Assembly (NCBI GenBank): GCA_002021875.1
Contig: CP018627.1
Span: 11,470,001 to 11,534,000 of the forward strand
Length of the DNA: 64,000 nucleotides
Direction: 5' to 3'
Source of the DNA: Streptomyces hygroscopicus
Lineage (GTDB): Bacteria; Actinomycetota; Actinomycetes; Streptomycetales; Streptomycetaceae
Of this stretch, positions 1 to 64,000 are shown piece after piece. The stretch's first letter is position 1. Every line of letters begins with the position of its first letter. A model generated the notes under the pieces. It did not search any database. It saw nothing but the letters and a program-made list of their open reading frames with translations, and was not told the origin of the DNA. Both the position numbers and the translations under genes were made by a program.

Positions 1-208
1 TCGTCCCGGTGCGCGGGCTGTTGCCCGGCTCGATGTGCAGCGCGGGTCGGTCGCCGAGCGTCGTCTCCGTGGTGCGGAGCCCGTCCGGGACGATCATCTG
101 GGCCATCATCGCCTTGAATCCGGTTCGGATCGCCTCGACCGACCGGGGGCCCTCGGGGCGGGGATGCCGAAGCATCGCGTTGACCTGCGCGCGCTGTTCC
201 TTGCTCAC
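1..208 (-). CDS. alpha/beta hydrolase (acetyl-esterase/lipase type), 5' part only
   Basis: The first 69 codons of a gene that runs off the left edge of the window. The translation begins MSKEQRAQVNAML and contains the TTLGDRPALHIEP segment seen in the N-terminal cap of hormone-sensitive-lipase-like alpha/beta hydrolases; the HGG oxyanion motif and the catalytic triad would lie outside the window. The GTG start at 208 was chosen because an AGGAG ribosome site precedes it by about seven bases. It is divergent from the MarR gene, and the operator pair at 247-284 lies between them, so it is probably the regulated target. The family assignment rests on the N-terminus alone. Confidence 0.65.
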   Translation of the reverse strand, partial: MSKEQRAQVNAMLRHPRPEGPRSVEAIRTGFKAMMAQMIVPDGLRTTETTLGDRPALHIEPGNSPRTGT

Positions 209-246
209 CTGTTTGCTCCTGTCGCAAGTAACTTCCAGTGCATTAT

Positions 247-284
247 ATGCCGTGGCATTTAATGTAGACTATATGCCGTGGCAT
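247..284. promoter_or_regulatory. paired MarR-type operators around a -10 element
   Basis: Two identical imperfect palindromes ATGCCGTGGCAT occupy 247-258 and 273-284, their centres 26 bp apart. Between them, TAGACT at 265-270 fits a -10 hexamer for the plus-strand MarR gene. The right copy overlaps the GTG start codon at 278. Binding here would block MarR transcription (autoregulation) and probably also the divergent hydrolase promoter. The binding itself is inferred. Confidence 0.6.
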
Positions 285-754
285 CTAAAGCAGGCGGTGA
301 GACCGTCGACCTCCCGGGCTTCTTCGCCGACCTCGTCCGATGCGAGACGCGTCTGTACAACGCCCTCAACGACCGTCTTCGTGAGCGGCACGGGATCGTC
401 ACGTCGCAGTTCGAGTTCCTGCGCTACCTCCGCGACCACCCCGAATCCCGGGTGGCGGACCTGGCCGCCGAGTTCGCCGTCGGCATCGGGGCCACCAGCA
501 AGGGCGTCGACCGCCTGCAGAGACATGGATGGGTTGCCCGCCAGCCGAATCCGTCGGATCGCCGGTCGTCCCTGCTGGCCCTGACTGACGACGGCCTGCA
601 GTTGGTCGACGCGGCAGAAGGGACCTTTACCGAGCGATTGGCCGAGCTGATCGCAGATGCGCTCAAGGCGTCCCCCGTAACGGCCGCCGCGCAGGCCCTC
701 TCGGAGCTGCGTTCCGTCCTGGAACGCGACCAGATCGGCATGCCCACGGGCTGA
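278..754 (+). CDS. MarR-family transcriptional regulator
   Basis: A 158-residue protein of usual MarR length. Helices at the N-terminus (about residues 10-50) would form the dimer interface. A winged helix-turn-helix follows (about 55-105), with the recognition segment ATSKGVDRLQRHGWV and the wing DRRSSLLALTDDG, a classic MarR signature. GTG at 278 is the only start that keeps the full N-terminal helix, since an in-frame stop (TAA at 260) lies just upstream. No Shine-Dalgarno sequence precedes it and a -10 hexamer ends eight bases upstream, so the mRNA is probably leaderless. MarR proteins usually release DNA on binding a small aromatic or lipophilic ligand; the ligand here is unknown. Confidence 0.93.
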   Translation: MASKAGGETVDLPGFFADLVRCETRLYNALNDRLRERHGIVTSQFEFLRYLRDHPESRVADLAAEFAVGIGATSKGVDRLQRHGWVARQPNPSDRRSSLLALTDDGLQLVDAAEGTFTERLAELIADALKASPVTAAAQALSELRSVLERDQIGMPTG

Positions 755-1104
755 CGCGTTTTCGCAACCCGGTCGAAACGGCAACGGCCAGGCATGGTCA
801 GCCTCGGCGCACCATCAAGGTCCGCCCCGGACTGATGCCTCTTCGCGGTCCGCAACTGGGCGCCGTAGCCCGGGACGCGCGCTTATGCCTTCGGTGCCTG
901 GCCTCTGGGTCAGGCGGCCCACTGGGGGCACCAGGGAGGCGAGAGCAGTGAGCACCCGCCGGCCCCTGGGCGATGGCCCCCGCTGCGGCGAGCCGGAACC
1001 GTCGCCAAGCGGCGACGGCCGCGAGCGTGCCCGTGGGGCAGTATGGGTGCACAGCCGATTCACTCGCACGCGGAGCCGGACCGGGTGCCGCGGAACGCGG
1101 AAGG

Positions 1105-1142
1105 CATCGCGGCCGCGCTCGAGGGCGAGCGCGGCCGCGATG
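1105..1142. terminator. perfect 17-bp inverted repeat, likely bidirectional terminator
   Basis: CATCGCGGCCGCGCTCG at 1105-1121 is the exact reverse complement of 1126-1142, with a four-base AGGG loop. It lies downstream of both converging genes (MarR ends at 754, the TenA gene at 1227). There is no T-run, which is common for actinobacterial terminators. I see no credible gene in the rest of the 755-1226 gap. Confidence 0.6.
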
Positions 1143-1226
1143 GAGTTCTGCCTGCGCACCGAACGACGGGTACGCCTCGCCCGGCTCAGCGGCCCGTTCG
1201 CAGGGTCGTCCCCAACCGGGTCCCGG

Positions 1227-1853
1227 TCACCCGAACACCGCGTCGTGGAACATGATTTCCGCCTCCAGCATGCCGGTGAACCAGCGGGTCAGCCGCTCCT
1301 GGGGGATGTCGTCCGGCAGGGCATCGACCTCCGCCGCGAGGGCCCGTACCCCGTCCCGGAACGCCTGGTCGGCGTGGAGCGCCACCCAGGCGCTCATCGC
1401 GCCGTCGGGGACGGCTCCGCGCTCGTGCGCCCGGGCGCACCAGGTGAGGTAGAGGCTTTCCGCGGCAAACAGCATGGTCATCACCGCCGGGTAGCCGCCT
1501 TCCCGCGCCACGTCGAGGGCATACCGCGACAGCACCTCGGCCCGCCGGGCGGCGCCCGGCCGGGCGGGGACGGGCCAGGCGGCGCGGGCTTCGCGGAAGT
1601 AGTCCGCCTGGGTGGTGGTCAGCGCGTGGACCGCACGGGCGTTGCGCTCCAGCGCCGTCCGGTCGGGGGCGCTCCATACGGCCAGTCCGTGCAGCCGGGT
1701 GGCCGTCTCCACGAACGCGGCCTCGATCTCCAGGTAGTCGGCGTAGTCGGCGTCACTGATCGTGCCGGCGGTGACCTCGGTGACGAAGCGCATGCGCAAC
1801 GCCCGTTCCATGACCTGGGCGGCGGCCTTCAGGAGCCGCTCGGACCGGCTCAT
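1227..1853 (-). CDS. TenA/Thi-4/PQQC-family protein
   Basis: A 208-residue all-helical protein of the TenA (thiaminase II) family. Classic TenA hydrolyses aminopyrimidine compounds in thiamine salvage. The family pattern GTISDADYADYLEIEAAFVE is visible near residues 30-50. A cysteine (C139, in LYLTWCARA) and C-terminal glutamates (E197/E199, in GMLEAEIMFHDAVF) fall where TenA active-site residues are expected. The ATG at 1853 is preceded by AAGGAG. It is the last gene of the operon that starts near 9636, but the TnpB element now separates it from that operon, so its own transcription is uncertain. Because its neighbours handle sugars, the substrate may not be a thiamine derivative. Confidence 0.85.
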   Translation of the reverse strand: MSRSERLLKAAAQVMERALRMRFVTEVTAGTISDADYADYLEIEAAFVETATRLHGLAVWSAPDRTALERNARAVHALTTTQADYFREARAAWPVPARPGAARRAEVLSRYALDVAREGGYPAVMTMLFAAESLYLTWCARAHERGAVPDGAMSAWVALHADQAFRDGVRALAAEVDALPDDIPQERLTRWFTGMLEAEIMFHDAVFG

Positions 1854-1874
1854 CGGGGTTCTCCTTCGTGGGTA

Positions 1875-1894
1875 CCCCTGGCTTCAGCCGGGGG
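1875..1894 (+). repeat. left-end hairpin of the TnpB element
   Basis: An eight-base-pair stem with TTCA loop, sharing the TTCAG.CGGGGGAGGAA core with the right end at 3124-3143. Matching subterminal hairpins are what HUH-type IS200/IS605 elements need for strand recognition. Confidence 0.7.
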
Positions 1895-2029
1895 AGGAAA
1901 CGAAGCCTCTGCGGAGCAGGGCTGGGAAAGGCGAATCGCTGTCAGGGTGATTCGTGCTCCACCGAGATCCGGCCGACACCGGCCACTCACAAGGGTGCTG
2001 ACCGGACGTGAGATGCGACGCCGCAGGCC

Positions 2030-3160
2030 AAGTGGGCGTTCAAGTACCGCTTTTACCGCACGGACTAGCAGGCGGCTGAGCTGTCGCGCGCGTTCGGCTG
2101 TGTCCGCCTCGTGTGCAACACGGCGCTGGAGGAGCGCACGCGGGCTTGGTACGGCGAGCAGCGCCGTATCTCCTATGTGCAGTCCTCCGCCGCGCTGACG
2201 GAGTGGAAGAAGTTCGCCAGGCGTGCGAAGTACCCGCGGTACAAGTCGCGGAAGAAGTCCCGCGCGTCGGCCGAGTACACCCGCAGCGCCTTCAAGTGGG
2301 GCGACGGGCGCCTGACGCCGGCGAAGGTGGCCGAGCCGCTTGACGTCCGCTGGGCCCGTCCCCTCCCGGAGGGTGCGGAGCCGACGACGGTGGCTGTGTC
2401 CCGCGACAGCACGGGCCGCTGGTTCGTCGCGATGCTTGTCGAGGACACCGTCGCCCCTGCCCCCGCCACGAGCGCGGCGGTGGGCCCGGACGCCGGGATC
2501 ACCTCCCTGGTGACCCTTTCCACCGGGGAGAGGATCGCCAACCCCCGGCACGAACGGCGCGACCGGGCCCGCCTGGCGAAGGCGCGGCGGGAGCTGTCCC
2601 GCAAGGGCAAGGGGTCCGCGAACCGGGAGAAGGCGCGCCGGAAGGTCGCCCGCGTGCACGCGCGGATCGCCGACCGGCGCCGCGACTTCCTGCACAAGCT
2701 GTCGGCTCGTCTCGTCCGTGAGAATCAAACGGTCGTGATCGAGGACCTGCCCGTCCGCAATTTGCTGAAGAACGGCAAGCTCGCGCGTGCCATTTCGGAT
2801 GCGGCCTGGACGGACCTGCGCATGATGCTGGAGTACAAGTGCGCCTGGTACGGGCGCGAACTGGTGATGGCCGACCGCTGGTTCCCCAGCTCGAAGCTGT
2901 GCGGGGCCTGCGGCACGGTCCGCGAGAAGCTGCCGCTGGACGTCCGCGAGTGGACGTGTGACTGCGGCACCGTGCATGACCGCGACGTGAACGGGGCACG
3001 CAACATCCTGGCCGCCGGGCTGGCGGCGTCCGCCTGTGGAGACGGTGTAAGACCTCAACGGGAGTCCTCCCGGACGGGGCGGTCGTCGGTGAAGCAGGAA
3101 ACCCAGCGGGCGACCGCTGGAATCCCCCGCCTTCAGGCGGGGGAGGAAGTCAACGGGAGA
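2030..3160 (+). pseudogene. tnpB: TnpB (RNA-guided nuclease of IS200/IS605 elements), broken
   Basis: The RuvC-like core and zinc ribbon of TnpB are readable. The nuclease aspartate lies in VGPDAGITSL, the glutamate in TVVIEDLPVRN and the last aspartate in CGTVHDRDVNGARN; the zinc cysteines lie in SSKLCGACG and TCDCG. Two lesions are visible. The N-terminal segment AFKYRFYRTD ends in an in-frame TAG at 2075-2077, just before the conserved AFGCVRLVCN stretch. Also, TEWKK is followed almost directly by RAKYPRYKSRKK, so about 30 codons usually present between them are missing. There is no good start codon, and the reading frame runs past the element end to 3253. DNA cleavage by this copy is unlikely, although the 3' region that would produce its guide RNA is intact. 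Confidence 0.85.
3124..3143 (+). repeat. right-end hairpin of the TnpB element, possible terminator
   Basis: A perfect eight-base-pair stem CCCCCGCC/GGCGGGGG with TTCA loop. In TnpB elements this region forms the 3' part of the guide-RNA scaffold, and the guide would be the bases just beyond it. It also lies directly after the stop of the minus-strand gene ending at 3150, where it could act as a terminator. Confidence 0.65.
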
Positions 3161-3896
3161 GCCATTCGACGAGGCCGCCGAAGACCTGGGCGTAGCCGTC
3201 CCACTGCTCGCAGAACGCCGCGGGCGCCCAGTGCGGGGAGCAGTCGGAGGTGAAGACCGCCGACCGTCCCGCACCGTACTCGGCCACCGCCACCAGGGGG
3301 TCGCCGCCCAGGGTGGCCAGGACCTCGGCGCCCGGACGCGGCCGGACGCGGTTGTAGCCGAGCAGCGGCGGCCATTCGCCGGTCACCCCGCCGAGGGCGG
3401 GATGGCCGGTACCGACGGCCGACGCACGGCCGCCCGCGGGGAGTTCGACGCGGTCGTCCTCGGGCAGCAACTCGACCGGCAGCACCTCGTGCAGCGCGGT
3501 GTTGCGGTAGGCGGCCTTGCCCTCGAAACCGGTGAAGGAGAGATAGCCGCCGACCATCAGCAGCCCGCCGCCGTCGCCGACCCATCCGCGCAGTGCGTCG
3601 ATCCGGTCGGCCCCCGGCGTGCCCCCCTCGAACACCTCGGGGGAGAGCTGGAGGGAGTTCGCCCCGATGTCGGAGAGGATGACGACGTCGTAGTCGGCGA
3701 GCGCCTCGGCGTCGCCCGGGAACTGCCCGGGTACCAGATGCGCGGGCAGGTGCGTGACCTCGTGCCCGCGGCCCTCCAGCGCCCGCCGCAACGGCTCGAC
3801 TCCGGTCACATAGGTACTGGTGGTGAACGAGTCGACCCCCTTGATGTGTGTGGACTGGGAGATCCAGCTCTCACCGGCTATCAGGACGCGGGTCAC
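3150..3896 (-). CDS. putative glutamine amidotransferase-like protein (GATase1-like)
   Basis: A 248-residue flavodoxin-like alpha/beta protein. It opens with TRVLIAGESWISQSTHIKG and contains DYDVVILSDIGANSL and GGGLLMVGGYLSFTGF, the pattern of the GATase1-like family (often annotated as cytoplasmic protein or putative glutamine amidotransferase) found in sugar-catabolic operons. A typical amidotransferase nucleophilic Cys is not evident in the GGGLLMVGG segment, so glutaminase activity is doubtful. The GTG at 3896 has AAGGAG seven bases upstream. The gene follows the phosphotriesterase-like gene by about 55 bases, and its stop abuts the right end of the TnpB element. Confidence 0.8.
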   Translation of the reverse strand: MTRVLIAGESWISQSTHIKGVDSFTTSTYVTGVEPLRRALEGRGHEVTHLPAHLVPGQFPGDAEALADYDVVILSDIGANSLQLSPEVFEGGTPGADRIDALRGWVGDGGGLLMVGGYLSFTGFEGKAAYRNTALHEVLPVELLPEDDRVELPAGGRASAVGTGHPALGGVTGEWPPLLGYNRVRPRPGAEVLATLGGDPLVAVAEYGAGRSAVFTSDCSPHWAPAAFCEQWDGYAQVFGGLVEWLSR

Positions 3897-3951
3897 AGGT
3901 TGCTCCTTCGTGACGGGGATGGGGCGAAACGCCGGGACGGTGGTCAGGGCG

Positions 3952-5007
3952 TCAGGACGCGGCGGCGTGCTCGAACAGCCGGGCCGGATTGGTGTGCAGC
4001 AGGCCCGTGGCGGTCCGCCGGGGCACGCCGTGCTCGACGAGCCGGGAGAGGAACAGCTCCGGCACATAGCGGAAGCCGTTGCCGCCGTAGGCGGTGAGCA
4101 TGCTCTTGAGGAACACATCGTGGCTGAGCAGCAGCCGGTCGCCGTGTCCGCGGGCGATGAGCCCGGCGATCGCCTGCGCGGTTTCGTGGGGTGCCGGGGA
4201 CTGCCCCTCGCCGGGGTAGTGGAACGGCATGCCGATCATGTCGAATTCGAGCCAGACGCCGCGGTCGGCCACCGACCGCTGATAGTCCGGGTCGGCGTGC
4301 GAGGGGTCCATATGGCACAGCACCACGGCGGCCGGCGTCACCCCGTACTCTCCCAGCACCAGGTCGAGGACCTCGTGGGCGCGGCGCTGCCAGCCGGGCA
4401 GATGGATGTAGAGCGGCACACCGGTCTCGCGCTGGGTGCGCGCGGCGGCACGCAGCGCGGTGTGCTCGCCCTCGGTGAACCGCGGGGAGACCCCGATCTC
4501 GCCGATGACGCCCGGCCGGATCCCGGTGCCGTCGGCGCCCTCGGTGAACTCGGCCAGCAATGCGACGGCGAGGCCGCGCTCGTCCGCCGGCGACAGCGGC
4601 CGGGGATGGTAGGGCTCCAGGTACCAGCCGCTGCCCATGACCACACGTACGCCGCTGTCCTCGGAGAGCGCGTGCAGCGCCGCCGGGTCGCGGCCCAGTC
4701 CGCCCGGGGTGACGTCGACGATCGTGCCGCCCCCGGCGGCGGCGAACGCGCGCAGATCGGCCAGCATTCCTTCGGTGTCATCGAGCACACAGTGGTCGAG
4801 GCAGGCGTAGGGCTGCTCGCGCAGCAGCCAGGCCAGTTCGGGTGTGGTGCGGGCGTCGCGCAGATGACCGAGCCGGGGGTCGGCCGGGGTGGTGACGGCC
4901 TTGCGGACGTCGTTGCGCAGATGCTCATGGGTGAGGGTGAGGCCGAGCCCGGTGCTGGGCACCGGCCCGGTCACCGTGGTCACGGTGCGGGGGGCGGGGT
5001 CGCTCAT
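3952..5007 (-). CDS. phosphotriesterase-family metal-dependent hydrolase
   Basis: A 351-residue amidohydrolase-superfamily TIM barrel. The binuclear metal motif is visible in order: HEH in LTLTHEHLRND near residue 27, a Glu in the GVIGEIGVS strand in place of the carbamylated Lys of classical phosphotriesterase, His in PLYIHLPGW, His in VVLCHMDPSH and the terminal Asp in LLLSHDVFLK. Many relatives with this pattern are lactonases or carboxylic-ester hydrolases rather than phosphotriesterases. With a sugar kinase and ABC importer alongside, a sugar lactone is a reasonable substrate guess. Its ATG overlaps the permease stop (ATGA), so translation is coupled. Confidence 0.88.
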   Translation of the reverse strand: MSDPAPRTVTTVTGPVPSTGLGLTLTHEHLRNDVRKAVTTPADPRLGHLRDARTTPELAWLLREQPYACLDHCVLDDTEGMLADLRAFAAAGGGTIVDVTPGGLGRDPAALHALSEDSGVRVVMGSGWYLEPYHPRPLSPADERGLAVALLAEFTEGADGTGIRPGVIGEIGVSPRFTEGEHTALRAAARTQRETGVPLYIHLPGWQRRAHEVLDLVLGEYGVTPAAVVLCHMDPSHADPDYQRSVADRGVWLEFDMIGMPFHYPGEGQSPAPHETAQAIAGLIARGHGDRLLLSHDVFLKSMLTAYGGNGFRYVPELFLSRLVEHGVPRRTATGLLHTNPARLFEHAAAS

Positions 5008-6023
5008 GAGCGGCCCGTCAGATGGGTGAACAGATCGGCCATCGCCCGGCCGCGCAGGTTGATCCAGATCGCGGCGAGCAGCACCAGTCCGGTGACGATG
5101 GGGGTGAGGAACGGGCTCACGCCGAGCAGATTGAGGCCGTTGGCGATGACTCCGGTGATGAGGGCGCCGATGACGGTGCCGAGTATGGTGCCCCGGCCGC
5201 CGAACAGATTGGTGCCACCGAGCACGACTGCGGCGATCACGGTCAGCTCGAAGCCCTGTCCGGAGTTGGCGGAGCCGGACCCCAGCCTGGCCGCGGTGAG
5301 CAGCCCGGCGATACCGGCGGCCACCCCGGTCATCATCAGGGTGATCATCTTGACCCGGGCGGTGTTCACCCCGGCCCGCCGTACCGACTCCTCCTGGGCG
5401 CCGATGCCGTTGACGTAGGAGCCGAACGGCAGCTTCGACAGCAGGACCGCTCCGACGGCGACCGTGGCCAGGGCGATCCAGGCCAGCGCGGACAGCCCGA
5501 GGAAGGAGGCGTCGCCGAGCTTGGCGACGAAGAGCCGGGCGTCGATGGGGACGGAGAACCCCTTGGTCCACAGCTGTGCCAGACCGCGGACGACCGACAT
5601 GGTGGCGAGGGTGACGATGAACGGGGGGATCTTCTGATAGGCCGACAGCCATCCGTTGACGGCGCCCCAGAAGAGCCCGGCGAGCAGCGCCACGATGATC
5701 ACCACGGAGGAGTCCCAGCCGGCCTGGAGCATCTCGGCGGTACAGGTGGCGGTGAACGCGAGGATCGATCCCACGGACAGGTCGATCTGGCCGGTGCTGA
5801 TCACGAAGGTCATGGCGACCGCCACGATCAGCGTGATCGCCACCTGGGTGGCCAGGTTGGCCAGGTTGGTGAAGGTCAGGAAGTTGGGTGCGGCGATGCC
5901 GAAGCCGAGGAAGAGCGCGACGCCCACGCCGAGCATGGCCAGGGTGGCCTTGTTGGCGCGCTGCCAGCGGCCCGGGGGCCGGCCCAGTACGGCGGTGGTG
6001 CGCATCGCGGTGTCGGCGCTCAT
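5004..6023 (-). CDS. ABC transporter permease, ribose/monosaccharide (RbsC) type
   Basis: A 339-residue integral membrane protein with about eight to ten hydrophobic segments. It carries the RbsC-family signatures IVAVAMTFVISTGQIDLSVG (residues near 65-85) and VVLGGTNLFGGRGTILGT. It forms the membrane channel with the ATPase at 6025-6792 and the binding protein at 6792-7802. The start is one base after the ATPase stop, in a tight operon. Confidence 0.93.
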   Translation of the reverse strand: MSADTAMRTTAVLGRPPGRWQRANKATLAMLGVGVALFLGFGIAAPNFLTFTNLANLATQVAITLIVAVAMTFVISTGQIDLSVGSILAFTATCTAEMLQAGWDSSVVIIVALLAGLFWGAVNGWLSAYQKIPPFIVTLATMSVVRGLAQLWTKGFSVPIDARLFVAKLGDASFLGLSALAWIALATVAVGAVLLSKLPFGSYVNGIGAQEESVRRAGVNTARVKMITLMMTGVAAGIAGLLTAARLGSGSANSGQGFELTVIAAVVLGGTNLFGGRGTILGTVIGALITGVIANGLNLLGVSPFLTPIVTGLVLLAAIWINLRGRAMADLFTHLTGRS

Positions 6024-6024
6024 A

Positions 6025-6792
6025 TCAGGCCACCTCTTCGGTGTCGGGCCCGCCGTGCGTGGCGCCGGATCGGGTGATCATGGCGACGAGCCGTTCGATG
6101 TCGAGATCGGAGATCGGAGCGTCCTCGACGCTGCGTCCCTCGTACATCACGGTGATCCGGTCGCAGACCTCGAACAGGTCCTGCAGCCGGTGGGTGATCA
6201 GGATGACGCCGACGCCCTGGGCGGCGACGTCGCGGATCATCTTCAGCACCTGCCGGACCTCGGCGACGGCGAGCGCGGCGGTGGGTTCGTCCAGGATCAG
6301 CACGCGCGGGCGGAACGACACCGCACGGGCGATCGCCACGGCCTGCCGCTGCCCTCCGGAGAGCTCGCCGATCTCCTGGTAGGTGGATTTCACCCGGACG
6401 TGCAGTTCGGAGAGGGTTTCCGCGGCCCGGGCGTGCATCGTGGCGCGGTCGATGAAGGGGCCTCTGCGCGGTTCACGGCCGAGGAACAGATTGCTGGCCA
6501 CATCGAGGGTGTCGCACAGGGCGAGGTCCTGGTAGACGATGCCGACCCGCTCGCGGCGGGCGTCGGCGGGGCTGGTGAAGCGGACGTCGCGGCCGTCGAT
6601 GGAGATCTGCCCGCCGTCGTGCTGGACCGCACCGGCCAGGACCTTCATCAGGGTCGACTTCCCGGCGCCGTTGTCGCCGACCAGGCCGAGTACCTCGCCC
6701 GGGGCCAGGGTCAGGTCGACGCCGCGCAGCGAGCGGACGGCGCCGAACGATTTGGTGATTCCTCGCAGGGAGACCAGCGCGCTCTCGCCCAT
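6025..6792 (-). CDS. ABC transporter ATP-binding protein, single-domain sugar type
   Basis: A 255-residue ATPase with Walker A in LVGDNGAGKSTLMK, signature ELSGGQRQAVAIARA, Walker B RVLILDEPTAAL and the switch His in LITHRLQD. Unlike RbsA it has one nucleotide-binding domain instead of two, so it presumably works as a homodimer, as in FrcA-like systems. The ATG overlaps the stop of the preceding binding-protein gene (TGATG). Confidence 0.93.
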   Translation of the reverse strand: MGESALVSLRGITKSFGAVRSLRGVDLTLAPGEVLGLVGDNGAGKSTLMKVLAGAVQHDGGQISIDGRDVRFTSPADARRERVGIVYQDLALCDTLDVASNLFLGREPRRGPFIDRATMHARAAETLSELHVRVKSTYQEIGELSGGQRQAVAIARAVSFRPRVLILDEPTAALAVAEVRQVLKMIRDVAAQGVGVILITHRLQDLFEVCDRITVMYEGRSVEDAPISDLDIERLVAMITRSGATHGGPDTEEVA

Positions 6793-7802
6793 CACTTCTC
6801 CAGGTAGTAGAGGTAGTTCTTGACGTTGTCCGGGGTCACCAGCTGGGTGGGAACGGGCACTTGTCGGCGGGCGGTGCGGCCGCAGGCCAGGTCGATCGCG
6901 GAATTCATGGCCTCGTAGCCGAACCGGAAGGTGTTCTGCTGCAGCACACCGGTGATCCAGCCGGCCCGCAGCCCGTCGACGGCCTGGCTGGACAGGTCCC
7001 ATCCGACGACCTTGAGGTCCTTGGTGCGGTGCTGGCTGACCACGGCGGCGGCCAGGCCGATCAGGGCGGGCTCGCCGGTGGCGTAGGCGTACTTCAGGCC
7101 GGGGTCGCGGGTGAGCAGGTTCTCGGCGGAGGTCTGGGCGTTCTCCTGGATGTTCCGGCCGTCGACCACGTTCTGGATCTTCATGCCCTTGGCGGTGACG
7201 GTGCTGGTGAATCCTTTCTGCCGCTCGTTCTGGATGGTGCTGTTGAGCGCGCCGACGACGCCGATCCCACCGCGGTTGCCGGCCGTCTTCAGCAGGGCCT
7301 CGCCGATCCGCCGGCCGCCTTCCGCGTTGCCGACGCCGACCTGGACGGAGACCGCGGGGTCGTCGATGGTGGCGTCCACGGCGACGACCGGCACGCCCGC
7401 CGCCTTGGCCCGGCGGATGGCCGGCTTGATGCCCTCGGTGTCGACCGCGTCCACGATGATGGCGTCGTAGTGGTTGGTCACCAGGTCGTCGATGGCGTTG
7501 GCCTGGGTGGCGGAGTCGTCGTTGCCGTTGACGATCTGGGTTTTGACCCCGGCCTTGCGGGCCACGGTCCGGGCGCCGGTGTTGATCTGGTTGAAGAACA
7601 GCGCCTGGAGGTTGATGGGCACGATACCGATCTTCGGAGCGTGGCCGCGGACGGTACAGGAGCGGGCGACCTCCGCGGGCGGCGGCGGGCCCTGCTCGGT
7701 GGTCTTCTTCTCGGCCGCCATCTCGCGGCGGGCCTGGGTGTCGCAGCCGACGGTCGTCAGCAGCAGGCCCAGCGCGACCACGGCCGTCACTTTCTGGCGC
7801 AT
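6792..7802 (-). CDS. sugar-binding lipoprotein of the ABC importer (RbsB type)
   Basis: A 336-residue secreted protein with a lipoprotein signal peptide: a basic start MRQK, a hydrophobic stretch and the lipobox TTVGC with the acylated Cys at 20. The body is a periplasmic-binding-protein family 1 fold: QALFFNQINTGARTVARKAG is the usual helix 1, followed by DDLVTNHYDAIIVDAVD and a C-terminal hinge half. It should capture a monosaccharide or related ligand on the cell surface and deliver it to the adjacent permease. It starts 14 bases after the sugar kinase stop. Confidence 0.9.
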   Translation of the reverse strand: MRQKVTAVVALGLLLTTVGCDTQARREMAAEKKTTEQGPPPPAEVARSCTVRGHAPKIGIVPINLQALFFNQINTGARTVARKAGVKTQIVNGNDDSATQANAIDDLVTNHYDAIIVDAVDTEGIKPAIRRAKAAGVPVVAVDATIDDPAVSVQVGVGNAEGGRRIGEALLKTAGNRGGIGVVGALNSTIQNERQKGFTSTVTAKGMKIQNVVDGRNIQENAQTSAENLLTRDPGLKYAYATGEPALIGLAAAVVSQHRTKDLKVVGWDLSSQAVDGLRAGWITGVLQQNTFRFGYEAMNSAIDLACGRTARRQVPVPTQLVTPDNVKNYLYYLEK

Positions 7803-7816
7803 CTGCTCTCCTTGTC

Positions 7817-8755
7817 CTACGGGGTGCGGGTCGGCTCCGGGGTTTCGGAAGGGGGGTGGGCCGCGAGCCAGGATTCGATGGCCCGCCGGTCGGGCAGCCC
7901 GTCACGGGCGCCGGGGCGGGTACAGGACAGGCCGGCGGCGACGGCGGCGAAGCGCGCCGCCTCCAGCGGGGACCGGCCCCGGTCCAGTTCGGCACAGTAT
8001 GCGCCGGTGAAGCAGTCTCCGGCCCCGGTGGCGTCGACCGTGTCCACCTCGATCGCCGGACCGTCGTGGCGGTCACCGGCCGGGGTCAGCAGGGTCCAGC
8101 CGCGCGAGCCGTCGGTCACGACCAGATGGACGTCATGGTCGGCGGCGGCCCGGGCCAGGGCCGGTTCTCCGCCCAGCAGCGCGATGGCCAGCGGCCGGCC
8201 GACGACGGCGTGATCGGCCGCGGACAGCGCGGTGCGCATCGCCTCCGCCCGGTCGCAGCCGTCGAGGTCCACCACCAGGCCCGGTCCGGGCGTCCCGGGC
8301 GGGGCGTCGGCGGCGGCCTCGGCCAGCGCGGCGGCGGCCTCGGGGAAGCGGTAGCCGTCGAGGTAGAGCCAGTCCGCCCCGGCCTTGCGCGCGGCCCGTA
8401 CCGTACGGGTGATGTGCCGGGCGTCCAACTCGTCGTCCTGGCTGATGACGGCGCGTTCGCCGTCCGGGGTGAGCAGCACGACGGCGGTGGTGAGGGTGCC
8501 GGTGCGGGCGGTCCAGTCGGTGCGGACCCCGTCGGCGGCGAGTGCGGCGAGGAACGCCGTGCTCCGCGGCTCCGGTCCGACCACACCGGCGAACCACGCG
8601 TCGGCCCCCGTCCGGGCCGCGGCCGCCGAGGCATTGGCGGCCATCCCGCCGTGGCCGTGGCGGATGGCGGTCGCCTGCACACGGTCACCGGGAGCGGGCA
8701 GCGCGGGCACACCGACGGTCAGGTCGATGTTGGCGTACCCGCAGAAGACGATCAC
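7817..8755 (-). CDS. PfkB/ribokinase-family carbohydrate kinase
   Basis: A 312-residue kinase. The N-terminal glycine-rich sugar-binding motif (GHGGMAANASAAAARTG, residues about 33-50) and the C-terminal ATP/catalytic motif DATGAGDCFTGAY, with the catalytic Asp of GAGD, are both intact. It would phosphorylate the sugar (or nucleoside-like) ligand imported by the neighbouring ABC system. The GTG start overlaps the upstream stop codon (GTGA), giving translational coupling with the BtpA-like gene. Confidence 0.9.
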   Translation of the reverse strand: MIVFCGYANIDLTVGVPALPAPGDRVQATAIRHGHGGMAANASAAAARTGADAWFAGVVGPEPRSTAFLAALAADGVRTDWTARTGTLTTAVVLLTPDGERAVISQDDELDARHITRTVRAARKAGADWLYLDGYRFPEAAAALAEAAADAPPGTPGPGLVVDLDGCDRAEAMRTALSAADHAVVGRPLAIALLGGEPALARAAADHDVHLVVTDGSRGWTLLTPAGDRHDGPAIEVDTVDATGAGDCFTGAYCAELDRGRSPLEAARFAAVAAGLSCTRPGARDGLPDRRAIESWLAAHPPSETPEPTRTP

Positions 8756-9636
8756 GGGAGCACCACTCCGGCCTTGGCCGCCGCGGTGGTCAGCTCGCGG
8801 ACCTTGGCCTGGTCGACCCGGCCCCACCAGCGGCCGTTGTCCTTCACCGAGGACGCGACGATCACCCCGTCGCAGGCGGGCAGCAGGCCGCCGATGTTGC
8901 CCGCGGTGATACCGGAGCCGATCACCACCGGCAGGGTGGTGTGGGCGGAGATGCCCTCGACCTCCTCCAGCGAGGCGGCGTCCCCGGTCCGGGAGCCGGT
9001 GGCGATCAGCACATCGGCGCCGAAGAACTCGGCGTCCTCGGTCTGTTCGGCCAGTGTGCGGTCGGCGACGATGGCATGCGAACCGTGCTTGACGTGCACA
9101 TCGGCGAAGACCTTGACCGGACCGGCACCGATCCGGCTGCGATAGCGACTGGCGTGTGCCGACTGGCCCTCGATGATGCCCTCGTTGGCGACATAGGCAT
9201 TGGCCCACTGGTTGACCCGGACGAATCCGCCGCCGCCGGACCAGGCGGAGGCGATGGCGCACTCGGCGGCGTTGGACAGCACGCTGACCCCCAGCCTGCC
9301 GCCGGCTCCCTCCAGCACGGCGTGCCGCACCCGGTCGGTCACCACGGCCATCGCCGCCGATGTCTCATAACCGTGTTCGCCAGGCTTGAGGAACGGGATG
9401 TCCCAGTGGTTCTCCACGATCAGCCCGTGGCATCCGCCCTCCAGATAGGCCCGCGCCTCCTCGACCGCGAAGGCGCAGATCTCGTCCAGCGGGGTGCCCT
9501 CGTAATGCGGGCTGCCGGGCAGCGGCGGCAGGTGCACCACGCCGATGACGACCTTCGGGGTGCCGAACAGCTCCTTGATCGCGTTCGGCCGGGGTGGGAA
9601 CACCCCGAGGTTGCTCGTGTTCGCGGATGTCGTCAT
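8752..9636 (-). CDS. BtpA/SgcQ-family TIM-barrel protein
   Basis: A 294-residue protein of the BtpA family. The patterns VVIGVVHLPPLPGSP near the N-terminus, CHGLIVENHWDIPF and DVLIATGSRTGDAASLEEVE are characteristic. The family includes cyanobacterial BtpA (implicated in photosystem I biogenesis) and E. coli SgcQ, which lies in a sugar-utilisation operon; the reaction is not known. ATG at 9636 is preferred over the GTG one codon earlier because GAGGTGG lies seven bases before it. It is the first gene of the operon and one LacI-type operator (9650-9663) lies just upstream. Confidence 0.88.
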   Translation of the reverse strand: MTTSANTSNLGVFPPRPNAIKELFGTPKVVIGVVHLPPLPGSPHYEGTPLDEICAFAVEEARAYLEGGCHGLIVENHWDIPFLKPGEHGYETSAAMAVVTDRVRHAVLEGAGGRLGVSVLSNAAECAIASAWSGGGGFVRVNQWANAYVANEGIIEGQSAHASRYRSRIGAGPVKVFADVHVKHGSHAIVADRTLAEQTEDAEFFGADVLIATGSRTGDAASLEEVEGISAHTTLPVVIGSGITAGNIGGLLPACDGVIVASSVKDNGRWWGRVDQAKVRELTTAAAKAGVVLP

Positions 9637-9649
9637 CACGCCACCTCAA

Positions 9650-9663
9650 TGCAATCGATTACA
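9650..9663 (-). promoter_or_regulatory. LacI-type operator upstream of the btpA-like operon
   Basis: TGCAATCGATTACA, centred on the palindrome AATCGATT, matches the usual LacI-family operator shape. It lies 14 bases upstream of the first ATG of the minus-strand operon and is repeated in reverse orientation at 9784-9796. Confidence 0.7.
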
Positions 9664-9783
9664 GCTGAGTTGCGGAGGACCGTAGGCAGGGGTCAGGTGC
9701 CGTGTCAAGGCTCTATGCTGATTCAACGCGCCAGGTCACATCGGCGTTGGAGCCATGTGACCGACATGTTTCCCGGCAGGAAG

Positions 9784-9796
9784 GTAATCGATTGCA
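9784..9796 (+). promoter_or_regulatory. LacI-type operator overlapping the lacI-like start codon
   Basis: GTAATCGATTGCA is the reverse complement of the operator at 9650-9663. It overlaps the end of the ribosome-binding site and the TTG start codon of the regulator, implying autorepression. The two centres are about 134 bp apart, a distance that could allow looping. Confidence 0.7.
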
Positions 9797-10829
9797 ACGG
9801 GTTACGATCGCTCAGGTCGCCGAGCGGGCCGGTGTCTCCACCGCCACCGTGTCACGGGTGCTCTCCCGCCGGGGCCAGGTCTCGGCCGCGGTCGAACGCA
9901 AGGTGCGCCGCGCCGCCGACGACCTGGGCTACCAGGTCAATGTCATCGCCAGGGCACTGCGCAACAGTCGTACCGACACCGTGGGGATGGTCGTGCCCAG
10001 CATCACCAACCCGTTCTTCACCTCCCTGGTGGAGAGCGTGGAACACGCCCTGGGGAAGGAGGGCAAGGAGCTGTTCCTGTGCGACGCGCGCTCCGACCCG
10101 CGGATCGAGGCGCGCCGGCTGGCCTCGCTCGCCGCGCGCAACGTCGACGGCATCATCGTCAGCCCGAGCCACGGCGTCGACAGCCGGCCCGCCGTGCAGC
10201 AGACCGCGGACCGGCTGCCGCTCGTCCAGCTCGACCGATTCGTCGACGGCACCACCACCGATTGGGTGGGCGTCGACGACGTCGCCGCGATGCGGCAGGT
10301 CGTGGACCACCTCCACGACGGCGGGGCGCGGTCGGCGGCCTTCATCGGCTCGCTGATGACCCACTCCTCCACGGAGCAGCGGTTCGCCGGGTTCCGGAGG
10401 CGCGCCGAGGAGCTGAACATCCAGGTGAAGCCGGACCAGGTGCTGCTCGGGGACTACAGCGTGGAGTGGGGTGAGGCCGCCGTGGCCCGGCTGATCGCGG
10501 AGGGCGGCCTTCCGGACGCGCTCGTATGCGCCGATGACCTGATCGCGCTCGGGGCCACCCGCGCCTGCCGGGCCCACGGTTTCGCGGTGCCCCAGCAGGT
10601 GCAGGTGACCGGCTACGACGACATCGAGTTCTCCCGGCTGGCCGAGCCGGCCCTGACCACGGTCCATCAGCCCCGCGACCGGATCGCCGCGGAGGCGGTA
10701 CGGCTGCTGGCCGCGGCGAGCCTGGCCAAGGACGCCGAGCGCGGTCCGCACGCACATATCTCACTCGTGCCGGCCCTGGTGGTGCGCGACAGCACCCGGG
10801 CCACGCAAGCGCCCCCGGACCGCATATGA
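9792..10829 (+). CDS. LacI-family transcriptional regulator of the sugar operon
   Basis: A 345-residue LacI/GalR repressor. The N-terminal helix-turn-helix reads VTIAQVAERAGVSTATVSRV and the hinge helix includes NVIARALRNSRT. The effector domain follows (GMVVPSITNPFFTSLVESVE; VTGYDDIEFSRLAEPALTTV). TTG at 9792 is chosen as start because AGGAAGG ends seven bases upstream and it places the helix-turn-helix at residue 4; longer in-frame starts would add an unconserved tail. It is divergent from the btpA-like operon and has operators at both sides of the intergenic region. The inducer is presumably the transported sugar or its phosphate. Confidence 0.93.
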   Translation: MQRVTIAQVAERAGVSTATVSRVLSRRGQVSAAVERKVRRAADDLGYQVNVIARALRNSRTDTVGMVVPSITNPFFTSLVESVEHALGKEGKELFLCDARSDPRIEARRLASLAARNVDGIIVSPSHGVDSRPAVQQTADRLPLVQLDRFVDGTTTDWVGVDDVAAMRQVVDHLHDGGARSAAFIGSLMTHSSTEQRFAGFRRRAEELNIQVKPDQVLLGDYSVEWGEAAVARLIAEGGLPDALVCADDLIALGATRACRAHGFAVPQQVQVTGYDDIEFSRLAEPALTTVHQPRDRIAAEAVRLLAAASLAKDAERGPHAHISLVPALVVRDSTRATQAPPDRI

Positions 10830-10861
10830 CGGAGACTCACCACAACCCCAGGAGGACCCCG

Positions 10862-11968
10862 ATGGACGACGCGGACACCTGGCGCGGTGCGACGGACCTC
10901 GCGCGGCGGCTGGTGCGGATCGACACCCGGGGCGGCCGGGAGGCACCGGCCGCCACACTGGTGGCGGACCGGCTGGACGGCGCGGGATTCGACGTCCGGG
11001 TCGAGGAGCCGATACCCGGCCGGGCCAACGTCATCGCCCGGTTCGGGCCCGAGGCACCACGGGTGCCGGTCACCTTCACCGGACACCTGGACACCGTGCC
11101 CGCCGATCCGTCGGGCTGGTCGTTCGACCCGATGAGCGGGGAACTGCGCGACGGCCGGCTGCTCGGCCGCGGCAGCAGCGACATGAAAGCGGGCGTGGCC
11201 TGCCAGGTCGAGGCGGCGATACGGGCCGCCCGGGAAAGCCCGCGGGACACCGCCGTACAGCTGATCTTCACCTTCGGCGAGGAGACCGGCTGCCATGGGG
11301 CCGAGGAGATCGACGCGGCGTCGCTCACCCCCACCGACCTGCTCATCGTGGCCGAGCCGAGCGGCAACCGGACCGTCCTCGGCCACAAGGGCGTGCTGTG
11401 GCTCGCCGCGACGGCCCGTGGGGTCTCCGCGCACGGTTCCCGCCCGGAGCTGGGCCGCAACGCGATCGCCGCGCTCGCCGCCGCGGCGAGCAGGATCCAC
11501 GGGCACCGTGACTGGCCGGTGAGCCCGACCCACGGCCCGGTCACGGTCAACATCGGCACGTTCCACGCGGGCGAGCAGCCCAACCTGGTGCCGGACCGCG
11601 CCGAGATGCGGCTGGACGTGCGCACCGTTCCCGGCTTCGGACGGGACGAGGCGATCGCGGAGATCGCCCGGCTGTGCGGCGACGGCATCGGCCTCGAAGT
11701 GCTGCTGGACCTGCCCGGCGTCGCCACCGACCCGTCGGCTGCCGCCGCCGCGCGGGAGATCCTGGCCCCCGGCTCCTCGGCCCGCCCGGCCGAGTACGCG
11801 ACCTACTTCACCGACGCCTCGGTGCTGACCGGTCGGCTCGGCGATCCGGCGGTGGTGGTGTACGGACCGGGCGACCCGGACCAGGCCCATGTCACCGATG
11901 AATCCTGCTCGTTGGCCGCCATGACCGAGTCCGCGGAGGCGATGCACCGGCTGCTGCGGCGCTTGTAG
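10862..11968 (+). CDS. M20-family metallohydrolase (ArgE/DapE-like)
   Basis: A 368-residue zinc-dependent deacylase or peptidase. The metal ligands and catalytic residues are all present: H75 and D77 in FTGHLDTVP, bridging D107 in GRGSSDMKAG, catalytic E140 and ligand E141 in FGEETGCHG, and a C-terminal His in DPDQAHVTDE. A dimerisation domain lies between about residues 175 and 285. The ATG at 10862 is chosen because AGGAGG lies five bases upstream; an earlier ATG at 10826 overlaps the LacI stop but lacks a comparable site. Co-transcription with the LacI gene is likely and ties it to the same regulon, perhaps for an N-acylated sugar or amino-acid conjugate. Confidence 0.92.
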   Translation: MDDADTWRGATDLARRLVRIDTRGGREAPAATLVADRLDGAGFDVRVEEPIPGRANVIARFGPEAPRVPVTFTGHLDTVPADPSGWSFDPMSGELRDGRLLGRGSSDMKAGVACQVEAAIRAARESPRDTAVQLIFTFGEETGCHGAEEIDAASLTPTDLLIVAEPSGNRTVLGHKGVLWLAATARGVSAHGSRPELGRNAIAALAAAASRIHGHRDWPVSPTHGPVTVNIGTFHAGEQPNLVPDRAEMRLDVRTVPGFGRDEAIAEIARLCGDGIGLEVLLDLPGVATDPSAAAAAREILAPGSSARPAEYATYFTDASVLTGRLGDPAVVVYGPGDPDQAHVTDESCSLAAMTESAEAMHRLLRRL

Positions 11969-12031
11969 TCCGACGAGCGCGTTGCCGTCCAGGGCCCGGG
12001 TCCGGAGACCACCTCGACAGGTGCCGTGCGC

Positions 12032-12184
12032 TATAGTGGATCTTGTCGCGGTCGCCCGAACTCCGGGCAGCCGGTCGCGCGTTGGTGGTCCAAGGAAAGA
12101 CGCCCCGCTTCCTGTGGGGAGATGCAGGTGCAAGGCCTGCCCGGCGCTCAGAAGACGAGCCCACCCCGCTCACGGGGTGGGCTC
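12032..12184 (+). ncRNA. candidate structured RNA with tRNA-like fold and terminator hairpin
   Basis: A TATAGT -10 hexamer (12032-12037) precedes about 140 bases with four consecutive helices. They are a GCCCG/CGGGC hairpin (12053-12067), then a 70-base cloverleaf-like unit (12079-12148), then a perfect 12-bp stem GAGCCCACCCCG with CTCA loop (12157-12184). The cloverleaf has a 7-bp acceptor stem GCGTTGG/CCGGCGC with two G-U pairs, a D-arm-like GTC/GAC with a GG-containing loop, a CCCCG/TGGGG arm with seven-base loop CTTCCTG, and a GCAGG/CCTGC arm with seven-base loop TGCAAGG. It differs from a true tRNA in its T-loop (TG where TT is expected), in T at the position after the would-be anticodon, and in having no CCA end. 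It could be a tRNA-derived regulatory RNA, or an RNA from a mobile element such as a HEARO/IscB-type guide RNA. Identity unknown. Confidence 0.5.
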
Positions 12185-13059
12185 GTACGGTTTCACGGCA
12201 CGCATGCGCAACAAGGACAAGGCCGGCGGCGACATCATGATCACCGAGGCCGGTGTGGACTTCTCGCTCCGCAAGCACCTCGGTTCCGGCCACACTCCAC
12301 GCAACACCTCGGCCGGGGTGGCGTAAGCGATGCCCAGCCCCTTGAGATGGGCATCGGGAGAGCCGATGGCAGTGGCCATGCCGACCCACCAGCCCGGTCA
12401 TCTCATCCACCACCGGTCCATCGCTGAACCCGGTAGTCAGGTCATCGGCCGCAGACAGCTGAAGCAGGCGATCCGCCCCGGTGTCGGCGGCCGGCAGACC
12501 ACCGCGCGGTGCATGTGCGGGAAACCCGAACGACGCCACGCGGTGCCCCGGCACCCCGCTGCTGTCCCCAACACCATGCCCCGAGCCCGGCCGGAGCACC
12601 CTCCGGCCGCAGGACAACAACATCATCGCCCTCCGGCACCCGCCATCCCAGAAACGGCGGACCACCGGTCAGGCTCGAAGAGATTCCTTGCTTGCGCCGT
12701 AGCCAGTGCTTGTCCATGTGGTGAGCCGGGTGATGGTGGTGGGCACAACGGCCCAGAGGGTTTTGCCGGCGCTGCCGTGGAGTGAGTGTCCCCAGTCGTG
12801 GGCGAGTTCGTCGCTGATGTGACCACGAGCCGGACTGGCGACGTACGCCGCTGCTGCGGGAGGGCCGTACGGAGGCGCAGCGCGACGCCGCGCGCGTATG
12901 CCCGCCGAGGAGTAGCGGACTCGCGAGGACCCCAAGCGGCGATGACGTCGAGGAGTGGCCATGCCTCGTCTTCATGCCGGCCGGGACCAGGTAGTGCTTG
13001 AACTATCGAGTGTCCAAGATCGTGGAGGAACTTCAAGGTCGAGTGGGCTCATGGCACGG
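12185..13059. other. gap without a convincing gene
   Basis: Several overlapping short reading frames occur on both strands, but none has consistent GC-rich third positions, a ribosome site and a recognisable family. The frame 12200-12326 (plus) and the minus-strand frame around 12670-12960 look like degraded coding sequence at best. This is plausibly the eroded cargo of whatever element the RNA at 12032-12184 belongs to. Confidence 0.4.
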
Positions 13060-14575
<1,516 letters not shown>

Positions 14576-15724
14576 TCAGCTTGCCGGGGCGTTTTCTGCG
14601 ATGACGCGGACAGCAGTCTCCATCTGGCCCTCGGTCAGATCGGCGCGTGCGGTGAGACGGAGCCTGGAGATACCGTCGGGGACGGATGGCGGGCGGAAGC
14701 AGCCCACCGCGACACCGTCGGCGTGGCACTGGGCGGCCCAGCGCACCGCAGATTCGGGCGATGGGGCCCTGACCGAGACCACGGCCGCGTCCGGCGTCGT
14801 GGCCCGGAGGCCAGCTTGAGCCAGCTGGTGCGCCAGCGCATGTGCCACGTTGCGGACACGGGCCGGGCGCTGTGGCTCTCCCCGCAAGATCTGCAGAGCG
14901 GCGAGCGCCGCGCCCACGGAGGCCGGGGCGAGGCCGGTGTCGAAGATGAAGGTGCGGGCGTTCTCCACCAGGTGCTGGATCACCCGGGCGGGGCCGAGCA
15001 CGGCGCCCCCCTGACTGCCCAGTGCCTTCGACAAGGTCACGGTGGTGACCACGTCGGGCGCGCCAGCGAGTCCGGCCGCGGCGACCGCCCCCGATCCGCC
15101 GTCGCCGAGCACCCCCAGGCCATGGGCGTCGTCCACGACGAGCCCGGCCCCACCGTCCCGGCAGACGGCGGCGATCTCGGCCAGAGGTGCCGCGTCGCCG
15201 TCCACGGAGAAGACCGATTCGGTGACTGCTATGGCCCGTTCCCGATGCTCGGCCAGAAGCGTGGACAACACCTCAGGGGCGGCATGAGGGACGATCGCGG
15301 TGTGGGCCTTGGAGAGGCGGCAGCCGTCGATGAGCGAGGCATGATTGTTCGCGTCGGAGGCGATCAGTGTCTCCGGGCCGGTCAGGGCGGTGACGGCAGC
15401 GAGATTCGCGGTGTAGCCGGAGGAGAAGACCAGAGCCGCCTCCGCCCCGCACAGTGCGGCGAGCTCGGTTTCGAGCTCGGTGTGCAACGCCGTCGTGCCG
15501 CTGACCAGGCGTGAGCCAGTGGCCCCCGAACCCCAGCGCAGAGCCGCGTCGGCCGCGGCTTGCGTGACCCGGGGGTCTCGGGTCAGCCCCAGGTAGTCGT
15601 TGCCCGCCAGGTCGAGTACCGAGTCGTCTTGGGGCCGGGGCCGGGCGCGGAGCGTACGCGTGAGTCCGGCGCGGTGGCGCTGCTCGGCGTGCTGGTCGAG
15701 CCAGTCGAAGGCTGCCTCAGGCAT
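14576..15724 (-). CDS. bioF: 8-amino-7-oxononanoate synthase
   Basis: A 382-residue PLP-dependent alpha-oxoamine synthase that condenses pimeloyl-ACP (or -CoA) with L-alanine in the first committed step of biotin ring assembly. Visible features are the family start DLAGNDYLGLTRDPRV, the glycine-rich GSGATGSRLVSGTTALH, the PLP-stacking segment NNHASLIDGCRLSKA, VVDDAHGLGVLGDGG with the PLP-binding Asp and His, and the Schiff-base Lys in TVTLSKALGSQGG. Length and motifs look complete. Its ATG overlaps the P450 stop by eight bases (ATGCCTGA), so it is translationally coupled to the P450, supporting a shared role in pimelate supply. Confidence 0.93.
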   Translation of the reverse strand: MPEAAFDWLDQHAEQRHRAGLTRTLRARPRPQDDSVLDLAGNDYLGLTRDPRVTQAAADAALRWGSGATGSRLVSGTTALHTELETELAALCGAEAALVFSSGYTANLAAVTALTGPETLIASDANNHASLIDGCRLSKAHTAIVPHAAPEVLSTLLAEHRERAIAVTESVFSVDGDAAPLAEIAAVCRDGGAGLVVDDAHGLGVLGDGGSGAVAAAGLAGAPDVVTTVTLSKALGSQGGAVLGPARVIQHLVENARTFIFDTGLAPASVGAALAALQILRGEPQRPARVRNVAHALAHQLAQAGLRATTPDAAVVSVRAPSPESAVRWAAQCHADGVAVGCFRPPSVPDGISRLRLTARADLTEGQMETAVRVIAENAPAS

Positions 15725-17003
15725 GGGCGTGTCCCTGGGTCGGCGGTGTGCGGGAGGACTGGTGCGTGCGGACGGGAAGCGTGCGTGGCCCTCGGACCAA
15801 CAGCCCTGGCCGGTAGGGAAGTTGTGCCGGGTCCATGGCCAGCCGCATGCCGGGAAGAGCTTCGAAGAGGGCGGGCAGGGAGATCAGCGCCTCAAGCCGC
15901 GCCAACCGCGCGCCTATGCAGTAATGCGGCCCGTGCCCGAACGCCAGGCTCGGCGGCGCTCCCAAGCCGGCCCACCGCTGTGGTCGGAAGACGTCCGGTT
16001 CCGGGTACCTGCTCGGGTCACGGCTCGCAGCCGCCAGCACTCCGAGCACGGACGCACCTGCTGGAACATGTTGGCCCCCCAGCCAGACGTCCTCCACAGT
16101 GCGACGCCATGTCGCCGCTTCCAGAGGGCTGGCGTGCCGCAGCGTCTCCTCGACTACGTGCGGCCAGTGCGGCTCCTCCAGTTCATCGGGATGGCCGAGA
16201 AGCAGCAGGACGGCGGAGGCCAGCAGATTCATCGTTGTCTCGTATCCGGCGAACAGCAGCAGGAACGCCATGGCCAGCAGCTCATCGCTGTTCAGCTCGG
16301 TATGCACCAGCGAGCTGAACAGATCGCTGCCGGGCGAGCGGCGTTTGTCCTCGATCAACGACGAGAAAAATGCGTGCAACGACGACCATGCCTCGTCCAG
16401 GGAGCCAGGAGGCAGCGCGTCGGCGGGCGAGCCCACACGGTAGGTCCATTCGCGCAGCGCCGACCGATCGGTGGGCGGCACACCAAGCACCTCACTGATC
16501 ACGAGCACCGGCAGCGGGAACGCGAACGCGTTGACCAGGTCCACCTCAGTGCCGCGGGGGATGTCCCGCAGCAGCTCGGCGGTCAGCTCCTGGATGCGGG
16601 GGCGCAGCGCGTCGACGCGCCGGGGTGTGAAGGTCGCAGTGACCAAGCGCCTCAGTCGCGTGTGGTCGGGGGCGTCGGTGTTGAGCATGTGCCGGACGAG
16701 CAGCGCGCGAACCCGCTGCGCCGGGGAGTCGGGTTTCGGACGCCCTGCGTCGCGTGGTGGCACGTTCGAGAAGCGGCCGTCGGCCAGTACGGTCCGCACC
16801 GGGTCGTATCCGGTGACCAGCCACGCCTTGGAGCCGTTGGCGAGTAGTACCTGGGCAGCGGGCCCGTTGTCGCGGAGAGCCGCGTAGAACGGGTACGGGT
16901 CGGCGGCGAACGCCGGGTCGGCCGCGTCCAGTGCGGGCCCGGCGTACGGGCACTTCGTCGTCGCCCGGCCGTGGGCGGCCGATGCTGGTGGGGGAGTTCT
17001 CAT
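15717..17003 (-). CDS. cytochrome P450 in a biotin operon (BioI-like role proposed)
   Basis: A 428-residue soluble bacterial P450. The I-helix oxygen-activation motif reads LLLFAGYETTMN, the K-helix ExxR is EETLRHAS, and the heme-binding loop is FGHGPHYCIGARLARLE with the axial Cys. ATG 17003 is preferred: it starts near MRTPPPASAAHG and keeps the conserved front CPYAG; longer starts would read back through the bioD remnant. In Bacillus, the P450 BioI cleaves fatty acyl-ACP to pimeloyl-ACP for BioF. The position here between the bioA/bioD remnants and bioF, with an eight-base overlap into bioF, suggests the same role, although a tailoring enzyme for a biotin analogue is possible. Confidence 0.9.
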   Translation of the reverse strand: MRTPPPASAAHGRATTKCPYAGPALDAADPAFAADPYPFYAALRDNGPAAQVLLANGSKAWLVTGYDPVRTVLADGRFSNVPPRDAGRPKPDSPAQRVRALLVRHMLNTDAPDHTRLRRLVTATFTPRRVDALRPRIQELTAELLRDIPRGTEVDLVNAFAFPLPVLVISEVLGVPPTDRSALREWTYRVGSPADALPPGSLDEAWSSLHAFFSSLIEDKRRSPGSDLFSSLVHTELNSDELLAMAFLLLFAGYETTMNLLASAVLLLLGHPDELEEPHWPHVVEETLRHASPLEAATWRRTVEDVWLGGQHVPAGASVLGVLAAASRDPSRYPEPDVFRPQRWAGLGAPPSLAFGHGPHYCIGARLARLEALISLPALFEALPGMRLAMDPAQLPYRPGLLVRGPRTLPVRTHQSSRTPPTQGHAHA

Positions 17004-17016
17004 GACCTCATACACC

Positions 17017-17290
17017 TCAAGAAGAGAAGGGCTCCGGCTGTGATTCCGCGAACGCGGCGGCGCCCCGCTGGCCCTCGAGTGCCGGTGCCGAACCGGCCAG
17101 CGCCAAGCGGCCCGAAGAGTTCCTGCTTCGGCTGGCAGCAGCACCCTCCGGAAGCGCGCCGAGCAGGGGAGTGGCTGCGACCTCCGGCAGGTCTGTCAGG
17201 TTGCAGTGGGCTGCCAGTCCGGGCTCGCGGATGGCTGCTGTGGTCACCGTCTTGCCGACCTCGGGTCCGGGTGCCGGTGACGAACACCAC
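17017..17290 (-). pseudogene. bioD: dethiobiotin synthetase remnant (internal deletion and frameshift)
   Basis: The first residues VVFVTGTRT and, after a one-base insertion in an ACCC run near 17260, the continuation EVGKTVTTAA together rebuild the BioD P-loop (TGT.TEVGKT). This is followed almost at once by REPGLAAHCNLTDLPEV and ATPLLGALPEGA, which match the C-terminal part of BioD. About 120-150 central codons are missing. It lies between the bioA remnant and the P450 gene in the normal operon position. It cannot encode an active enzyme, so this step must come from another locus if the strain makes biotin. Confidence 0.75.
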
Positions 17291-17400
17291 GCATGCACCG
17301 CCGCCACTTCCTCCACCGGCTGCGCCGCCGCCATGGTGCGTATTGGTGTCGGCGTCGCCGTCCTGGCCGGGATCCGCGTGGCCGCAGGGACCCTGCCCGC

Positions 17401-17625
17401 TCATCCGGCGTCCCCCGCCACGCGCACCGCTGTGCAGATCCGGGCCACGTCGTCGTTGGCCGTGTGTTCGTCGTGCCCCTCGAACGGCTCGGCGAGCCGC
17501 AGCCGGACTCCGACCGCCGACTCCACGACCAGGGGCTCGGTGCGGCCGGGCATCGGACCGTAGGGATGCCAGACGTGCTGCCGGTTCAGGGCCAGCAACT
17601 CGCCGGTGCCCAGCGGCTCAGGCAT
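17401..17625 (-). pseudogene. bioA: DAPA aminotransferase remnant (internal deletion)
   Basis: A 74-codon open frame that joins the N-terminus of BioA ([18 protein letters not shown], then [15 protein letters not shown]) directly to its last residues ([18 protein letters not shown]). A normal BioA is about 420-430 residues, so roughly 350 codons including the whole PLP site are gone while the frame stayed open. Its ATG still overlaps the bioB stop (ATGCCTGA), the ancestral operon arrangement. A short peptide may still be made, but no aminotransferase. Confidence 0.8.
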
Positions 17626-18952
17626 TGGGCGGCAGTTCGGTGCCCGCACCGCGGCGGCGTACCGCGATCAGGCCGGTGCGGGCCGCGCCCGGCTCCGCCT
17701 GAGCCTTGTCCGGCGCCGGGACGGCCGTGGTCGCAGCGGCGGCCGCGGTCTCCGGGACCGCCGCCCCGCTGTCGCCGCAGGGACCGCAGCCCCCGCCACC
17801 GCCCGAACCGCAGCCGGACCCGGCGGCCGCCAGAGCGTCCGCACGGTGCTCGGGCAGCGTCGTGGTGTCGGCGCCCTCCACCTCGAAGCCGGCGTCGGCG
17901 ATCATGTCCAGGTCGGCCTGGCCCGCCTGGCCCTCGCTGGTGAGGTAGTCGCCAAGGAAGATCGAGTTGGCCAGGTGCAGGGCGAGCGACTGCAGCGAAC
18001 GCAAATGGACCTCGCGCCCGCCCGCGATCCGCACCTCCACGTCCGGGCAGACGAACCGCACCATCGCCAGGATGCGCAGGCAACGCTGTGGGGTGAGGTT
18101 CCACTCCTTGGCCAGCGGGGTGCCTTCGAACGGGATCAGGAAGTTGACCGGGACCGAGTCCGGGTCGAGCTCGCGCAGCGCGAAGACCACCTCCACCAGG
18201 TCCTGGTCCGACTCGCCCATGCCGGCGATCAGCCCGGAACAGGCGGACATGCCGACCGCCTGCGCCTGCCGCACCGTCTCGACACGGTCGGCGTAGGTGT
18301 GAGTGGTGGTGATGTCCCCGTAGGTGGCCTCGGAGGTGTTGAGGTTGTGGTTGTAGGCGTCCGCGCCGGCCGCGCGCAGCCGCTCGGCCTGACCGTCGGA
18401 CAGCAGCCCGAGGCATGCGCACACCTCGACGCCTTCGTTCTGTGCCTTGATCGCCTCAATGGTCTGGGAGACCCGGCCCACGTCCCGGTCGGTGGGTCCG
18501 CGGCCGCTCGCCACCAGGCACACCCGCTTCGCGCCGCCGGCCACCCCAGCGGCCGCGGCCTGCGACGCCTCGTCGGGCTTGAGCCAGGTGTACTTGAGGA
18601 TCTCGGCCTTGGAGCCGAGCCGCTGCGAGCAGTACGAGCAGTCCTCCGGGCACAGCCCGGATTTCAGATTGACCAGGTAGTTGAGCTTCACCCGTCGCCC
18701 GAACCACTGGCGGCGCACCCTTCCGGCCGCGGCCACCACATCGAGCAGCTCGTCGTCCGACGTGGCGAGCACAGCGAGGGCCTCGTCCTGGGAGGGCAGC
18801 TCGCGTCGCAGCCCCTTGGCGACCAGAGTGTCGAGCAGACCTACGGGGCCGCCCGCATCGTTCGGCACCGCGTCCCACCGGGTACGCCTGCGCGACCCTC
18901 CGGACCGGCGCGCACCTGGGGTGCGCTGCGCGCGCTTGCCGTCAGTGGTCAT
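17618..18952 (-). CDS. bioB: biotin synthase (radical SAM)
   Basis: A 444-residue enzyme that inserts sulfur into dethiobiotin. The radical-SAM cluster motif is CPEDCSYC (C101, C105, C108). Conserved stretches [37 protein letters not shown] and the second-cluster region [18 protein letters not shown] are intact. Relative to usual BioB it has about 38 extra basic N-terminal residues (the ATG at 18952 has GGGAGG upstream) and a long glycine/cysteine-rich then alanine-rich tail ([16 protein letters not shown] near residue 375) before the common actinobacterial end [13 protein letters not shown]. It is the first gene of the eroded biotin operon. Confidence 0.95.
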
Positions 18953-19292
18953 GAGAACCTCCCATGTTCCGCAGAATTCGTGTGTTGGCGCATGTCCTTC
19001 GGTTCCTTTCGGATGTTCTCCGGCTCGCGCGACAACGCTTAGGGCCGCCGGAGGAACGACGTTCCATCGGCTCCCCTCACAAGGAGCCGCCCACCGCAGT
19101 GCGATCGACTGCTCTCCCGAGGCTTGTCACGGCATCGATGACGGGCTCAGCGCTCAAGGCGGCCGGGCGGCGAGGTACCGTGCTGCCGGCGGCCGTCAGC
19201 TCGCCTCGGCTCCACGGAGAGCCTGGCGCGGCAGGATCGAGTGCCAGGGGACGGGGATGAGCGCGGACTCGTCGAGCGCGGTCGAATGCTGA
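18953..19292. other. intergenic region upstream of bioB
   Basis: About 340 bases between bioB and the MFS gene, presumably holding the bioB promoter. I looked for a BioQ- or BirA-type palindrome near the bioB start and did not find a convincing one. No gene is supported. Confidence 0.4.
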
Positions 19293-20696
19293 TCAGCCCG
19301 CTCCTGCCTGGTCGATACTCATGCCGCGGGTTTCACGGACACGGAGCATCACAGGGCCGAGGCATACCAGGAAGATCGCGCAAATGAACCAGAAGGGCGC
19401 ACTCGTTCCCCAGCTGGCCTGTATGAAGGGAATCGACGCGACAACGAGAACTCCACCGATGCACCGGCCCGCGGACTCCAGGAACCCGGTGGCGGTTCCC
19501 CGTGCGCGAGTGGGGAATTGCTCGGCCGTGAACAACTTGGTGAAAGGCACCAAACCCGTGCTGAAGAAGGCGCTGACAAGGCCGAAGGCGACAGAGAGTG
19601 CAAGGCTCGGGGAGAGCGCGAGCATACTGAAACCGAACACAGCGCCGAGGCTGTAGAAGAGGAAGGTCTTCTTACGGCCGAGTCTGTCGGCGAACTGCCC
19701 CACCGCGATCGCCCCCACTGCGCCGGCGATGAGGATCACGATGGTGGTGACCAGCGCTCTCTGGGCTGACATCCCCATATCCGCGTAAATCGTTGGCGCG
19801 TACACCAACAGCACATAGGCACCGGCACTGGCGCCGGCGCAGATCAATAGGCACAGTACGAACCGGCCGCGCAGCGGCCGGCGAAACAGGACTGCAGACC
19901 CGCTGCCTCGTTCGGCGCCGGCCGCGTACTCGGCCCGCACGATGGCGGTGATCCCTGGGTGCAGCAGGCCCTCAGCATGATCGCATCCGGCCTCGCGTTC
20001 CATCCGCTCCACCAGCGCCTGCGCTGCGGCTCTGTGCCCCTTGAGCAACAGCCAACGCGGGCTCTCGGGGAGATACCGGTGGACGAACGGCACCGCCAGG
20101 ATCGGCAGGCCGCCGAGGAGGAACAGGATGCGCCAGGCCAGATCGACCGGGAGATGACCGATCATTACGAGCGCCGCGGCCTGGGGAATCAGATAGCTCA
20201 GCGCGAGCACCGCGGACGCCGCGGCGATCATCCTGGCGCGGGATCGGGTCCCCAGCAGTTCCGAGAGCATGAGGTACGGAATGGGAAAGACCGCGCCGAG
20301 CGCGAGGCCCCCGAGAAGGCGCATCGCCACGATCCAACCGACGTGCGCCGACACCGCGCACAGCGCGGAGAACAACGAAAACAGCGTCACGCCCCAGAGC
20401 AGGACCACCTTACGGCCGTGACGGTCGATGAGACGACCGGCGAAGGCCGCGCCCACGATGATGCCGAGAGTGGAGGCGATACCGAGCTGGGCGGTGCCCT
20501 GAGCCGTCAGGCCCCAGGGCCCCTTGACGAGCAGCAGGATGGGGCCGATCACCCCGGTCTCGAACCCCTCGGCGACCCAGATGACGGTCACGAGGATCGT
20601 GGTCAGCAGCGCTGTCCTCGTCATGGGTAGCCGGTCGAGGCGGGACAGCAGGTTGGCCGTCACCATGGTGTCCGGCGGGATAGTCGTTTCTTGCAC
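19293..20696 (-). CDS. MFS transporter (sugar-porter / aromatic-acid type)
   Basis: A 467-residue transporter with twelve predicted membrane helices. The loop 2-3 motif GRLIDRHGRK and its repeat GQFADRLGRKKT in the second half, plus PESPRWLLLKG after helix 6, are signatures of the sugar/organic-acid porter branch of MFS. The GTG start at 20696 has AAGGAGG five bases upstream. It is the last gene of the carboxylase operon, 57 bases after the thiolase-like gene, and is the most likely importer of that pathway's substrate, presumably a carboxylic acid. Confidence 0.9.
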   Translation of the reverse strand: MQETTIPPDTMVTANLLSRLDRLPMTRTALLTTILVTVIWVAEGFETGVIGPILLLVKGPWGLTAQGTAQLGIASTLGIIVGAAFAGRLIDRHGRKVVLLWGVTLFSLFSALCAVSAHVGWIVAMRLLGGLALGAVFPIPYLMLSELLGTRSRARMIAAASAVLALSYLIPQAAALVMIGHLPVDLAWRILFLLGGLPILAVPFVHRYLPESPRWLLLKGHRAAAQALVERMEREAGCDHAEGLLHPGITAIVRAEYAAGAERGSGSAVLFRRPLRGRFVLCLLICAGASAGAYVLLVYAPTIYADMGMSAQRALVTTIVILIAGAVGAIAVGQFADRLGRKKTFLFYSLGAVFGFSMLALSPSLALSVAFGLVSAFFSTGLVPFTKLFTAEQFPTRARGTATGFLESAGRCIGGVLVVASIPFIQASWGTSAPFWFICAIFLVCLGPVMLRVRETRGMSIDQAGAG

Positions 20697-20753
20697 ACGG
20701 GCCTCCTTGGAGGGATGAGCGCTCCGGCGCGAATGCGATGGCGGGCCGAGGGG

Positions 20754-21926
20754 TCAGGTCGCGTCGAGGATCATGACCATGTGCGCGGACATGACCATGC
20801 CGGAGGCTTGCACCAGGCAGGTACGTGCGCCGGGGACCTGACGCGGGCCGCACTCCCCGCGCACCTGGCGGACCGCCTCGATCGTCAACTGCATGCCGAA
20901 CTGGCCGGAATGGTTGAACGAGAGTCCTCCACCGGAGGTGTTCAGCGGGAACGGTCCGCCCGGGGCTATGCGTCCGCCGCCGACGAACGCTCCGGCTCCG
21001 CCGGGTTCGCAGAAACCGAGCGCTTCCAGCGCTACGAGCACGTTGATCGTGAAAGCGTCGTAGATCTGGACCGCGTCGATGTCCTGACGGTCGAGCTGCG
21101 CCATGGCCAGCGCGTCGTCGGCGACCATGCGCAGCGCGCCGTTGTCGAGCCAGTCCTCGTTGCCGAGGGGTGTCATGTGATGCCGGTAGGTATCACCGAA
21201 GCCGCGAATCGACACCGGTTTCTGTGCCAGGTCGCGGGCTCGGTCGGCGTTGGTCAAGATCATGGCGCCGGCTCCGTCGTTGATCTGGCAGATGTCGAGC
21301 TTGCGGAGCGGGTCGGCGATCAGTGGTGAGGCGAGGTAGTCCTCCATGGTCAGTGGTGCCTGACGCGCCGCGTTCGGATTGAGCTGTGCCCAACCGCGGG
21401 CGGCGAGGGCCACCTCCCCGAGATCCTCCGGCGCGCACCCGAAGCGACTGGAGTACAGCTGGGCCAGCATTGCGTAATATCCGACCGGATTGAGCATTCC
21501 GTACGGCGTGGCGAACTGGCCCGTCGGTGAGCGCGGGTCCTGGACAACGCCGGCCCGTGCACGACTCTGGTCCAGGCGCTGGGTGCTGCCGTAGGTGACC
21601 AGGGCGACCTCGCACAAGCCTGCCTCGATGGCGGCCATCGCGTGCACCAGGTGGGTGATGTTGGACTGGCCGCCGACCACCGTGTTGTCGACATACTGTG
21701 GGTGAATGCCCAGGTACTCCGCAACGAGGAGTGCGTTCGCACGATCGTCCCAGTGAGCGAGGACACCGTCGACGTCGGCCGGGCCGAGCCCGGCCTCTTG
21801 CATCGCCAGGCGTGCTGCCCGGCATTGCAGCGACAGCGACGTGGAGCCGGCGGGTGCCCTCCCCAGTCCCGCTTCACCGACCCCGACGATGGCGTACCGC
21901 CCCACAAGAGTGCGCTTGTCCGCCAT
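20754..21926 (-). CDS. thiolase-like protein (SCP-x/lipid-transfer type) lacking the usual nucleophilic Cys
   Basis: A 390-residue thiolase-fold protein with SCP-x-type landmarks: IVGVGEAGLGR at the start, DVDGVLAHWDDR, the central QINDGAGAMILTNADRA and the C-terminal NTSGGGLSFNHSGQFG. Where degradative thiolases have their nucleophilic Cys, this protein reads NTVVGGQSNITHLVHA, with no Cys visible. Relatives such as Ltp2 in steroid catabolism lack that activity and act as retro-aldolases with a DUF35 partner; a DUF35 gene is two genes upstream here. I therefore favour C-C bond cleavage or formation on a CoA ester over classical thiolysis. It follows the acyl-CoA ligase by three bases. Confidence 0.85.
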   Translation of the reverse strand: MADKRTLVGRYAIVGVGEAGLGRAPAGSTSLSLQCRAARLAMQEAGLGPADVDGVLAHWDDRANALLVAEYLGIHPQYVDNTVVGGQSNITHLVHAMAAIEAGLCEVALVTYGSTQRLDQSRARAGVVQDPRSPTGQFATPYGMLNPVGYYAMLAQLYSSRFGCAPEDLGEVALAARGWAQLNPNAARQAPLTMEDYLASPLIADPLRKLDICQINDGAGAMILTNADRARDLAQKPVSIRGFGDTYRHHMTPLGNEDWLDNGALRMVADDALAMAQLDRQDIDAVQIYDAFTINVLVALEALGFCEPGGAGAFVGGGRIAPGGPFPLNTSGGGLSFNHSGQFGMQLTIEAVRQVRGECGPRQVPGARTCLVQASGMVMSAHMVMILDAT

Positions 21927-21929
21927 CTC

Positions 21930-23474
21930 TCAGTCCGTCCTCATGTTCGCGGCGATGAGCTTGGCGCGTACGTCCTTCTTGAGGACCTTGCCGACCGAAC
22001 TGCGCGGCAGCGTGGGCCAGAACTCGACCTGCTTGGGGGTCTTCATGCTGCCGAACCGGTTCCGGCACATCTCGGCGATGCTCCCGGCGGTCACATCGGA
22101 CTCCGGCTTCAGCTCGATCACGGCGGTGAGCCGCTCGCCCCAGTCGTCGTCGGGCACACCGACGACCGCGCAGTCCTGCACCGCGGGGTGCGACCAGATC
22201 AGCTGCTCGATCTCACTGGGGTAGATGTTGAATCCGCCCGAGATCACCACATCTTTCGTGCGATCTACGACGTAGAGGTAGCCGCTCTCGTCGAAGACCC
22301 CGATGTCGCCGGTGTGGTGCCAGCCGAAGCGATGGGCTTCGGCGTTCGCCTCGGGATTGTTGAGATATCCGGGACAGACCAGTTCACCTCGGGCGACGAT
22401 CTCCCCCCGCTGACCGGCCGGGACGAAGTTGCCGTCGTCATCCATCAGTGCCACCTCACACGCCCCGGTCGGCCGGCCGGCTGACGCGAGGTGCTTGACG
22501 GCCGCGGGGTCATCGCTGAGGTAATGATCCTGACGAGACAGGCAGGTGATCACTCCCGGCGCCTCGGACTGACCGTAGAACTGGACGAACACCTGACCCC
22601 ACAGCGCCATCCCTTCCCTGAGCTTGTCGACCGACATCGGCGCGGCGCCGTAGATCACGTACTCGAGGGAGGAACAGTCACGGGTCTGGGCGTCCGGATG
22701 CGCCAGTATCCGGTAGATCATTGTCGGCGGTAGGAAGATGTGCGTCACCTGCTCCCGCTCGATCAGTTCGAGGATCACCGCGGGATCGGCCGACGGCGCC
22801 AGCACGTTGCGTGTGCCGAAGGCGGAGAGTCCCATGGCCGTCGCACCCGCAGCATGGGTCAGCGGCGCTACCACCAGGTGCACCGGTTCCTTGGCCGGTG
22901 CGGTGAACTGGTTGGCGATCCGGTACGCGGAGAGCAGGCAGCGGTGGCTCTGCACGATCGCCTTCGGACGGCCCGTCGTGCCGCCGGAGGACTTGATCAA
23001 CGCAATGTCGTCGAGCTCTCGTCGGGTGTCGCAGGTCTGGCCACTGTGATCTCGCTTCCAGGCCTCGGTGCTCGTCCCGGCCGCGGTGTGCTCGTCGAAG
23101 GCGATACATGCGGTGAGGGTGGGTACTTCGGACCGGATGCGGTCGATGTGCGGGAGGTACTGCCCGTGGTAGACCAACGCCGACATTTCCGTGAAGCGCA
23201 TGAACCAGATCAGGTCCTCGATCTGGTCGCGGGCGTTGAGCGGCACGTAGGTGGCGCCCGCGCGCAGGATCCCGAGCATCGCGACGAAGCCGTCGGGGTG
23301 GTTGGGGGACAGAATGCCGATGTTGCCGCTGTCCAGCCCTCCCTCGGTCAGTCCGTGCGCAATCGCGTGCGACGCGGCCACGACGTCCTGGTAGCTGAGC
23401 CGTACTGTGCCGGACTGCAGAAACGTTTGCTCCGGGTATCGAGCGGCACCCGCGTCGAAGTGGTCGGTGATCAT
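21930..23474 (-). CDS. AMP-dependent acyl-CoA synthetase/ligase
   Basis: A 514-residue ANL-superfamily enzyme. The ATP-binding A3 motif is LIKSSGGTTGRPKAIVQSH (near residue 165), the A5 region includes YGQSEAPGVI, the hinge segment is HHTGDIGVFDESGYLYVVDR, and the catalytic Lys lies in SVGKVLKKDVR near the C-terminus. It would activate a carboxylic acid to its CoA thioester. The operon also has a second, succinyl-CoA-synthetase-like activating pair, so two acids or two pathway stages may need CoA activation. The ATG overlaps the DUF35 stop (ATGA). Confidence 0.93.
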   Translation of the reverse strand: MITDHFDAGAARYPEQTFLQSGTVRLSYQDVVAASHAIAHGLTEGGLDSGNIGILSPNHPDGFVAMLGILRAGATYVPLNARDQIEDLIWFMRFTEMSALVYHGQYLPHIDRIRSEVPTLTACIAFDEHTAAGTSTEAWKRDHSGQTCDTRRELDDIALIKSSGGTTGRPKAIVQSHRCLLSAYRIANQFTAPAKEPVHLVVAPLTHAAGATAMGLSAFGTRNVLAPSADPAVILELIEREQVTHIFLPPTMIYRILAHPDAQTRDCSSLEYVIYGAAPMSVDKLREGMALWGQVFVQFYGQSEAPGVITCLSRQDHYLSDDPAAVKHLASAGRPTGACEVALMDDDGNFVPAGQRGEIVARGELVCPGYLNNPEANAEAHRFGWHHTGDIGVFDESGYLYVVDRTKDVVISGGFNIYPSEIEQLIWSHPAVQDCAVVGVPDDDWGERLTAVIELKPESDVTAGSIAEMCRNRFGSMKTPKQVEFWPTLPRSSVGKVLKKDVRAKLIAANMRTD

Positions 23475-23896
23475 CGCTCTTCCAGATCTGTCAGAGTGAA
23501 TTGGGGAAGGACCGTGGTACTGCTGGTCCGTTCGAAGCGCACTGCGACTCGGGCGCCAATACGGATGCGGTCGATGGGGCAGTCCACGATGTTGGTCAGC
23601 AGCCGCACTCCCTCATCGAGGTCGATCATGGCCACGGCATAGGGGACCTTGCCCGCCATCGAGGGATGCGCGGGAAGTCGGCAGATCGTGAACGTGTAGA
23701 TGCGCCCCAGCCCGGCGGACGGCACCCACTCCAGCCGTTCCGACAGGCAGGCCGTGCAGAAAGCGCGCGGGTAGAACTGGTGGCGCCCGCAATTCGCGCA
23801 ACGCTGGACCACCAGGCGCTCGTCGGCGGCGGCCTCCCAGTAGGCCGCCGTCTCGGCGGTGGGGCGAGGTTCCGGACGCAGCGCGTTGTCAGCCAT
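23471..23896 (-). CDS. DUF35 zinc-ribbon/OB-fold protein
   Basis: A 141-residue protein of the DUF35 family. A four-Cys zinc ribbon (CANCGRHQFYPRAFCTAC, residues about 33-50) is followed by an OB-fold (GLGRIYTFTICRLP, then PYAVAMIDLDEGVRLLTNIV). Such proteins are obligate partners of thiolase-like enzymes, for example ChsH2 with the aldolase Ltp2, and likely bind or position the acyl-CoA. It overlaps both neighbours (eight bases with the carboxyltransferase, ATGA with the ligase). Confidence 0.92.
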   Translation of the reverse strand: MADNALRPEPRPTAETAAYWEAAADERLVVQRCANCGRHQFYPRAFCTACLSERLEWVPSAGLGRIYTFTICRLPAHPSMAGKVPYAVAMIDLDEGVRLLTNIVDCPIDRIRIGARVAVRFERTSSTTVLPQFTLTDLEER

Positions 23897-25394
23897 TGGC
23901 GCGCAGTTCCACGCCGGGTGCCACCAGCCGCACGTTCCGCCGGCTCGGCATCCGTCCGAGCCCGGCCACCAGCTCCACGATCGACTGCTCGACGCTGAAG
24001 GTGTCCTCGACCGGGACGAGTGCGTCGATCTTCTGGTCGTCGTACATGTACCGCAGGATCATCTCGTCCGGCGACAGGTGCCCGTGCCGGCCGCGCAGTC
24101 GCGGCAGGATCGGATCGAGCTGCGGCGGCGTCTCGGAAATGTCGCGCGAGCCGTTGCTCATCACCAGGTCCCTGACGCCGTCGTCAACGGGCAGAGGCAG
24201 CGCACCGAAGTATCCGCACACATACTTTTTCACCTCATCCGGCACCACGGCATAGCGCTCGGTGTTCAGGACGTTCATCACCGCCTGGGCCGCGACGATG
24301 GCGGGGAACGGCGTCGCCATGACGGGCGAACCCAGCTCCTCACGAACCCGGCCGATCTCCTCGATCACCGCCGGCAGCTTGTCCGCAATTCCAGCCGCCT
24401 TCAGCTGCGCCTCGAGATTCGTCATGGCACCGCCCGCGTACTGCGTGTGGTAGTTCGCGGGGTCGTACTCCGCCGGGACACCCACCGGGTAACCCAGTTG
24501 GTCGGCGAGCTTGCCCAGGTAGTCCCCGACGTCGTCGAGCAATCGGTCGTCGACGGCGACGTCGAACCCCAGGGCGCGCAGGTCCCGGGCCATCATCTGA
24601 GCCGACGGCAGCGAATTGCCGTTGGCCAACGGGTCGATGGCGGTCAGGATCTGATCCGCGCCGTACACCGCCGCCTCGAGAGCGACCTGCGGACCCATCC
24701 CGGTCAAGCAGTGCGTGTTCAGCTCCAGCCGGGTGCCGCCGATCGCGGCCCGCAGCGCCGGTACCAGCGTCCGGGTGCGCTCGACGGTCAGGCTGCCACC
24801 GGCATCCGCGAGGCAGATCGTGTCCGGGGCGAAGCGATCGATGACCTCTCGTGCCTGCCGGACGTAGAAATCGTCGTCGTAACCCGGCGCGAGGTTGAAC
24901 ACGAGAGCGATCGTGATCTTCGCCCCGAGCCGCTGGGCGACGCGGATCCCGGGTGACACGTTGTCCCACGAGTGGAGGGAGTCGAGGAACGCGAAGTCGC
25001 GGATGCCGTTGACCAGCATCCGCTCGATGAAGAGCGCGTTGAGGTCGTCCGGCTGAGGGTAGAAGCCGTGAAGCAAATTGCTGCGGACAGCGCCCCGGAG
25101 GGGAGTCATCGTGATCCGGTCACGGAGCAGCCGCACCCGTTCGAAAGGGTCCTGATGCAGAAACAGGACTCCGGCGTCGAAGCCCACCATCGCGAGCGCC
25201 TCGGCGGAACCGAAGCCCGCCTCTTCGATCTTTTCCGCGATCGGCAGCATGTGTTCGGTGCGCATCCGGGTCGCCCACAGGCACTGATGAGCGTCCCGGA
25301 GCGTGCCGTCGGTCAGGGCGATCGTCCGGCGCTGACCCGTCCGGGAGTATTCGGCCTCGACGAGCTGACGAAGGTTGGTGAGCACAGGATTCAC
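23889..25394 (-). CDS. pyruvate-carboxylase/transcarboxylase-5S-type carboxyltransferase, variant active site (CT-B)
   Basis: A 501-residue homologue of the 5S subunit of transcarboxylase and of the pyruvate carboxylase CT domain: an HMGL-like TIM barrel (about 25-300) plus a C-terminal helical domain. The substrate/metal motif TLRDAHQ (D34) and AVRSNLLHGFYP are conserved. The position of the carbamylated, proton-shuttling Lys reads ICLADAGG (A196 where Lys is expected), and the HxH metal motif reads ELNTHCLTG, so the first His is N226 and the second, H228, remains. Metal binding or chemistry may thus differ, or the paralogue at 25391-26827 may contribute. The GTG start overlaps the upstream stop. 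It likely works on a 2-oxo acid or ketone acceptor. Confidence 0.85.
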   Translation of the reverse strand: MNPVLTNLRQLVEAEYSRTGQRRTIALTDGTLRDAHQCLWATRMRTEHMLPIAEKIEEAGFGSAEALAMVGFDAGVLFLHQDPFERVRLLRDRITMTPLRGAVRSNLLHGFYPQPDDLNALFIERMLVNGIRDFAFLDSLHSWDNVSPGIRVAQRLGAKITIALVFNLAPGYDDDFYVRQAREVIDRFAPDTICLADAGGSLTVERTRTLVPALRAAIGGTRLELNTHCLTGMGPQVALEAAVYGADQILTAIDPLANGNSLPSAQMMARDLRALGFDVAVDDRLLDDVGDYLGKLADQLGYPVGVPAEYDPANYHTQYAGGAMTNLEAQLKAAGIADKLPAVIEEIGRVREELGSPVMATPFPAIVAAQAVMNVLNTERYAVVPDEVKKYVCGYFGALPLPVDDGVRDLVMSNGSRDISETPPQLDPILPRLRGRHGHLSPDEMILRYMYDDQKIDALVPVEDTFSVEQSIVELVAGLGRMPSRRNVRLVAPGVELRANG

Positions 25395-26823
25395 CCTTCC
25401 TGTTGCAGATGGATGCGGACACCGGGCGCGTGCACACTCAACGTGGCGTAGCGGCCGGCACGCTCGAGCAATCCACGAGCGAGGCTCTCGTAGGGCGTCA
25501 ACGCCTCGTACGGCACGACCCCCTCGGCCCTCCGCGGGACCGTGGCGATCGTGACTCCGGCCACCCAGGCGAGCAGTGCATCCTCATCTGCGTCGAGATC
25601 GGCTTCTCCTTTCGGAGAGGAGAATTCGGATGACGGCAGTGAGCCGACCCGCGCCTTCAGGTCGGTACGAAGGTCGCCGTCGACCGTGCCGTACGCGCCC
25701 TGCAGCAACCGGCGCAGCACCGGCCGCAGGCTCTCGTATCTCCGCTCGCCATCGAAGTGACACATCGCCTGCTCGGCGATCGCGCGGGCAAAAGGGGCCA
25801 CCATCGGCGGCGAGCCCATCTCACGGCGCACGGCCGCGCACTCGGCGGCAAACGCGTGCAGGTCTGCCCAGCGTCCACGCTCGCGCACGGCCTGCCGAAC
25901 GTCGGCCGCCACCTCGCCCGGCAGCTGATGGACGTACGTCGCCAGATCGAAAGGCCACGACGCCGCAGCAGGAAAGCCTTCCTGATCAGCGATATCGGCG
26001 AGGAGCGCATCGGCGGCCAGCAGGCTGTCGAGGTCAGGCAGATCCAGAGAGCGCTCCTCGCGCTGCAGGACGCGGATCAATGACGGCAGCGACGGCAGGG
26101 AGGCGCCGTTGGCGACCGAGGGCAGCGCCGTGTCGATGCCACTGACGCCGAGCCGGCCGGCCTCGACAGCGACGACGGTCCCGAGCGCGGTATGGCATCG
26201 CGTGTGGAGGTCGAGAGGAGTGCTGCCGAGCGCCGCCACCAGCGCGGGGAAAAGGGCGTGAGCCCGGTCCGGTGTCAGTACTCCGCTCTCGTCCCGCAAC
26301 ATCACCCGCGCAGCGCCGGCAGCGACGAGCGAGGCCGCTCGCTGCGCGTAGGTTTCGTCCGACACGCCGTCGTCGGCCGTGTAGGGCAGGGCGGCAATGG
26401 CGGTCAGTCCCGCGGTGGCGGCAGACTCCAGAGCCGCCTTGAGACGGGGCAGGTCCAGCAACGGATCCAGCAGGACCACCTGCTGCAGGCCCGCCGCGGC
26501 CAGTGCCGACAGCCAGCCGTCGATCGCCGCGGGGCCGAGCACGTCGGCGCCCGGCCGTCCATGCCCGGTCAGCAGGTTGACGGTGGCACGCAGCGGAACG
26601 GAGCCGTAGTGCCGCCGGGCGAGTTCCACCCGCTGCAGCGGGTGCTCATCGCGGGCCAGGCACTTGTCCAGGACCGCCGGACTGAGCACTTCGACCGCCG
26701 CGAGCCCACTGGACGACAGCGCTCCGGCGGGGGCGAGGAGCATCCGGGTATCCAGTGCGCCGTCCCAGACCGCGGCCTGGCCGTCGGTAAGACTCGTGTC
26801 GGTGAATGTGGGCCGGTGGCTGC

Positions 26824-26827
<4 letters not shown>
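25391..26827 (-). CDS. divergent carboxyltransferase paralogue (CT-A), probably a non-canonical subunit
   Basis: A 478-residue protein co-linear with CT-B but more diverged. The TLRDAHQ motif has become TSLTDGQ, keeping the Asp (D15) but losing Arg and His; the Lys segment reads VMLRDESG (R178); and the HxH motif reads DLHTRCHTALG, keeping the first His (H208) and replacing the second by R210. The C-terminal helical domain resembles the other paralogue (REMGSPPMVAPFARAIAEQA). It could be a structural or regulatory pseudo-subunit, or form a heteromeric active site with CT-B. It sits between biotin carboxylase and CT-B with ATGA and GTGA overlaps on either side, so the three are likely made in fixed ratio. 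Confidence 0.75.
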
Positions 26828-28250
<1,423 letters not shown>

Positions 28251-28254
<4 letters not shown>

Positions 28255-28769
28255 GCTGCGGCCTCCGCCTCGGCTGGGTCGACGATCATCAGGATCTGGT
28301 GGTGCTCCACAGATTGCCCGTGCTCGACGAGGATCGAGTGGACCCGGCCCGCTGCCGGCGCCGCGACCGAGTTGAACATCTTCATGACCTCGACCAGGCA
28401 CAGCGTCGCGGACGCCTCGACCTGCTGGCCCTCTTCCACGAACGGTGGCTGATCCGGCGCGGGCGTGCGGTAGAACATGCCGGGCATGGGCGCCCGGATC
28501 GCGATCATCCGCTCCGGTACCTCGGATGCCGCCGGGCTGCTGACGGCCGCCGGGGCCGCGGTCGGGGCACTGGCCGGCGCGGGTGGCGGCGTCCTGACGG
28601 CTGGGGCCGCGGTGGCGGGGAGTTCGGCCGGCGGCGTACTCAGCAGAGCGGCCCCGGGTTTGCGCGCCTGCAGGACGACGTCTCCGATCCGCAGGTCGAG
28701 CGAATCGAGATGCTCTGCGGTGTCCAGGAGTTCAAGGATGCGTCGGACGTCTGCGTGGTGAAGATTCAT
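28251..28769 (-). CDS. biotin carboxyl carrier protein
   Basis: A 172-residue AccB-like carrier. A short N-terminal helical region (1-40) is followed by a proline/alanine-rich flexible linker (about 45-85) and a biotinyl domain with APMPGMFYR and the biotinylation site CLVEVMKMFN (Lys at residue 130). ATG 28769 is preferred because GAGGAATGGGAAG precedes it and it gives the usual AccB start; an earlier ATG at 28784 lacks a site. It would shuttle carboxybiotin between the biotin carboxylase and the carboxyltransferases of this operon. Confidence 0.95.
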
Positions 28770-28813
28770 CTTCCCATTCCTCATGAAGTGCGTTCGCGAT
28801 GGGGTGTCTGCGG

Positions 28814-30436
28814 TCAGGCCCGCATGCTGCGCGCGGTCGTACCGAGATGTCCGGGCAGGATTCGGTAGGCCTGACGTACCCATTCGCACAGCATCGGACG
28901 GGTGTCGCGGGGATCGATAAGGTCCTGGATACCGAACCGTTCCGCGGTCCGGAACGGATTCTCCACGGGCTGGAAGCGGGCATACAGCTCCTTGCGGAGT
29001 GCGGCCGGGTCGTCGCTTTCCGCGAGTGTGCGCCGGTAGGCGGCTTCGACGCCGCCCTCGATGGGGATCGATCCCCAGTGCGCCGTCGGCCAGGCGAGAC
29101 GCCGGTTGATGCTGCCACCACCCACCGGGCCGTAGGCGGCGCCGGCCAGCCCGTAGGCACGACGCACGAACAGTGAGAGCCAGGGGACACGCGCCTGCTC
29201 AAGCGCCATCGCCGTCCTGATGCCCTTGCGCAGGGTGCCCTTCTGCTCGGCATCACTGCCGACAAAGGTGCCGGGCTGGTCGATCAGGTTCACCACCGGC
29301 AGGTGGAAGGTGTCGGCCATGTCGACGAACCTGGTGATTTTCTCGGCGGAGTCGACAGTCAATGACCCGCCGAGCCACATGGGATCATTCGCGAGGACCG
29401 CGACGGGATGACCGTCGAGACGTGCGAGCATCGTGATCTGGGACTGCCCGAAGTAGCGTCCGGTCTCGAACAGGCTGCCGTCGTCGAAGACCGAGGCCAG
29501 CAACTCGCGCATGTCGTACGAGTACTGCTTGATTGCCGGGATCGTCGTGGACAAGGCCTCATCACGACGGTCCACCGGATCGGCGCAGGGCGTCACCGGA
29601 GGAAGCTCATGGACGCTCGAGGGCAGGTAGGACAAGAAGCGGACGACTTGTTCGAGTGCCTCGAATTCGTCGGTGGCCTCGTTGTCGACGACACCCGATC
29701 CGCGCGCATGCACACCCGAGCCGCCGAGTTCGGCATTGGTGACGTCTTCACCCACGGCCTTCTTCACGACCGCGGGTCCACCGGCGAAGAGGTAGGAACC
29801 CTCGGCGGTCATGATCGACAGGTGGCTCGCGCACACCCTTACCGCGCCGAGGCCGGCGGCGGCGCCGAGCGCGACGCCGACGACGGGGACGGTGCCCAAC
29901 AACTCCGTCATCGGCCAGTGCGGGTATCCGGGAATCTTGGTGGCAGACATCTGCTCAAGGAGGTTGACGCTGCCGCCGGCGGTCTCGACCAGCCGGATCA
30001 CGGGCCAACGATAGGTCAGCGCCAAGCGCTCGACGTACTGCCACTTCTCGGGGTTGGTCGCCTCAGACGACCCCCCGCGCACGGTGAAGTCCTCCGCCAC
30101 GAGGATCACGTCACGGCCATCGACCTTCGCTTGCCCGCAGACAACATTCGACGGTTCGACCGAGATGAGCTGCCCGCGTTCGTCGTAGCGGGCGGAGCCG
30201 GTCATCATGCCGATCTCGCGCCATGATCCCTCGTCGACGAGTCGCTCGATGCGCTCCCGCGCGGTCAAGCGCCCGCGCGCGTGTTGGCGCTCGATCTTGT
30301 CGGGGCCGCCCATCGCCAAGGCGAACTCACGGCGCTTGGCCATTTCTGCTTCGAACCACGGCCGGCCGGTGCTGTCCGCGGCGCTGGTGCCGACGGCCAG
30401 GGCCGGGGAAGCTGCTCGGGATTCGATCTGGGTCAT
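28814..30436 (-). CDS. acyl-CoA carboxyltransferase subunit (MmdA/PccB/transcarboxylase-12S type)
   Basis: A 540-residue fused-beta carboxyltransferase with two crotonase-like halves. N-half landmarks are KIERQHARGRLTARERIERL, DFTVRGGSSEATNPEKW and the oxyanion-type loop VIRLVETAGGSVN; C-half landmarks are NDPMWLGGSLTVDSAEKI and NLIDQPGTFVGSDAEQKG. Such subunits move carboxyl groups between carboxybiotin and an acyl-CoA. Together with the 5S-like proteins downstream, the gene set parallels the transcarboxylase 12S/5S/1.3S composition, but with its own biotin carboxylase. The ATG has AGGAAA upstream and follows the SucD-like gene by 31 bases. Confidence 0.9.
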   Translation of the reverse strand: MTQIESRAASPALAVGTSAADSTGRPWFEAEMAKRREFALAMGGPDKIERQHARGRLTARERIERLVDEGSWREIGMMTGSARYDERGQLISVEPSNVVCGQAKVDGRDVILVAEDFTVRGGSSEATNPEKWQYVERLALTYRWPVIRLVETAGGSVNLLEQMSATKIPGYPHWPMTELLGTVPVVGVALGAAAGLGAVRVCASHLSIMTAEGSYLFAGGPAVVKKAVGEDVTNAELGGSGVHARGSGVVDNEATDEFEALEQVVRFLSYLPSSVHELPPVTPCADPVDRRDEALSTTIPAIKQYSYDMRELLASVFDDGSLFETGRYFGQSQITMLARLDGHPVAVLANDPMWLGGSLTVDSAEKITRFVDMADTFHLPVVNLIDQPGTFVGSDAEQKGTLRKGIRTAMALEQARVPWLSLFVRRAYGLAGAAYGPVGGGSINRRLAWPTAHWGSIPIEGGVEAAYRRTLAESDDPAALRKELYARFQPVENPFRTAERFGIQDLIDPRDTRPMLCEWVRQAYRILPGHLGTTARSMRA

Positions 30437-30467
30437 GGCGAAGTTTCCTGTCTGTCAGGGATGCCGG

Positions 30468-31373
30468 TCAGCGAAACGCCGCGGCCGGGAGCGCTTCCGC
30501 GAGGTGCGCGCGTATGTCATGCGTCGAGCGGGCCACGAGGACGCCCACGTCGGCGAGCGCCGCACACTTTTCCTGCACGGTCGCACCATCGGCATCACGC
30601 GGCGCGTGTCCGAACGGCAGTGCCGTCGGCAAGGAATCGCCGGCACGCCCGGCCACCATCGCGATGATCGGCAACTCGATTCGTCCGTCCGCCACCGCGC
30701 GGGCCAAGACGACCTCCTGGCTACTGGACGGTTCGCCGAAGACCAGCACGGCCCGGGTCAGGGGGTCCCCGGCGACCAGTTCGACGCCTTCGGTGAGGGT
30801 GGTGCCGGCCGTCGGCATGCCGCCGATCGACATCTGCACACTGGTACCCCATCCCCACGTCCGCACCAGCATCGCCAGTTCGGAGGCCATGCCGCCGCTC
30901 CGCGAGACGATGCCCACCGACCCGGCCGCGAACCGCTGCCACGGTTCGTTACCGCCGGGACAACCGATCCTGCCCACACCCGGGACGACGACGCCCTGGG
31001 AGTTCGGTCCGATCACGCGGCAGTTGTGCGCTCGCGCGACATCGAGCGCCCGAAGCCAACGATGCCGCGGAATGTTCTCCGAGCTGACCACGATCAGCTC
31101 GAGACCCGCCTGCGCCGCCTCCGCAACCGCATCGGCCGCGGCCTGCGACGGCGCGTAGCTCATCGCCACCTGTGCGCCCGTCGCCGCGACGGCCGCGGCG
31201 ACGGTGTCGAAGACCGGCACCCCGTGCACCTCGGAGCCGCCCTTGCCGGGGGTGACACCGGCTGCCACCTTGACACCGGAATCGAGCATCCAGCGGGTCT
31301 CCAGCTGCCCTTGCCTACCGGTGATGCCTTGCACGAGAAGCCCAGGACCAGCTTCGAGAAGTCGACGAATCAT
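30468..31373 (-). CDS. succinyl-CoA-synthetase alpha-like subunit (NDP-forming acyl-CoA ligase)
   Basis: A 301-residue SucD-like protein. It has the CoA-binding Rossmann start LLVQGITGRQGQLETRWM, VIGPNSQGVVVPG, VGIVSRSGGMASELA and the phosphohistidine site in LPFGHAPRDADG. The alpha subunit carries the CoA site and the phosphorylated His. Compared with housekeeping SucD, the His segment departs from GHAGAI, which suggests a different acid, such as malate, citrate or another dicarboxylate. The start ATG overlaps the beta-like stop (ATGA). Confidence 0.88.
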   Translation of the reverse strand: MIRRLLEAGPGLLVQGITGRQGQLETRWMLDSGVKVAAGVTPGKGGSEVHGVPVFDTVAAAVAATGAQVAMSYAPSQAAADAVAEAAQAGLELIVVSSENIPRHRWLRALDVARAHNCRVIGPNSQGVVVPGVGRIGCPGGNEPWQRFAAGSVGIVSRSGGMASELAMLVRTWGWGTSVQMSIGGMPTAGTTLTEGVELVAGDPLTRAVLVFGEPSSSQEVVLARAVADGRIELPIIAMVAGRAGDSLPTALPFGHAPRDADGATVQEKCAALADVGVLVARSTHDIRAHLAEALPAAAFR

Positions 31374-32569
31374 CGGGCAAGCCCTTCCAGCGCCTGTGGT
31401 GACCGTTCCATCGCGGACCGCAGTAGGTCGCATGCGTCTTCGAGCGACGCGGTGCGATCAAGTACGAGGGCTCCGGGCAGGCGCTCCTTGAGGGTTGCGT
31501 GCGCCTCCGCTTCGTGCGGGCCGGCCAGCCGAACGACAGTCGGCACACGAGTCGAGTCGAATCCAGCCCGATCCGCGGCAGCAACGAACTCGAGCGCGAC
31601 GTCACGCGCATCGGCGAGACTCAGTACGGCACCGCCGAACAGCACCCCACGAAGCCCGGGGACAGACAGTGCGGAACTGAAGAGGGTCTGGAGTTTGGCG
31701 CTCCCTGCCCCTGGCGACGCGTCGAGGTAGCAGGCCGGGCTGATACCGAGGTCCGTCAGGTAATCGAGCCCCAGAAGACCCGCACCACCACCGGTGATCA
31801 TGCAGGCCACGTCACCGTCGAGCTCGAAGAACTTGACACCGGCCCTGTTCGGCTCGGCAGCGTCGGCCTCGTGCACTGCCACCTCGCGCGGCGTCGGTGC
31901 GCGATCCTGGGCGGCCTCCGGGGCGACCAGCGGGGTCGGCCGGAACTCCCGTGCGGTCGCATGGCCGTGGGGATCGAATTCGACCGCCACACCGACGGCG
32001 GCCAGTCGCTGCCCGTCCCACCGGAAGGGGTTGACCTCGATGAGAACCGCTTCGGCGGCGCAGAAGGCGGTCCACAGGACCTGCAGCGCGTGAGCGAGCG
32101 CACGCCGCAGTTGCAGGTCATGGACGGCAGCCCGGTCGAGCAGGGCGACCACCAAGTGGTCGTGGAGGCCCTGCGTCAGGCCGACCGTCACCGCGGCGGC
32201 CTGATGCGCGTCGAATCCGACGCCGCCGCTGGTACTGGCACGCACGACAGCGCCACGCGTGGTCTCGTCCAGGGCGATGGAGAGATAGCACTCATCTCCG
32301 TCGATGTACTCCTCCACCACTGCGGGCGCACCGCTTCGAAGGGTTGCGGCGACGGCGGACGACAGCTCGTCCCGGGACCGGCAGATGTGCACGAGGCCGG
32401 CCAGGCCCTTGCCGCTGCCGGCTATGTCGGGTTTCACCACCCACGGTGGTCCGAACGCCGGCTCGTCCGGCGTCAGAATTTGCTCATCCGTCACGACGAC
32501 CAGCTCGGGCGTCGTGACGCCGAGCCGGCGCAGCCAGGGCATCGCGGCGCTCTCGGTGGCGCGGGGCAT
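31370..32569 (-). CDS. succinyl-CoA-synthetase beta-like subunit (ATP-grasp)
   Basis: A 399-residue SucC-like partner of the alpha-like subunit. An ATP-grasp domain occupies the N-terminal half (PPWVVKPDIAGSGKGLAGL; VVEEYIDGDECYLSIALD; AVLIEVNPFRWDGQRL), and a flavodoxin-like domain follows with the power-helix region ACMITGGGAGLLGLDYLTDL. ATG 32569 is chosen because AAGGGAG lies about six bases upstream; a longer frame begins at 32662 without a ribosome site. It is the first gene of the carboxylase operon and is divergent from the LysR gene. The pair would activate an acid with ATP and CoA. Confidence 0.85.
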   Translation of the reverse strand: MPRATESAAMPWLRRLGVTTPELVVVTDEQILTPDEPAFGPPWVVKPDIAGSGKGLAGLVHICRSRDELSSAVAATLRSGAPAVVEEYIDGDECYLSIALDETTRGAVVRASTSGGVGFDAHQAAAVTVGLTQGLHDHLVVALLDRAAVHDLQLRRALAHALQVLWTAFCAAEAVLIEVNPFRWDGQRLAAVGVAVEFDPHGHATAREFRPTPLVAPEAAQDRAPTPREVAVHEADAAEPNRAGVKFFELDGDVACMITGGGAGLLGLDYLTDLGISPACYLDASPGAGSAKLQTLFSSALSVPGLRGVLFGGAVLSLADARDVALEFVAAADRAGFDSTRVPTVVRLAGPHEAEAHATLKERLPGALVLDRTASLEDACDLLRSAMERSPQALEGLAR

Positions 32570-32612
32570 CTCGGCTCCCTTCACAGCGGGGTCTTCAGGT
32601 GCTGGACCGCTT

Positions 32613-32706
32613 CGATTCAGCCACCAGTGTGGAGTGGGTAACCGATTCAGGGAAGTAGTCACTGGCGACCGGGGTGATTGCCATCATCGATCGGTCGGCC
32701 TATGGT
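32613..32706. promoter_or_regulatory. lysR promoter and candidate regulator-binding repeats
   Basis: A strong sigma-70-like promoter for the plus strand is visible: TTGCCA at 32678-32683, a 17-base spacer and TATGGT at 32701-32706, placing transcription start at about the ATG at 32713. Upstream, CGATTCAG occurs twice (32613-32620 and 32643-32650), exactly 30 bp apart, i.e. about three helical turns, in the region shared with the divergent operon. The repeats as LysR sites are an inference. Confidence 0.5.
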
Positions 32707-32712
32707 CTCGGG

Positions 32713-33648
32713 ATGAGATCCGAGCAGATGCGCTATTTGGAGGCGGCGATCCGCCTCGGTTCCCTACGCAAGGCGGCCGTGGAGGTGGGCATCGGGCAAC
32801 CGACGCTCAGTCAGCAGATCCGGCGCCTGGAGGAGGACCTCAACGTCAACCTGCTGATCCGCCGCGCCAACGGGGTCTTCCCCAGCGCCGAGGCCCGGAT
32901 TTTGCTCCCACACATGCGGCAGGTGCTGCAGGCCGACCGCGCCCTACGAGAGGAGGCCGGGCTGATCAACGGACTACGCAGCGGCAGCGTTCGTCTGGGC
33001 GCTGTCACCACCGCGAGCCAGATACTTCTGCCTCGGGTGGTTCCGCTCTACCGGAACTCGTTTCCTCACGTGCGCTTTTCCGTGTGGGAATCCGGCTCCT
33101 CAAGTGTGCGCGACAGGGTGACGAGCGGGGAGCTCGACCTCGGGCTGGTCGTGGGCCGCGGTGATCCGGCCTCCGACGCGAGCCTCACTGCGACCGATCT
33201 GATCGCAGATGACATCGTGCTGTGCGTGCCCCGGCGCCATCCGTTGGCAACCAAGCCAACTGTCAGCATCCAGGACCTTGAGGGCGAGTCCTGGGTGGTC
33301 CCCGCGCGCGGCTACGCACTGCGGGAACTGGTGGACTCCACATTCATGCCAACAGCGCAGAACATCGTCTACGAGACGACCAACCCGCACACGAGCCTGC
33401 TTATGGTCGCCGCCCGAGTGGGCATCGCCATGCTGCCGCGACATGCGCTCCATGACCACTGCGCCGGCGAGGTCGCGACTCCCACAACGGACTGGGACCC
33501 GCCCCAGCTGACCGTACGCATGATCGGGCGCAGGGACACTCAACCGGCGCCCGCGGTGCGAAAGCTCATCCAGGCACTGCGCGAGGTCAGTTCGGAGTGG
33601 TCGCGCAACTACCGGCGAGAGCGGTCAAAGCTCCCCCCAAAACCGTAG
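32713..33648 (+). CDS. LysR-family regulator of the carboxylase operon
   Basis: A 311-residue LysR protein. The winged helix-turn-helix covers residues 1-60 (QMRYLEAAIRLGSLRKAAVE, then GQPTLSQQIRRLEEDLN), followed by a linker helix and the two-lobed effector domain (SVRLGAVTTASQILLPRVVP; ELDLGLVVGRGD). ATG 32713 is preferred over the in-frame GTG at 32674 because it begins the canonical LysR start and lies at the predicted transcription start; there is no ribosome site, so translation is probably leaderless. It is divergent from, and presumably activates, the 11-gene operon on the minus strand in response to a pathway intermediate. Confidence 0.93.
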   Translation: MRSEQMRYLEAAIRLGSLRKAAVEVGIGQPTLSQQIRRLEEDLNVNLLIRRANGVFPSAEARILLPHMRQVLQADRALREEAGLINGLRSGSVRLGAVTTASQILLPRVVPLYRNSFPHVRFSVWESGSSSVRDRVTSGELDLGLVVGRGDPASDASLTATDLIADDIVLCVPRRHPLATKPTVSIQDLEGESWVVPARGYALRELVDSTFMPTAQNIVYETTNPHTSLLMVAARVGIAMLPRHALHDHCAGEVATPTTDWDPPQLTVRMIGRRDTQPAPAVRKLIQALREVSSEWSRNYRRERSKLPPKP

Positions 33649-33716
33649 GCGCGACTGTCGCCTGCCGTGAGCATGGGACCCTCTGAGGGTTTTTCCGTCA
33701 GGCGATGATTCCCTGA

Positions 33717-33866
33717 CATAGCGCCGGGCCCCCGGGCCGGCCGGGTGCCGTCGTGTGTGCAGTTGGCCTTCAGCTTCGCCTCGACGGCTGCGTATTCGAC
33801 CCGGGCGATGTAGCCCTCGTGGTGGTCATGGAGCACGATGGGCCACTGCTCGTGCGGCAACGGGTG
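33717..33866 (-). pseudogene. large serine recombinase fragment
   Basis: About 50 codons (PLPHEQWPIVLHDHHEGYIA, then VEYAAVEAKLKANCTHDG and TRPARG) match the segment between the catalytic and zinc-ribbon domains of large serine recombinases, where WPVLI.DHHEGYI and EAKLAAN are typical. The catalytic domain is missing and the sequence ends before the zinc cysteines. It is a relic of a phage or integrative element. Confidence 0.65.
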
Positions 33867-33876
33867 CCGCCCGGGT

Positions 33877-34047
33877 CCCCCGGCGCCGGGTGGTGGGTCG
33901 GCTGTCCCAGCGGTAGCGCTCGGTCGCGCGGCGAATGAGCATGCGGAGCGTGACGAGTACGGCGGCCAGGTGGAGGTAGAAGTCCACGGGCCTTGACGGC
34001 TCGGTGCCGACAACCCACGGTGGGGCTTTCGCCGCGTGCACGGCGAA
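33877..34047 (-). pseudogene. DDE-type transposase C-terminal fragment
   Basis: About 57 codons ending PVDFYLHLAAVLVTLRMLIR, then RATERYRWDSRPTTRR. This looks like the tail of actinobacterial IS4/IS5-type transposases. It lies directly beside the recombinase fragment but in another frame, so two different relics are fused. The family assignment is tentative, and no terminal repeats were found. Confidence 0.4.
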
Positions 34048-34229
34048 CCCCGCCGCCGCGGCCACACGATCAGCACTGCCACTGTTCGCCGCATCCCGCG
34101 CGCCGCCGGGCTCGGCCCCGCGCGCTGCCCGCAGACGGCACGCAGAGAGTGGGCCGCATTCCTCAACGCCCAAGCCGGCGGGCACTCAGCGACGTGTCAT
34201 TTCCTCGACCGGGGACGGTGTGCGTCCAG

Positions 34230-34679
34230 TCAGGCAGTCCGGCCGACGAGCACGGAGACGAGGACCTGCTCGGGGAAGGGCTCCGCGTGCGGCACCGCCT
34301 TCCGGATGTTGTCCTCGAATGCCGACCGCTGATCGGCCCCCGGGAGTTGCCCTGCGGGGATGGCGGAGTAGAGACCGCCGATGACCTGCTGAAAGGTCAG
34401 CTCGTCGGTGCAGGAGACCGTCGTGCTCCGCACGTCTGAAAAGCCGGCGTCTTCGAGGGCCTGTGCATACCGGATCCGGTCCTGATCGGCAGTTCCGCAG
34501 GATGCGGTCAGTTCGGTCTCGAAGCGCTGTTCCAGGCAGGTGCGTAGAGCACGGGACCAGGCGGTGTTCTGCAGCCATAGCGGTGCCCCGTTCGCGATCA
34601 CGGCGATGCCTCCGCCGGCGCGGAACAGCGGGAGCAGGCTGGCCGCCGAACGGGCGCTCCAACGCTCACCATGCGGCAT
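34230..34679 (-). pseudogene. SAM-dependent methyltransferase, C-terminal half only
   Basis: A 149-codon frame whose sequence begins in the middle of a class I methyltransferase: LFRAGGGIAVIANGAPLW (strand 5 region), ALEDAGFSDVRSTTVSC and the C-terminal strands FPEQVLVSVLVG. The SAM-binding N-terminal half, with motif I, is absent and the DNA upstream does not encode it. Either a 5'-truncated gene or a relic left by the mobile-element activity at 33.7-34.0 kb. Confidence 0.6.
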
Positions 34680-34742
34680 GGGCGGAGGTCGTCCGGCGGT
34701 GTCCTACCGAAGCGTGGTCCCTCTCGACACGTTATGTGACAC

Positions 34743-36044
34743 CTACGGCTTGGCCGACGAGGTGATCGGCGATCCGGCCGGGGCTGCGGAGTCCGGCACC
34801 CCCGCGTAGTCGGGCAGCTCGACGCCGTTGATCGCGCGCCCGACCAGCTCCGTGAACCATTCGCCGGCGAAATCGGGGCGCGGCTTGGCGTCTGGCCCGG
34901 GGACGTCGCGGCTGCGGGCGTTCAACCGGCCGATCTCCTGGTTGGCCTCGACGAACGAGCGCATCCGCGCCTCGTAGCGGGCGAACCCGGCGTCGGGGTC
35001 CCATCCGGCAGCGGCCAGCTCTCCGGCCAGCAGGTAGGCACCGACCAGTGCCAGCCCGGTGCCCTGCCCGGACATCGGCGACGAGCTGAACGCCGCGTCC
35101 CCGAGCAACCCCACCCGTCCACTCGACCAGCGGTCCATCACCACCTGGGCGACCTGGTCGAGGTAGAAGTCCTGAGTGTCGTCCAGGTGCGCGAGGATGT
35201 CCGGGGTCAACCAGCCCAGGCCCGCCATCCGCTCCCGCAGCAGGACCTTCTGGGCCGCGACGTCACGGTGGTCGACGTCGAAGTCGGCCGAGGCGAAGTA
35301 GAACATGGCCATCGCCCGGGTAGCGTCCTGGATGGGCCGCAGGAGGGCGGAGCGCCCGGACTCCTGATCCTGGTACTCCAGCAGCCAGCGGTCCAGCCCG
35401 AACTCGTTGGGCACACTGTAGAAGGCCAGCGCGTGCCCGAGGTGGCGGAGGAACCGCTCATGCGGCCCGAAGACGATCGCTCGCAGCTCCGAGTGCAGCC
35501 CGTCTGCCCCGACCACCAAGTCGAAGCGCCGCCGGTTGCCGCCCGCGAAGACCACGTCGACCCCGTCCGCGTCCTGGGCGAGCTCGGCGATTCGGTCGCC
35601 GAAGACGTACTCGACGCCGTCGCGGGTGTCGTCGTAGAGCACCTGGGACAGGTCCCCGCGCAGGATCTCGATGTCCGCGATGAACCCGTCGCCACCGTCG
35701 TCGTCGGCACGGAAGGTCTCCAGCACCTGCCCGTCCGCGTCCACGGTGTGCGCGCCGGCGGTGTCGGTGCACGCCGCGCGCACCGCCGGGTCCAACCCCA
35801 TGCGCCCGATGACCTCCCTGGCGACCCCGCGCGCGTCCACCGTCTGCCCGCCGGGACGCAGCTCGGGAGCCCGCTCCACCACGGTCACCTCGGCCCCCCG
35901 CCGGCGCAGCCAGTGGGCCAGCGCGGGTCCCGCGATGCTCGCCCCCGCCACCAACACCCTGGGACCGCTCACCCGCGTCCCCTGCCCGCCCGTCCGGATC
36001 GCGTGCCCCTGGTCGGAGTCGTCGACGCTCATCACAGCCTCCAT
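34743..36044 (-). CDS. FAD-dependent monooxygenase (group A, TetX/PHBH-like)
   Basis: A 433-residue flavoprotein hydroxylase. The FAD Rossmann motif reads RVLVAGASIAGPALAHWL (near residue 30), followed by the PHBH-type DG segment VVGADGLHSELRA and the second FAD motif GLLGDAAFSSSPMSGQGTG. Closest in style to proteins annotated as tetracycline-destructase-like or anthrone-type monooxygenases, so it may hydroxylate an aromatic or polyketide. ATG 36044 has GAGAGGAAG upstream. It is isolated from other pathway genes, with relics on both sides, which suggests a resistance or detoxification role rather than a biosynthetic cluster. A palindrome (36195-36208) lies about 150 bases upstream. Confidence 0.9.
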   Translation of the reverse strand: MEAVMSVDDSDQGHAIRTGGQGTRVSGPRVLVAGASIAGPALAHWLRRRGAEVTVVERAPELRPGGQTVDARGVAREVIGRMGLDPAVRAACTDTAGAHTVDADGQVLETFRADDDGGDGFIADIEILRGDLSQVLYDDTRDGVEYVFGDRIAELAQDADGVDVVFAGGNRRRFDLVVGADGLHSELRAIVFGPHERFLRHLGHALAFYSVPNEFGLDRWLLEYQDQESGRSALLRPIQDATRAMAMFYFASADFDVDHRDVAAQKVLLRERMAGLGWLTPDILAHLDDTQDFYLDQVAQVVMDRWSSGRVGLLGDAAFSSSPMSGQGTGLALVGAYLLAGELAAAGWDPDAGFARYEARMRSFVEANQEIGRLNARSRDVPGPDAKPRPDFAGEWFTELVGRAINGVELPDYAGVPDSAAPAGSPITSSAKP

Positions 36045-36194
36045 GTGCTTCCTCTCGCGCTGGAACGTCCCCAGCACAGACCCACCGCTGTCGGTGTATC
36101 CAGCCGTATCGACCACGGATCCGCACAAAACTCATCGGTCACGGCAGACATTGATGAGAAACGCCAACTCCGATGAGACTCACATCAACCCAGA

Positions 36195-36208
36195 CTGGTG
36201 TAAACCAG
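36195..36208. promoter_or_regulatory. palindrome CTGGT-4-ACCAG upstream of the monooxygenase
   Basis: CTGGTGTAAACCAG is a five-base inverted repeat with a GTAA spacer in an otherwise AT-richer stretch before the monooxygenase gene. It could be a repressor site (TetR/GntR style); no linked regulator gene is present, so this is weak. Confidence 0.3.
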
Positions 36209-36221
36209 GCGAACCATCCTG

Positions 36222-36899
36222 TCAGCTAGGCCGCCGCCTGAGACTTCGCCAGATCTGCGCGTAACACAGTGAGACTCTGAAAGGACCAGTGAGAACGGAC
36301 GGTATCCGACGCTGATCCGACATCAGTCCTGAGAGGGTCAGGCCCAGGCAGATGGGGATGATCATCAGGGTGCGGGTGAGTTTGACCACGACCGCGTAGC
36401 CGGCCGTGGGGGCGCCGTAGGTAGTGGCGGCGGCGACCACCGAGGACATGTCGTTGACCGCGGTTCCGGCGAACAGGCCGAAGGCGTGCTGGTGCATCCC
36501 GAGCAGGTGGCCGAGGAAGGGGAAGGCGAGCACCGCGGCGACGTTGAACAGGAAGATGGTGGACACCGCGTAGGAGACCTCGACGCCGGCCGCGCCAATG
36601 ACCGGTGTGACCGCCGCGATCGCCGAGGCGCCGCGGATGCCGGTGCCCACTCCGATGAGGGTGCGCAGGTCGTCGACGATGCCGAGTCCGCTGCCGATCC
36701 AGTAGGCGGCGGCCAGGCAGACCACCAGCGTGCCGTGTCTGCGCAGCACGTCCCGTGGCAGCCGGTGCAGCAGCGCCGCCAGGTACGCCCGGTCGCTCGG
36801 GGCGAACCGCACCCTCTTCTCGCCGAGTTGTCGCTCCACCCAGTCGCAGCTGCACGGTCGGCCATCATTCCGCGACGATCGACAGCCGTGCGAGGGCAA
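36222..36899 (-). pseudogene. YeiH/UPF0324-family membrane protein, truncated at both ends
   Basis: A 225-codon frame. From about residue 39 to 190 it matches YeiH-type putative sulfate exporters: LIGVGTGIRGASAIAAVTPV, TIFLFNVAAVLAFPFLGHLL, FGLFAGTAVNDMSSVVAAA and VVVKLTRTLMIIP. A full protein is about 330-350 residues with ten or so helices. Here the first helices are missing, the first 35 residues do not resemble the family, and the end (PFRVSLCYAQIWRSLRRRPS) breaks away after LGLTLSGLM. Most likely a relic, though a shortened membrane protein could still be made. Confidence 0.7.
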
Positions 36900-37051
36900 G
36901 GATTCGAGCGACCTTCGACGAGGTTGTCTGCACCCCCCGCACCAGTTCCCACCAGGTCGGATGGGTTTTTCGGCAAGCGCACGGTCGGGGGAGAAGGAGC
37001 GGGCGTATCACCATCGGTGCGCGGAACGTATCGCTGCAGACGCACCGCTGT

Positions 37052-38005
37052 TCAGCCGGTGACCACGGGGCACTCGCCTTCGCCCCGCTCGGGCAGGGCG
37101 GCCGCGGCGGTGTGCAGGAGGGCGATGGCCTGGGGGAGGAAGGGGTTGGGGTCGGTGGTACGCCGGGTGGCATAGACCCGACGGGTGTGGGTGGAGTCGG
37201 TGAGCCGGACGAGGCGGGTGCCGGATGCGTCGGGTGAGGCGGAGGCGTCCACGACGGCGAGTTCCGGTGCGATCGCCACTCCCAGGCCCTGCCGGACCAG
37301 TTCGTAGGGCAGGTTGTAGTCGTTCGTACGGAAGAGCACCTCGGGCAGGAAGCCGCCGGCCGCGCAGATGTGGCGCAGGCAGTGAGCGGCGTCGGTGTCC
37401 TCGTGGTAGCTGATCCAGCGCTCGTCCCGCAGGTCGGCGAGGCGGATGTGCTGCCGTCCGGCGAGGGGGTGTGCCGCGGAGAGGAGGAGGTAGAGCGGCT
37501 CTTCCCGTACCAGCGTGTGTTCCAGGCCCTCGGGCCAGCTGTGCGGTACCACGCCGTACTCGAAGATCACGGCGAGATCCAGCCGCCCCTCCAGCACCGC
37601 GGGCACGGTGACCTGCGGGTCGCCTTCCTCGTAGCGGACGTCGACCTCGGGCCGATCGCGGAGGAACCCCGTCAGCACCGTCGGCACCAGCCGGAACCCC
37701 GCGGACCAGAAGCTGCCCAGCCGCAGTCGCCCTCGCTCGGCCGCGGCGTAGGCGCGCATCTCGTTCTCCGTCGCCGACAGGTCGGCCAGCAGCCGTCCCG
37801 CGCGCAGGGCGAGCTGGAGCCCGGCCGCAGTGGGGCGCACGCTGCGCGGTGAGCGCTCGAAGAGCGGGACGCCCAGGGCGCGCTCGACGGTGGAGATCTG
37901 CTGGGAGACGGCGGAGGGGGTGTAGCCGAGGCGCTGGGCGGCCGTACGGAACGAGCCTGCGGCGACCACCTCGCATATCGCCTGAAGCTGCGGCGGAGTC
38001 AGCAT
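37052..38005 (-). CDS. LysR-family regulator divergent from the amino-acid ABC operon
   Basis: A 317-residue LysR protein. The N-terminal helix-turn-helix reads QLQAICEVVAAGSFRTAAQR, then GYTPSAVSQQISTVE; the effector domain starts at RLRLGSFWSAGFRLVPTVL. ATG 38005 is taken as start (a TTG lies one codon earlier). About 130 bases separate it from the divergent lipoprotein gene at 38137, an arrangement typical of a LysR activator controlling an amino-acid uptake and oxidation operon. Confidence 0.93.
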   Translation of the reverse strand: MLTPPQLQAICEVVAAGSFRTAAQRLGYTPSAVSQQISTVERALGVPLFERSPRSVRPTAAGLQLALRAGRLLADLSATENEMRAYAAAERGRLRLGSFWSAGFRLVPTVLTGFLRDRPEVDVRYEEGDPQVTVPAVLEGRLDLAVIFEYGVVPHSWPEGLEHTLVREEPLYLLLSAAHPLAGRQHIRLADLRDERWISYHEDTDAAHCLRHICAAGGFLPEVLFRTNDYNLPYELVRQGLGVAIAPELAVVDASASPDASGTRLVRLTDSTHTRRVYATRRTTDPNPFLPQAIALLHTAAAALPERGEGECPVVTG

Positions 38006-38136
38006 CAAATGAACTTAACACTCCGCATGGAAACGTTCATTCTCCCTGTTCTTGCCCAGGCCGCCGCCATCCCGCAGATTGGGCGTTCACCAGCCCCGCG
38101 CCGGTCCTCTGACCAGCGGCACAGAAGGGAGGCACC

Positions 38137-39048
38137 GTGCCCGGAAGGCACGCGCGAGCCCGCGCCACCGCACTTCCCCTCGCGCTCGCGACGCTGCTCA
38201 CGTTGGCCGTGACGGCCTGTGGCGGCACCGCGACCGTCAATCAGTCCAAGGTGCCCGAGCAGCGCGTCGACCCCGCACTCCGTGCCCTGCTCCCTCGGGA
38301 CATTCGCGATAAAGGGTCCATCACCTCGGCTGTCGGCAACGACTACCCGCCGCTGTCCCTCCTGGACATCGACAACAAGACCGTCATCGGCGCCGAACCC
38401 GACCTCATTCACGCGGTCGGCCAAATCCTCGGCGTCCGCGTGCACCTGGTGCAGGCGAACTTCGACAGCATCATCGGCGGTGTCCGGTCCCAACGCTACG
38501 ACGTGGCGATCCAAGCCATGCTCGACAAGAAGGAGCGCCAGTCGCAGGTCACGTTCGTCGATTACATGAAGACCAGCAGCTCGATCCTCGCCTCCGCGAA
38601 GGCCGCCGGGAACATCCGCTCCCTCACCAGCCTGTGCGGCAGCCAGGTGGCCGTCGAGCAGGGCACCTCGCAGGTGGACGATGTGGCGGCGCAGGCCGAG
38701 AAGTGTGCGGCAAACGGCAAGCCGGAGCTGGAGAAACTGGTCTTCCCCGACTCCGTCGGCTGCTTCCAGGCGCTGTCCACGGGCCGCGCCGACGCGTTCG
38801 TCGGCGGCACCCCCACCGTCGTCTACCAGGCGGAGATGTCGCACGGCAGGTTCCGCACGGCCGGTGAGCCGTACCGCTTCCTGCCCTACGGAATCCTGAT
38901 CAACAAGGAGGAGCCGACCTTGGTCCGGGCTGTCCGCGGTGCCCTGCAGAAACTCATCGACAACGGCACCTACGCGAAGATCCTCAAGCAGTGGAACATC
39001 AGGTCCGGAGCCCTGAAGAGCGCCACCGTGAACGGGGGCGCGGCATGA
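38137..39048 (+). CDS. amino-acid-binding lipoprotein of an ABC importer (SBP family 3)
   Basis: A 303-residue extracellular lipoprotein. The signal peptide ends in lipobox TLAVTACGG with acylated C28. The family-3 fold is clear: GNDYPPLSLLDIDNKTVIGA, QRYDVAIQAMLDKKERQSQV, TFVDYMKTSSSILA and the C-terminal lobe VTVVAVEQG-like segment GSQVAVEQGTSQV. A second pair of Cys (SLCGSQ and DSVGCF) may form a disulfide. The GTG at 38137 has GGGAGG upstream. It supplies substrate to the adjacent HisM/GlnQ-type permease and ATPase. Confidence 0.93.
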   Translation: MPGRHARARATALPLALATLLTLAVTACGGTATVNQSKVPEQRVDPALRALLPRDIRDKGSITSAVGNDYPPLSLLDIDNKTVIGAEPDLIHAVGQILGVRVHLVQANFDSIIGGVRSQRYDVAIQAMLDKKERQSQVTFVDYMKTSSSILASAKAAGNIRSLTSLCGSQVAVEQGTSQVDDVAAQAEKCAANGKPELEKLVFPDSVGCFQALSTGRADAFVGGTPTVVYQAEMSHGRFRTAGEPYRFLPYGILINKEEPTLVRAVRGALQKLIDNGTYAKILKQWNIRSGALKSATVNGGAA

Positions 39049-39980
39049 CCGAGACCCTCATCCGGGCGGACTCCGGCGACACCACCGAGTCCCTGCGCCC
39101 CGTCCCGCCGCGCCGTCCGGGGCAGCGCGTCGCCGCGGTCGTCGTGGCCTTCCTGCTGGTCTTCCTCCTGGAGGGCTGGATCACCAATCCCCGTATGCAG
39201 TGGGGGACCGTCGGTGAGTTCCTCTTCTCGCCGGTGATCATGGAGGGGCTGCGGACCACGCTGCTGCTGACGTTCCTCGCCATGGCACTCGGCATCGTCG
39301 GCGGTGTCGTCCTCGCCGTCCTGCGGATGTCCGCCAACCCGATACTCTCCCGGCTCAGCTGGTGCTACATCTGGCTCTTCCGCGGCACCCCGCTGCTGGT
39401 CCAGCTCCTCTTCTGGTATTTCCTCTCCGCGGTCGTCCCCATCATCGGCCTCGGCATCCCCTGGGGGCCGACGTTCGTGCAGGCCGATACGAACGACCTC
39501 ATCACTCAGCTCACCGCCGCCGTCCTCGGCCTCGGGCTGCACGAGGCGGCGTACATGGCCGAGATCGTCCGCGCGGGCATCACCTCCGTCGACGACGGCC
39601 AGAACGAGGCCGCCCAGGCGCTGGGCATGTCCCGCGGGCAGACCCTGCGCCGCATTGTGCTACCGCAGGCACTGCGCATCATCATCCCGCCCACCGGCAA
39701 TCAGGCGATCTCCATGCTGAAGACCACCTCGCTGGTCTTCGCCATCGCCGTGCCCGAGCTGCTGACCTCCATCCAGGGCATCTACTCACGCAACTTCCAG
39801 CAGGTTCCGCTGCTGGTCGTCGCCTGCTTCTGGTACCTCGTGGCGACCTCCGTGCTGGGCGTCGGCCAGTACTACCTGGAACGGCGCTTCGGCCGCGGCA
39901 CCAGCCGCGACCTGCCGCCCACCCCGCTCCAGCGGTTGCGCGCCGCGGCCCGGAACCACCGTAAGGAGAGCGCACGTTGA
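39045..39980 (+). CDS. amino-acid ABC transporter permease (HisM/GlnP type)
   Basis: A 311-residue membrane protein. After a hydrophilic N-terminus there are about five helices and the family EAA-loop sequence [20 protein letters not shown], followed by [15 protein letters not shown], the contact point with the ATPase. The ATG overlaps the binding-protein stop (ATGA). It has a longer first periplasmic region than GlnP, like many actinobacterial polar-amino-acid permeases. Confidence 0.94.
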
Positions 39981-40741
39981 CACCAGCCGTGATCAGAGCC
40001 GAGAGCGTGCACAAGAGCTTCGGCCGCACCGACGTGCTCAAGGGCATCGACCTGACCGTCGCCCCCGGGGAGGTGATGTGTCTGGTGGGCCCCTCCGGGT
40101 CCGGCAAGTCCACCTTCCTGCGCTGCGTCAACCATCTGGAGACCATCGACCGGGGACGCCTGTACGTCCGTGACGAGCTCGTCGGCTACGAAGAGCGGGA
40201 CGGCAAGCTCCACGAGCTGAGCGAGAGGGCCGTCTCACGACGCCGGCAGGGCATCGGCATGGTCTTCCAGCGCTTCAACCTCTTTCCGCACATGACCGCG
40301 CTGGAAAACGTCATCGAGGCCCCCGTCCAAGTCAGGAAGGTGCCGAAGAAACAGGCATGCGAACGCGGCGCGGAACTGCTCGACCGCGTCGGCCTCGCCG
40401 ACAAGGCGGGCAGCTACCCCGCCCAGCTCTCCGGCGGCCAGCAGCAGCGGGTGGCCATCGCCCGCGCGCTGGCGATGAAGCCCGAACTGATGCTCTTCGA
40501 CGAGCCCACCTCCGCGCTCGACCCCGAACTCGTCGGAGAGGTGCTGGAGGTGATGCGAGCGCTCGCCGACGACGGCATGACCATGGTCGTCGTCACCCAC
40601 GAGATGGGCTTCGCCCGCGAGGTCGGCGACTCGCTGGTGTTCATGGACGACGGAGCCGTCGTCGAGACCGGCCCGCCGGCGGACGTGCTGAGCGACCCGC
40701 GCCACGAACGCACCCGCGCCTTCCTCAGCAAGGTTCTCTGA
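39977..40741 (+). CDS. amino-acid ABC transporter ATP-binding protein (GlnQ type)
   Basis: A 254-residue ATPase with Walker [17 protein letters not shown]-loop [18 protein letters not shown], signature [16 protein letters not shown], Walker [14 protein letters not shown] and switch [13 protein letters not shown]. The TTG start at 39977 overlaps the permease stop (TTGA) and has AAGGAG eight bases upstream. An acidic insertion ([18 protein letters not shown]) between Walker A and the Q-loop is longer than in E. coli GlnQ, as is common in actinobacteria. Confidence 0.95.
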
Positions 40742-40744
40742 CCA

Positions 40745-40780
40745 CCTCGCCGGGATCTTTGACCTCCCCGGCAAGGTTTT
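40745..40780 (+). terminator. intrinsic terminator after the ABC ATPase gene
   Basis: CCTCGCCGGG (40745-40754) pairs with CCCGGCAAGG (40767-40776) with one mismatch, followed by TTTT. It lies between the ATPase and the oxidase gene and could lower expression of the oxidase relative to the transporter. Confidence 0.55.
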
Positions 40781-40839
40781 CCGGCCGCCGGGCGCGCTCT
40801 CCGACCGCCCCACACCTGACCGCCACCCAAGGAGTCTCC

Positions 40840-42000
40840 ATGACCCGTGCCCTCGTCATCGGCGCCGGAGTGATCGGCGCCGCCACCGCCCACCGCCTGG
40901 CCGAGGCAGGTGTCAGCGTCACCGTGCTCGACGCCGGCGGCCGCACACCGGGCACCTCCAGCGCCACCTTCTCCATCGACGTCACCCATCTGAAGACCCC
41001 CCACTCCTACTTCCTGCTCAACCGGCGCAGCGCCGCGCTCCACCGGGAGCTGGAGCACGAGATCCACGCGGGCACAGGAGCCGTCGGCTGGCGCCATCCC
41101 GCACCGCTCGTCCAGTGGGGCCACACCGAGGAGGAACAGCGCATCCTCCGCGCACGTGCCGAGCGCCTCGCGGGCTGGGGGCACCCCTGCCGCACCGCCG
41201 ACCCCGGCGAGCTGCGCACGCTCGCACCTGCCGTCGACCCCGCCTCCTGCCGCGCCACCGAACTCGTCGTGCACGACGACGCCGCCTGGTACGACGCCCC
41301 CCTCCTCGCGCGCACCCTCCTCGACCGGGCCGCGGCCCTGGGCGCCGACATCCGCTACGACAGTCCCGTCACCGCCCTGCTGCTGGACGGTGAGCGGGTA
41401 CGCGGCGCCGAGGCACGGGGCCGGCGCTTCGAGGCCGATCACATCGTCAACTGTGCGGGCCCCGACGCCGGGCGCATCGCCGAACTGGCCGGGATACGGC
41501 TGCCGTTGCGCCAGATCCCCGGTCTGGTGGGCGAGTCCGTCCCGCTCGCCGAGCCGCTGCGCGCCATCGTCGCGACCCCCGGCGTCGATCTGCGCCCCGC
41601 CCCGGGCAACCGGGTCTGCGCCATCTCCTGGCCGGTCGACGCCCTCCTCGCCCCGACCGCGTCAACTGATGTGCCGCCCGAAGCGGATCTCCTCGGCCGG
41701 TGCGCCGCGATCCTGCCCGCCTTCCGCTCCCTGGGGGGTACCCGGATCGGTGTCCGCCCCGTTCCCGAAGACGGCCTTCCCCTGGTCGGCCCGCATCTCC
41801 AGGCTCCCGGCCTCTACACCATCACCACCCACAGCGGCGTCACCCTCGCCCCGCTCCTCGCCGCCCTCGCCGCCGAGGAACTCACCACTTCCATGCCCGA
41901 ACCCACCCTGGCTCCTTACCGGCCCGACCGCGACACCGCACACCCCATCCGCGACGAAAGCCTGGCAGTGATGAGCGGGCACCGCGCTGAAGCCGGTTGA
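40840..42000 (+). CDS. FAD-dependent amine/amino-acid oxidoreductase (DAO family)
   Basis: A 386-residue DAO-family flavoprotein (glycine, sarcosine or D-amino-acid oxidase/dehydrogenase group). The dinucleotide motif is [20 protein letters not shown], and the C-terminal FAD segment is [16 protein letters not shown], then [21 protein letters not shown] 40840 has AAGGAG five bases upstream. Its place behind an amino-acid importer suggests it oxidises the imported amino acid or amine to an oxo-acid or aldehyde. The exact substrate cannot be read from the sequence. Confidence 0.9.
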
Positions 42001-42180
42001 GTTCTCACGCCTGATGACGCGCAGTGGCCCGGACGGCTATCAGCCCGCGGGCCAGGTGACCGCCTGCCCCTCGGAGGACGCTGGGGTGAGGAAGCGCCGC
42101 AAAGGGCCGGGCATCCCTGTGAAGACACGCCCCTGAGGCCCAGCACAACCGTGCCCTGGCCCGGGTGCGATGACCGGGCC

Positions 42181-42998
42181 ATGGCACGGGACACGCGGGG
42201 CACTCACGACAAGAGCTACCTCCTGGACACCAGACAGGCCGAGGCGGGGGAGCGGTTCACCGCGCTGTCGACGCTCTTCGACCCGTCGACGTTCCGGCAC
42301 TTCGGGACGGTCGGGGCCGGCGAGGGGTGGCGGTGCTGGGAGGTCGGCGCGGGTGCGCCCACCGTGCCGACCTGGCCGGCCGAGCGGCCCGGCCCGACCG
42401 GGCACGTGGTGGCCACCGACATCGACACCTCCTGGATGCGGTAGGCGGCGGGCTTCGAGGTGCCGCGCCACGACGTGGCGGCCGAGGCGCCCCGGCCAAA
42501 GGGCCGTTCGACCTGATCCATCCCCGGCTCGTGCTGGTCCACGTCGCCGACCGGGACAAGGCCGTACGGTCGATGGCCAAGGCGCTGCGCCCCGGCGGGT
42601 GGCTGGTCCTGGAGGACGCCGACCCGGCGCCGCTGCAGCCGCTGATCTGCCCCGACAAGTACGGGCCCGAGCAGGAGCCGGCCAACAGGCTGCGCCGCGG
42701 CTTCCACGCGCTGCTGCAGCAGCGCGGGGCGGACCTGGAGCACGGGCGCAAGCTGCCGCGGCTGCTGCGCGGGGCCGGGCCGGCCGACGTCGAGGCCGAC
42801 GCCTGCTTTCCCATCACCTCGCCCGCGTGCACCGTGCTGGAGGAGGCCACCGTCCACCAGGTCCGCGACAAGCTCGTCGCCGAGGGGCCGACCACGGACG
42901 AGGAGATCGACCGCCATCTGGCCGACATCGCCGCGGGCGGCCTCGACCTGGCCACCTGGCCGATGATCTCCTATTGGGGCCGCCGCCCGGGGGCCTGA
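42181..42998 (+). pseudogene. SAM-dependent methyltransferase with in-frame stop and frameshift
   Basis: The gene starts at ATG 42181 (MARDTRGTHDKSYLLDTRQ) and reads through FDPSTFRHFGTVGAGEGW and HVVATDID to TSWMR. It is then stopped by TAG at 42442-42444, although the sequence beyond continues the family (AAGFEVPRHDV). A one-base frameshift near 42490 moves the rest (PFDLIHPRLVLVHVADRDKA; LRPGGWLVLEDADPAPLQ; LATWPMISYWGRRPG) into another frame. SAM motif I is also degraded (EVGAGAPTVPTW instead of a GAGGG-type loop). The gene is clearly dead. Confidence 0.8.
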
Positions 42999-43210
42999 GC
43001 GGCCTCCTCATCCCCACTCCGCCATGACGTCACCCCGAACCGAGAACCTCAGTAGCCGAAGAGTCATCGGCTACGCCGTCCGTGTCCGCTCGGACCGAGG
43101 CCCGCCTACCGTTGACCCGGCGCCAACCACCGGTGAACTCCGTACAACCAGCTCCGCCCTTCGACGGTCACACCAGATGACCCGCACCCGTCGACCGAGT
43201 GGGAGCCTCC

Positions 43211-44680
43211 GTGCCACACAGCTGCCGCATCCTGACATACGCCATCGCAGCCGGCGCTGTGGCCACCGCCGGGTTCGTGTTCCCGTCCGGCGCCACCGCT
43301 GCCGCGCCCCGTACCGCCACGAGCGACTTCAACGGCGACGGCTACGCGGACCTCGCTGTCGGCGTCCCGGACGGGACCGTCGGCGGCCAGGCCAAGGCCG
43401 GGTACGTGAACATCGTCTGGGGCGGTCCGAAAGGCGTCGGCGCCTACGAAAGCATCCGTGTCACCCAGGCCACTCCCGAGGTTCCCGGCACCCCGGAGGC
43501 GGGCGACCGCTTCGGCGCATCCGTGGCCCTGGTGGACCTCAACGGCGACGGCATCGCGGAACTGCTCGCCGGTGTCCCCGGGGAGGACGTCACCGACCGC
43601 GGTACGGACGCGGGCATGGTCATCGCCATAGGCGGCTCGACGGACGGGCCGGGACCGGGGGCGACGCTCCTGACCGGGCCGTCGCCGTCGGCCGCGTACG
43701 GCAAATCGGTCGCGGCAGCCGAGCTGACCGGCGACGACAACAAGGAGATCGTGATCGGCGGCACGGACAAGGTCCTCGCTCGTGTCATCCAGGGTGAAGA
43801 CAGCATGATCACCACCGTCGTCGCCGCCCCCATGGGCGGCCGCGCCCCCGTCCTGACCACTGGCGACTTCGACAGCGACGGCACGGCGGACCTGGCCGTG
43901 GCGTACTGGACCGCGGGCAACCCCAACACGCAGTCTCACGTGCGCCTGTGGAAGTGGGACGCCGACCGGTCCGAGATGGCCAACTTCTGGAACACGGACA
44001 ACGCCGGCGTGACCGCCCTGGCCGCCGGCGACTTCGACGGCGACGGCCACGACGACCTGGCCCTCGGCGAGTGCCGTGAGATCGCCGACGAGAACATCGA
44101 CGACCCGTGCGGCCCCGAAACACTCGCCAAGGGCGGCGGCATCCACCTCCACTACGGAAGCCCCGCGAGCGGCTCGTTCGGCAGCCGCGCCCAGACTCTC
44201 AACCAGGACACGGCGGGTGTCCCGGGCGTGGCCGAGGACGGCGACCGCTTCGGCGCCGCCCTCGCGGTCGCCGACGTCAACCGCGACGGCCGCGACGACC
44301 TGATCGCGGGCGCTCCTGGTGAGGCCATCGGAAGCAGAGCGGGGGCGGGCGCCGCCTGGCTGCTCTCCGGCAGCGCTAAGGGCCTGCTCGACGCAGGTGG
44401 CGCTGCCACATCCGTCTCCTGGAACCAGGACACGCCCGGTGTCCCGGGCGTCGCCGAGGCGGGCGACACCTTCGGCGCGGCGGTCGCCTCGGGTGACTGC
44501 GACGCCGACGGTGTACCGGATGTCACGGTCGGATCCCCTGGCGAGAACGCCTCCCTGGGCGCCGCATGGCTCTTCCGCAGCGGCTCGGCCGGCGGCTCGG
44601 CGGCCCTCTCGCCTCGCACGCTCGGCCTCCCGAACCTGTCCACCGCTCAGAAGTACGGCAAGCCGCTGAGCAGCCGCTGA
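43211..44680 (+). CDS. secreted FG-GAP/integrin-alpha-like repeat protein
   Basis: A 489-residue exported protein. A signal peptide (residues 1 to about 32, ending SGATAAAPR) is followed by some seven beta-propeller repeats. Several carry calcium-binding loops DFNGDGYADLAVG, DLNGDGIAELLAG, DFDSDGTADLAVA, DFDGDGHDDLALG, DVNRDGRDDLIAG and DCDADGVPDVTVG, each followed by a GDRFGAS/ALA or GVPGE element. GTG 43211 is chosen because GGGAG lies five bases upstream; a GTG four codons earlier is possible. Such proteins are abundant in Streptomyces and are thought to act at the cell surface; no enzyme domain is present. Confidence 0.92.
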   Translation: MPHSCRILTYAIAAGAVATAGFVFPSGATAAAPRTATSDFNGDGYADLAVGVPDGTVGGQAKAGYVNIVWGGPKGVGAYESIRVTQATPEVPGTPEAGDRFGASVALVDLNGDGIAELLAGVPGEDVTDRGTDAGMVIAIGGSTDGPGPGATLLTGPSPSAAYGKSVAAAELTGDDNKEIVIGGTDKVLARVIQGEDSMITTVVAAPMGGRAPVLTTGDFDSDGTADLAVAYWTAGNPNTQSHVRLWKWDADRSEMANFWNTDNAGVTALAAGDFDGDGHDDLALGECREIADENIDDPCGPETLAKGGGIHLHYGSPASGSFGSRAQTLNQDTAGVPGVAEDGDRFGAALAVADVNRDGRDDLIAGAPGEAIGSRAGAGAAWLLSGSAKGLLDAGGAATSVSWNQDTPGVPGVAEAGDTFGAAVASGDCDADGVPDVTVGSPGENASLGAAWLFRSGSAGGSAALSPRTLGLPNLSTAQKYGKPLSSR

Positions 44681-45314
44681 GTGCGCCCTACGGTCGTTGT
44701 ACCCACCCCCACAGCGTCGGCTCGCCCGCCGGGCGACGGGCCGGCACCTCCCTGCCCGGAGCACTGGATGGACGCCTCGACAGCTGCCCAACACAGAGGC
44801 GGTGGCAGACCGCGCTCCGCGGTCTGCCCGTGAGTTCCTTCGTTGAGGCCGGCGTCAGCCGCACGAGGCCCCCTTCGTGATCGCTGCCGACCCCCAGCGC
44901 CCCGCCCCCAGCTCCACGTGATCGCGGCTGCGGTTCCCATCACCGCCTCAGCCAGTGCGGTTGATCATGCAGCCTGCGATGAGCCGGCCCTGGCCGTTCG
45001 GAGACGGCGGGTCACCCGCGTCTTTGCCGTCGGCGAAGTATCCGGGCCCGGAACTTCGGCCGGAACGCCCGCCTCGAGGCCCGAACCCTGGTGTTGTCTC
45101 CTGGTTCTCGTGCCAGTGCAACCAGGCGAGTGCGAGATGGCACAGGGGGCCTGGCGGCGCCGGCGGTGGAGTGGATCAGGATGCTCGCCGGCCACGCGCT
45201 GGAGGACGTTGAGGTGGCGGCATGGTGACCGACCCTTGCCCCGTCCTGTCATTGGCATGACGGGGCGGCGCTGGGCGTGGCGCGACAGGCCAGGCGCGAG
45301 GGCGGGGCTCCTCC
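44681..45314. other. gap without a recognised gene
   Basis: About 630 bases. Apart from the hairpin at 44804-44828, I see no frame with a ribosome site and family resemblance. A minus-strand stretch near 45080-45150 (CHLALAWLHWHENQET) has a faintly transposase-like look but is too short to call. Confidence 0.35.
44804..44828. terminator. 11-bp perfect hairpin, likely terminator
   Basis: GGCAGACCGCG pairs exactly with CGCGGTCTGCC around a CTC loop, 124 bases downstream of the FG-GAP gene. There is no T-run. Confidence 0.5.
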
Positions 45315-46565
45315 TCACGGCCGAGCCACTCCGCCGTGGCCATCGGCGATGTCAGCGGTTCCGCAGATGCGCAGCATGGTGGCGAGGTGCATGCGGACCG
45401 CGTCCAGGTAGTCGACGATGTCGACACGCTCGTCCGGCATCGTGTTGTAGCGTCCGCCCGGACCGCAGACGACACCGGACATGCCGGCCGAGTGCATCAG
45501 GTGTCCCGCGTCGCTGCCGTAGAAGCAGTAGGGCGTCAGCGGGCCGTTGGCCTGATCGGTTCCGCGTACCTCGTGGTGGGCGGCGGCGACGGCGCGGACC
45601 ACCGCTGAGTCCAGGTCGGCGGCGAAGGGCGGGAAGTCGGGCTTTCCGGATTCCGGGCCGTGCCGTCCGACCTGGGCTCCGAGGCCGGGGAAGCGGGGGA
45701 GCAGCTCGGTTTCGATCAGGCTTCGGATGTCCACCAGGACATCCTCCGGGTTCTGGCTGGGAGCGAACCGGGCGGCCCCCGACAGGCGTACGATGTCGGC
45801 CACTTGAGGGGGCCTGGTCTCATTGAACTCCCGGGACAGGGCGCCGCGGATCACACCGACGTTGGCCCGGTTCACCGAGCGGTGCTCGGCGTTCGCCGCG
45901 CCGCCGAACGTCATGGCGTTGATCCGGGGTATCAGTTCGCAGGCGGCCATGATGGCGTCCACCGCCTCCTCCCGCTTGGACAGGTGGCGGGTGGCACCGG
46001 TGAGTTCGACGCTGAAGTCCACCGAACCGGCGTGCAGGGTCAGGGCGTTGAGATCCGTCGGCTCGCAGTTGACGAAGTGGTCGGCCCTCAGTCCCTCGTC
46101 GATGAGCTTCAGCGTTCCGACGCCGCCTTGGAGCTCGCCCACGACGAAGGTCAGGACGACATCGCCGCGCAGCCGTGTCCCGTGGGCCAGGAGCGTCTCC
46201 ACGGCGGCGAGGTATGAGGCACACCCCGCCTTCATGTTCGACACGCCCAGCCCGTACACGAAGCGGTCGTCGGTCACCCCGCCCCAGGGGTCGACGGTCC
46301 AGCCCTCCGTGAGCGGGTTGGTGTCCAGGTGTCCGTTGAACATCAGGCTTTCCCCGCCGCCGGTCCCGCGCAGCCGTCCGACCGCGTTGAAGCGGCCGGG
46401 GGAGACCGGGATCAACTCTGTTTCCAGGCCCGTGTCGCGCATGCGGTCCACCAGGCGCCGGGCGAGTTCACCTTCCCCCGGTGTCTCGGTTCGGCTGTCG
46501 ACTTGGAGCATGTCCCGCAGCAGGTCGAGGGCGCCGTGCGGGTCGGGGTGGAGGGTGCTGCTCAT
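45315..46565 (-). CDS. M20-family protein with a variant metal site
   Basis: A 416-residue homologue of ArgE/DapE/carboxypeptidase G2. H79 and D81 of FNGHLDTNP are present. The bridging-Asp motif reads GLGVSNMKAG (N110 where Asp is usual), and the Glu-Glu motif reads FVVGELQGGVG (E144 followed by L145 where the second Glu, a metal ligand, is usual). The third ligand region NCEPTDLN and the final DAGHLMHS are kept. The enzyme may bind one metal, or the subfamily may have a different site. ATG 46565 gives a standard N-terminus; AAGGA lies rather far upstream. Co-directional with the D-aminoacylase gene, so a role in splitting acyl amino acids is likely. Confidence 0.88.
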   Translation of the reverse strand: MSSTLHPDPHGALDLLRDMLQVDSRTETPGEGELARRLVDRMRDTGLETELIPVSPGRFNAVGRLRGTGGGESLMFNGHLDTNPLTEGWTVDPWGGVTDDRFVYGLGVSNMKAGCASYLAAVETLLAHGTRLRGDVVLTFVVGELQGGVGTLKLIDEGLRADHFVNCEPTDLNALTLHAGSVDFSVELTGATRHLSKREEAVDAIMAACELIPRINAMTFGGAANAEHRSVNRANVGVIRGALSREFNETRPPQVADIVRLSGAARFAPSQNPEDVLVDIRSLIETELLPRFPGLGAQVGRHGPESGKPDFPPFAADLDSAVVRAVAAAHHEVRGTDQANGPLTPYCFYGSDAGHLMHSAGMSGVVCGPGGRYNTMPDERVDIVDYLDAVRMHLATMLRICGTADIADGHGGVARP

Positions 46566-46621
46566 GGTGTGACGGGGTGTCCTTCGTTGCGGGGATGGTG
46601 GAACGGGGGGTGTGCCGACGG

Positions 46622-48178
46622 TCAGCGGAGCGGCTCCAGGCGACGGCCGGCCCGGAGCCCGGTCGGCATGCCGGCCCGGACCGCTTCGCGGCCCGCGATC
46701 AGCACGGTGTGCACACCGGCCGGCGGCACGACCGGGGTGCGGTACGTGGCCAGGTCGGCGACCATGGCCGGGTCGAGGAGCACCAGGTCGGCGAAGGCTC
46801 CGGGGACGACGCGGCCGCGCCCGCCGAGGCCGAACGCGTCGGCGGCGCGGGAGGTCATGGCGGCCACCGCCTCGGGGAGCGTCAGCAGGCGCTCCTCCCG
46901 GACGTACCGGCCGAGGACCCGCGGGAAGGTGCCGTACGCCCGCGGATGCGGATGGCCGCCGAACCCGGGCGGAGCGGCGTCCGTGCCGATGGTGGTGTGC
47001 GGGTGGCGCAGCGCCGCGGCCACGTCCGACGGATCCATGCACTCCACGATCATGTTGGCGCGATTGCGCTCGCCGGCCACTATGCGGACCAGCGCTTCGA
47101 AGGGATCGCAGCCCAGGCGGTCGGCGACCTCCGGCAGCGGCAGTCCGTCATGGGTTCCCGAGGCCGTGCTGGCGACCGTGATCCCCTCGTACCCAACGGC
47201 GTCCACGTGGTTGTCCCAGTCGTCCTCGCCGCCCTCGACCGCGGCGCGGATCGCCGCCCGCCCGGCCGGGTCCGCCAGCCGGGCGAGGAGCCCTTCGGTG
47301 CCGCCCTCGTGGGCCCAGGGCGGCAGGGCGGCGGAGAGCATGGTGGAGGACGCGATGTACGGATACACGTCCTGGCCCACGCGGAGGCCGCCGTCACGCG
47401 CCGCGTCCAGCCGCTCCAGGACGGCGGGCAGCCGTCCCCAGCGCCGCGGGCCCGACGCCTTGATGTGCGAGATCTGCACTCGGCAGCCCACCGTGCGGCC
47501 GACCGTCAGTGCCTCCTCCACCGCGGTGTCGAGTCCGGCGCCCTCGCTGCGCAGATGCGTGGCGTACACGTCGTCCTCGCCGAGTTCGGCGGACACTTCC
47601 AGGAGGTGTCCGGTGTCCGCGGCGGCACCCGGTGCGTAGGCCAGTCCCGTGGACATTCCGAAACAGCCCGCCGCCAGCGCCTCGCGCAGCATCCGGCGCA
47701 TGATGGCGGGATCGCCGTCGGCGGCGGTCCACAGGGTGCCGTGTCCCACGAGGGGGACATGGTTGGTGCCGTGGCCGCCCGCCTCGGCGGCCGCGAACAG
47801 CCCCTCGTGGTCGCGCCAGGAGGGCGACAGCGGTGGCCACACCTGCTCGGCGAACCCGGCGAAGGTGTGCGGGTCGCCGACCGGGGCGAGCGAGAAGCCG
47901 CAGTTGCCGACCACCTCCGTGGTCACCCCTTGGACGAGCTTGGACGGGTCGACGGTGGGGTGCAGGGGAGCGTTGTCGCTGTGAGAGTGGACGTCCACGA
48001 ACCCCGGCGTGAGGACCTGCCCCGGGCCGGCCCGCAGCACCCGCCGCCCGGCCGGCTCGACGCTGCCGGGCGGTTCGACGGCCTCGATCCGCTCGCCACG
48101 TACCAGCACGTCGGCGGCGAAGGGCGGCGCGCCGGTGCCGTCCACGACCGAGGCCCCGGCCACAAGCAGTTCGTTCAC
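46622..48178 (-). CDS. D-aminoacylase / N-acyl-D-amino-acid deacylase-family amidohydrolase
   Basis: A 518-residue amidohydrolase. The metal motif HxH lies in PGFVDVHSHSDNAP (H64, H66), and the family pattern GVTTEVVGNCGFSLAPV with the conserved Cys ligand follows. Further landmarks are VYATHLRSEGAGLDTAV, VQISHIKASGPRRWG, a terminal Asp in TIGTDAAPPGFGG and the small beta-sandwich domain formed by both ends (ADVLVRGERIEAV; ADLVLLDPAMV). The enzyme removes acyl groups from D-amino acids or related dipeptides. The GTG start overlaps the transporter stop (GTGA). Confidence 0.93.
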   Translation of the reverse strand: MNELLVAGASVVDGTGAPPFAADVLVRGERIEAVEPPGSVEPAGRRVLRAGPGQVLTPGFVDVHSHSDNAPLHPTVDPSKLVQGVTTEVVGNCGFSLAPVGDPHTFAGFAEQVWPPLSPSWRDHEGLFAAAEAGGHGTNHVPLVGHGTLWTAADGDPAIMRRMLREALAAGCFGMSTGLAYAPGAAADTGHLLEVSAELGEDDVYATHLRSEGAGLDTAVEEALTVGRTVGCRVQISHIKASGPRRWGRLPAVLERLDAARDGGLRVGQDVYPYIASSTMLSAALPPWAHEGGTEGLLARLADPAGRAAIRAAVEGGEDDWDNHVDAVGYEGITVASTASGTHDGLPLPEVADRLGCDPFEALVRIVAGERNRANMIVECMDPSDVAAALRHPHTTIGTDAAPPGFGGHPHPRAYGTFPRVLGRYVREERLLTLPEAVAAMTSRAADAFGLGGRGRVVPGAFADLVLLDPAMVADLATYRTPVVPPAGVHTVLIAGREAVRAGMPTGLRAGRRLEPLR

Positions 48179-49518
48179 GCCGTGGTCACCGCCCCGGAGT
48201 CGGCGGTCTCCGCCGCCGGCTTCACCGCGCGAGGCGCGGTCTCCGGCAGGCAGAACCGGATGACCAGCAGCGATACCAACGCGATCACGGTGATGTACAC
48301 GGCAGGGGACAGATTCGAACCGGTACGGGAGATCAAGAACGTCGCCACGTAGGGGGCTGTGCCGCCGAACACCAGATACGACAGGTTGTAGCCGATGGAC
48401 GAGGCCGTGTAGCGGACACGGGTCGGGAACATCTCCACCAGCAACACCGTCACCACCGGCCCGGTCGCGCCCGCGACGGACACGAACAGCAGCTGACCGG
48501 CGAAAGCGGGCCAGAATCCGCCGACAGAGGAGAGCAGGAAGGCGGGCACGGCCAGGAGCGTCAGGCCGCACGCCGCGTACGTCATCAGCGGACGCCGCCC
48601 GTACCGGTCCGACAGGTGGCCGAATACCGGCACCAGAGCGATGAGCACCAGGTAGGTGGCGGCCGAGGACCACAGCGCGGTGGTCCGGGGAAGCCCGACG
48701 ACGCTCGTCAGGTAGGTGGGCCAGTAGCTGCCGAGCACGTAGAAGGCGACCGCGTTGAACGTCACCACGCCGAACACCACGCCGATGGCCCGCCGCTGAC
48801 CGTGCCACGTCGCCTTCAGCGGGGCGGACTCGACCTCGGCATCACGCCGCAGGGCCAGGAACTCGGGAGTGTCGTCGACCCGGAGCCGCAGATACAGCCC
48901 GACCAGGCCGAGCGGCAGCGCGAGCAGGAACGGGATCCGCCATCCCCACGACTGCATCGCCGTGTCGCCCAGCGCTTGCGTCAGCAGCGCGGCCAGGCCG
49001 AGACCGCACAGCGACGCCGCGTTGGTGGATATCGACAGGACGCTGGCGTACAGCCCCCGGCGCTCGCGCGGTGCGTACTCCACCACGAAGGCGGAGGCGC
49101 CCGAGTACTCGCCGCCCGCGGAAAAGCCCTGCACGAGCCGCAGGACGAGCAGGAGCACCGGGGCGAGTGTCCCGACGGACGCGTGGGTGGGCAGTACCCC
49201 GACCAGAGCGGTGGAGCCCGACATCATCAGCACCACCAGGGAGAGCGTGGCGCGCCGGCCGACTCGGTCGCCGAGCCTGCCGAGGACGATGGCGCCCACG
49301 GGGCGCATGAAGAAGGCCACGGCGAAGATGCCGAAGGTCGCCAGCAACCCCGCGGTCGGATCGTGACCGGGGAAGAACGCGGTGGCGATGACGGTGGCCT
49401 GGAAACCGTAGACACCGAAGTCGAACCACTCGACGAAGTTGCCGGCGGCTCCGGCCAGCAGGGGGCGCCGGACGCTCGGAGGCGTACCGGGCGGTGTGGA
49501 GGGGACTGAGGATGGCAT
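48175..49518 (-). CDS. MFS transporter, metabolite:H+ symporter (MHS/ProP) family
   Basis: A 447-residue twelve-helix transporter. The MHS hallmark GNFVEWFDFGVYGF begins helix 1, with VGAIVLGRLGDRVGRRATL in loop 2-3 and GFSAGGEYSGASAFVVEYAP in helices 4-5, both family signatures. ATG 49518 has GTGGAG upstream and gives the usual N-terminus. It is the first gene of the operon with the D-aminoacylase and the M20-like gene, so it probably imports an N-acyl amino acid or similar zwitterion. LysR is divergent. Confidence 0.92.
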   Translation of the reverse strand: MPSSVPSTPPGTPPSVRRPLLAGAAGNFVEWFDFGVYGFQATVIATAFFPGHDPTAGLLATFGIFAVAFFMRPVGAIVLGRLGDRVGRRATLSLVVLMMSGSTALVGVLPTHASVGTLAPVLLLVLRLVQGFSAGGEYSGASAFVVEYAPRERRGLYASVLSISTNAASLCGLGLAALLTQALGDTAMQSWGWRIPFLLALPLGLVGLYLRLRVDDTPEFLALRRDAEVESAPLKATWHGQRRAIGVVFGVVTFNAVAFYVLGSYWPTYLTSVVGLPRTTALWSSAATYLVLIALVPVFGHLSDRYGRRPLMTYAACGLTLLAVPAFLLSSVGGFWPAFAGQLLFVSVAGATGPVVTVLLVEMFPTRVRYTASSIGYNLSYLVFGGTAPYVATFLISRTGSNLSPAVYITVIALVSLLVIRFCLPETAPRAVKPAAETADSGAVTTA

Positions 49519-49626
49519 GGGCGCTCCACGGTTGCCGAAGATCGGGGAGAGGGCGGGATCCCCTTCGCCGTACACCCGTCGTGTCGCGGTCCGAAGGTTG
49601 CTCCACTTTCGGATCGACGGAAACCG

Positions 49627-49671
49627 TTGTCCAATTCCTCTTGGCGTGCTATCCATTCCCGAATGGGAATG
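49627..49671 (+). promoter_or_regulatory. lysR promoter with palindrome over the start codon
   Basis: TTGTCC (49627-49632), a 17-base spacer and TATCCA (49650-49655) fit a promoter whose start falls at about 49662, the base before the ATG. The palindrome CATTCCC-GAAT-GGGAATG (49654-49671) spans from the -10 element over the first codons, suggesting autoregulation by steric block. Confidence 0.55.
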
Positions 49672-50592
49672 GATCCGACGTTCCAGCAGCTCAGAGTGTT
49701 CCTCACAGTTGCCGAGGAACTGCATTTCGGCCGTGCCGCCGAGCGGCTGGCCATGACCCAGCCACCGGTGAGTCGGCAGGTGCGGGCGCTGGAGAAGGTC
49801 GTCGGCGTCCCCCTGTTCGACCGCACCTCGCGCCACGTCGCGCTCACCCCCGCGGGCGAGGTGCTGCACGCCGAGGCGGCCCGGACCCTGACGTCCTGGG
49901 GCCGCGCGGTCCAGGAAGCCGCCCATGTGGCCCGCGGGCTTCGCCGCGCCCTAGTGCTCGGCTGCGTCGAGGCGGTCGCCCTCGAACTGCTCCCCTCGGT
50001 CGTCAACGAGATCCGCCGCACCCATCCGCAGGACGAATGGGAACTGCGGGAGGGGGACACCTCCGACTTGCTGGCCGGGCTGCACGCCCGCGAGCTGGAC
50101 TGCGCCGTGGTGCGGGGCCCGGTCGCCGCCGACGCAGAAGTCCTGGTACGGCCGTTGTTCGACGACCCGCTGGTCATGGCGTTGCCGTCCGCGCATCCGC
50201 ACGGCGGATCGCCCATCGAGTGGTCCGCCCTCGCCGAGGAGGATTTCGTGGTGTACCGGAGGGACGTCAGACAAGGTCTGCTTCCGGTGCTCCTCGATGG
50301 CTGCGCACGGGCCGGTTTCACCCCGCGCATCCGGTACCAGGCCACCGCGACCGAACTGCTCCTCGGCCTGGTGGCGGCCGGTGACGGGGTGGCTCTTGTC
50401 TCCTCGGCGGTGGCCCGCTCCCCGCGGGCCGGTGTGCGGTTCGTTCCGCTCGCGGGTGGCGGGGCCACCTCCCCGCTGTTGTTCGTGTGGCGCCGGGGCG
50501 CCGCGGTGGGGGCCGTGAAACGGATCGGCGACATGCTGTGGCGGGCCGCGGCGGAACGTCGCGCCGCACCGCGCGATCCCGCGGTGCCGTGA
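49663..50592 (+). CDS. LysR-family regulator of the acyl-amino-acid operon
   Basis: A 309-residue LysR protein. The helix-turn-helix region is TFQQLRVFLTVAEELHFGRA, then AMTQPPVSRQVRALEKVVG; the effector domain begins near residue 90 (ALVLGCVEAVALELLPSVV). ATG 49663 or the ATG two codons later (49669) can start it. Neither has a ribosome site, and the promoter places the transcript end at the start codon, so translation is probably leaderless. It is divergent from the MHS transporter operon, which it presumably controls. Confidence 0.92.
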   Translation: MGMDPTFQQLRVFLTVAEELHFGRAAERLAMTQPPVSRQVRALEKVVGVPLFDRTSRHVALTPAGEVLHAEAARTLTSWGRAVQEAAHVARGLRRALVLGCVEAVALELLPSVVNEIRRTHPQDEWELREGDTSDLLAGLHARELDCAVVRGPVAADAEVLVRPLFDDPLVMALPSAHPHGGSPIEWSALAEEDFVVYRRDVRQGLLPVLLDGCARAGFTPRIRYQATATELLLGLVAAGDGVALVSSAVARSPRAGVRFVPLAGGGATSPLLFVWRRGAAVGAVKRIGDMLWRAAAERRAAPRDPAVP

Positions 50593-50698
50593 CCGTCGTG
50601 GCCGACGCGGACGCCGGTTCTGGCCCAACTTCCGTGCACTGGTTACCTGCTGTAGCCCGTGGTTCCTGGTGGAATCGACGGCCTTGCTCGCACGACGT

Positions 50699-51154
50699 TC
50701 AGAGGATCTTGGTCATGAAGGTACTGTTCGGGTCAGGCTGGTAGTCCGCGAACGGTTCACAGTGGCGGAAGCCGAACTTCTCATAGAGTCTCCTGGCTGG
50801 CATGAAGAACTCCGTCGAGCCGGTCTCCAGGCTTAGACGTGTAAAGCCCATACCTTTGGCTTCGCGCAGGATGTGCGCCAGCAGCTGGGAGGCGATCCCG
50901 CTTCTCTGCCGGGCCGGCCTGGTCCGCATCGACTTCAGTTCCGCGTGGCTCGCATCCAGTCTCTTGATCGCACCACAGCCCACCAAGCTGTCGCTGTCCA
51001 CAGCTGACCAAAACGTGATGTCGGGCTTCCGAAGACTGTCAAGGTCGAGGGCGTGCTTGCTCTCCAAGGGCGTGAGGGACCGCATTTGCTGGATGTGTTC
51101 GGCGAGGAACCCGACGATCTCCGGCCCGGAGAGGTCATCTACCACGATCTCCAA
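50699..51154 (-). CDS. GNAT-family N-acetyltransferase
   Basis: A 151-residue GNAT protein. Motif A for acetyl-CoA reads MRTRPARQRSGIASQLLAHI, followed by the usual TRLSLETGSTEFFMPARRLY and KFGFRHCEPFADYQ. The N-terminal strand-helix HALDLDSLRKPDITFWSA and VGCGAIKRLD fit the small-molecule GNAT group such as YsnE/PutA-like. The substrate is unknown. It stands alone between the LysR gene and the ISL3 relic. Confidence 0.9.
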   Translation of the reverse strand: MEIVVDDLSGPEIVGFLAEHIQQMRSLTPLESKHALDLDSLRKPDITFWSAVDSDSLVGCGAIKRLDASHAELKSMRTRPARQRSGIASQLLAHILREAKGMGFTRLSLETGSTEFFMPARRLYEKFGFRHCEPFADYQPDPNSTFMTKIL

Positions 51155-51329
51155 TGCGCCATCCTCTCTCCGAGCCCCCGGACACCCCGAGTGCCGCCTC
51201 TACTGTCGGAGCCGCTTTCCGAGCGGCCTGGACCGAGACTATGACGACCTTGAGAGGTGCGGCCACATGCTCGGGTGCCCGGGATCACGTCGGGAGCAGG
51301 ACGCGTTTGCGGAGGAGGCGGAAGTGGGA

Positions 51330-51884
51330 CGTCGGGTTTCGACATCCACCAGGACAGTGCCGTAGTAGCGGCCTTTCCGGGTGGCGTACTCGCCGACGCC
51401 GACCACCCGCGGCGCGGGCACCTCCGGCTCAGGCAGTGCGTTGACCAGGCGCAAGACCGTGCTCCGGCTCACAGACACGCCGAGGACGGCAGCCAGCCGG
51501 GCGCAGGCCCGGCCAGCCAGGGCAAGGCCGACTGCGGTCAGGGTCGAACGCAGTCGCTCGGTGCGCTGGCCATACCTGCGGGTCAGGCCAGCTATCTGCT
51601 CCACGAAGGTCCGGCGCGGACACCTGGTGTTCCGGCACCAGAACCGCCGAACACACAGCTGGAGTGTGACGCTTCGTCCGGCGCTCGGTACGTCGGTGGG
51701 AAACCGCAGGTAGGAGCTGTGAATTCGTGTCGACCGGGCCCCGCCCCCCCGGGCAGGCAGCGTCGGCCGCGGCGCATTGCGCCTCAACGCGCGCTATCTG
51801 GTTATGCACGTCCGCCGGCAGCACCGCGACGTCTACGATCGAGGGGAACAACAGCTCCTTCAGCCGGAGCACAGCCTCTTCCAC
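51330..51884 (-). pseudogene. ISL3-family transposase, frameshifted and truncated
   Basis: The N-terminus (MEEAVLRLKELLFPS; VEAQCAAADAACPGG) is in one frame. After a run of seven G residues near 51747-51753 the protein continues in the next frame (IHSSYLRFPTDVPSAGR; RRTFVEQIAGLTRRYGQRT; GVSVSRSTVLRLVNALPEP). In RVVGVGEYATRKGRYYGT the first catalytic Asp of the DDE triad (normally GVDEYA) is Gly. The frame breaks after LVDVETRRP and the remaining catalytic half is absent. No matching terminal repeat was found on the right. Confidence 0.8.
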
Positions 51885-52133
51885 AGCGGGACCGTCAGCC
51901 CTACCGCCCCGACCACGGCCTGTTTTCGGGCGGCCTCACCCTGCACCTGGAACTCCGCGCCGCGTGATCGGCCACCGGCCTGTTCTGAGCGTGGACATCC
52001 TCGTGGTGAGCGCCTGACCTCGGCAAGTCCGCGCTGTCGGTGGCGGCTGTGAGAGACGGGGGACGAACGGCCGTATCCACCTCCCCCTCGTGCGGCCTGA
52101 GTCCGATGCCGCCCGCTCAGCGACGATCTGCTC

Positions 52134-55139
<3,006 letters not shown>

Positions 55140-55207
55140 TCAGGCGCGGACTGGCAGCCCTCGGCCTCATCACTGTCAGCTCGATTCCTGCCTGCGGATG
55201 TCGTTGG

Positions 55208-57937
55208 TCACCTGAGCACGACGGTTCGGATTTCCCACGGCCCGAGGACGAGCTCGAACCCGCCGCGCACAGGCACCGGCTGAGAGACCGGCCGGCCCAG
55301 CAGGTCCACCGTGGTGACCTCGGTGAACGCACCGGTCATGCCGACGGTCGACGCGGTGTCGCTCATCGCGGCCAATCGCACCTCGGTTCCGGCACTGCGC
55401 GCGCTGTCGGTGACGCGGCGGATGCTTGAGACGTGCACGTTGCGGCCATCGACCCGTATGCCGCTGGTGCCGGGCGGAAGCGGGTCTGTGCTGGGCGCGG
55501 TCCCGCGGGCGATGAGTGCGTCGTTGCGGAACTCCTCGGCCAGAGCGACCGCGTTCGCCCCCTGCCAGCCGGCTGCTGAGGGCACGATGGCGAAACGGTT
55601 CTCGATGCGCATGCCGAGATCCTGCGCGCCCGGTGCGGCAATTTCGCTTGCCGCGGGCTCGTCACGGAGGGGATGGATGTTGACGCTGATCGAACCGATG
55701 GCGCGCAGCAGGGTGATGGCGAGTGCGCAGCCGCCGTCGACGAGTTCGTATTCGCCGGCGTGGTCGAGCAGGACGGTGGCGGGGCCGGCCGATACGAAGG
55801 AACTCGCCGGAAACGTCGGGATCGGGAACTCGCCCCAGCCGCCCTCGGCGGTGAGCCCACGCCTGGTGACGGCGAACTGTCCAGCAGACGCGGACGTGTC
55901 CACCGGCTGGGGCAGAGGAACGTGCAGGCGCAGCCGGTGGTCGGCGCTCTGGTTCAGGAACGAGGTGGACAGGCGGACGAACGGCTCGCCCGCGCGTACC
56001 TCCACCAGCATGTCCACCGGCGTTTGGACGGTGTGGCCGCTGCGCAGATCCCGGTCGTGGGAGAGCGCGGCGGGCCAGTCGTAGACGCGGGTGACCAGCA
56101 TCCTGGAACGCAGCGGTCCGCTCTCCAGGAGTTGGACGGTGGTCTTCGTCGGCTCCGACACGAGCACATCCCGAGCCGGGGGAGCGTAGTTGTAGCTGTC
56201 GCCACGGTCACCACCGTCGACGAGGCGGCCGACCCCAGCCAGGACAGTGCCGTCCGCACCGGTCACATCCAGGGTGCCGTCGTCGGCGACCGCGACCTTG
56301 ACCAGCCCGTTGGCCAGAGTGTCGGCCCTGGCCGTCGCAGGAGCCAGGGGTGTCGCTGGGACGGCGGACCGGTCGCCGGCCGTGACCCGGAAACTGGCCA
56401 GCCCGCCGGCCGGGACGTGGACGGGCACCAGCGCGGTGGCCCGGGCTTCCGTCAGCGTCCGCACCCGCCACTCACCCGGATGCGCGGCCGCGGCGGCGGC
56501 GACCTCGCGGCGCAGGATCAGCAGGTCGAACGGCCCGGCGGGCGCCTCGGCGAGGTGGAAGACGAGTGAGCCGGGGGCGATTTCGTAGTGGTCGATCAGA
56601 CGGCCGAACAGCTCGCGGCGGTGAATGCGGCGCAGCACTCGTTCGAGCTGCGACGCATCCAGACGTTCGTCGCTGAGGACGGTTGGGGCCTGGGAGATCA
56701 ACTGTACGGGATGCGCCGATCCGCCGGCCGTGGTCGAGACCAGCGTGGAATCTTCCGGCGGGACCATGACATCCACCTCGACCAGAGCCGTTCGCTCCCA
56801 GGGCAGGGGATTGGCCACCAGGAAGCCGTCGCCCGGCACCCGGGCGGCGGGTTCGGCGAGGGCCGCGTCCCGAACGGCACGAGCCGCCTGCGCGGCTTCG
56901 GCGAGCCGTGCCGCGACCTGGTCGCAGGTCTCGTCGGTGCCGGATCCGACCACCGAATCATGCGCCGTCGACTCGATGACCTTGTGCCACGCGAGAGAGA
57001 GGAACGGCGAGTCGTCGCGCCGGGACCACAGTGCGTTCATCCGCTCGGCGTGGTCGATGGTGCGCTCGGCCACGGCCATCCGCTGCTTGAGCCCGAGCCG
57101 CACCGACAACACACCCGGAAGGATGTTGCCGCGCACATGGCTGCGCAACTCACCGGTGACGACCGCGGACACCTCGTCACGCACGTGCTTGCGGATGTAC
57201 TCCTCGAGCGTCGCGACGGTGATGGCACGCTCCGGGCTGGATGCGTGCCGCAGCCACGCCGCCAGTTGCGGGTCGGGCGCGTTGTGGTCGGTTCCGGCCA
57301 TGGCCAGCACCGGATCTCCACCCCATCGTTCGGCGGTCATCTGGGCGTACTCGCCCAGCGCGCGGCGAATCCTGTCGGGCACCAGCAGGACGTCGAGACC
57401 GTTGTCGTAGCCGTCGAAGAGGAACTCGGTGCGCACTTCGGAGCCGTCGGGCGCGCGCCAGCGAAAGGCGTGACCCGCGACGGAACCGGGGACACCGCGC
57501 CACAGCGCCGCATGTTCGATCCCGGCACGCGCCAGGATCTGCGGCATCTGCGCGATGTGGCCGAACATGTCCGGGAGATAGCCGATGGACATCGCGCCGC
57601 CCAGCTTTTCCGCAGCAGCCCAGCCCATCTGCAGGTTGCGCACGATGGTTTCGCCGGAGCAGAGGAACTCGTCGAGGAGGATGAGCCACGGGCCGATCGC
57701 GAGCCGGCCTTCGCTGACCAGAGCGATGATGCGCTCACGGTTTTCCGGCCGCATCTCCAGGTAGTCCTCGATCGCGGCCATCTGCCCGTCAACGGTGAAC
57801 CGGAAGTCCGGGTCGGCTTCGGCTGTTTCCAGCACTGTGTCGAGGGCGGCGACCAGCCGGTGCCGGAAGACCTGGAACGGCTCATACCATTCCCGGTCCC
57901 AGTGGAAATGAGGCACGAAGACGGCGGAGTTGCGCAT
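55208..57937 (-). CDS. alpha-mannosidase, GH38
   Basis: A 909-residue retaining mannosidase. The zinc-binding N-terminal motif is VPHFHWDREWY (H12, D14) and the nucleophile Asp is D123 in IGYLPDMFGHIAQMP; the three-helix domain follows (TAHDSVVGSGTDETCDQV) and then the large beta-rich C-terminal half. ATG 57937 starts the conserved N-terminus; a much longer frame upstream is only overlap with the permease gene. No signal peptide. With beta-galactosidase and a solute importer in one operon, the system probably degrades mannose- and galactose-containing oligosaccharides inside the cell. Confidence 0.92.
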   Translation of the reverse strand: MRNSAVFVPHFHWDREWYEPFQVFRHRLVAALDTVLETAEADPDFRFTVDGQMAAIEDYLEMRPENRERIIALVSEGRLAIGPWLILLDEFLCSGETIVRNLQMGWAAAEKLGGAMSIGYLPDMFGHIAQMPQILARAGIEHAALWRGVPGSVAGHAFRWRAPDGSEVRTEFLFDGYDNGLDVLLVPDRIRRALGEYAQMTAERWGGDPVLAMAGTDHNAPDPQLAAWLRHASSPERAITVATLEEYIRKHVRDEVSAVVTGELRSHVRGNILPGVLSVRLGLKQRMAVAERTIDHAERMNALWSRRDDSPFLSLAWHKVIESTAHDSVVGSGTDETCDQVAARLAEAAQAARAVRDAALAEPAARVPGDGFLVANPLPWERTALVEVDVMVPPEDSTLVSTTAGGSAHPVQLISQAPTVLSDERLDASQLERVLRRIHRRELFGRLIDHYEIAPGSLVFHLAEAPAGPFDLLILRREVAAAAAAHPGEWRVRTLTEARATALVPVHVPAGGLASFRVTAGDRSAVPATPLAPATARADTLANGLVKVAVADDGTLDVTGADGTVLAGVGRLVDGGDRGDSYNYAPPARDVLVSEPTKTTVQLLESGPLRSRMLVTRVYDWPAALSHDRDLRSGHTVQTPVDMLVEVRAGEPFVRLSTSFLNQSADHRLRLHVPLPQPVDTSASAGQFAVTRRGLTAEGGWGEFPIPTFPASSFVSAGPATVLLDHAGEYELVDGGCALAITLLRAIGSISVNIHPLRDEPAASEIAAPGAQDLGMRIENRFAIVPSAAGWQGANAVALAEEFRNDALIARGTAPSTDPLPPGTSGIRVDGRNVHVSSIRRVTDSARSAGTEVRLAAMSDTASTVGMTGAFTEVTTVDLLGRPVSQPVPVRGGFELVLGPWEIRTVVLR

Positions 57938-58002
57938 GGCGAGAGGGACCCTCTGACCTTCTGTGCTGGCGGGCGTGGGGGAGCGTGGAGCGGGGCGGGC
58001 GG

Positions 58003-58860
58003 TCATTTGAGGGAGCCGGCGGCGAGCCCGGTGCGCCAGAACCGCTGGAGAAGGATGAACACGATGATCACGGGCACGATCGATACCAGCGATCCAGTGA
58101 TCACCGACTGCTGTAGCAGCGGGGCCCGGGCGGTCTGGCCGTTCCACTGGTACAGGCCGAGCGTGATCGGGAACAGCGACTCCTTCTGCAGCATCACCAT
58201 CGGCAGGAAGAAGTTGTTCCAGATTGCCACGAACTGGAACAGGAAGATGGTGACCAAGGCCGGTGTCATCAGTCGGAATGCCACCGAGAAGAACGTCCGG
58301 AACTCGCTCGCACCGTCCAGACGCGCCGACTCGATCAGCTCCTGCGGGACGGCGGCGTTCGCGAAGATGCGCGCGAGATAGACACCGAACGGGCTGACGA
58401 TGCTCGGCAGGAACACCGCGAGGTAGGTGTTGACGATGCCGGTCTCCGAGAACAGCAGGAACAGCGGCAGGGCGAGTGCGGTGGTAGGCACGAGGACGCC
58501 GCCGAGGACGACGGAGAACAGCAACTCGCGTCCACGGAAGGGGAACTTGGCCAGTGCGTAGCCGCACAGCGCGGAGATCAGCGTTCCAACGGCCGCACCC
58601 AGCACCGCGTAGATGACGGTGTTGACGGCCCAGCGGCCGAAGATGCCGTCGCTGCGGGTGAACAGGATGCGGACGTTGTCGATCAGGTTGAAGTTGGAGA
58701 AGACCAGCCCGTTGGTGGAGGCGAGGTCGCCCTGCGGCTTCGTCGCGGCGACGATGAGGAAGTAGACCGGCAGCATGAAGTAGACGGCCAGCAGGCACAT
58801 CAGGGCCGTCACGGCCGTCCGGCTGACGCGGCTTTCACGGGACACGGATGGGTCGGTCAC
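58003..58860 (-). CDS. carbohydrate ABC transporter permease (MalG type)
   Basis: A 285-residue permease with six helices. The EAA loop QELIESARLDGASEFRTFFS, then PALVTIFLFQFVAIWNNFFL, is the MalG-family pattern. The GTG start overlaps the stop of the other permease (GTGA). It pairs with the MalF-type permease and the lipoprotein upstream; the operon encodes no ATPase, so a shared MsiK-like ATPase elsewhere is expected. Confidence 0.94.
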   Translation of the reverse strand: MTDPSVSRESRVSRTAVTALMCLLAVYFMLPVYFLIVAATKPQGDLASTNGLVFSNFNLIDNVRILFTRSDGIFGRWAVNTVIYAVLGAAVGTLISALCGYALAKFPFRGRELLFSVVLGGVLVPTTALALPLFLLFSETGIVNTYLAVFLPSIVSPFGVYLARIFANAAVPQELIESARLDGASEFRTFFSVAFRLMTPALVTIFLFQFVAIWNNFFLPMVMLQKESLFPITLGLYQWNGQTARAPLLQQSVITGSLVSIVPVIIVFILLQRFWRTGLAAGSLK

Positions 58861-59804
58861 AGCCCGGCCTTCTTCGAGGTCAGTCGCATGAACCCGAAGC
58901 TCAAGACGAAAGTGATGACGGCGATGACCACGGAGATCGCCGCGGCCTGCTGGTAGTTGTTCCCGGAGGCCACCGCGTACGCGAGCATGTTCGGGGTGAA
59001 CGTGCTCGAGATGTTCGAGGAGATCTGCCGCAGCACGGCCGGTTCGGCGTAGAGCTGAAGGGTGCCGATGATCGAGAACACCGTGGTCAGGACGATCGCC
59101 GGGGCGATGATGGGAACCTTGATACGCCAGGCGATCGTCCACTGGCCCGCACCGTCGAGCTTCGCGGCCTCGTAGAGCTCCTGCGGGATCGCTTGCAGCG
59201 CCGCGTACATGATCAGCATGTTGTAGCCGGTCCACAGCCAGGTGGAGACGTTCGCCGCTGACCACAGCACGGCCCCCGGGCCGAGGAAGTCGGGCTGCCA
59301 GCCGATGCCCTCGAGCAGGTCGACGACCGGGCTGAGCTGCGGGGAGTACAGGTACGACCACATGATGGCAGCGATGACACCCGGCACGGCGTACGGCATG
59401 AACGCGGTGATGCGGAAGAACGCCTTGAGCCGCAGCAGGGGAGTGTCGAGCAGCAAGGCCATGATCAGCGCGATGAACAGCATCACGGGCACCTGCACGA
59501 TGCCGAACAGTCCGATGCGGCCGATGCTGGCCCAGAACTCGGTGTTCTGGAACACCTGCGCATACTGCTCGAATCCGCCGAAGGCCGTGTACGAGGTCCC
59601 GTACTGGCCGCCGGTGCGGCGCACCACGCGCAAGCTCTGCCAGAGCGCGTAGCCGACGGGTGCCACGTAGAACAGCAGGAAGGGGAGGAAGAAGGGGGTC
59701 AGGAACGCGGCGACGGTGCCCACCCGGGGGCGGCCGCCGTTGCGTCGGCGGCGGCCCCCGGGCGACGACATCACGTGGGGCACGCGGGTTGAGATGTCGG
59801 TCAT
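58857..59804 (-). CDS. carbohydrate ABC transporter permease (MalF type)
   Basis: A 315-residue permease. The EAA loop reads QELYEAAKLDGAGQWTIAWR, then IKVPIIAPAIVLTTVFSIIG. An arginine/glycine-rich cytosolic N-terminus (GGRRRRNGGRPRVG) precedes the first helix FLLFYVAPVGYALWQSL. It is located seven bases after the binding-protein stop. Confidence 0.94.
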   Translation of the reverse strand: MTDISTRVPHVMSSPGGRRRRNGGRPRVGTVAAFLTPFFLPFLLFYVAPVGYALWQSLRVVRRTGGQYGTSYTAFGGFEQYAQVFQNTEFWASIGRIGLFGIVQVPVMLFIALIMALLLDTPLLRLKAFFRITAFMPYAVPGVIAAIMWSYLYSPQLSPVVDLLEGIGWQPDFLGPGAVLWSAANVSTWLWTGYNMLIMYAALQAIPQELYEAAKLDGAGQWTIAWRIKVPIIAPAIVLTTVFSIIGTLQLYAEPAVLRQISSNISSTFTPNMLAYAVASGNNYQQAAAISVVIAVITFVLSFGFMRLTSKKAGL

Positions 59805-59811
59805 GTCGCAG

Positions 59812-61143
59812 TCACTTGCCCGCCGTGGCCGGGATCGCCTGGTCCTTCATCGACTTCAGCGCGGCGGCCTGGGAGGTGGAGAGGGCGTCGGTGAGCGTGC
59901 CGTCTCCAGCCGCCGCCTTGGCCATCGCGTCCTGTAGCGCCAGGTTCGCGGTCTTCTGCGTGGGACCCCAGGCGAAACTGGTGTTGATCTTCTTGGACGA
60001 GTCCGCGAAGACGTCGAAGATCTTCTCGTTGTTGTAGTAGGCGACACCTTGCGACAGCGCGGGAAGGCGCAGCCCGGCGTTGGCCGCCGGATAGAGGCCG
60101 CCCAGCTTGTTCTCCAACGCGAGGGCCTTGGGGTCGGTGTTGAGCCAGGTGTTGAACTTGACTGACTCGTACAGATGGCTGTTGCCCTTCATGAAGGCCA
60201 CCGTCGATCCGCCCCAGTCACCGGACGCGCCGTCCGCGCCCCACGTCGGCATGGGGACGATCGTCCATTTGCCGGCCTGCTGGGGCAGATTGTCGCGGAA
60301 CATGCTGTAGCCCCAGGAAGCGCCGACGTAGCTGGCCACCTGGTCCTTCTGGTACGCGGCGTACATCTGCGTCGACCCGTTGGCCAGATCGGTGCGCACG
60401 AGCTTGTCGGATATCAGCTTCTGCCAGTACTCCGCGACCTGCTTGCTCTGGTCCGACTCGACGGTGACGTGCCACTTGTCGCCGGAGTAGCTGTACATCT
60501 CGGCGCCGTTCTGCCAGAGCAGACCGTTGAACCACTCGGCATTGTTCGGGTCGAAGAACGTGATGCTGATGTTCGGGTTCGCCTTGTGCAGCTTCTGTGC
60601 GGCCGCCGCGTACTCGTCCCAGGTCTTGGGGATCGGGAGGTCGTACTTCTTGAAGATGTCGCTGCGTACATAGAGCGCCATCGGACCGGTGTCCTGCGGG
60701 AAGGCGAACACGCCGGTGCCGCCGAAGCTGGTCTGCGACCACGTCCACGGAACGAACTGCGACTTGGCCGCGGCGGCTGTCGAGCAGGCGGAGGCGTCCA
60801 CGAAGGCGTTCTGGGTACGCAGGCTGGGGAGCTGGTCGTAGCCGACCTGTGCCAGGTCCGGAGCCTTCCCCGCCTTGAGGGCGTTGCCAAGGGTGCCGTA
60901 CTGGTCGTTGGAGATGTTCTTGGTCTGAACCTGGATGTCCGGGTTGTTCTTGTTCCACAGGGCGACGACCTTGTCCATGCCCGGAACGGTGTTCCAGTAC
61001 TGAAGGGTTACCTTCCCCTTCGCAGGCGTACAGGAGCCTGCGGCTGCCGTATCCGAGTCAGCGGGTGACGAACACCCGGCGAGTAGCGCGAGACTGAGGG
61101 CGGCGGCGGCCGCGAGGCCGGTGCGCGTGACTGTGGTGCTCAT
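59812..61143 (-). CDS. extracellular sugar-binding lipoprotein (SBP family 1)
   Basis: A 443-residue lipoprotein. Signal peptide with lipobox LALLAGCSS (acylated C24), then the family-1 pattern KVTLQYWNTVPGMDKVVALW, KAGKAPDLAQVGYDQLPSL and the C-terminal lobe WTIVPMPTWGADG, then GGSTVAFMKGNSHLYESV. It should capture oligosaccharides for the MalF/MalG-type permeases. It is the first gene of the glycan operon and lies directly downstream of the triple operator. Confidence 0.93.
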   Translation of the reverse strand: MSTTVTRTGLAAAAALSLALLAGCSSPADSDTAAAGSCTPAKGKVTLQYWNTVPGMDKVVALWNKNNPDIQVQTKNISNDQYGTLGNALKAGKAPDLAQVGYDQLPSLRTQNAFVDASACSTAAAAKSQFVPWTWSQTSFGGTGVFAFPQDTGPMALYVRSDIFKKYDLPIPKTWDEYAAAAQKLHKANPNISITFFDPNNAEWFNGLLWQNGAEMYSYSGDKWHVTVESDQSKQVAEYWQKLISDKLVRTDLANGSTQMYAAYQKDQVASYVGASWGYSMFRDNLPQQAGKWTIVPMPTWGADGASGDWGGSTVAFMKGNSHLYESVKFNTWLNTDPKALALENKLGGLYPAANAGLRLPALSQGVAYYNNEKIFDVFADSSKKINTSFAWGPTQKTANLALQDAMAKAAAGDGTLTDALSTSQAAALKSMKDQAIPATAGK

Positions 61144-61235
61144 ATTTTCCGTTCCAGAGAACGACTAGCTGCGGGTGCTAGGCGGGGTCGACGTTGACAC
61201 CTCAGGCGAATGCCATCTGGTTGGAACAATGGGAC

Positions 61236-61273
61236 CGTGAGCGGTAACGTGAGCGCTCACGGGAGCGCTCACG
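61236..61273. promoter_or_regulatory. triple tandem LacI-type operator with 12-bp period
   Basis: Three 14-base boxes abut and share their CG ends: CGTGAGCGGTAACG (61236-61249), the perfect palindrome CGTGAGCGCTCACG (61248-61261) and CGGGAGCGCTCACG (61260-61273). Their centres are exactly 12 bp apart. They lie about 95 bases upstream of the binding-protein start and 270 bases upstream of the LacI gene. GTGAGCGCTCAC is a typical LacI-family sugar operator. Confidence 0.75.
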
Positions 61274-61539
61274 GTGATGATGTTCTGAAGTGATTGGGAG
61301 TGTGCGCTTCGGCACAGCCGAGTGTCAAGGCTCCTGAATCACACACCGGGCCCTGGCTGCGGAGGCAAGTCGATGCAACAACTCGAAACCCCAGGAGGAG
61401 AGGTGGCGCATGTGCCGGCCGCCTGGTTCACCGCCGAGATCGTCAAGCGCCCACCCAGAGGGTCGCACCGCGGCTTCAGCCCGGGCATACTCGGTGCGCC
61501 TGCGACGTGGCCGCGTCGACCACTACGCGGAGGTAAGTG

Positions 61540-62541
61540 ATGGTGTCGTCGGAAACCGGCTCTCGCAGGGTGACGATCGATGACGTGGCGCGGATCGCCG
61601 GTGTGTCCCGGCAAACCGTGTCACGGGCGCTCAACGACAAGGGCGAGATCGGTGTTTCCACCAAGCAGCGCGTTCTTGACGCCGCCCTCGAGCTCGGATA
61701 CCGGCCGAGCCGGTTCGCCAGGGGGCTCGTCCGGCAGGACGCGATCAGCGTCGGGCTCGTGATCCCCGATCTCCTCAATCCATTCTTCACCGAGGTAGCC
61801 GCCGCTTCGCTGGACGCGGCACGGGCGCGTGGCTGGCATGTTGTCGTGTACGACACCGGTGACCGCATTCAGGAGGAGCGGGGCATGCTCGAGGTGATCG
61901 CCTCCCAAGTGGACGCCGTAGTGGGGTACCTGAGCCAGCCGGAGGGCGAGATCGACAAGCTGATGCGCGGGCTCCCCGTGGTGCTCATCGACCGGGAGCA
62001 CCGCACCGAGCGGTTCAGTTCGATCCGGATCGACGGTGAGGGGGGCGTTCACGCCGCGATCCGGCATCTGGTCGACTCGGGCCATCAGCACATCGGAATG
62101 CTCGATCATGCGGGCCGGTCCGAGCCGAGCATCCGCCACGACTGGTTCGTCAGCGCGATGTCCGCCTGCGGACTGGATGCCGGATCGGTCAGTCGGGCAG
62201 ATCAGAGCGTTGAGGGCGGGGAGAGCGCACTGAAGGAACTTCTCGCCCGTCACCCCGATATAACCGCCGTGTTCACGTTCAATGACGTCATCGCCATCGG
62301 AGCACTGCGCGCCGCCCGTCGACTAGGACGGCGGGTTCCTCGCGACCTCGCTGTGATCGGCTTCGACGGCCTCCGGCTCGGAGCGCTCGTCGAGCCGCCG
62401 CTGTCCACCGTTGCTCTGGACACGCGGGGACTCGGCGCGCTCGCCGTGGAACAGACCGCCCGGCTGCTGGCCACAAGCAGTCCGCTCAGCCGGGATGAAC
62501 TGGTGGTCAGGGCAGAACTCCAGCTGCGTGAATCCGCATAG
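61540..62541 (+). CDS. LacI-family regulator of the glycan operon
   Basis: A 333-residue LacI/GalR protein. The helix-turn-helix is VTIDDVARIAGVSRQTVSRA with hinge RFARGLVRQDA. The effector domain follows (SVGLVIPDLLNPFFTEVAAA; LAVIGFDGLRLGALVEPPLS). ATG 61540 is chosen because GGAGG lies six bases upstream (an in-frame GTG is one codon earlier). Divergent from the ABC importer operon, it presumably binds the triple operator at 61236-61273 and releases it on binding a sugar. Confidence 0.94.
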   Translation: MVSSETGSRRVTIDDVARIAGVSRQTVSRALNDKGEIGVSTKQRVLDAALELGYRPSRFARGLVRQDAISVGLVIPDLLNPFFTEVAAASLDAARARGWHVVVYDTGDRIQEERGMLEVIASQVDAVVGYLSQPEGEIDKLMRGLPVVLIDREHRTERFSSIRIDGEGGVHAAIRHLVDSGHQHIGMLDHAGRSEPSIRHDWFVSAMSACGLDAGSVSRADQSVEGGESALKELLARHPDITAVFTFNDVIAIGALRAARRLGRRVPRDLAVIGFDGLRLGALVEPPLSTVALDTRGLGALAVEQTARLLATSSPLSRDELVVRAELQLRESA

Positions 62542-62620
62542 CAGGTGCCGCACCACCGGTGGGTGGCGTACTGCCTCTGTTCCTACAGGCCGTCGGTTCT
62601 GTTGTAGCGCCGTATTCGAA

Positions 62621-63475
62621 TCAGCGAGCGCGGTCCCCAGGACGGGCGGCGACAATGATCGCGCCGAGTTCTATGCTGGTGAGGTTGGCCGGGTCGGTGA
62701 ACAGGACGACGTCCGTCGCGCCCGCGGCCAGCGCGGCATGGCTCACCTCGACCGTCACGGCGCCCGCGTAGCCGCGGCCGCGGAGGTGAGCTGGGGTGTA
62801 GACGGGGTCCACCCGGATCATGCCGCCGACGATCGAGGTCGCGGCCGCCATGGAGACGGGAATGCCGTCCGGGGTCTCCCAGAGCGTGAAGTGTCTGTCG
62901 CCGAAGCGCGAGTCGGCCCAAGAGCCGGAGTCGATCAAGTCGATGGAGGACTGCTCTCCGACATCGACGCAGAACTCACGGCACCAGCAGACGACTTGCT
63001 CGTGGTCCCTTTCACCTGCGACGCGACCCCGGCCCTCTGGACGCGGCTGCGGTGGGGTGAGCGTGCCGAGACGGTAAAGATGAGTCTGCCAGAAGGGCGC
63101 CGGCGCTGCGTCCGTGTGCCGCTGCCATGCATCCGCGAAAGCGGTGGCGGTGTCGTGGTCCGCGAGGACACCGGAGGGGGAGTGGCCGAGGCCGGCCAGT
63201 TGAGCGGCGAGGGTGCCGGCCTGCTCGGCAGGCAGTGGGGTGACCCACAGGTATCCGCGCGGAGTGCGATAAAAGATGGCGCAGACCTCGCCTCGTGACT
63301 CTAGAAGGCCGAAGACGGTGGCTGCGGCACTGTGTGAATCCACCCCACGTGTTCGCAGCTTTTCGATGTCCGTCAACGGCGTGTTGTGCAGAGCGGGCCG
63401 GGAGCGCAGGAAGTCTCCGGCTCGGGCGAGGAAGTCGGCGACGTCGTCGGTGAGTTGCCAGCCATCCGGGAGCAT
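62621..63475 (-). CDS. GNAT-family N-acetyltransferase, C-terminus altered
   Basis: A 284-residue protein with a GNAT domain in its second half: ISMAAATS-like strand VSMAAATSIVGGMIRVDPVY, then TPAHLRGRGYAGAVTVEVSH (acetyl-CoA loop RGRGYA) and VVLFTDPANLTS. In relatives the last motif is followed by N-ALY-RIGYRPV; here the frame runs on as IELGAIIVAARPGDRAR and stops. A similar motif (DSNTALQQNRRPVG) appears shortly downstream in another frame, so the end looks frameshifted. The N-terminal 130 residues resemble the leader half of two-domain GNATs. The ATG lies at 63475, overlapping the start of a divergent small ORF. Confidence 0.8.
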   Translation of the reverse strand: MLPDGWQLTDDVADFLARAGDFLRSRPALHNTPLTDIEKLRTRGVDSHSAAATVFGLLESRGEVCAIFYRTPRGYLWVTPLPAEQAGTLAAQLAGLGHSPSGVLADHDTATAFADAWQRHTDAAPAPFWQTHLYRLGTLTPPQPRPEGRGRVAGERDHEQVVCWCREFCVDVGEQSSIDLIDSGSWADSRFGDRHFTLWETPDGIPVSMAAATSIVGGMIRVDPVYTPAHLRGRGYAGAVTVEVSHAALAAGATDVVLFTDPANLTSIELGAIIVAARPGDRAR

Positions 63476-63698
63476 GTTTCATCATCCCGGATGTACTCGG
63501 CTCGGGGGAGTTCGTCCACTGGCTGGTAGGGACAACTACCTGCTGATCATAGTCGGCAGTCTGCTCTGGTTGATCGGGGCTGGATTCAACCTCAGCCACC
63601 TGAAGTACACACCAGGCGCCCACCTACCGGTGCCCGTGCTCGCGGGCATGGTGGCCATCGGAGCCCTTTTGGCTCCCGCCTCGCGGCTCTTCCGTTGA
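63474..63698 (+). CDS. small membrane protein, unknown function
   Basis: A 74-residue frame. Residues 22-40 (YLLIIVGSLLWLIGAGFNL) and about 51-68 (LPVPVLAGMVAIGALLAP) form two membrane helices separated by a short SHLKYTPGAH loop; the C-terminus is RLFR. The composition is far from random, which supports a real gene. ATG 63474 overlaps the GNAT start codon on the other strand and lacks a ribosome site; the true start may be a later non-ATG codon behind GGGGGAG near 63505. No family recognised. Confidence 0.55.
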   Translation: MFHHPGCTRLGGVRPLAGRDNYLLIIVGSLLWLIGAGFNLSHLKYTPGAHLPVPVLAGMVAIGALLAPASRLFR

Positions 63699-63726
63699 CC
63701 ACAGGAGGGCCGTATGACCGTCATCG

Positions 63727-63888
63727 GTGTACCCCGACAGGCACATCAGCCCCGTGGGCATGAGCAGCCGGCCGAGCCTCCGCGACACTCACCGCTTCGA
63801 CATCGAACACATCGACATCCTCCGTAGTCCTGATCCCGACGCCGTCATCGCCACCCGGCTCTTCATCGCCACGGCCAGGCCCAGATGA
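63727..63888 (+). CDS. short hypothetical ORF, doubtful start
   Basis: A 53-codon frame from GTG 63727 that reads YPDRHISPVGMSSRPSLRD and HRFDIEHIDILRSPDPDAVI, ending in RLFIATARPR. The composition looks protein-like. An AGGAGG site with ATG at 63714 sits just upstream but in another frame (MTVIGVPRQ), so either the start is at GTG 63727 or the gene has a small frameshift. Not recognised. The remaining 110 bases to the window end show no gene. Confidence 0.3.
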   Translation: MYPDRHISPVGMSSRPSLRDTHRFDIEHIDILRSPDPDAVIATRLFIATARPR

Positions 63889-64000
63889 TGGCGACACAGG
63901 GAGGGGAGGACAGACAGCGACGGGACCCGACGCCGTTCACGCCAGCGCTGCGTCGGGCCACGCTCAGCACGCCCTGTATGCCGACTGCGCCAGCAAGTGT

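Follow-up and report, generated by a model that had tools for sequence, protein, structure and literature searches.

A candidate operon for ketone carboxylation in Streptomyces hygroscopicus with two diverged 5S-type barrels and a cysteine-less thiolase-fold protein

Results

Gene content and layout of the operon

The window analysed here, a stretch of 64,000 nucleotides from Streptomyces hygroscopicus (contig CP018627.1, positions 11,470,001 to 11,534,000), carries 11 tightly packed minus-strand genes at 19293-32662 and a divergent LysR gene, all of them open frames:

19293..20696, minus strand: MFS importer (TIGR00895, 174 bits, cut-off 418)
20754..21926, minus strand: thiolase-fold protein with the motif YDAF, lacking the nucleophilic cysteine (Thiolase_C_1, 174 bits; alignments)
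21930..23474, minus strand: AMPlig2, AMP-forming acyl-CoA ligase (AMP-binding, 232 bits)
23471..23896, minus strand: DUF35 partner subunit (Pfam zf-ChsH2 and OB_ChsH2_C, 57.8 and 80.8 bits)
23889..25394, minus strand: S5b, 5S/pyruvate-carboxylase-type barrel (PYC_OADA, 82.8 bits; PRK09282, 320 bits; 41-row alignment)
25391..26827, minus strand: S5a, 5S/pyruvate-carboxylase-type barrel, strongly diverged yet conserved (arginine replaces the carbamyl-lysine)
26824..28254, minus strand: biotin carboxylase, BC (TIGR00514, 631.9 bits on the longer frame 26824-28401, cut-off 626.5)
28251..28769, minus strand: biotin carboxyl carrier protein, BCCP (Biotin_lipoyl, 67 bits, scored on the enclosing longer frame)
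28814..30436, minus strand: CT12S, 12S/MmdA/PccB-type carboxyltransferase of a divergent clade (Carboxyl_trans, 314.7 bits)
30468..31433, minus strand: SucD-like CoA-binding subunit, partner of the SucC-like subunit (sucCoAalpha, 204 bits, below the cut-off of 353)
31370..32662, minus strand: SucC-like ATP-grasp subunit of an NDP-forming acid:CoA ligase (ATP-grasp_2, 46 bits)
32674..33648, plus strand: divergent LysR-type regulator (Pfam LysR_substrate and HTH_1)

The intergenic gaps (in succession -64, 31, 44, -4, -4, -4, -8, -4, 3 and 57 bases) are short or negative, which makes a single transcript of the 11 genes plausible as a prediction from spacing. The BCCP gene, with its start at 28769, runs past the start of BC at 28254, so that the two overlap. 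The true start of the LysR gene perhaps lies about 20 codons inside its longest frame, downstream of the first start, and orthologues occupy the same place in L029 (81%), L054 (86%) and the congener L123 (77%). A sequence-only reading had described the same 11 genes and divergent regulator; its frames were confirmed, and its gene identities were largely matched by Pfam and NCBIfam names.

The closest solved structure to the SucC-like subunit is the large subunit of citryl-CoA synthetase (6hxq_B, E 1.1e-18), and the SucD-like subunit, aligned to 2yv1_A, retains the phosphohistidine region (GHA). BCCP carries an intact VEVMKMF, which we take to be the biotin attachment motif, and EMNTRIQVEHPVTE in BC is presumably a biotin carboxylase motif. 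The top NCBIfam match of the MFS importer is the aromatic acid:H+ symporter subfamily, with a score under the cut-off.

Distribution of the core

Defining core loci by an S5b of at least 61% identity gave 27 loci, in which BCCP, BC and S5a were each present in 25, and the DUF35, AMPlig2 and thiolase-like genes were all present in 22 and all absent in five. The core BCCP-BC-S5a-S5b, usually with the DUF35-ligase-thiolase-like genes, was found in Rhodococcus, Nocardia, Pseudomonas, Variovorax and Paraburkholderia, and is rare among congeners (1 of 391 others). Variovorax loci L043, L044 and L049 have BC, BCCP, S5a and S5b, with the trio not nearby; in L033 and L040 only S5b is present, close to TctC genes. 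The gene-order search proposed by the sequence-only reading placed the same core in both Actinomycetota and Pseudomonadota, which argues that the gene set is more than chance. The Pseudomonas, Variovorax and Paraburkholderia cores are accompanied by GntR regulators and acid importers, as expected for catabolism. The operon of the window is probably mobile and catabolic.

Each of the 25 S5a loci carries exactly one type of second ligase, either the SucC/SucD-like pair (SucCD, three loci, in actinobacteria) or an AMP-forming ligase, AMPlig1 (22 loci, in proteobacteria), never both and never neither, so that the two look interchangeable.

Two barrels without the carbamyl-lysine metal site

The metal ligands of the carboxyltransferase (CT) in pyruvate carboxylase and oxaloacetate decarboxylase are a carbamylated lysine, an aspartate and two histidines. 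The carbamyl-lysine is missing from all 25 S5a rows and all 27 S5b-core rows. By contrast, all 16 long pyruvate-carboxylase-like rows and both reference enzymes have an intact site, and 55 of 61 non-core S5b-like rows keep the lysine. In the sets from protein searches, arginine takes this position in all 55 aligned S5a rows (of 83 at hand), and lysine never occurs in the 41 S5b rows (chosen from 121, leaving out distant hits below 53% identity), being replaced mostly by alanine or glycine. The substrate side of S5b is retained, with R33, D34, Q37, R104, G321 and G322 invariant in 41 of 41 rows; Arg33, Gln37 and Arg104 align with residues that we take to hold the carboxylate of pyruvate in pyruvate carboxylase and 5S. 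Pyruvate carboxylase of the two-subunit type (5ks8) and the 5S part of transcarboxylase (1rqb) both have the carbamyl-Lys/His site; the operon differs from them also in its separate BCCP and two barrel subunits. With both metal sites lost, the barrels may not be ordinary carboxyltransferases at all. The earlier reader had missed this loss in the two 5S-like proteins.

Relatives of S5b and the Hpe pathway

The Hpe pathway of Rhodococcus rhodochrous GD02 for acetovanillone and 4-hydroxyacetophenone (HpeHI, HpeCBA, HpeD, HpeE and HpeF), in which HpeCBA carboxylates 4-phospho-acetophenones using one ATP, is a described close relative (PMC9618137). As in the operon, BCCP, BC and a 5S/pyruvate-carboxylase-type CT are encoded together, and an AMP-forming ligase for CoA esters and a C-C cleaving step come after them. 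Hpe differs in its kinase, its phosphatase, its single CT subunit and its CouO-type hydrolase; the operon has a pair of CT barrels, a further CT of the 12S type, SucCD, and a thiolase-fold enzyme with a DUF35 partner and no cysteine. XccBCA of Aromatoleum aromaticum EbN1, a three-part biotin carboxylase tied to 4-hydroxyacetophenone in the same source, likewise differs from the operon in its single CT subunit and the kinase homologues clustered alongside (PMC9618137). Neither a two-part kinase (PEP-synthase/dikinase type) nor a phosphatase was found among the 11 genes, and with no kinase gene among them the phenol-ketone Hpe pathway itself is ruled out for the operon.

Seven plasmid regions contain S5b relatives, and four are Hpe-like as judged by gene content. 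These four carry a phosphatase or HAD gene, BCCP, BC, CT and CoA ligase; kinase-type genes are named in three (L109, L110 and L113) and not in the fourth, and L109 and L110 also carry a DUF35/thiolase pair in which the thiolase has its nucleophilic cysteine. Two others of the seven, L107 and L108, have neither Hpe-like genes nor BKACE, the beta-keto-acid cleaving enzyme, of the family described next. Among 51 wider loci, 13 (L057, L058, L064, L069, L071, L073, L077, L096, L097, L098, L102, L104 and L106) carry one gene family, and all 11 members run against Pfam are BKACE (299-335 bits, cut-off 24.8); the remaining 38, many on short contigs, have neither Hpe-like genes nor BKACE of that family. 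The proteobacterial BKACE clusters share with the operon an S5b-type CT that has BC, BCCP or both in its stretch, and they pair it with an enzyme that cleaves beta-keto acids. They differ in that the metal-site lysine is mostly kept, in BKACE standing where the operon has the DUF35/thiolase-like pair, and in an NMT1-type binding protein or MFS gene in the members checked. Since the family of S5b includes both Hpe-like and BKACE clusters, the most likely reaction of S5b is the conversion of a ketone into a beta-keto acid by carboxylation, a prediction from family and neighbours.

A thiolase-fold protein without its cysteine

The DUF35 gene lies two genes upstream of the thiolase-like gene. Among the 120 matches listed, which include the protein of the window, all have glycine in place of the nucleophilic cysteine and tyrosine at 289. 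The earlier reader had not spotted that this cysteine is missing. A protein without it should not thiolyse, and CtSal, with glycine at that position, "cannot catalyze thiolytic cleavage" (PMC12329534). The same text gives the steroid retro-aldolases Ltp2-ChsH2(DUF35) and Sal-Shy(DUF35) a thiolase fold, a DUF35 partner, the tyrosine of a (Y/H)DxF motif and no nucleophilic cysteine, all shared with the operon protein; their motif reads YDHF or YDCY as opposed to YDAF (PMC12329534). They are steroid enzymes, and no named steroid gene is among the 11. Alanine occupies the position of Sal Cys304 and Ltp2 His296, and the region of Ltp2 Tyr344 reads NHSGQFGM in a gapped alignment in which no tyrosine aligns. 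Another residue may serve as the second catalytic residue, for example His339, which stands where the L109 and L110 thiolases have the histidine of GHP. The protein resembles the Ltp2/Sal retro-aldolases and is predicted to be a retro-aldolase-type or hydrolytic C-C lyase.

The 12S-type carboxyltransferase

With CT12S (PF01039), BC and BCCP, the operon has the trait of a PccB/AccD-type acyl-CoA carboxylase. Such enzymes have Gly-Gly at both sites of what we take to be the oxyanion hole of PccB, whereas in an alignment with four genome paralogues and PccB, CT12S has Gly-Leu at both (AGLG and GLAG). By pattern, all 23 F3 sequences have AGLG at the N-site and 21 have GLAG at the C-site; for the remaining two the C-site pattern matched elsewhere, and one of them, L043, aligned as GLAG. 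An F3-type CT12S frame of more than 400 aa occurs in 22 of the 25 S5a loci; L038 and L047 have an F5-type CT instead (with a short open frame in L047), and L123 has only a remnant. Since L123 keeps its core (remaining genes 64-86% alike) despite losing most of CT12S, the latter seems dispensable for core retention.

Discussion

We propose that the operon likely serves the catabolism of a ketone that offers no easy point of attack and is likely a keto acid. The MFS protein would import the acid, and BC and BCCP, to judge from their families, would form carboxy-biotin with ATP. The S5a/S5b carboxyltransferase would then attach CO2 to the ketone at its alpha-carbon, giving a beta-keto acid. S5b would probably be the barrel that catalyses this reaction, doing so in the absence of the usual carbamyl-lysine metal, and S5a would be its conserved partner. 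AMPlig2 would form the beta-ketoacyl-CoA, and the DUF35/thiolase-fold complex would cleave a C-C bond, speculatively by the tyrosine base acting on the hydrated keto group in an aldol-like hydrolytic retro-Claisen reaction that yields acetyl-CoA and a free acid. Release of a free acid would explain the second acid:CoA ligase in every S5a locus: SucCD, or AMPlig1 in proteobacteria, might re-activate it, and the 12S-type carboxyltransferase might handle the re-activated acid, sharing BC and BCCP. Ketone carboxylation by S5a/S5b, taken alone, is in our view fairly probable. The order from carboxy-biotin formation through C-C cleavage is a tentative proposal with a reasonable chance of being right, and the scheme in all seven steps is doubtful. 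Only slightly less doubtful is the combination of a two-barrel, metal-free CT acting on an unactivated ketone with aldol-type thiolase-fold cleavage and one BC and carrier serving two carboxylations, of ketone and acyl-CoA.

The sequence-only reading had suggested that a biotin-dependent system uses ATP to carboxylate an oxo-acid or ketone, and the Hpe-like and BKACE neighbours of S5b relatives support this; the thiolase cleavage that it also envisaged conflicts with the glycine in all 120 listed homologues. Its remark that no described pathway has this exact gene set holds in the literature searched, but the Hpe pathway comes close (PMC9618137).

The tyrosine motif of the thiolase-like protein matches cleavers of beta-hydroxyacyl-CoA, not of beta-ketoacyl-CoA, and conflicts with the Hpe order. 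Aldol cleavage could come first: AMPlig2 would activate a beta-hydroxy acid, which the DUF35 complex, acting like Ltp2 by retro-aldol cleavage, would split into a ketone and acetyl- or propionyl-CoA, BC, BCCP, S5a and S5b would carboxylate the ketone, SucCD or AMPlig1 would activate the beta-keto acid, and CT12S would serve the acyl-CoA. The tyrosine base is kept and the cysteine absent in every listed homologue, histidine follows YD as in Ltp2 in 21 of the 120, the DUF35, AMPlig2 and thiolase-like genes occur together (22) or are jointly absent (five) in core loci, and MFS- and TctC-type acid importers lie nearby. Nevertheless, we regard this sequence of events as unlikely, because the operon protein has alanine in place of the YDHF histidine, which in Ltp2 belongs to the oxyanion hole, no tyrosine aligns with the acid Tyr344 (gapped alignment), the operon has no hydratase or dehydrogenase to make a beta-hydroxy acid, and Hpe uses the opposite order. 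Moreover, in L055 an AMPlig2 relative (53%) adjoins an S5b-like gene in a fetched stretch from which the DUF35/thiolase-like genes are absent.

Co-location of 12S-type, 5S-type and carrier genes, and the long F3-type CT12S frame in 22 of 25 S5a loci, would also suit a shuttle of the kind that 12S and 5S form in propionibacterial transcarboxylase. SucCD or AMPlig1 would make a dicarboxylic acyl-CoA, CT12S would move its CO2 to biotin, and S5a/S5b would hand the CO2 on to a keto compound. Transcarboxylase (12S/5S/1.3S) has no biotin carboxylase, whereas BC is present in all 25 S5a loci, so that carboxy-biotin can form directly and the CO2 transfer from CoA ester to oxo-acid considered in the sequence-only reading is needless; with the altered oxyanion-hole glycines and the loss of most of CT12S in L123, this makes the shuttle improbable. 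We give as little weight to a pyruvate or other 2-oxo-acid carboxylase of central metabolism with unrelated acyl-CoA enzymes adjoining. It would explain the retention of Arg33, Gln37 and Arg104 in S5b; however, the Hpe-like CTs of L109 and L110, whose substrate is presumably a phospho-ketone, have the same arginines, and those of L111 and L113 have threonine at the second, so that arginine is not decisive for pyruvate. In addition, the carbamyl-lysine site intact in pyruvate-carboxylase-like rows is lost throughout the S5b core, which is itself too rare for an anaplerotic enzyme. A specialised-metabolite biosynthetic operon, suggested by the chromosome-arm site (11.47-11.53 Mb of a 12.01 Mb single contig), downstream P450 and bioF-like genes on the same strand and a neighbouring bioB, is very improbable given the catabolic pattern of GntR regulators and acid importers in the proteobacterial cores and the lack of any bioB, P450 or bioF match in the fetched stretches of L029, L054 and L123.

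Aerobic ketone carboxylation is known from few described pathways, and the Hpe authors were aware of no other aerobic aromatic route using carboxylation (PMC9618137). The strategy favoured here, carboxylation of a ketone, is thus known in general and the version in this operon is new: a second conserved barrel, S5a, with neither barrel holding the carbamyl-lysine metal site that pyruvate carboxylase has; relative to known ketone carboxylation systems, a divergent 12S-type carboxyltransferase and an acid:CoA ligase; and a thiolase-fold protein that has lost the nucleophilic cysteine. That SucCD and an AMP-forming ligase exclude each other at one step offers a clear handle for substrate searches. 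Finally, the cluster suggests a second, kinase-free design for ketone carboxylation in two phyla; if this is true, a CT without the pyruvate-carboxylase metal centre and a Cys-less DUF35/thiolase-fold lyase would represent new enzymology, and both enzymes would be possible tools for CO2 fixation onto ketones.

A conserved biotin-dependent operon

The sequence-only reading had described an 11-gene minus-strand series for biotin-dependent carboxylation with a divergent LysR gene, and our analysis bears this out: all genes were found in that order, with intergenic gaps of -64 to +57 bases, and the 11 genes are predicted to form one transcript. The features are:

32662 to 19293, minus strand: operon; transcription order sucC-like, sucD-like, 12S/MmdA/PccB-type carboxyltransferase (CT12S), biotin carboxyl carrier protein (BCCP), biotin carboxylase (BC), two 5S/pyruvate-carboxylase-type barrel proteins (S5a, S5b), DUF35 protein, AMP-forming acyl-CoA ligase (AMPlig2), thiolase-fold protein, MFS importer
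32674-33648: LysR gene, divergent from the operon
14576-18952, minus strand: bioB, P450 and bioF-like gene, directly downstream of the operon

A second bioB scores above the cut-off elsewhere in the genome, at 2.19 Mb, so the downstream genes add a further set for biotin synthesis next to an operon that itself depends on biotin. Biotin supply genes also lie near S5b-like clusters in Bradyrhizobium (L106, bioB and bioF matches), Caballeronia (L107, bioA plus carbonic anhydrase) and Arthrobacter (L108, BioY and ECF parts). On the other side of the operon, an FAD monooxygenase (34743-36128, minus strand) matches the tetracycline destructase subfamily far under its cut-off (272 of 550 bits).

A scan for S5b relatives, with one genome per species, returned 165 stretches encoding one, the best 80 of which gave 78 loci. 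The 26 of these with an S5b of at least 61% identity, together with L123 from a Streptomyces congener, make up 27 core loci; L053 (S5b 59%, DUF35, AMP ligase) was excluded because its contig is only 3.5 kb, and its S5b likewise lacks the metal-site lysine. With genes called as open frames, many of them over-long, S5b was found in all 27 loci, S5a, BC and BCCP in 25 each, and DUF35, AMPlig2 and the thiolase-like gene in 22 each. The 25 S5a loci belong to Nocardia, Rhodococcus, the Streptomyces congener, Pseudomonas, Variovorax and Paraburkholderia/Burkholderia. The same gene order, sought in other actinobacteria, was found in L029, L054 and L123, where the genes for LysR, the SucC/SucD-like acid:CoA ligase (SucCD), the core proteins and the MFS importer are arranged as in the window. 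Proteobacterial S5a loci have a divergent GntR gene and another AMP-forming ligase, AMPlig1, and CT12S (48-52% to that of the window) adjoins in 20 of 22. The MFS family is present in some of them, and for two members tested the aromatic-acid subfamily was the best or second-best match, under its cut-off. Single S5b copies (62-63%) also occur near TctC-type receptor genes in two Variovorax stretches without S5a, BC or BCCP (L033, L040), in L033 together with a TauD-type dioxygenase gene.

Every S5a locus contains a second ligase, SucCD in three and AMPlig1 in 22, never both, so we read the two as interchangeable, each yielding a CoA ester identical or similar to the other's. At two sites aligned to the PccB glycine pairs, CT12S reads AGLG and GLAG. 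An F3-type CT12S frame of more than 400 aa is present in 22 of the 25 S5a loci, and an F5-type alone in L038 and L047 (short in the latter). The congener L123 retains a CT12S remnant (12648-13218) with a large internal loss, its matching fragments covering residues 1-53, 403-517 and 509-540, while the other cluster genes are kept at 64-86% likeness; CT12S is thus a regular yet apparently dispensable member.

Two different carboxyltransferase-type barrels

We aligned the barrels of two-subunit pyruvate carboxylase, oxaloacetate decarboxylase, 16 long pyruvate-carboxylase-like rows, 61 non-core S5b-like rows, 25 S5a and 27 S5b-core rows. At the position of the carbamyl-lysine of pyruvate carboxylase, Lys is present in 16/16 pyruvate-carboxylase-like and 55/61 non-core S5b-like rows, and in 0/25 S5a and 0/27 S5b-core rows. 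In a larger S5b set (41 rows picked from 121, at least 53% identity) this position holds Ala (22), Gly (11), Tyr (4), Val (2), Phe (1) or Met (1), and Arg33, Asp34, Gln37, Arg104, Gly321 and Gly322 are kept in all 41. S5b looks catalytic without the classical metal and is predicted to be metal-free. S5a has neither the LRDxxQ Arg and Gln nor the second Arg and the Gly-Gly pair found in S5b; it keeps Asp15, Arg178-Asp179-Glu180, His208 and Cys211 in 55/55 rows (picked from 83) and Asp206 in 53/55, and could bind a metal through Asp15, Asp206 and His208. The folded S5a model is a complete carboxyltransferase, so the operon carries two different barrels side by side, each conserved. Three other proteobacterial loci pair a Lys-bearing S5b-like carboxyltransferase with a Lys-less one, which has Ile at this position in L070 and Glu in both L055 and L100. 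In addition, L055 carries ADP-forming-type CoA ligase genes, an AMPlig2 relative (53%) and a 12S-type carboxyltransferase.

For a quick tree, 134 rows were reduced to 87 by removing near-copies (frames below 250 or above 720 aa had been excluded beforehand, and L106 and L107 yielded no row). It placed S5b-core among other S5b-like proteins, separate from pyruvate carboxylase. S5a formed a single clade whose branch was very long (2.7), its position unsure as the program warned of long branches meeting; a recent duplication of S5b as its origin is not supported.

Proposed ketone carboxylation and C-C cleavage

Of 51 wider loci with an S5b-like gene, 13 carry a gene of one further family on the same stretch; all 11 of its members that were checked against Pfam are beta-keto-acid cleavage enzymes (BKACE). 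The family was not found in the other 38 loci, many on short contigs. As S5b-like carboxyltransferases repeatedly lie beside beta-keto-acid cleaving enzymes, the reading that we favour is that the S5b-type carboxylase forms beta-keto acids by carboxylating ketones. In 12 of the 51 loci (L057-L106) the S5b-like carboxyltransferase has a neighbour from a gamma-glutamyltranspeptidase-like family, one member of which was Pfam-checked.

The sequence-only reading had named a thiolase-like protein and CoA-bound C-C cleavage; cleavage by a thiolase is not upheld by our results. Where the DUF35-partnered thiolases of two Hpe-like clusters (L109, L110) have ENACASG, HDAF and a GHP motif, the window protein has VVGGQSN, YDAF and NHSG. 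Among its best 120 homologues of 4033, its own entry included, Gly replaces the thiolase Cys and Tyr replaces the His in all 120, and the residue after YD is Ala in 99, as in the window, and His in 21, as in the retro-aldolase Ltp2. For the DUF35-partnered retro-aldolase CtSal, Gly at the Cys place is reported to rule out thiolysis, with Tyr acting as the retro-aldol base (PMC12329534). By this analogy the window protein is unlikely to be a true thiolase; its predicted structure (nine-row alignment, pLDDT 43.6) was too poor for use.

We infer every reaction of the proposed pathway from gene content, conservation and active-site residues. BC, BCCP, S5a and S5b would carboxylate a ketone to a beta-keto acid, which AMPlig2 would convert to its CoA ester; the Cys-less DUF35/thiolase-fold complex would then act on the hydrated ketone and break the C-C bond, yielding acetyl-CoA together with a free acid, SucCD or AMPlig1 would re-activate the released acid, and CT12S would perform a second biotin-dependent reaction. 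Cleavage is the weak point: the active-site residues of the thiolase-like protein point to an aldol-type reaction of a beta-hydroxy ester, as would suit a reverse order with retro-aldol first and carboxylation second, whereas the gene neighbourhood argues for a beta-keto ester, and we consider the reverse order rather improbable.

Relation to known systems and distribution

An acetovanillone system is known from Sphingobium SYK-6. In the Hpe (acetovanillone/4-hydroxyacetophenone) pathway, the carboxylase HpeCBA, for which Rhodococcus jostii RHA1 served as host, acts on 4-phospho-acetovanillone and 4-phospho-acetophenone and not on the free phenols (PMC9618137). Of seven plasmid regions with S5b relatives that we inspected, four are Hpe-like by gene content: those of Rhodococcus pyridinivorans P23 and R. 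oxybenzonivorans S2-17 (PEP-utilising and dikinase genes, AMP-binding protein, BCCP, BC, carboxyltransferase, OB-fold, thiolase, phosphatase), Rhizobium (PEP-utilising and PEP-binding proteins, BCCP, BC, carboxyltransferase, HAD, acetoacetate-CoA ligase) and Pseudomonas putida YC-AE1 (a Rhizobium-like set without a named kinase). The R. opacus G13 region is unannotated, and the Caballeronia (with an acetoacetate decarboxylase gene) and Arthrobacter regions are not Hpe-like. The window operon would work like biotin-dependent ketone carboxylation pathways, but it is not a member of the Hpe pathway, which is ruled out because kinase and phosphatase are absent from the 11 genes, nor of transcarboxylase, because BC is present, nor of metal-dependent pyruvate carboxylase, because the metal site is lost in its barrels. 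The earlier remark that no described pathway with this exact set was known to the reader holds within the open-access literature that our search covered, in which no description of the gene set was found.

S5a is rare. With a limit of E <= 1e-60, one of 391 other Streptomyces genomes and none of 395 other genomes in a phylum sample has an orthologue, which rules out a pyruvate carboxylase-like housekeeping role. In the family sample (150 genomes, the window's own included) 19 others gave matches, the best at 5e-16, mostly pyruvate-carboxylase-like frames of more than 1100 aa at 26-30% identity and a few short, partial ones. A protein search returned 139 proteins; among the 120 listed, 83 (the window's own included, some partial) have at least 41% identity and the remaining 37 at most 32%. 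The cluster is accessory and catabolic, and probably mobile.
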